Assembly: GCA_945787595.1 (NCBI GenBank)
Contig: CALZJV010000191.1
Location: 1-20,753, forward strand
Length of the DNA: 20,753 bases
DNA from: an uncultured Desulfobacterales bacterium
GTDB lineage: Bacteria; Desulfobacterota; Desulfobacteria; Desulfobacterales; JAFDCJ01
Reading direction: 5' to 3'
The notes beneath the pieces are model-generated. The model was not told the DNA's origin, ran no database searches, and worked only from the letters and a program-made list of their open reading frames with translations. This document shows, in pieces, positions 1 through 20,753 of this stretch (position 1 is its first letter; the number at the start of each line of letters is the position of its first letter). The position numbers and the translations under genes are program-made.

Positions 1-707
1 CCAATCAGGGAATGGGGACGATTGAAATTAGCCAGAAACTGGGATTTCATAAGGCAACCGTCTCCCGAATCCTCCTTATTCTCACCAAACTCGGTTTTCT
101 CCAGCGCGACAAGCAAACCAAAAAATTCAGGCTGGGCCAGGCGGTTATCACCCTCGGATTGGCCGTTAACCAATCTGTGAATAACAATTTGGTCCACATC
201 AGCAAGCCTTACATTGATCGCCTGCGGGACCTGGTAAAAGAGACCGTCATCCTGGAAGTTCTTTCACAGGGGACCACGTTAATAGCCTATATCGCCGAAG
301 GTCCCCGAATGGTCCGCCTGGCCGGCAACATCGGAGACAGGATCCCGATTAATGCAGCTGCCGGAGCAAAGGCCATTCTGGCCTATTCCGATCCGGAAAT
401 CAGAAATACGCTTCTTGATGCGAAAATGCACCGTTTTACCAAGGACACCATTACAGATCCCGCTGTGTTGCAGCAACAGTTTAAAGAGATACGACGCCAG
501 GGGGTCTCTTTTGATATAGATGAGATCGACGAGGGGACCAGCGCTATCGGAGCGCCGATATTTAACCACGAAAAAAAACCGGCCGCCAGCATCGTCATCG
601 CCGGTCCTTCCCAAAGAATCACGGCGAAAGATAATTTAACGATGGTTGCGGCGCTGAAAGAAGCTGCGGCAGAGATATCGACGCAACTCTATTATAAAGA
701 GCCATAA
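1..707 (+). CDS. IclR-family transcriptional regulator, 5' end outside the window
   Basis: DNA-binding regulator of the IclR family, which usually controls an adjacent catabolic or transport operon in response to a small aromatic or organic acid ligand. The visible part has the end of a winged helix-turn-helix (about residues 4-40 counted from the ATG at 12, with KATVSRILLILTKLGFL as the recognition-helix region). The IclR effector domain follows, including GDRIPINAAAGAKAILAY and a conserved GTSAIGAPIF stretch. The frame stays open to the left edge, and family members carry about 20 more N-terminal residues before this point, so the ATG at 12 is probably internal. The gene lies 18 bases upstream of livG on the same strand, so it may be co-transcribed with, and regulate, the transporter and catabolic genes. 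The ligand cannot be told from sequence. Confidence 0.9.
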   Translation, partial: NQGMGTIEISQKLGFHKATVSRILLILTKLGFLQRDKQTKKFRLGQAVITLGLAVNQSVNNNLVHISKPYIDRLRDLVKETVILEVLSQGTTLIAYIAEGPRMVRLAGNIGDRIPINAAAGAKAILAYSDPEIRNTLLDAKMHRFTKDTITDPAVLQQQFKEIRRQGVSFDIDEIDEGTSAIGAPIFNHEKKPAASIVIAGPSQRITAKDNLTMVAALKEAAAEISTQLYYKEP

Positions 708-725
708 CCCCGGGAATACGGACTT

Positions 726-1326
726 ATGCCGGAGATACTGGTTGTAAATAACTTGTATAAGAGTTTTGGCAGACTTGTTGCCGTGGATGACCTGTCGTTT
801 GATGTCAAGCAAGGCGAAATCCTGGGTATGATGGGACCCAACGGTGCCGGCAAGACCACGGTATTTAACCTGCTTACGGGAGTAATTAAGCCGGATGAGG
901 GCACCTTAACCTTTAATGGCAAAGATATCACGCATCAATCGCCTTCGAGGAGATGTCGCCTGGGCCTTGGGCGAACCTACCAGATTCCCCAGCCTTTCGG
1001 AAAGATGACCGTATTCGAGAATCTTCTGGTGGCAGCCGTGCACGGCGGGGCGCTGAGTGAGCGCAAGGCCAGGGGAGAAATCCACGGCATTCTGGATATG
1101 CGGCTTGACGGAATCCGAAACAGAGCAGGTACTGAAAATAGTGAAAGGAATCCAGCAAAGAGGCATTTCCATCGTCTGGATTGAACATATCCTGATGATG
1201 ATGTCGGAAGGGGTCGACCGGTTACTGGTAATTTCTGAGGGGCGCTGGCTTAAGTGTGGTCATCCCGGTGAGGTCATGAACTCAGAGGAGGTCCTCGAGT
1301 GCTATCTTGGGGCGGAGGAAGACTAA
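726..1326 (+). pseudogene. livG: livG-type ABC transporter ATP-binding protein, broken by an internal deletion
   Basis: This is one of the two cytoplasmic ATPases of a branched-chain-amino-acid-type (HAAT) importer. The first part reads in frame from ATG 726 and has Walker A (GPNGAGKTT, residues 37-45), the Q-loop region (GRTYQIPQPF) and the helical segment ENLLVAAVHGGALSERKA. Homology stops at about base 1100 after HGILDM. It resumes in another frame at about 1102 with GLTESETEQVLKIVKGI, the H-loop segment IVWIEHIL and the normal C terminus ending in YLGAEED. Compared with the usual family order, about 40-45 residues are absent, including the ABC signature and Walker B. The first frame runs into a stop at 1182-1184. 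As written the gene cannot make an active ATPase. It could be a true pseudogene or an assembly collapse. The stop at 1324-1326 overlaps the livF start by one base. Confidence 0.85.
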
Positions 1327-2042
1327 TGTCGGATAACGCTGCCCTGAAAGTCGGAGGTCTCGATGTCCGATATAAGGATTTCCAGGCCTTGTGGAATGTC
1401 TCCTTTGAAGTCAGGCAGGGGGAGATTGTTTCGGTCATTGGTGCCAATGGTTCGGGCAAATCCACCCTGCTGAACACCATTGCCGGGCTACTATCCCCAT
1501 CGCGCGGGACAATCAAATTTTTTGGCGAGCGGATCGACGGTCTGCTGCCCCATGAGACCGTTCCGCGTGGGATAACATTGGTTCCCGAGGGAAGAAGGGT
1601 ATTTCCCCGGCTGACCGTTTTTGAGAATCTTGTCATGGGATCTTATATCCCCAGAACAAGGGCCGGGAAAGATGAGATGCTAAAAAAGATTTATGAGCTT
1701 TTTCCGATCCTAAGGGCGCGTCACAATCAGATGGCAAACACCCTCAGCGGCGGGGAGCAGCAAATGCTGGCGATCGGGCGGGCCATGATGTCCGAGCCGA
1801 AACTCATTCTTTGCGACGAGATTTCTCTCGGCCTGGCTCCGGTCGTCATCAAGGATATTTATAAACGCCTGGGGCAGATCAACCGCGATGGTATCACCAT
1901 TGTGCTGGTGGAGCAGGACATAAAACGCAGCCTCAAGGTGGCGAATCGGGCCTACATTATGCTGGAGGGAAAAGTGGTTCTTGAAGGGCAACCCGCCTCA
2001 CTGACGGAAGAGCAGGTCAAGAAGGCTTATTTTGGTATATAA
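1326..2042 (+). CDS. livF: LivF-type branched-chain amino acid ABC transporter ATP-binding protein
   Basis: This 238-residue protein is the second ATPase of the HAAT importer and energises uptake through LivH/LivM. Visible motifs are Walker A (GANGSGKST, 39-47), the PEGRRVFPRLTVFENL Q-loop region, the signature LSGGEQQ (140-146) and Walker B LILCDE (160-165) followed by the D-loop region. The switch position carries Gln (VLVEQ, about 197), which is normal for LivF. All parts of an active ATPase are present, in contrast to the neighbouring livG. I chose ATG 1326 because it forms a TAATG overlap with the livG stop, the usual livG-livF coupling; a TTG 27 bases upstream would add residues not seen in the family. 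If livG is really dead, LivF would have to act as a homodimer or pair with another LivG encoded elsewhere. Confidence 0.93.
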   Translation: MSDNAALKVGGLDVRYKDFQALWNVSFEVRQGEIVSVIGANGSGKSTLLNTIAGLLSPSRGTIKFFGERIDGLLPHETVPRGITLVPEGRRVFPRLTVFENLVMGSYIPRTRAGKDEMLKKIYELFPILRARHNQMANTLSGGEQQMLAIGRAMMSEPKLILCDEISLGLAPVVIKDIYKRLGQINRDGITIVLVEQDIKRSLKVANRAYIMLEGKVVLEGQPASLTEEQVKKAYFGI

Positions 2043-2043
2043 C

Positions 2044-2907
2044 ATGGAGGATCTATTACAACCCATATTAAACGGCATATTGCTCGGGGGGCTGTATGCC
2101 GTTATCGCCCTGGGAATGACCACCATGTTCGGGATTGTCAAATTGGTGAACCTTGCTCATGGCGATTTAATGATTCTTAGCAGTTACCTGAGTCTCACAT
2201 TTATCTCATGGTCGGGCGTCAATCCCTTTTGGTCCCTGCTCGTAATTGCTCCGGTCATGTTCCTCGTCGGCGTTTTAATTCAAGGGTTTCTTCTGAACAG
2301 GGTTTTGGGAAAAGAAATGGAACCGCCCCTTCTGGTTGCTTTCGGATTGTCGATTATTTTGCAAAATACGCTGCTGATGGTTTTCACTCCCGATGCGCGA
2401 AGCCTGATGACGGATCTGTCGGTAAAGACCATTCCGATTGGCAGTTTTCTGAACCTGCCGGTTCTCTACTTCGTGGATTTTTTACTGGGCTGCGCTGTTA
2501 TTCTGGCACTACACCTTTTCTTCAGGAAAACATATTTGGGCAGGGCTATTCGGGCCGCGTCTGATGATGAGATCGGCGCCCGGTTGATGGGGATCAATAC
2601 CCGCAACATTTATGCGTACGCCATGGGCATCGCCATGGTAACGGCGGCCGTGGCCGGTGTGCTGGTGGGAATGACGTTTACGTTTTACCCGCATACCGGT
2701 CCCCAGTACCTGATCATCGCCTTCGGGGTCATGATCATCGGCGGCCTGGGCAGCATGGCGGGGTGTTTGGTCGGTGGGATCATTTTGGCCGAAGCCCAGC
2801 TATTGGGGGCCCATTTTACCGGGCCGGGGTACCAGCTCCTCAGCGGTTATCTGGTGTTGCTGATCGTCCTGGGGATAAGACCTCAGGGGATATTTGGCAA
2901 GGCTTAG
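2044..2907 (+). CDS. livH: LivH-type ABC transporter permease
   Basis: Inner-membrane permease subunit (287 residues) of the HAAT-type importer. It begins with the family pattern QPILNGILLGGLYAVIALGMTTMFGIVKLVNLAHGD and has about eight hydrophobic segments. The cytoplasmic coupling loop (RKTYLGRAIRAASDDEIGARLMGIN) contacts the ATPases, and the conserved GGLGSMAGCLVGG segment and C-terminal RPQGIFG are present. The ATG at 2044 lies one base past the livF stop and fits the family start; an in-frame TTG at 2032 lies inside livF. Solute specificity is set by the binding protein, not by this subunit. Confidence 0.93.
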   Translation: MEDLLQPILNGILLGGLYAVIALGMTTMFGIVKLVNLAHGDLMILSSYLSLTFISWSGVNPFWSLLVIAPVMFLVGVLIQGFLLNRVLGKEMEPPLLVAFGLSIILQNTLLMVFTPDARSLMTDLSVKTIPIGSFLNLPVLYFVDFLLGCAVILALHLFFRKTYLGRAIRAASDDEIGARLMGINTRNIYAYAMGIAMVTAAVAGVLVGMTFTFYPHTGPQYLIIAFGVMIIGGLGSMAGCLVGGIILAEAQLLGAHFTGPGYQLLSGYLVLLIVLGIRPQGIFGKA

Positions 2908-2928
2908 GCTTTTTGGGTATTAGGATAG

Positions 2929-3116
2929 AGCTCAAAGCTGAAAGCTCAAAGGAAGGACTGAGGGCTGAGAGAAAATAAGAAGATCAGAGAATCAGAAAGT
3001 CGGAAGATCCTTTTTAATTTCTCACCTTCCATACCTTCTCATCTTCTTTCTGTGATTTAGGTTGCCTTTGAGCTTCCGCTTTGAGATCTATCCCTGAACC
3101 TTGAACCCTGAACCAT
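2929..3116. repeat. Intergenic imperfect inverted repeat (MITE-like or REP-like) between livH and livM
   Basis: The 260-base gap between livH and livM interrupts an otherwise compact operon. Its outer arms are nearly perfect reverse complements: 2931-2952 (ctcaaagctgaaagctc and following bases) pairs with 3065-3085, with one mismatch and one single-base gap. Purine-rich sequence rich in agaagat/cagaaag on the left (about 2976-3008) is mirrored by tcttctttctgtgat on the right (about 3040-3057). A run of three TGAACC-type units follows at 3094-3113. No reading frame or RNA gene is supported. The mirrored layout suggests a small non-coding mobile or palindromic element, and it would form a long hairpin in the livHM transcript. 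Confidence 0.6.
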
Positions 3117-3168
3117 TAAACCTTGGCACCAAATGTAGGGACAAACCTGATAATTTTCTTAAAACAAG

Positions 3169-4137
3169 ATGACCAATTCGGTTTGGGTAGCGATGGCAGA
3201 TAAACCTTTTAAATACAGATGGCAGGTTTTAGGCATCCTATTTGTGTCCCTGGGCACCGTTCCCGTCTGGGGCTCTGAATATGTTCTCCTCTTTTTTCTT
3301 CTCTTTTGCCTGTATCTCGCTATGTCACAAATGTGGAATCTGCTTGTGGGCTATTCCGGTCTTTTATCCCTGGGGCAACAGGCATTTATCGGCTTCGGCG
3401 GATATACCATGGCGGTTCTGACCAACTATTACGGTGTCTATGTCTGGCTGAGCGTCATTATCGGCGGATTGTTTTCGGTTTTACTGGCCCTGTTCATGTC
3501 GCTATTCATCTTTCGAATGAAAGGGATATTCTTCGGCATCGGTACCTGGATTTTTGCCGAGATCCTCTTGCTGTGGTTCAGCAACTGGAAATACGTCAAA
3601 TACGGCACCGGGTTATTTGTCAAGCCGACGCCCCCACCCTCTATGACCGCGATTTATTACGCTGCATTTATTATGGCCGTGGTTGCCCTGGCCGTCGTCT
3701 ACCTTATTTTACGTTCGAAGATAGGTCTGGGGCTCATGGCCATGCGGGATAATGAACAGGTGTCCGAGACCATGGGGGTGGAAATATTTCGATCAAAACT
3801 TTTCTGTTTTCTGGTGGCGGCGTTTATTACCGGAACGACCGCCGGCGTTTTATTCGTGTTTCAGATATTTATCCAACCTTACAAAGCCTTTGCCATAGAT
3901 TGGACGGTGGTGCTCGTCTTTATCGTTATCATCGGCGGGATCGGAACCATCGAAGGACCTATTGTAGGGACGTTTCTATACGTTTTGCTCACCCAGTGGC
4001 TGGCCGACTATGCCCATACCAGTCTGCTCATACTGGGCCTGATTGCCATTACGATTATGCTTGTGGCACCTAAGGGGATCATGGGGACGATACAGGAGAA
4101 GACCGGTTTTACCATCCTGTCACCCCGTCGGATATAG
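3169..4137 (+). CDS. livM: LivM-type ABC transporter permease
   Basis: Second inner-membrane permease of the HAAT importer, 322 residues. It has about ten hydrophobic segments, the family motif NLLVGYSGLLSLGQQAFIGFGGYT near residue 60, the coupling loop LRSKIGLGLMAMRDNEQVSETMGVEIFRSKL, and a conserved GGIGTIEGPIVGTFLY near the C terminus ending in APKGIMG. The ATG at 3169 is used; an in-frame ATG nine codons on (residue 9) is a possible alternative because the upstream ribosome site is weak. It pairs with LivH to form the membrane channel. Unlike the other genes of the operon it is separated from its upstream partner by a repeat-containing gap. Confidence 0.92.
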   Translation: MTNSVWVAMADKPFKYRWQVLGILFVSLGTVPVWGSEYVLLFFLLFCLYLAMSQMWNLLVGYSGLLSLGQQAFIGFGGYTMAVLTNYYGVYVWLSVIIGGLFSVLLALFMSLFIFRMKGIFFGIGTWIFAEILLLWFSNWKYVKYGTGLFVKPTPPPSMTAIYYAAFIMAVVALAVVYLILRSKIGLGLMAMRDNEQVSETMGVEIFRSKLFCFLVAAFITGTTAGVLFVFQIFIQPYKAFAIDWTVVLVFIVIIGGIGTIEGPIVGTFLYVLLTQWLADYAHTSLLILGLIAITIMLVAPKGIMGTIQEKTGFTILSPRRI

Positions 4138-4191
4138 CTAGACCGAACATGGTCACATTGCGCCAACCACCCAATAAAAAAGGAGGAGATC

Positions 4192-5484
4192 ATGGATCAG
4201 AAAAAGAAGAGTCAAGGGGGTATGAACCGGCGAGAATTCATGAAGACCGGTGCCATAGCCATGGGGGCTGCGATGACCTCCGGACTGGTACTTCCCAACC
4301 TGGCAAAAAGGGCTGAGGCTGCCGAGCGGGATTATATTTTAATCGGCCGACCGAATCCGACCACCGGACCGCTGGCTTCTTTCGGGGAGGGAACACCTTG
4401 GGTCGACGAGAGGGTGCTGGCTGAGATCAACAAGGACGGCGGTATCTACATCAAGGAGTTCGGCAAAAAGGTTCCCATCAAAGTCAAGATAGTTGATACG
4501 GAAAGTAATCCCACCAAGGCCGGCGAGATCGCTTCGCGGCTCATCGTGAAGGACAAAGTCGATCTGATGCTCTTTTACCATACCCCGGATACGGTCAACC
4601 CGGTTTCGGGCATGGTCGAAAGGTTCAAAATCCCAGGTATCTCCCTGGACTCACCTCTGGAACCCTGGCTGGAAGGCGGTCCTTACCACTGGACCTTTCA
4701 TGCCTTCTGGTCGGTGGAAAAGGACATCGTCCCCACTTACATCGGCATGTGGGATAAGGTCAAGACCAATAAGGTCGTCGGCATACTGATGCCCAATGAT
4801 CCCGACGGTGTTGCCTGGTCGGCGGTTTTCAAAAAGGTTCTCAAACCCATGGGTTACAAAGTGATTGATTTGGGTCGCTTTCCTTATTTCAACAAGGATT
4901 TCAGCACCCACATCAATCGTTGGAAAAAGGAAAAGGTGGAGATATTGTTGGGAAACATGATTCCGCCGGATTTTACCACGGCCTGGAGACAGTGCCACCA
5001 GCAGGGTTTCATTCCCAAAGTAGTGACCATCGGCAAGGCCATCCTTTTTCCTTCGGCCGTAGGGGCTCTGGGAGGCGAATTGCCCAACGGTCTTACCACT
5101 GAAGTCTGGTGGAGTCCTCACCATCCCTTTAAGTCTTCGCTGACCGGTGAGAGCGCCAAAGACCTTTGTGACGCCTGGACCAAGGCAACGGGTAAGGAAT
5201 GGCTTCAGCCGCTCGGATATAAACACGCCGGCTATGAAATTCTGGCCGATGCCCTGCGACGGGTCGGCACGCTTGACAAAGAAACTGTGCGCAAGGCCAT
5301 TGCCGATACCGACATGAACACCATTGTCGGACATATCAAGTACAACAAGGAAAATTACAGCCGCACACCGCTGGTCGGCGGTCAATGGGTCAAAGGGCAA
5401 AAATTCCCCTGGGATCTCAAGATTGTCTACAACAAGGAGCATCCAAACATTCCCATGACCGGGGAGGTGTTTGCGCTTAAGTAA
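4192..5484 (+). CDS. HAAT-type periplasmic substrate-binding protein with Tat signal
   Basis: This 430-residue solute-binding protein (Peripla_BP_6 / LivK-like) captures the substrate in the periplasm for LivHM. The N terminus carries a twin-arginine signal (NRREFMK, residues 12-18), a hydrophobic stretch and a probable cleavage after AEA (about 41-43), so it is probably exported folded. The mature part shows the family pattern IGRPNPTTGPLASFGEGTP, two alpha/beta lobes and a C-terminal segment with YNKENYSRTPLVGGQW. A strong AAGGAGGAG ribosome site precedes ATG 4192. HAAT proteins bind amino acids, but many in anaerobes bind aromatic acids or other carboxylates. Its place beside ring-degradation genes suggests such a substrate, but the sequence alone does not identify it. 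Confidence 0.92.
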   Translation: MDQKKKSQGGMNRREFMKTGAIAMGAAMTSGLVLPNLAKRAEAAERDYILIGRPNPTTGPLASFGEGTPWVDERVLAEINKDGGIYIKEFGKKVPIKVKIVDTESNPTKAGEIASRLIVKDKVDLMLFYHTPDTVNPVSGMVERFKIPGISLDSPLEPWLEGGPYHWTFHAFWSVEKDIVPTYIGMWDKVKTNKVVGILMPNDPDGVAWSAVFKKVLKPMGYKVIDLGRFPYFNKDFSTHINRWKKEKVEILLGNMIPPDFTTAWRQCHQQGFIPKVVTIGKAILFPSAVGALGGELPNGLTTEVWWSPHHPFKSSLTGESAKDLCDAWTKATGKEWLQPLGYKHAGYEILADALRRVGTLDKETVRKAIADTDMNTIVGHIKYNKENYSRTPLVGGQWVKGQKFPWDLKIVYNKEHPNIPMTGEVFALK

Positions 5485-5505
5485 AGAATCTTGGCCCAGC
5501 TTGCA

Positions 5506-5553
5506 GTCCGGCTTCCGGCTCGTAGAGCCTACAGCCCGGTGAGAGGGAGGACC
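5506..5553 (+). repeat. Dispersed intergenic repeat, copy A
   Basis: A 48-base unit in the gap between the binding-protein gene and the cyclase gene. It matches, in inverted orientation, the segment 8612-8658 with about 85-90 percent identity and one gap. The shared core is ccggctcgtaga-N-cctacag, which contains the small palindrome GTAG-NNC-CTAC. The unit is non-coding, and its presence twice in one window suggests a genome-wide repeat family. Confidence 0.65.
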
Positions 5554-5607
5554 AAGTTTTCAATGCTAGAATAACTTCTCCGGTACTTGCCGGATAAACT
5601 CAAAAAA

Positions 5608-5615
5608 AAGGAGGG
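5608..5615 (+). promoter_or_regulatory. Ribosome binding site that fixes the cyclase start
   Basis: AAGGAGGG lies four bases before ATG 5620. It decides in favour of this start over the in-frame TTG at 5587, whose extra residues (PDKLKKKEG) would simply translate this site. Confidence 0.8.
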
Positions 5616-5619
5616 AATT

Positions 5620-6378
5620 ATGGGAAAAGTAAGACTCGTTGATTTAAGTCAACCCTTTGGCGACAAGTGTCCCCTATGGCCGTATTTCGCCGATGTCAAA
5701 ATCGAGCGCATGCATTATCATGCCAAATCCGGCGTGCTGTCCCAGGTCATAACGACCACGATGCACTGCACCACCCACGCTGATTCGCCGGCGCACGTTT
5801 TTGAAGGGGGTCAATACACATCTGAAATCCCTTTGGAAAAATATTACGGTACTGCCGTGATTGTGGATATTCCCAAGGGCAAGTGGGGCGTGATTACCCC
5901 GGAGGATTTGGAGAACGCCCGTCCCAAGATTGAAAAGGACGACATCGTGATCGTTCATACGGGCTGGCACAAGAAATATGCCGACAGCACCGAATATTTC
6001 TGCTACTCACCGGGTCTGTACAAAGAAGCGGGTCAATGGTTTGTTGAAAAAGGTGTCAAAGCTGTCGGTGTTGATCAACAGGCGCTGGATCATCCGCTGG
6101 GCACAGCCATCGGTCCTCATGGTTCCGGCCCCTTGCGTCCGGATATCTGCGAAGAGTATGAAAAGGAGACCGGTCGCAGCGTGAAGGAAGATTTTCCGCA
6201 CTGGGAACCCTGCCACCATCTCTTATTGAGAAATGGAATTATGGGCTGGGAAAACGTTGGCGGCGACCTTGAGCAGGTTGTTGGCAAACGATGCACCATT
6301 GCCGGCTTCCCTATTCGTTGGGAGAAAGGCGATGGGTCGATTGTCAGACTTGTGGCAATTGTAGAGGAGGATGGCTAA
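5620..6378 (+). CDS. Cyclase-family metal-dependent hydrolase (kynurenine formamidase / cyclohydrolase type)
   Basis: This 252-residue protein of the cyclase superfamily (PF04199) hydrolyses a cyclic or amide bond using a bound divalent metal. The signature HxxxHxDxPxH is present as HCTTHADSPAH (49-59): H49, H53 and D55 should hold metal and H59 should be catalytic. A second conserved patch (HHLLLRNGIMGWENVGG, 199-215) supplies a further His and Glu. There is no signal peptide, so it is cytoplasmic. Known relatives include kynurenine formamidase, isatin hydrolase and dihydrophloroglucinol cyclohydrolase. The linked SDR, 3-hydroxyacyl-CoA-dehydrogenase-like enzyme and transhydroxylase genes favour hydrolytic opening of a cyclic diketone derived from a polyhydroxybenzene. 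No tryptophan-pathway genes are nearby to support a kynurenine role. Family assignment is firm; substrate is inferred. Confidence 0.88.
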   Translation: MGKVRLVDLSQPFGDKCPLWPYFADVKIERMHYHAKSGVLSQVITTTMHCTTHADSPAHVFEGGQYTSEIPLEKYYGTAVIVDIPKGKWGVITPEDLENARPKIEKDDIVIVHTGWHKKYADSTEYFCYSPGLYKEAGQWFVEKGVKAVGVDQQALDHPLGTAIGPHGSGPLRPDICEEYEKETGRSVKEDFPHWEPCHHLLLRNGIMGWENVGGDLEQVVGKRCTIAGFPIRWEKGDGSIVRLVAIVEEDG

Positions 6379-6411
6379 AAAAAACGTAACCCGTTTATTT
6401 GAGGTAATCCC

Positions 6412-6747
6412 ATGAAAAAGATCCAATTAAAAGATGTAAAGTCTTACGAGGCTCCGGGGCATTTTGGCATGACAGCTATGCGATTGCACGGAAAAGAGGA
6501 AACCGGCGCTTCGAAATTCTGGGTTGGGCTGTCTCATTTTCTGCCGGGCGGCGGGGCCGAGTTCGCTGCTCCGCCGGGTGAGAAGATTTACTTTGTACTT
6601 GAAGGTGAAGTCACCATCAAAACACCGGAAGAAGAGATTGTCCTGAAGACGAATGACCTGATTTACATCGGTCCCGAAGAAGGTCGCGAGATCATTAACC
6701 GGACCAATCTTCCGGCCAGCATGCTGGTTGTCTATAGCTATGATTAA
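6412..6747 (+). CDS. Small single-domain cupin protein
   Basis: A 111-residue cytoplasmic protein with a single cupin barrel (Cupin_2 type), recognisable from LPGGGAEFAAPPGEKIYFVLEGEVTI and NDLIYIGPEEGREIINRTNLP. The usual metal ligands are altered. The HxH of motif 1 is missing (AEFAA, 49-53), leaving E50 and E57, and the motif 2 His is replaced by about E93. It is therefore probably not a standard Fe/Mn dioxygenase. It could bind a small molecule, act as an isomerase or decarboxylase, or coordinate metal through carboxylates. It begins 33 bases after the cyclase gene, with a GAGG ribosome site ahead of ATG 6412. The tight pairing suggests it acts on, or stabilises, the cyclase substrate or product. 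Confidence 0.8.
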   Translation: MKKIQLKDVKSYEAPGHFGMTAMRLHGKEETGASKFWVGLSHFLPGGGAEFAAPPGEKIYFVLEGEVTIKTPEEEIVLKTNDLIYIGPEEGREIINRTNLPASMLVVYSYD

Positions 6748-6796
6748 AGCATCAAGTTACAGGGAAATTTTCATCACTTAAATTAAAGACTGATCT

Positions 6797-6838
6797 GGCC
6801 GGACACCGATCTGCCGGTTCGGCCGACCTTCTTTTAAC
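6797..6838 (+). terminator. Possible GC-rich hairpin with T-rich tail between cupin and SDR genes
   Basis: GGCCGGAC (6797-6804) can pair with GTTCGGCC (6817-6824), one pair being G-U, around a 12-base loop. A T-rich stretch (ccttctttt) begins a few bases later. This could be a weak terminator or attenuator within the operon. The T tract is offset from the stem, so the call is tentative. Confidence 0.3.
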
Positions 6839-6858
6839 AACACAAGCGAGGTCTAAAA

Positions 6859-7638
6859 ATGAGCTTACCCGATATCAAGAATATCTTCGATGTCAGTGGG
6901 AAGGTGGCCCTTATCACCGGGGCCACCGGCGGCTTCGGTCATGCTGCTTCCTTGGGTTTGGCGGCGGCCGGCGTAAAGATAATGGCCACCGGCCGGTCCG
7001 ATGAAACGCTGCAACCTTTGGTCAAAGAGATAACGACAGCGGGCGGCGAGGCGGCTTGCAGTGCGGGGTCGCCGATCGTTTATGAAGATGTTAAGCGCGT
7101 GGTCCATGAAACGGTGGAGACATTTGGCGCTATTGACATCTTGATCACCGCGGCTGGTGTTAACAAGCCGGGGCAGATCACCGAACAATCCCTTGAAGAA
7201 TGGGATATGATTATGGATGCCAATGTTAAAGGCACTTATTTGTTCTGTAAAGAAGTCGGCAAGGTCATGATTGAACAGGGGCGCGGCGGTAAAGTTATTT
7301 TACTCGGATCGGCCCGGGGAGAGCTCGGGATGGCGAATTACACGGCCTATAGCCCATCAAAAGGCGCCATTCATCTGATGGCCAAATCCCTGGGTTGCGA
7401 ATGGGGTCCCCACAAAATCAATGTCAATGCCATCGCCCCCACCGTATTCCGTACGGCTTTGACCCAATGGATGTTTGATGACCAGGCTTTTTTTAAGAAT
7501 TTTTTAAAACGCATCCCGATCGGACGCCTGGGCGAACCTGAAGATTTCATCGGAACATTGATCTATCTTTCTTCGAAAGCATCCGACTTCATGACGGGTG
7601 CCGTTCTTTGTGTGGACGGCGGGTATACCGCCGGCTAG
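6859..7638 (+). CDS. Short-chain dehydrogenase/reductase (SDR), classical type
   Basis: A 259-residue NAD(P)(H)-dependent oxidoreductase of the classical SDR family. The dinucleotide motif TGATGGFG lies at 20-27, N122 sits in the DANVKG helix, and the catalytic triad is S151-Y164-K168 (YSPSK). The C-terminal LCVDGGYTAG is typical of 3-oxoacyl-ACP-reductase-like members. The usual NNAG motif is changed to TAAG (about 97-100). An Arg after the second strand (ATGRSDE) hints at NADP(H). Phloroglucinol reductase belongs to this family. Its place between a cyclase and a 3-hydroxyacyl-CoA-dehydrogenase-like gene makes reduction of a polyhydroxybenzene or ring ketone plausible, but reduction of an open-chain ketone cannot be excluded. 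The stop lies eight bases before the next gene, indicating one transcript. Confidence 0.9.
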   Translation: MSLPDIKNIFDVSGKVALITGATGGFGHAASLGLAAAGVKIMATGRSDETLQPLVKEITTAGGEAACSAGSPIVYEDVKRVVHETVETFGAIDILITAAGVNKPGQITEQSLEEWDMIMDANVKGTYLFCKEVGKVMIEQGRGGKVILLGSARGELGMANYTAYSPSKGAIHLMAKSLGCEWGPHKINVNAIAPTVFRTALTQWMFDDQAFFKNFLKRIPIGRLGEPEDFIGTLIYLSSKASDFMTGAVLCVDGGYTAG

Positions 7639-7646
7639 AGGTGACC

Positions 7647-8582
7647 ATGTCAAAACAAGAAAATATTGCCGTAATCGGTGCGGGATTGATGGGTCACGGC
7701 ATTGCCCAGATATTTGCCGTGCACGGCCACCCCGTGTTCCTGATGGATCTCGAAGACACGCTACTTTCAAATGCAATTGAAAGTATACGTGCCAATCTAG
7801 CGTTAATGGCTCAAAAGGGAATCGGTTCGGAAAAAGAGATTGAGCCGGCCATTCAAAGAATCAGGACAACAACAGATTTGGCAGAATCCGCATCGCAGGC
7901 CAAATTTGTCGTCGAGGCCGTCCTCGAAAAACTGGATCTGAAACAAAATGTTTTTAAAGACCTTGACGCCCTTTGTCCCCCGGATACCATTTTAGCCACC
8001 AACACGTCGGTGATCAGTATTACCGAAATTGCCCAAAAATCAAAACACCGGGGCCGGATTGTCGGAACCCACTTCTGGAATCCGCCTTATCTTATTCCCC
8101 TGGTTGAGGTTATCCGCGGGGATGAGTCGGATCAGCAGGCCGTCGACCGAACATTTGATCTATTGCAAGAAGTTGGCAAACATCCGGTGCGGGTGCAAAA
8201 GGATACACCGGGGTTTGTGGGCAATCGGCTCCAACACGCGCTGTGGCGCGAAGCCATTTCGATTGTGGAGCACGGTATCGCCAATGCAGCAACCGTGGAC
8301 GAGTGTATCCGTTATGGCTTCGGCCTGAGGTTGCCGGCCCTGGGCCCTTTGGAAAATGCGGACATGGTGGGAACGGACCTGACACTTGCCATCCATGACT
8401 ACATTTTAAAGTACTTGGAACGTTCGCCGAACCCTTCGCCCCTGCTGAAAGAAAAAGTGGCAGAAGGAAAGCTGGGCTTTAAATCCGGTGAGGGATTTCA
8501 GAAGTGGTCTGCCGAAGATGCCCAAAAATCGCGCAACGCCCTCGTGGAGTATCTATTGAAAGTGACTAGGACATTTGATTGA
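7647..8582 (+). CDS. 3-hydroxyacyl-CoA dehydrogenase family protein
   Basis: A 311-residue NAD-dependent dehydrogenase with an N-terminal Rossmann domain (GAGLMG, 11-16) and an all-helical C-terminal domain (3HCDH type). The catalytic elements are NTSVISIT (about 119-126), H142 in GTHFWNPP, and E154 in PLVEVIRG. The length matches single-domain 3-hydroxybutyryl-CoA dehydrogenase and the related enzymes that act on free hydroxy acids (L-gulonate and carnitine dehydrogenases). ATG 7647 is preceded by AGAGGTGA eight bases upstream, overlapping the SDR stop region; an upstream in-frame TTG-type extension lies within the SDR gene. In this cluster it may oxidise the 3-hydroxy-oxo acid released by ring opening. 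Whether the substrate is a CoA ester or a free acid cannot be read from sequence. Confidence 0.9.
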   Translation: MSKQENIAVIGAGLMGHGIAQIFAVHGHPVFLMDLEDTLLSNAIESIRANLALMAQKGIGSEKEIEPAIQRIRTTTDLAESASQAKFVVEAVLEKLDLKQNVFKDLDALCPPDTILATNTSVISITEIAQKSKHRGRIVGTHFWNPPYLIPLVEVIRGDESDQQAVDRTFDLLQEVGKHPVRVQKDTPGFVGNRLQHALWREAISIVEHGIANAATVDECIRYGFGLRLPALGPLENADMVGTDLTLAIHDYILKYLERSPNPSPLLKEKVAEGKLGFKSGEGFQKWSAEDAQKSRNALVEYLLKVTRTFD

Positions 8583-8764
8583 AGATTGTCGATTGAAGAT
8601 TGAATATTTAAGGTCCGCCTCTCTCCGAGCTGTAGGATCTACGAGCCGGAGGCCGGCAGGATCAATTATTAAAAAAAGATCACAAAAAAGGCAGAGCGAC
8701 ACGCGGCGCAAGCGCCTGCGCTGCGCGAGCGACATCCAAAAATCTTCAATATTCAATATTCAAT
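8577..8764. repeat. Composite intergenic repeat: AT-rich inverted arms around a GC-rich core
   Basis: The 293-base gap between the 3-hydroxyacyl-CoA-dehydrogenase-like gene and the M24 gene holds an AT-rich left arm (8577-8610, two copies of gattgaagatt) and an AT-rich right arm (8738-8764). Bases 8591-8608 and 8747-8764 are reverse complements at about 16 of 18 positions. Inside lie the dispersed repeat copy B and a GC-rich self-complementary block (GGCGCAAGCGCC, 8705-8716, within 8699-8731). No credible coding sequence is present. It looks like a small non-coding mobile or palindromic element, possibly nested. Confidence 0.55.
8612..8658 (-). repeat. Dispersed intergenic repeat, copy B (inverted relative to copy A)
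   Basis: The reverse complement of this 47-base stretch aligns with 5506-5553 over its whole length. The shared core is ccggctcgtaga-N-cctacag, with flanking gagag and ggacc blocks. Copy B sits just inside the left AT-rich arm of the composite repeat. Confidence 0.65.
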
Positions 8765-8875
8765 TCCGGCTTGTCCGGGTTGGGCATAGATCATGTGAGT
8801 TACTAGAACTGGACATACCGGTCTTATCGCATCGGTGTTTCCTTTATTATTGATAGGTTAAGGAGGGCGGATATC

Positions 8876-10066
8876 ATGGAAGCTTTCAACGAGAGGCTGG
8901 CGACAAGTATTGCAACCACTGAGCTTGAGCGCCGATGGCAGGCGAGCCGTGAGTTGATGCGGGATCAGAAAATCGATTATCTGATCATGCGCAACGACGA
9001 GGAGTTTTTGGGGGGTTATGTGAAATGGTTCACCGATTTGCCTGCCCGCCACAGCTATCCCTTTACGGTAATTTTCCCCGTCGACGAAGAAATGACCCTG
9101 GTCACCTGTGGCCCCAACCCGCCGTCCGATCCCGGTCCCCCTCCCTGGGCCGTGCGCGGTGTAAAACAACGCCTGGGGGCTCCCTATTTTCCTTCGGCGC
9201 ACTACACCAACACATATGATGCCGAGCTAGCGGTCGGGGTCCTGAAAACTAAAAAGGACGCCACCATCGGCCTGGTGGGAAAAGCGTTCATCCCGGTCAC
9301 TTTCTTTGAGTACTTGAATAACCATCTGTCCGGGTGCACCTTTGTCGATGCAACCGATGCCATTGATCAGATCAAAGCAATCAAAAGCCCGGCAGAATTA
9401 GAGCTGATTGAACGCACCGCCTGGCTCCAGGATGAGACCATCGAGCATTTAAAGACGGTGATCAAACCCGGAATGCGGGATTTTGAGATCTATGCCGAAA
9501 CACAATATATCACCAGCTTAAAGGGTAGCGAACGTCAGTTGATCCTGGTTGCTTCGGGACCGTCCGGCACCCCGGTTCCGTTCGCTCCACGGCATTTTCA
9601 AAACAGGGTGGTCAACGAAGGAGATCAAATCTCCGTCCTGATCGAAGTCAATGGGCCCGGCGGGTTTTACACCGAACTCGGCAGGATATTTTCAGTTGGA
9701 AAACCGTCACAGGAAATGCAGGATGCCTTCGGGGTCTCCCTGGAAGCTCAAAAATTGTCGCTCAGTATGTTAACGCCTGGAACGGACCCGAGAGAGGTTT
9801 GGGATGCCAACAATGCATTCCTTGAGAAAAAGGGCTATTTTCCTGAAAGGCGTCTATATGCTCACGGTCAAGGCTACGATCTTGTTGAGCGACCGCTTAT
9901 TCGTTATGATGAGCCCATGCAGATCCAAGCGGGGATGAATATGACGGTGCATCCCACGGTGGTGAGTGAGACCGTTTGGGTCGGGGTTACCGACAACTAT
10001 ATTGTCACCGAAACAGGGGTTGGCCCATGTCTTCATAAGACCCCTAAAGAAATCCTTGTGGTTTAA
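8876..10066 (+). CDS. M24 (creatinase/aminopeptidase P) family protein with non-canonical metal site
   Basis: A 396-residue protein with an N-terminal creatinase-like domain (about 15-165) and a C-terminal pita-bread domain (about 175-390). Peptidases of the family use five metal ligands (D, D, H, E, E). Here the aligned positions read E257 (LIEVNG), E267 (YTELGRIF), H330 (AHGQGYD), H359 (MTVHPT) and T372 (VTDNYIVTE), so only the His is retained. That argues against classic Xaa-Pro dipeptidase activity. It fits members that hydrolyse or eliminate small molecules, such as metal-free creatinase or the DMSP lyase DddP subgroup. AAGGAGGG upstream supports ATG 8876. It is followed 13 bases later by a hydroxyacid dehydrogenase gene, suggesting a joint step. 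The reaction is unknown. Confidence 0.85.
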   Translation: MEAFNERLATSIATTELERRWQASRELMRDQKIDYLIMRNDEEFLGGYVKWFTDLPARHSYPFTVIFPVDEEMTLVTCGPNPPSDPGPPPWAVRGVKQRLGAPYFPSAHYTNTYDAELAVGVLKTKKDATIGLVGKAFIPVTFFEYLNNHLSGCTFVDATDAIDQIKAIKSPAELELIERTAWLQDETIEHLKTVIKPGMRDFEIYAETQYITSLKGSERQLILVASGPSGTPVPFAPRHFQNRVVNEGDQISVLIEVNGPGGFYTELGRIFSVGKPSQEMQDAFGVSLEAQKLSLSMLTPGTDPREVWDANNAFLEKKGYFPERRLYAHGQGYDLVERPLIRYDEPMQIQAGMNMTVHPTVVSETVWVGVTDNYIVTETGVGPCLHKTPKEILVV

Positions 10067-10079
10067 GGAGAGAGTTGAA

Positions 10080-11045
10080 ATGAATTTGATTATCGTTGAC
10101 AGTGATGCCGATTATATAAAAGATAAATTAACGCCGAAGTTTCCGCAAGTTGATATTCAGGCCTACCACGATGAGGACGAGGCCGGCGATGCCATGGAAA
10201 AAGCCGATATTCTTTTGGCGAAAATGATTTCGGATGAACTCATGCAACGGGGTAAAAATCTTAAATGGATTCAGTGCCTGATTACCGGTGTCGATTATCT
10301 TGTCAACCTGCCGTCGTTTAAAAAAGACGTAATTCTCACTTCCACGCGTGGAATTCACGGTCCGCAGATGTCGGAACTGGCTATTTTGCTGATGCTTGCC
10401 TTGAATCGCAGCTTCCCTATGAATATTCGCAATCAGGACCAACGGGTTTGGCAGCGCTGGCCGACCCGATTGCTCTATCAGAAAAGTGTCGGCATACTGG
10501 GCGTGGGCGTTATCGGCCGGCAGATCGCCCGCAAGTGCAAGGCTTTTGGAATGACGGTTTACGGCCTGACCAGCATTAAACGTGAGATAGAATTTGTGGA
10601 CCATTCCTACGGTCCGGAAGGCCTGATCAATGTATTGGGTGAAGTGGATTATTTCATCAATGTAATTCCCTCCACGCCGCAGACTATAAACATGATCGGC
10701 GAGGAAGAACTGGCATCAATGAAACCGACAGCGTATTATATCAGCATCGGCAGGGGAGATACGGTAGACGAGGCGGCGTTAATCAGGGCACTTGAGGAAA
10801 AAAAGATCGCCGGGGCGGCCATGGATGTGTTTTTCACTGAGCCCTTGCCCCCGGACAGTCCGTTATGGGGAATGGAAAACGTGATTATTACGCCTCATAT
10901 CGGAGGGATGAGCGATATCTATGCGGATCAGGCCCTGCCTATTTTTGAAGAAAACCTGCGACGCTATCTTAGAGGAGAGAGAAGGGACTTGATTAACTTC
11001 ATTGAGTTAATTCGTACCGAAAATAGGAATGAAAGGAGGTGCTAG
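10080..11045 (+). CDS. D-isomer-specific 2-hydroxyacid dehydrogenase
   Basis: A 321-residue NAD(P)-dependent enzyme interconverting a 2-hydroxy acid and a 2-oxo acid. The Rossmann motif GVGVIG (141-146) is embedded between two halves of the catalytic domain. The catalytic residues R225 (SIGRGD), E254 (TEPLP) and H273 (TPHIGG) are all present. After the second Rossmann strand the acidic residue typical of NAD users is missing (YGLTSIKRE, 161-169), which favours NADP(H), as in glyoxylate/hydroxypyruvate reductases. ATG 10080 has an AAGGAGAG site eight to fifteen bases upstream and lies 13 bases after the M24 gene; the longer in-frame extension overlaps that gene. The C terminus (RTENRNERRC) is unusually basic. 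It probably works with the M24 protein on a 2-oxo or 2-hydroxy acid intermediate. Confidence 0.9.
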   Translation: MNLIIVDSDADYIKDKLTPKFPQVDIQAYHDEDEAGDAMEKADILLAKMISDELMQRGKNLKWIQCLITGVDYLVNLPSFKKDVILTSTRGIHGPQMSELAILLMLALNRSFPMNIRNQDQRVWQRWPTRLLYQKSVGILGVGVIGRQIARKCKAFGMTVYGLTSIKREIEFVDHSYGPEGLINVLGEVDYFINVIPSTPQTINMIGEEELASMKPTAYYISIGRGDTVDEAALIRALEEKKIAGAAMDVFFTEPLPPDSPLWGMENVIITPHIGGMSDIYADQALPIFEENLRRYLRGERRDLINFIELIRTENRNERRC

Positions 11046-11125
11046 ATTTTTTGGAAGTGAGGTACACATTATAAGAGGGTGCAGTTATATTTTAAGCGAT
11101 CGATAAAATAAAAAAGGAGGCGGTT

Positions 11126-12133
11126 ATGCAACGAAAAAGATTGGTGAAAACAATAATTACGGTAAGTTTCGCCATGCTCATGATGGTGATATTCCTTTCA
11201 CCCTGCCAGGCGGCATCTAAAATAACCATTGAAGCGATCACCGCTTGGCCCAAGACGACATTCATGGTTCAGAATTTCATGCGGTTTATGGAAAACACCA
11301 ATGCCAAAGCGGCCAAACAATACCCCGGAGAGTTCGAGATTATATACAAGGGCGGCCCGGAAGTAATTTCTTTTAAAGAGCAAGTCGAAGCCCTACGGAC
11401 CGGTCTAGTGGACATGGTCTTTACCGCCACTAGTTACTACACATCCATTATTCCCGCCGGAGACGGATTCAGCGCCAGTGATTACAAGCCTTGGGAAGAA
11501 CGTGAGAAAGGAGTTTTTAAATTTATGGAAAAAATCCATGCCGAGAAGGCCAATGCTTATTTTCTCTCGCGGATGGGTTCGGGAATTCCCTTTCAAATTT
11601 TTGTCAATAAAAAGGTCAAAACACTTGATGATTTAAAAGGCCTGAAACTCCGATGCTCGCCGACGCTGATTCCTTTTTTAAAAAAGATCGGGGCTAGCCC
11701 CGTCATGATGCCTCCAGGCGATATTTACACCGGTCTTGAACGCGGTGTGGTTCAGGGCTATGTCTGGCCGGCAGCCCAGATTCGGGAATGGGGCTGGGAA
11801 GCCGTCACCAAGTATGTGGTCGAACCGGCCACTCCGTATCAAGCCATTGATGTTGTGCTGGTCAATATGGATACCTGGAAAAAGCTTCCTAAAAACATCC
11901 AGAATCTTCTCATTGAGTCGGCTAAAGAAGATGAACGCAATACCATAAAGCGGGCCGAGGAATACATCCCCAGGGAGAATGCCGAGCTAAAAAAGATGGG
12001 CGTCGAGTTCCTCAGCCTACCCCAAGCCGATGCCGAAAAAATGCGCGCCGCCGCTGTCTCGGCTTTGTGGGAAGTCGTCATCAAGAGAGATCCGGAAAAC
12101 GGTCCAAAATTTAAAGAAATGGTTTCTAAATGA
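11126..12133 (+). CDS. dctP: TRAP transporter periplasmic substrate-binding protein (DctP type)
   Basis: A 335-residue extracytoplasmic solute receptor of a TRAP transporter, which delivers an organic acid to the DctQ/DctM membrane unit driven by an ion gradient. Residues 1-29 form a Sec signal peptide (KRLVKTIITV, hydrophobic core, cleavage near CQA-AS). The DctP fold is recognisable from FKEQVEALRTGLVDMVFTA and GSGIPFQIFVNKKVKTLDDLKGLKLRC. RCSPT around 182 carries the Arg that normally salt-bridges the substrate carboxylate. GDIYTGLERGVVQGYVWP is also typical. AAAGGAGG precedes ATG 11126. The likely ligand is a carboxylate, possibly aromatic given the neighbouring genes. Confidence 0.93.
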   Translation: MQRKRLVKTIITVSFAMLMMVIFLSPCQAASKITIEAITAWPKTTFMVQNFMRFMENTNAKAAKQYPGEFEIIYKGGPEVISFKEQVEALRTGLVDMVFTATSYYTSIIPAGDGFSASDYKPWEEREKGVFKFMEKIHAEKANAYFLSRMGSGIPFQIFVNKKVKTLDDLKGLKLRCSPTLIPFLKKIGASPVMMPPGDIYTGLERGVVQGYVWPAAQIREWGWEAVTKYVVEPATPYQAIDVVLVNMDTWKKLPKNIQNLLIESAKEDERNTIKRAEEYIPRENAELKKMGVEFLSLPQADAEKMRAAAVSALWEVVIKRDPENGPKFKEMVSK

Positions 12134-12182
12134 AAATAAGAAAAATAAAATACTGATGGACGGAAAAGGAGGAAATTGATCC

Positions 12183-12713
12183 GTGGACAAGGCATTGAGG
12201 GCAATATTATCAATTATGGTCGTGTTCGCTGGTCTTCTCCTCCTTTTCATCACCATTTCAATTGGATATACTATTTTCGCACGGTTTTTTGGGTTCTCCG
12301 GGCCGGTTTGGGTCGTACAATTTACCGAATATTCGTTGCTATGGATGACACTTTTAGGTGCGGCCTGGGTCCTTGAAAGAAACAAACACGTGTCGGTAGA
12401 TCTGCTCACAAGTCGATTAACTTCCCAAAACAATAATTATCTGCGTCTCGCCCACAGCGTAATGGGCATAACGGTTTGCGGTGTGCTTTGCTGGTACGGG
12501 GCCAAAGTTACCTGGGGGCAATATGTAAGAGGTGTAACCGACATTCAGGTCGTGGATATGCCCAAGTACCTGATTCTAATTATCATTCCCCTGGGGTTCC
12601 TGATTTTGACCTTGCAGTTCCTACGCAATTTTTTCACGAATTTGAACAAGGCACGGACCCTCCGGGACTCGTCTCCTGCAGGGGACGTCACTTCCGGCCA
12701 CGGGGAGCCTTAA
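12183..12713 (+). CDS. dctQ: TRAP transporter small permease (DctQ type)
   Basis: A 176-residue inner-membrane protein with four hydrophobic segments and the family patterns ARFFGFSGPVWVVQFTEYSLLWMTLLGAAWVLERNKHVSVDLL and DMPKYLILIIIPLGF. It forms the small membrane subunit that links the solute receptor to DctM. Translation starts at GTG 12183, chosen because AAAAGGAGG lies about ten bases upstream and no ATG in frame fits. The gene follows dctP by 49 bases. The hydrophilic tail (RTLRDSSPAGDVTSGHGEP) is cytoplasmic and not conserved. Confidence 0.92.
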   Translation: MDKALRAILSIMVVFAGLLLLFITISIGYTIFARFFGFSGPVWVVQFTEYSLLWMTLLGAAWVLERNKHVSVDLLTSRLTSQNNNYLRLAHSVMGITVCGVLCWYGAKVTWGQYVRGVTDIQVVDMPKYLILIIIPLGFLILTLQFLRNFFTNLNKARTLRDSSPAGDVTSGHGEP

Positions 12714-12737
12714 GCTTGAGTTAACCAAGTTAAATTA

Positions 12738-12810
12738 GGACACAGATTTGCACAGATATTTGGTTTTTTGTAGCTTTTAATATCCTGGTAATCCGTGTTC
12801 ATCCGTGTCC
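12738..12810. repeat. Imperfect inverted repeat built from CACAGAT / ATCCGTGT units
   Basis: In the 144-base gap between dctQ and dctM, bases 12738-12757 (two cacagat units) are the imperfect reverse complement of 12791-12810 (two atccgtgt units), 15 of 20 positions matching, with a 33-base AT-rich loop. It would form a hairpin in the dctQM transcript and could set the Q:M ratio, or it may be a miniature repeat element. The dctM start lies downstream of the right arm. Confidence 0.6.
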
Positions 12811-12857
12811 CCAAAATGGAAATTCCTGTACTTTTAAAGAGGGAGGAGACCCCTAAT

Positions 12858-14171
12858 ATGGAGTGGTGGGCTGTTTTACTTTTTTTCATTTCCGGGCTTA
12901 TCATTTTACTGCTGTCGGGATTTCCGATAGCCTTCGCCTTTCTGCTGATGGACCTGCTGGGCATTATTTTTATCATGGGTCCGCTCGGCCTCAACCAAAT
13001 CCCACTGCATGTGTTAAGCTCCATATCCACGTTTGTATTGGCGCCGATTCCAATGTTCATTTTTATGGGTGAGCTGATGTTTCACTCTGGAATAGCCTAT
13101 AATACCATTGATGTCATCGATCGATGGCTGGGGCGCCTGCCGGGGCGGCTGGGTTTGTTGGCTGCCGCAAGCGGCACCCTGTTTGCCGCAACCAGCGGCT
13201 CTACCATCGCCAATACGGCCATGCTGGGTACCGTGCTGCTGCCCGAAATGAAAAAGCGCGGCTACAAAAATTCCATGGCGATCGGGCCCATCGTGGGGGT
13301 CGGAGGGCTTGCCATGTTGATCCCTCCGTCAGCCCTGGCGGTGGTATTGGCCAGCATCGGGCACATTTCTGTGAGCAAAATCCTTGTGGGCGGCGTCATC
13401 CCGGGTCTGATGCTCGGACTCTTTTTTAGTTTGTATATCATTTTGCGTTGCTGGCTTAATCCGTCTCTAGCCCCCAGTTTCGAAACTTCCGGCACCCCTT
13501 TTTGGATTAGCGTTGCGGTATCCATTAAATATGTTCTGCCCATGGCCTTTATCATATTTATGGTCCTGGGCCTGATGCTTTTGGGGTTTGCTACCCCCTC
13601 AGAAGCGGCCGCCTCCGGTGTGGTTGCCACCGCGTTGGTTACGATTTTTTTCGGGCGCTTTAACTGGAAAATGCTCAAGTCCTCGGTCACGGGAACCCTG
13701 GAAATTTCAATTATGATTTTCATGATCATTGCCGCCTCTAAAACCTTCAGCAGCATCCTGGCCTATACCGGAGCCACCCGCGGATTATTGTCCCTGGTAG
13801 AGGGAGTCGATTTGCACCCAATCATCATTTTGATATGCATGCAGCTGTTGGTTTTTGTCATGGGCACCTTTATGGAGACGATTTCCATCATGATGATTTG
13901 CCTGCCCATCTTCATGCCCATATGCCAGATGCTCGGCTTTGATTCCGTGTGGTTTGGGGTCCTCATGCTTATCAACCTTGAAATGGGACAAATAACCCCC
14001 CCGTTTGGGATGCTCTTGTTCGTCATGAAGGGTGTGGCTCCGGCCGAAGTCACGATTCAAGAAATTTGCTGGGCGGCGCTGCCTTACATTATTTTTGATG
14101 TGATTGTCATCGCCATGATCATCATGTGGCCCCCATTAACGCTGTGGCTGCCTGGTTTTTTAGCCCATTGA
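12858..14171 (+). CDS. dctM: TRAP transporter large permease (DctM type)
   Basis: A 437-residue multi-spanning inner-membrane protein (about 12 segments) that carries the transport pathway of the TRAP system. Family landmarks are SGFPIAFAFLLM, FIFMGELMFHSGI, AASGTLFAATSGSTIANTAMLGTVLLPEMKKRGY, GGLAMLIPPSALAV, and the C-terminal EMGQITPPFGMLLFVMKG. The ATG at 12858 was chosen because GGGAGGAG lies at 12841-12848 and the mature family start (MEWWAVLLFF) follows; an in-frame ATG at 12795-type position would read through the intergenic repeat. The transhydroxylase-like gene begins ten bases after its stop, linking uptake directly with that enzyme. Confidence 0.94.
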   Translation: MEWWAVLLFFISGLIILLLSGFPIAFAFLLMDLLGIIFIMGPLGLNQIPLHVLSSISTFVLAPIPMFIFMGELMFHSGIAYNTIDVIDRWLGRLPGRLGLLAAASGTLFAATSGSTIANTAMLGTVLLPEMKKRGYKNSMAIGPIVGVGGLAMLIPPSALAVVLASIGHISVSKILVGGVIPGLMLGLFFSLYIILRCWLNPSLAPSFETSGTPFWISVAVSIKYVLPMAFIIFMVLGLMLLGFATPSEAAASGVVATALVTIFFGRFNWKMLKSSVTGTLEISIMIFMIIAASKTFSSILAYTGATRGLLSLVEGVDLHPIIILICMQLLVFVMGTFMETISIMMICLPIFMPICQMLGFDSVWFGVLMLINLEMGQITPPFGMLLFVMKGVAPAEVTIQEICWAALPYIIFDVIVIAMIIMWPPLTLWLPGFLAH

Positions 14172-14180
14172 GGAAGAAAA

Positions 14181-16784
14181 ATGAAGTTTAAACAGATGCA
14201 ATTTTCCAGCATTCTTTTCGGTCTTGAAAAATTGTTGAAACGCACGGCCAAAAAATATCCTGCCTTTGCCGAGCGGCTGTGGGAAAAAAATCTAACGGCT
14301 CAAATCAAACTGATGGATCATTCCTCCGGAAGGTTTTATACCTTCCATCATGGAAAGGTCAGTTCCCAAAATGGAATCCATGACAATCCCGATATTTGTA
14401 TGATGTTCAAAGATGCCGAACTGGCTGTTAAGCTGCTCATGCCACCCAGAGACCACCTGGCCATGATCAATGCCATGAAAAATTTTCAAATCGGACTCCA
14501 GGGTCCGGATGAATTGACCATGTGGTTTATGGAAACCCTCAATCAAATCTTTACCAGCGGCATGGTATACGGCACCGATGCAGGCAGCGGAGTCAAGCGC
14601 TACACCAGCAATACCAACGGCGGACCGGTTTTTGTTTATGTGAAAGATAACAAGATTATCCGCATTACGCCGATTGAATTCGATGACAGCGATGCCGACC
14701 CCTGGACTATCACGGCCCGGGGCAAAGAATTCACGCCGCCGCGCAAGACCACGGTTAATCCATATACCCTGGCCTGGAAGTCCATGGTCTACTCCCGGGA
14801 CCGGTTATTGTATCCCATGAAGCGGGTGGATTTTGACCCCAACGGTGAACGCAACTGTCAAAACAGAGGAATATCCGGCTATGAGAGAATTAGCTGGGAC
14901 GAAGCCCTTGATATTGTTGCCGATCAAATCAGAGGCGTTAAGAAAGAATATGGCCCCGGCGCCATTTTAAACGGCAGCGGTTCGCACCATACCTGGGGGC
15001 ATCTCGGCTACTGGCTAAGCAGTCGTCTTCGGTTTTTTAATACGATCGGCTTTACACCGGTAGTCCACAATCCCGATAGTTGGGAAGGATGGTATTGGGG
15101 GGCCATGCATCATTGGGGACACAGCTCGCGTCTGGGGGCACCGGAAACCTACGGTACGGTGGAAGATTGTCTCAAGCATTGTGAAATGATTGTTTTCTGG
15201 TCCAGTGATCCGGAATCCACCAGTGGGGTTTACGGTGCATTTGAGGGTACCATCCGGCGCCAATGGTTGAAAGAATTGGGAATAAAAATGGTTCATATCG
15301 ATCCATTTTATAACCATACCGCCGCGTTAATGGGCGGCAAATGGCTGGCCCCCAGACCGGCGACCGGCAATGCCTTAGCCCTTGCCATTGCCTACGTTTG
15401 GATCACCGAGGAGCTTTACGACCGGCAATATGTCGCCAATCGTACGGTCGGGTTTGACAAGTGGAAAGATTATATCCTAGGCCAAGAAGACGGCCTACCC
15501 AAAACGCCCGAGTGGCAGGAAAATGAATCTAACATTGCCGCCAAAGATGCCAGAGCGCTGGCCAGGGAATGGGGATCCCAAAAGACCTATCTGGCTGCCG
15601 GCGGGCTGCAGGGTTTTGGCAGCGCCTGCAGATGTGCCACGGGCAATGAATGGGCCCGTTCGATGGTTTGTTTGATGGCCATGCAGGGCTTGGGTAAACC
15701 CGGAGTTAATATGGGATGTCTGCAGCAGGGCACCCCGGTTGATACGAAGTTTTTCTTTCCGGGTTATGCTGAGGGCGGATTGTCCGGTGACATCCAGGGC
15801 ACTGCCATGGCGGTCAATATGTACCAGCGGATGCCCCAGCTTCCCACCGTCAACTCGGTGTATCAACGCGTCCCCCGCTTGAAAATACCCGAGGCGGTTC
15901 TGGACGGACATTGCGAAGGCTATCCCACCGATCCGAAAACAATTGAAGGACAATTTCTTAAATTCGGCTATCCGACACCGGGCCATTCACCCGTAAAAAT
16001 GTATTATAAATACGGAGGGTCTCACTTCGGCACCATGACGGAGACCAATCGATATGCCAGAGCCTACCGATCTGATAATTTAGAATTTGTGGTCAACCAG
16101 TCCATCTGGTTTGAAGGTGAAGCAAAATTTGCGGATGTATTATTGCCGGCCTGCACCAGCTTCGAAAGATGGGATATCAGTGAATTTGCCAATTGCGGCG
16201 GATACATCCAACATTCATTTACACAGTGCAACCATCGCGTTGCCGTCCTGCAACATAAATGCATTGAGCCTCTGGGGGAATCAAAGTCCGATTACCGGAT
16301 CTTCTGGGATTTGACCAAGCGGTTGGGGCTGGCGGCCCCGTTTTCCGAGGGCATGAGTGAATTGGAATGGTGCAAGCGACTGTTTGATGCCACGGACCTG
16401 CCCAACCACATTTCCTGGAAAGACTTCCTCAAAAAGGGATACTTTGTCATTCCGCCCCCGCCGGAAAATCTCAGGGACCCGGTATCCTTTCGATGGTATG
16501 CCGAGGATAGGCCCAAGGATACCCCCGAGTTGGCACCCTTGCCCGCGGATTATACCGAGCAATTCGGCCAAGGGCTTCAGACGCAATCCGGCAAACTCGA
16601 ATTTGAGTGTTCCAGTCTGAAACGGTTTGACCCCCATGACCCGGAGCGGCCGCCGATCAGCAAATATATTCCGGCCTGGGAAGGCCATCATACCACGGCG
16701 CTTTATGAAAAATATCCATTGCAGCTGATATCGCCGCATCCGCGGTTCAGCTTTCATACCATGGGCGAATCGTCAACGATGTGA
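14181..16784 (+). CDS. athL: Transhydroxylase-like molybdopterin oxidoreductase large subunit, with N-terminal SCP-2-like domain (frameshifted before its C-terminal domain)
   Basis: Large catalytic subunit (867 residues to the stop) of a DMSO-reductase-family enzyme closely resembling pyrogallol-phloroglucinol transhydroxylase of Pelobacter acidigallici. From about residue 143 ([20 protein letters not shown]) the match runs end to end. The residues known to matter in AthL are conserved: His144 as H269 (SHHTWG), Asp174 as D299 and the Mo ligand Ser175 as S300 (NPDSWEGW), and Tyr404 as Y529 (FPGYAEGG). There is no Tat signal, so it is cytoplasmic. Residues 1-140 are an extra domain that resembles SCP-2 lipid-binding proteins ([26 protein letters not shown]) and is absent from AthL. 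Translation ends at TGA 16782-16784 within the conserved HTMG...KDHRV region; the remaining C-terminal domain continues in another frame. GAGGAA precedes ATG 14181. The exact substrate is inferred, not proven. Confidence 0.88.
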
Positions 16785-17131
16785 AAGATCACCGGGTGCT
16801 GATAGACGGATATTACTACTGGATTGTACGGATCAACTCGCAAGACGCCGGCGGCCGGGGAATCGGCCCCAACGATTTGGTGAAAGTCTTCAATGATCGC
16901 GGTGCAGTCATTTGCGCGGCCCAGGTTACCGAGCGAATTCCACCCGGCTCAGCTCACTCCTATGAATCGGCCGCCGATTACGACCCGGTAGGCGAACCCG
17001 GAGAGTCGCCGGATCGCGGGGGGTGCATTAATATTTTAACGCCGAGTCGCTCTATCATCAAAAAGTCCCATAGCATTGCCTGCAATTCGTGCCTGGTGCA
17101 AATCGAAAAATGGGAACAAAAGGGAGCGTAA
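16781..17131 (+). CDS. athL: C-terminal molybdopterin-dinucleotide-binding domain of the transhydroxylase-like large subunit (separate frame)
   Basis: This 116-residue frame carries the last domain of the large subunit: [27 protein letters not shown], then [42 protein letters not shown], then [13 protein letters not shown]. Each block matches the AthL C terminus, and the domain normally wraps one pyranopterin cofactor. It is out of frame with the preceding segment. Bases 16769-16780 in this frame read IVND and continue the family sequence (N-D-V-K-D-H-R-V), so the break lies around 16765-16780. GTG 16781 overlaps the upstream TGA, but no ribosome site is visible. A frameshift or sequencing error is therefore more likely than a genuine split gene. 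Together the two parts give the expected length. Confidence 0.85.
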
Positions 17132-17138
17132 AGAACCC

Positions 17139-17978
17139 ATGAATAAATGGAACCTGATCATCGATATCGAAGAATGTGAAGATTGTAATAATTGCTTCCT
17201 GGCCTGCAAAGACGAACATGTTGACAATGACTGGCCCGGCTATGCGGTGTCGCAACCCTTACACGGGCAGCGCTGGATGAATATTATGCGCAAGGAAAGG
17301 GGACAATACCCTGTTATTGATGTGGCTTATTTGCCGGTTCCGTGTATGCATTGCGATAATGCCCCCTGTATCAAAGCGGCCAAGGACGGGTCGGTTTACA
17401 AGAGAGATGACGGTATCGTCATCATTGATCCGATCAAGGCCAGGGGCCAAAAGGATATCGTCAGGAGCTGCCCCTATGAGGCGATCTGGTGGAACGAAGA
17501 ACATCATACATCGCAAAAATGCACGTTTTGCACCCATTTGCTGGATGACGGCTGGAAAGCGCCCCGTTGCGTGCAGGCCTGTCCGACGGGTGCCCTGCGG
17601 GTTGTGCAGGCTGAGGACCCTGAGATGCTGAAAATCATCGAATCTGAAAAACTTGAAGTCCGGCATCCGCAATACAACACAACGCCACGTGTGTTTTACA
17701 AGAATCTGTATCGTTATTCCCGCTGTTTTATCGGCGGCAGTGTAGCGCTTAACGTCGACGGCATCAGTGATTGCGCCAAAGGGGCGCGGGTAACGCTGAT
17801 CAAAGATGCAAAAAAAATTGATGAAACCGTAACCGATGGCTTCGGGGACTTCAAGTTTGATAATCTTGAAGAAAATGGCGGTGCCTACCAGCTAGAAATA
17901 GTGTATGAAGATTATAACCGAAAAATGGTTGAGGTTGAATTGAAGACCAGCCTCAATGTCGGAGATATTTGTTTATAA
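17139..17978 (+). CDS. athS: Transhydroxylase-like iron-sulfur small subunit
   Basis: A 279-residue electron-transfer subunit partnering the molybdenum subunit, close to the 275-residue AthS. Twelve Cys in three groups fit three [4Fe-4S] clusters: C13/C16/C19/C23, C69/C72/C77 plus C111, and C128/C131/C144/C148. The fourth Cys of the second motif, present in four-cluster DmsB-type proteins, is absent (CIKAAKDG), exactly as in AthS. After residue 198 a beta-rich domain (VALNVDGISDCAKGARVTLIKD, TDGFGDFKFDNLEENGGAYQLEIV) matches the AthS C-terminal barrel. ATG 17139 starts seven bases after the large-subunit frame ends, with AGGGAG upstream; the longer in-frame extension lies inside that gene. 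The stop abuts a foreign gene fragment. Confidence 0.92.
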   Translation: MNKWNLIIDIEECEDCNNCFLACKDEHVDNDWPGYAVSQPLHGQRWMNIMRKERGQYPVIDVAYLPVPCMHCDNAPCIKAAKDGSVYKRDDGIVIIDPIKARGQKDIVRSCPYEAIWWNEEHHTSQKCTFCTHLLDDGWKAPRCVQACPTGALRVVQAEDPEMLKIIESEKLEVRHPQYNTTPRVFYKNLYRYSRCFIGGSVALNVDGISDCAKGARVTLIKDAKKIDETVTDGFGDFKFDNLEENGGAYQLEIVYEDYNRKMVEVELKTSLNVGDICL

Positions 17979-18326
17979 TTGTTTATTTCGCATGATCTGG
18001 CATTGGTGGATTATTTTTGTAGCCGGGTGGTCGTCATGTACCTTGGCAGTGTGGTGGAGATCCTTCCAGCCAACCAGGTTTCGGTTGCACCCCGACACCC
18101 TTACACCAAAGCCCTGTCGGATAGTGTTTTTGTGGCCGACCCGGCGGCCCGCAAAGAGACGGTGCCCATCGAAGGGGAGGTACTCAGCCCCTTCAATTTG
18201 CCGCCCGGATGCGTGTTTGAGGCCCGCTGTCCATATGTCCAGGATGTATGCCGCAAGAACCCGCCGGCTATCACGGAGAAAGCCGAGATTGAATATGTGG
18301 CCTGTCATTTTCCGCTGGCTGTATAG
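17979..18326 (+). pseudogene. C-terminal fragment of an oligopeptide/dipeptide ABC transporter ATPase (OppF/DppF type)
   Basis: The frame begins abruptly within the H-loop region (FISHDLALVDYFCSRVVVMYLGSVVEI) and continues through the oligopeptide-transporter C-terminal domain (HPYTKALSDSVF, EGEVLSPFNLPPGCVFEARCPY, CRKNPPAI) to a normal end at VACHFPLAV. Walker A, the signature and Walker B, about 200 residues, are missing, so it cannot bind ATP productively. It starts directly after the athS stop, with no start codon of its own beyond a TTG and no ribosome site. This is a remnant left by a deletion or rearrangement; no other opp/dpp genes are in the window. Confidence 0.85.
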
Positions 18327-18452
18327 CCCTTTGCCGGCCAAAATAAGTTTACCCCTATTTCAAAGACAGGTAAAAGCCATTAAATCACAACTTAAATCCT
18401 GAACCCATTACGTCCATGGTGTACGTCGCTAGACCAGGAAAGGAGAGAAGTT

Positions 18453-19169
18453 ATGGAATTAGAAGACAAAGTTGCAATTATTACTGGTGCCAGCAGCGGC
18501 ATTGGCAGAGCCGTAGCACACAACCTGAATGAAACCGGTGTAAAACTTATTTTGACCGGAAGAAGAGAAAATCGTCTTGTGGAGCTAAAAGGCGAATTAA
18601 AGCATGCTGCCATTCTGCCGGGCGATATCAGTCAGGACGAGATGCCGCAAAGTCTGTTAGATATGGCTTTGGCCACATTCGGTCGCTGTGACATCGTCTT
18701 TAACAATGCAGGGACTATCACGGTGGGAAGCATTGATGAAATCGACATTGAAAACATGTGCTACATGGTGCGGGTCAATGTGGAAGCCGCTTTTCGAATG
18801 GCCTACGTCGCAGTAAAGCATTTTAAATCGATCGGTTCGGGGTTCTTGGTGAACACTTCCAGCGTCCTCGGCACCAAAGTTAGACCATCGGCCGGTGCCT
18901 ATGCCGGGACAAAATTTGCAATCGAAGCGCTGACAGAGGCCTTGCGGTTGGAACTTACTAAGACCAACATCGGGGTGGCCTGTATTGAACCCGGCCTGGT
19001 CCAGACTGAGCTTCACCGGGAATGGCCGGTGCCACCGGCTCAGAGCCTAAACATCCCACGGCCGCTGCAACCGGAAGATATTGCCCGAGTGGTGCGCTTT
19101 ATCTTGGAACAACCGGATCATGTCCGTTTGCCGCGCATATTAGCCGTACCTGCTGATCAAGAGCTTTAA
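18453..19169 (+). CDS. Short-chain dehydrogenase/reductase (SDR), second copy
   Basis: A 238-residue classical SDR with TGASSGIG (11-18), NNAG (about 88-91), an asparagine-containing NVEAAF helix, the catalytic Ser in NTSSVLG and YAGTK as the Tyr/Lys pair, plus PGLVQTEL. Arg residues after the second strand (LTGRRENR) point to NADP(H). It resembles the YdfG/serine 3-dehydrogenase-like branch more than the first SDR in this window and lacks the usual VDGG C terminus. AAAGGAGAG precedes ATG 18453. It is separated from athS by the ABC remnant, so membership in the same transcript is uncertain. A role as a ring or side-chain ketone reductase is possible. Confidence 0.88.
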   Translation: MELEDKVAIITGASSGIGRAVAHNLNETGVKLILTGRRENRLVELKGELKHAAILPGDISQDEMPQSLLDMALATFGRCDIVFNNAGTITVGSIDEIDIENMCYMVRVNVEAAFRMAYVAVKHFKSIGSGFLVNTSSVLGTKVRPSAGAYAGTKFAIEALTEALRLELTKTNIGVACIEPGLVQTELHREWPVPPAQSLNIPRPLQPEDIARVVRFILEQPDHVRLPRILAVPADQEL

Positions 19170-19293
19170 CAATTTTTAATCACAGAGGAAATTTGGAATG
19201 TTTTCATCTGATGGATGATGTTATGAATGCTCATCATTCCGACACGCTGGTTTAACTCTTTTGATAATACCGTAAAAAACTCAAAATTTCTCA

Positions 19294-20130
19294 TTACGCT
19301 TCCTGCCATTGAACTTCAAAAATTCGGAAAGGTTGGTCGAATCCTTTCAGTGCAGATTCACCGCGATCTGTAAAAGAAAATTGTTTTCCAATGCACAGGT
19401 CTCGTATTACCGTCGCAACTAAAATCTGATCAGGCTCCGCTTTGTCGCAGATGCGAGAGGTAAGTTGAACTGTGGAACCAAACAAACGCTGGTCTTCTTC
19501 AACAGGCTCGCCGGCACAAATGCCAATACGAACATTAATTTTTGTGTCAGGATGTCTTTTGTTATGAGAGGCAAAGGATCTTTGGATGGTGATGGCGCAC
19601 TCCACCGCATGAGAAGCAGAAGTAAAGGAGACCATGAATCCATCACCAGTGTGCTGAATCTCTCTTCCGTTGTGTGCCTTCAATTCACCACGGGTAATGT
19701 GATTATGAGTACGGAATAGCTCCAAAGCTCTAGTGTCACCGAGGCGCGTAGTGATAGCCGTAGAATCCTTCATATCTGTAAACATGATCACGCGAAAAGC
19801 TGAATCAACGAAAGCTTCACTTGATGGTGTAAAAGATTCAGAAGACAGTTGGGGATCTTCAATTCTACCTAAAAAGGCCTCTACGGTGTCAGGGTTTACT
19901 TCCATGATCTTGTGAGGTATTGACCCGTGGGCTTCTTTATGCAGTTGTTTTACTTTTTCTTTGGCAGGCGCATCAATTAAACAAAAGGCTGAACCGCGAC
20001 CCTCATCGAACCAGTATGTTAACAGCTTGATACCATATTTGTCTTGAAGTTTTAGATCCTTCTGATGTGCATCCGCCAAGGCCTTTGCAGTTGCGCCTTC
20101 CAAAATATGACGATCCATATAGATTGGCAT
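19294..20130 (-). CDS. DUF4242 (SCO4226-like) domain fused to class III nucleotide cyclase
   Basis: A 278-residue two-domain protein. Residues 1-80 match DUF4242, the ferredoxin-fold family including the nickel-binding SCO4226 (MDRHILEGAT, CLIDAPAKEKVKQLHKEAHG, IMEVN). Residues 110-275 form a class III cyclase homology domain. Metal-binding D119 (FTDMKDST) and D163 (HTGDGFMVSF) and the transition-state Arg R226 (VQLTSR) are present. The base-selecting Lys position is Q159 and the Asn is Q222, so nucleotide specificity is uncertain. No membrane segment or signal is visible. It probably couples sensing of a metal or small ligand to cAMP/cGMP production. It is convergent with the upstream SDR, has its own promoter-like sequence, and is not part of the catabolic operon. 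Confidence 0.88.
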   Translation of the reverse strand: MPIYMDRHILEGATAKALADAHQKDLKLQDKYGIKLLTYWFDEGRGSAFCLIDAPAKEKVKQLHKEAHGSIPHKIMEVNPDTVEAFLGRIEDPQLSSESFTPSSEAFVDSAFRVIMFTDMKDSTAITTRLGDTRALELFRTHNHITRGELKAHNGREIQHTGDGFMVSFTSASHAVECAITIQRSFASHNKRHPDTKINVRIGICAGEPVEEDQRLFGSTVQLTSRICDKAEPDQILVATVIRDLCIGKQFSFTDRGESALKGFDQPFRIFEVQWQEA

Positions 20131-20168
20131 ACGTATTTCCTTTTATTTCCTGAATTTTCATTTATATG

Positions 20169-20197
20169 AATATTTGTAAGAATGAGTTGGTTGTCAA
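20169..20197 (-). promoter_or_regulatory. Sigma-70-like promoter upstream of the DUF4242-cyclase gene
   Basis: Read on the minus strand, a perfect TTGACA (-35, 20197-20192) is followed after 17 bases by AATATT (-10, 20174-20169, four of six consensus matches). This would place the transcript start about 30 bases before ATG 20130, with an AAGGAAA ribosome site between. Confidence 0.5.
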
Positions 20198-20501
20198 GTT
20201 GGCCTCTTAAAACACGCGAATTCGGCAGTTCCCTATTATCTGAAATATGTGTTGAATATGCAAATGCAAAATTCCATAGATTTCGTACGCCAATCGCTAA
20301 AATTCCGATTTTCCCCAATACCTAAAATTCATCTGCCAAATTGGGGATACCTTAAGCCGGGTATCGAAATAAGGCCAACTATGCTGAAATTACATGTTTC
20401 AAATGTATGTCGCAACAAATTCAAAACGGCCAAAATTACAGGTCAGGCAGCCTTTCTTAAAAAAGCGAATTTGGACTTTCTGCTTATCGTTATTATAAAA
20501 A
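20198..20501. other. AT-rich intergenic region without a recognisable gene
   Basis: No reading frame here shows family similarity or a convincing ribosome site. The only structure I see is an inverted repeat with 8-base arms, TCCCCAAT (20312-20319) and ATTGGGGA (20340-20347), separated by 20 bases. It could be an operator or a hairpin. No T tract follows it on either strand in terminator position. Confidence 0.5.
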
Positions 20502-20753
20502 CTACGAAACCATCGCAGAAAGGGCCTTTACGGCCAGTTCAGCGGCCATATAAATCATTAAAAGGCCGGCTAAAATATCCGAATGCGATTGATAGCGGCG
20601 CGCAAAACCCGATGCGCCGGTCCCTAGCAGCAACAACCCCGGAATTGTTCCCAAGGCAAATGCAAAAACCATGACGGCGCCTTTTATTGGGCTTCCGGAC
20701 GGCAAAGCCCGGGTAAAGGCGGCAAATGAGAGGCCGCATGGCAAAAGGCCCAT
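20502..20753 (-). CDS. TauE/SafE (UreH-like) membrane transporter, C-terminal part
   Basis: The final 83 residues of an integral membrane protein; the rest lies beyond the right edge. GLLPCGLSFAAFTRALPSGSP, then GAVMVFAFALGTIPGLLLLG, match the sulfite-exporter TauE/SafE / UreH-like family, in which the LPCG segment lies in the middle of the protein. The Met at the very edge is therefore probably internal. Members export sulfur compounds or move metal ions and often sit by cytochrome oxidase maturation genes. The exact cargo is unknown. Confidence 0.7.
   Translation of the reverse strand: MGLLPCGLSFAAFTRALPSGSPIKGAVMVFAFALGTIPGLLLLGTGASGFARRYQSHSDILAGLLMIYMAAELAVKALSAMVS

Follow-up and report, generated by a model that had tools for sequence, protein, structure and literature searches.

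The window, meaning the whole 20,753-nucleotide stretch of DNA that was analyzed, quite probably carries a reductive, phloroglucinol-type ring degradation operon, in which an AthL-like protein fused to an SCP2-fold domain would differ in specificity from the Pelobacter transhydroxylase AthLS. Judged by sequence, its cyclase-family hydrolase, SDR, and 3HCDH-family dehydrogenase are of the types belonging to the phloroglucinol pathway. The host is probably related to the Deltaproteobacteria of the loci L001 and L016 (relatives' loci carry L numbers throughout).

Gene content and frame damage

The genes named in the earlier note were all found on the + strand within 5620-17978, and their family assignments (cyclase, SDR, 3HCDH, M24, D-2-hydroxyacid dehydrogenase, AthL/AthS-like) held in profile searches. 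The features of the window are as follows.

3..707, + strand: IclR-family regulator (PF01614, 125.8 bits), cut by the window start
726..1325, + strand: livG, ATPase of the HAAT importer, whose first frame ends at 1184
1326..2042, + strand: livF, HAAT importer ATPase; 78% to the L001 counterpart
2044..2907, + strand: livH, HAAT permease; 80% to L001
3169..4137, + strand: livM, HAAT permease; 80% to L001
4192..5484, + strand: HAAT substrate-binding protein; 80% to L001, adjoining the cyclase in L241 too
5620..6378, + strand: cyclase-family hydrolase (PF04199) of the dihydrophloroglucinol cyclohydrolase (DPGC) type, by Trp20/Tyr22
6412..6747, + strand: small cupin (PF07883), a recurrent cluster member
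6859..7638, + strand: SDR of the phloroglucinol reductase (PGR) type, by 5g4k match and clade
7647..8582, + strand: 3HCDH-family dehydrogenase of the triacetate-forming dehydrogenase (TfD) type, by residue pattern
8876..10066, + strand: M24-fold enzyme (PF00557, aligned to prolidase 3q6d) with altered metal-site residues; second module
10080..11045, + strand: D-2-hydroxyacid dehydrogenase (PF02826); second module, 73% to the L230 counterpart
11126..12133, + strand: TRAP substrate-binding protein; second module, 71% to the L230 counterpart
12183..12713, + strand: TRAP small permease; 61% to the L230 counterpart
12795..14171, + strand: TRAP large permease; 79% to the L230 counterpart
14181..14600, + strand: AthL-like protein, N-terminal domain (~140 aa) with a predicted SCP2 fold
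14601..16784, + strand: molybdopterin catalytic part of the AthL-like protein, SCP2-fused clade (PF21423, AhtL-like, and molybdopterin domain); stops early
16781..17131, + strand: C-terminal molybdopterin-dinucleotide-binding domain of AthL (PF01568), in another frame
17139..17978, + strand: AthS-like iron-sulfur subunit; best solved relative Pelobacter AthS (4v4c_B, 273 bits)
17979..18326, + strand: C-terminal remnant of an OppF-like ATPase (PF08352), starting right after the athS stop

The TRAP system stands just upstream of athL, as described previously, with the large permease ending at 14171, nine bases before the start codon at 14181. An IclR gene likewise lies upstream of these genes in L001. 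The cupin gene (6412-6747), which was absent from the earlier note, adjoins the cyclase in L001, L158, L240, L241, and L094 and is placed one gene further in L093; it had no informative match among solved structures.

Two genes showed frame damage. The first frame of athL ends at 16784 and the PF01568 domain is read in a different frame (16781-17131), whereas a relative 94% identical to the window AthL is a single protein of 987 aa. Similarly, livG is without about residues 135-167 (its relative has 241 residues), and this loss is out of frame. Judging from these frames, the window copy may not yield working AthL or LivG, and since athL is split and livG damaged, the "complete front end" claimed previously was too strong for this copy. 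It is a real, if lesser, possibility that the window represents a decaying or misassembled copy that is nonfunctional, regardless of the role of the operon in its intact form. Besides the two out-of-frame losses, the truncated oppF abutting athS points in this direction, as does the PF01568 domain, which is present at the C-terminus of 18/18 other proteins with at least 90% identity among the matches listed, while the first frame of the window lacks it. Four listed AthL relatives below 90% identity also lack this domain and may be cut by contig ends. Against decay or misassembly, the remaining frames are open over their full length, except for the IclR gene at the window edge, and the G+C content is 45-54% across the window with no step at the junctions.

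Phloroglucinol-type enzymes and their recurrence

In DPGC, Trp20 and Tyr22 stand where isatin hydrolase has Ile and Leu (PMC10470551). Alignment at the published CsDPGC positions revealed both residues in the window cyclase. Across the alignment of 83 cyclases the pair was seen 32 times, and 27 of the 28 relatives reaching at least 53% identity have it, the exception being L151, which comes from a tandem array. The pair occurred in none of the 27 readable control cyclases (29 examined), which were taken from genomes hand-picked for having no close AthL and many cyclase candidates; three pairs of the 29 control matches share one frame and two are unreadable at both positions. The comparison relied on the published residue marks in place of the clostridial CsDPGC, CsTfD, and CsTAL sequences; a PGR search in 398 genomes of Moorella's phylum returned two matches at E <= 1e-45, neither of them a named reference. 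The Trp20/Tyr22 pair and its absence from the controls support the earlier candidate assignment as a dihydrophloroglucinol cyclohydrolase. The nearest solved relatives of the cyclase are kynurenine formamidases, at a weak 42 bits. A kynurenine formamidase reading was rejected based on these residue marks and on a score of 63.9 bits against the arylformamidase family, whose cut-off is 223 bits. In L001 the cyclase is split over two frames, and in L248 the match covers just residues 155-250; these frame problems fit assembly error as well as decay.

The best PDB match of the SDR was 5g4k with 237 bits, a lead of 63 bits, while the best chain named FabG reached 138 bits. We take 5g4k, whose PDB name says only SDR, to be the crystallized phloroglucinol reductase of Clostridium sp. 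ATCC BAA-442. The window SDR fell into one clade with it (support 0.999), a broad clade that includes the SDRs of tandem-cyclase loci. These two results agree with the earlier proposal of a phloroglucinol reductase, and a FabG reading was discarded on the same grounds. Judged by these scores, the cyclase and the SDR did not show the outcome that would have counted against the earlier note, namely clustering with kynurenine formamidases and fatty-acid ketoreductases. The NADPH motif of PGR is TR(S/N) (PMC10470551); the window SDR reads TGRS and 5g4k TGRN at a site that may or may not be that of the motif. Since another SDR type is found in the same cluster in L001, L003, L007, L008, L161, and L244, these pathways may not all share phloroglucinol as an intermediate.

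The published 3-hydroxy-5-oxohexanoate dehydrogenase belongs to the 3HCDH family, and TfD keeps the catalytic Ser/His/Asn without the Lys56 and Asn221 of HBD (PMC10470551). This settled the family of the oxidation step, about which there had been doubt, and the window enzyme has the TfD residue pattern, with Ser/His/Asn kept, Ile at the Lys56 position, and Gly at the Asn221 position. Lys was present at the Lys56 position in 0/24 aligned 3HCDH sequences, 8 of which are gapped there.

TAL, the triacetate acetoacetate-lyase of the phloroglucinol cluster, is a BKACE-family enzyme with Trp16 (PMC10470551). A tblastn search with three BKACE proteins found no BKACE gene in the window (best E 0.13), confirming that the last cleavage enzyme is missing from it. 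In relatives it sits within the operon (L001, L240, L241, L245, and L248), and BKACE was present in 11/11 relatives' genomes compared with 1/14 control genomes, and in 9 of the 80 AthL loci by tblastn. In L001, L016, L240, and L241, the operon BKACE does not have the Trp16 found in the characterized enzyme; the Trp16 type occurs in L006, L103/L161, L084, and L245.

In a set of 85 genomes from one class, every one of the 12 carrying a cyclase homologue (E <= 1e-60, pooling window-type and tandem-type cyclases) also had some form of AthL homologue, as did 3 of the 73 lacking such a cyclase (Fisher p = 3.5e-12, or 1.2e-10 minus two seed genomes, kinship uncorrected). When the window-type cyclase (at least 66% identity) was set against the fused AthL, six genomes had both, two had only the one, two only the other, and 75 neither (p = 1.7e-6, kinship uncorrected). 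The set of 80 AthL loci was drawn from 569, keeping those that best matched the full-length window protein, a choice that favors the fused form. Fused AthLS follows phloroglucinol-type genes in the same direction in L001, L240, L241, L245, and L248. Intact fused AthLS is encoded in L245, L241, and L161, the last a locus of Moorella sulfitireducens, which has a further AthL cluster (L002/L162). The row of genes in L245, comprising a W-Y cyclase, cupin, PGR-type SDR, 3HCDH, Trp16-type BKACE, fused AthL, and AthS, somewhat strengthens the phloroglucinol-type reading. The full cyclase-cupin-SDR-3HCDH set was not shown by 73 of the 80 loci, many of which are contig-cut, suggesting that the fused AthL family serves other pathways too.

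The M24 and D-2-hydroxyacid dehydrogenase genes were previously regarded as misfits, but both recur next to the pathway in unrelated bacteria. The two genes adjoin each other in L230, L231, L233, L235, and L236, and together with the TRAP genes they form a unit that recurs beside the pathway in alpha- and betaproteobacteria. The solved relatives of the M24 protein are distant prolidases and the like, and in the alignment to prolidase 3q6d, read by eye, four of the five residues that normally bind the metal in such enzymes appear to be changed. The second-best solved relative of the D-2-hydroxyacid dehydrogenase is named phenylpyruvate reductase, a match too weak to assign its function. This second module adds two further enzymes tied to ring degradation by gene linkage.

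The SCP2-fused AthL

The window protein shares the molybdenum large subunit and iron-sulfur subunit organization of Pelobacter acidigallici AthLS (4v4c), and was 57% identical to 4v4c_A over 727 aligned residues. It differs in an N-terminal extension of about 140 residues, absent from Pelobacter AthL, which had no Pfam match at E <= 10. The AF2 model of this domain had a mean pLDDT of 91.0 and gave matches to UbiJ-SCP2 and SCP2. Topic-word searches of open-licence literature, covering SCP2 or sterol carriers as well as gene clusters of PGR with a transhydroxylase, turned up no title or abstract on the fusion. His144, Asp174, Trp176, Tyr404, and Tyr560 of Pelobacter AthL are kept, whereas Arg153 is replaced by Trp and Trp354 by Phe, at positions that presumably line the active-site pocket. 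The fused sequences formed a clade of 91 members with moderate support (0.85, and 0.815 in a further tree), whose sister is the 10-member Pelobacter transhydroxylase clade (support 0.95). Arg153 was found in 0/91 fused sequences compared with 10/10 of the Pelobacter clade, in which Trp354 was present in 8/10. Moreover, in the 85 genomes of one class, five of the eight with the fused form also have the Pelobacter-type enzyme, and the two forms are adjacent in one locus, L241.

Because of the separate clade, the site changes, and this retention of the Pelobacter-type enzyme, the fused AthL probably acts on a phenol other than pyrogallol, the product of which would enter the phloroglucinol route. 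The earlier identification as a pyrogallol-phloroglucinol transhydroxylase was therefore not upheld. That AthLS nevertheless catalyzes this reaction in the known pyrogallol pathway, with the SCP2 domain and the site changes having no effect on specificity, appears unlikely in view of the same three observations, even though the identity to the crystallized enzyme, the five conserved residues, and downstream genes that fit phloroglucinol would agree with it. The earlier suggestion of a substituted or novel polyphenol as substrate is compatible with the evidence, but its reasoning from misfit genes was not supported.

Thauera chlorobenzoica P0285 lies inside the same fused clade, and the window AthL is closer to it (64.3%) than to Pelobacter AthL (56.9%); positions 153 and 354 are Tyr and His in P0285 as opposed to Trp and Phe in the window. 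Its UniRef label, "3,5-dihydroxybenzoate hy...", is a database label that ends after "hy" and was read as hydroxylase; the best 120 of thousands of homologues listed for a Lys153-type AthL and for that of Magnetospirillum offered no other lead. The pathway of the Thauera enzyme leads to hydroxyhydroquinone. This proximity, together with lipoyl-dependent dehydrogenase genes seen by eye beside AthL in L003, would fit a resorcinol- or 3,5-dihydroxybenzoate-type hydroxylase producing hydroxyhydroquinone or its carboxylate for an oxidative pathway, with the phloroglucinol genes serving another substrate. We consider this more improbable still, because fused AthLS follows phloroglucinol-type genes in the five loci given above, and inspection of the window, made without reference sequences of the hydroxyhydroquinone pathway, recognized no gene of that pathway. 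A chance gathering of unrelated metabolic genes (fatty-acid-type SDR and 3HCDH, kynurenine formamidase-like cyclase) can practically be dismissed, as the membership of all three in large families and the weak formamidase similarity of the cyclase are outweighed by the residue marks, the SDR tree, the operon recurrence across phyla, and the co-occurrence.

Proposed pathway and implications

In the favored phloroglucinol-type reading, an imported phenol would be converted by the fused AthL and AthS, through molybdenum-dependent hydroxylation or hydroxyl transfer, into phloroglucinol or a close analogue. The SDR would then reduce phloroglucinol to dihydrophloroglucinol with NADPH, the cyclase would open its ring to give 3-hydroxy-5-oxohexanoate, the 3HCDH-family enzyme would oxidize this to triacetate, and a BKACE encoded outside the window would cleave the triacetate. 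The fold of the SCP2-like domain suggests that it may assist in binding a hydrophobic phenol, and from its linkage, the M24/D-2-hydroxyacid dehydrogenase/TRAP unit may import and trim a substituted precursor.

The Clostridium scatologenes cluster (PGR, DPGC, TfD, TAL; PMC10470551) likewise combines the types found here in the SDR, the Trp20/Tyr22 cyclase, and the 3HCDH. The window differs from it in lacking BKACE, which relatives' operons do contain (with Trp16 in L245, but not in L001, L016, L240, and L241), and in adding the cupin, the HAAT and TRAP importers, M24, D-2-hydroxyacid dehydrogenase, and the molybdo-enzyme. Plasmids pDY25-C of Pacificitalea manganoxidans and pUSP2 of Aminobacter sp. 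MSH1 carry IclR, cyclase, cupin, SDR, 3HCDH, HAAT, and BKACE genes as in the window or its relatives, together with TRAP, D-2-hydroxyacid dehydrogenase, and M24, all within ~20 kb. Unlike the window, the stretches examined contain no AthLS, and pUSP2 has neighbors that use oxygen (P450, SRPBCC protein).

A more specific proposal, which we put forward tentatively and hold to be rather doubtful, is a hybrid anaerobic pathway, in which an SCP2-fused molybdenum hydroxylase or transhydroxylase, akin to the enzyme that initiates the oxidative resorcylate route, delivers its product into reductive degradation via phloroglucinol, while the M24/D-2-hydroxyacid dehydrogenase/TRAP unit frees the phenol from a substituted precursor. 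In several genomes, this fused enzyme would operate alongside a pyrogallol transhydroxylase of the Pelobacter type. If so, resorcinol-type, hydroxyhydroquinone-type, or more hydrophobic phenols would be degradable via phloroglucinol. Biochemical work on Pelobacter massiliensis reportedly revealed sequential transhydroxylases, for one of which the fused enzyme would then be a candidate.

Among the matches listed, fused-form proteins bear names like "pyrogallol hydroxytransferase" or "trimethylamine-N-oxide reductase". Passages in genome papers infer pyrogallol use, or hydroxylation of meta-hydroxyl phenols, from AthL-like genes, which may be of either form (PMC3971608, PMC4959651). By its sequence, the entry enzyme appears to depart from the textbook enzyme for pyrogallol, belonging instead to a distinct family in which a lipid-carrier-like domain is fused on. 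Should the substrate of the SCP2-fused form prove to be a different one, such predictions would need sorting by clade, and anaerobic polyphenol degradation would gain a candidate gene for its entry step.

Gene content of the window

The pathway and importer genes of the window all lie on the plus strand. The importer genes were assigned by visual inspection and by their similarity to those of relatives.

Genes of the window in order
Plus strand, 5' part: IclR regulator (cut), livGFHM, HAAT binding protein, then the cyclase
Plus strand, after the cyclase: cupin, SDR, 3HCDH, M24-fold enzyme, D-2-hydroxyacid dehydrogenase, three-gene TRAP importer
Plus strand, 3' part: AthL-like gene (two frames), AthS-like gene, OppF remnant
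19294-20130, minus strand: protein joining an SCO4226-like domain (nickel-responsive family) at its N terminus to the catalytic domain of an adenylate/guanylate cyclase

Re-examination of the genes in the window confirmed the gene coordinates of the earlier note and the presence of every gene it had named, but the cupin had gone unmentioned and three lesions had been missed. Compared with a 94%-identical relative of 987 aa, athL has lost a short piece near 16768, which shifts the frame and divides the gene in two; livG is out of frame and lacks about residues 135-167 of a relative of 241 residues, and a C-terminal piece of OppF lies directly 3' of the athS stop. The window's copy of the cluster may be broken. 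A tblastn search of the window found no BKACE gene, in line with the earlier placement of the last cleavage enzyme outside it.

Putative enzymes downstream of phloroglucinol

As described by Zhou et al. 2023 (PMC10470551), phloroglucinol reductase is an SDR, dihydrophloroglucinol cyclohydrolase (DPGC) is a cyclase-family enzyme with Trp20 and Tyr22, the triacetate-forming dehydrogenase is annotated as a 3-hydroxyacyl-CoA dehydrogenase, and the triacetate acetoacetate-lyase is a BKACE with Trp16. Because the published dehydrogenase carries that annotation, the 3HCDH family, proposed with some doubt for the 3-hydroxy-5-oxohexanoate dehydrogenase, proved to be the right one.

The window cyclase has both W20 and Y22. 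This W-Y pair was present in 32 of the 83 aligned cyclases (window included), comprising 27 of 28 relatives with at least 53% identity, the exception being a W-S sequence from a tandem array, as well as four cyclases with 40-43% identity to that of the window. The remaining sequences came mostly from tandem arrays and had W-S or L/M/Y/W-G at the DPGC positions. None of the 27 control cyclases readable at both positions (29 matches, 12 genomes without a close AthL) had the pair.

The best solved relative of the window SDR was chain 5g4k (237 bits; next protein 173.5 bits), which we take to be the phloroglucinol reductase of Clostridium sp. ATCC BAA-442. The two grouped at 0.999 in a tree of 42 SDRs, within a clade that also contains SDRs of tandem-cyclase loci. 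In the window 3HCDH, the catalytic Ser, His, and Asn are conserved, and Ile and Gly stand at the positions of HBD Lys56 and Asn221; Gly occupied the latter in 23 of 24 aligned sequences, and Lys was absent from the former in all 24 (8 gapped there). Judged from sequence, the assignment of the downstream enzymes as a phloroglucinol-type cyclase, SDR, and 3HCDH is well supported.

Paired cyclase-family genes in tandem were observed at L162, L164, and L169-L173, where one copy had W-S at the DPGC positions and the other mostly L/M/Y-G (few W-G). The L162 stretch contained an AthL of the Lys153 clade that lacks the SCP2 domain, and those of L171 and L173 a fused AthL; AthL was not found in the stretches of L164, L169, L170, and L172. 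These pairs look like a separate ring-opening system for another substrate.

The cluster and its second module in relatives

A cyclase match at E <= 1e-30 was found in 48 of the 76 distinct genomes that carry the 80 AthL loci described below. Among 85 genomes from the class to which G007 belongs, 15 had an AthL homologue and 12 a cyclase homologue at E <= 1e-60, all 12 of the latter with AthL and four of them with tandem-type cyclases alone. Window-type cyclases (at least 66% identity) and AthL fused to an SCP2-fold domain occurred together in 6 of these genomes, one only in 2, the other only in 2, and neither in 75 (p = 1.7e-6, kinship ignored).

The AthL scan covered one genome per species, and the best 80 of 569 loci were kept, many of them cut by contig ends. 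Seven of these 80 carried the full cyclase-cupin-SDR-3HCDH set (L001, L003, L007, L008, L016, L023, and L067), and nine had a BKACE gene. BKACE genes were present in 11 of 11 relatives' genomes tested versus 1 of 14 control genomes.

Gene order at three related loci
L241, one strand: livF (cut), livH, livM, HAAT binding protein, cyclase, cupin, BKACE, SDR, 3HCDH, fused AthL, AthS, followed by another AthL-AthS pair
L245, consecutive: W-Y cyclase, cupin, PGR-type SDR, 3HCDH, Trp16-type BKACE, fused AthL, AthS
L161 (Moorella sulfitireducens), consecutive: thiolase, cupin, SDR, 3HCDH, W-Y cyclase, Trp16-type BKACE, HAAT importer, fused AthLS

L245 combines all testable marks of the published pathway with the fused enzyme. 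Gene order was concordant in L001, L240, and L248, with the L001 cyclase in two frames and the L248 cyclase matched over its last 96 residues only. One uniform pathway is disfavoured, since the operon BKACE of L001, L016, L240, and L241 lacks Trp16 and another SDR type occurs in L001, L003, L007, L008, L161, and L244.

The M24 and D-2-hydroxyacid dehydrogenase genes, previously regarded as misfits, recur near phloroglucinol-type clusters and appear to belong to the cluster. They were adjacent in all five of the 85 genomes with a dehydrogenase match at E <= 1e-70 (two of these matches contain a stop), with TRAP genes next in three and a contig end at that point in one more. M24 was found at E <= 1e-60 in 9 of the 85, seven of which had AthL. 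On Pacificitalea pDY25-C and Aminobacter pUSP2, both genes, together with TRAP genes, are no more than about 20 kb from a phloroglucinol-type cluster. In the betaproteobacterial loci L166 and L167, the two genes stand beside cyclase, cupin, and BKACE, and no SDR1- or 3HCDH-like gene was found in these stretches. On a Rhizobium plasmid, the aromatic cluster that houses an M24 relative, along with a 2-hydroxyacid dehydrogenase, is instead an oxygen-using one. In the three relatives showing the five-gene unit (L230, L231, L233), it is located at a distance from the gene for fused AthL; therefore, the window arrangement unites two units. Most of the usual M24 metal positions are altered in the window M24 enzyme aligned to prolidase 3q6d, which makes a peptidase role unlikely.

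At L224 (Aminobacter sp. MSH1 pUSP2), genes for a cytochrome P450, ferredoxin, reductase, SRPBCC protein, and S-(hydroxymethyl)glutathione dehydrogenase adjoin those of the phloroglucinol type, which hints at an upstream step in which a methoxyphenol is O-demethylated.

The entry step

The proposal that AthLS acts here as a pyrogallol-phloroglucinol transhydroxylase was not borne out, and the first step probably differs from it. On inspection by eye, the fused AthLS of L003 has as its neighbours (14465-22560) an AOR-like gene, genes for lipoate, and those of a lipoyl-dependent dehydrogenase complex, a set somewhat like the complex with which resorcinol degraders cleave 2-hydroxybenzoquinone. 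SCP2-fused AthLS also stands beside VOC and fumarylacetoacetate hydrolase genes on Ensifer and Salipiger plasmids (L228, L229) and beside TRAP permease genes in Alphaproteobacteria (L043, L073, L077). The stretches examined of these five loci did not contain the full phloroglucinol set, and their hosts are probably aerobic. The SCP2-fused AthLS family thus seems to serve several pathways.
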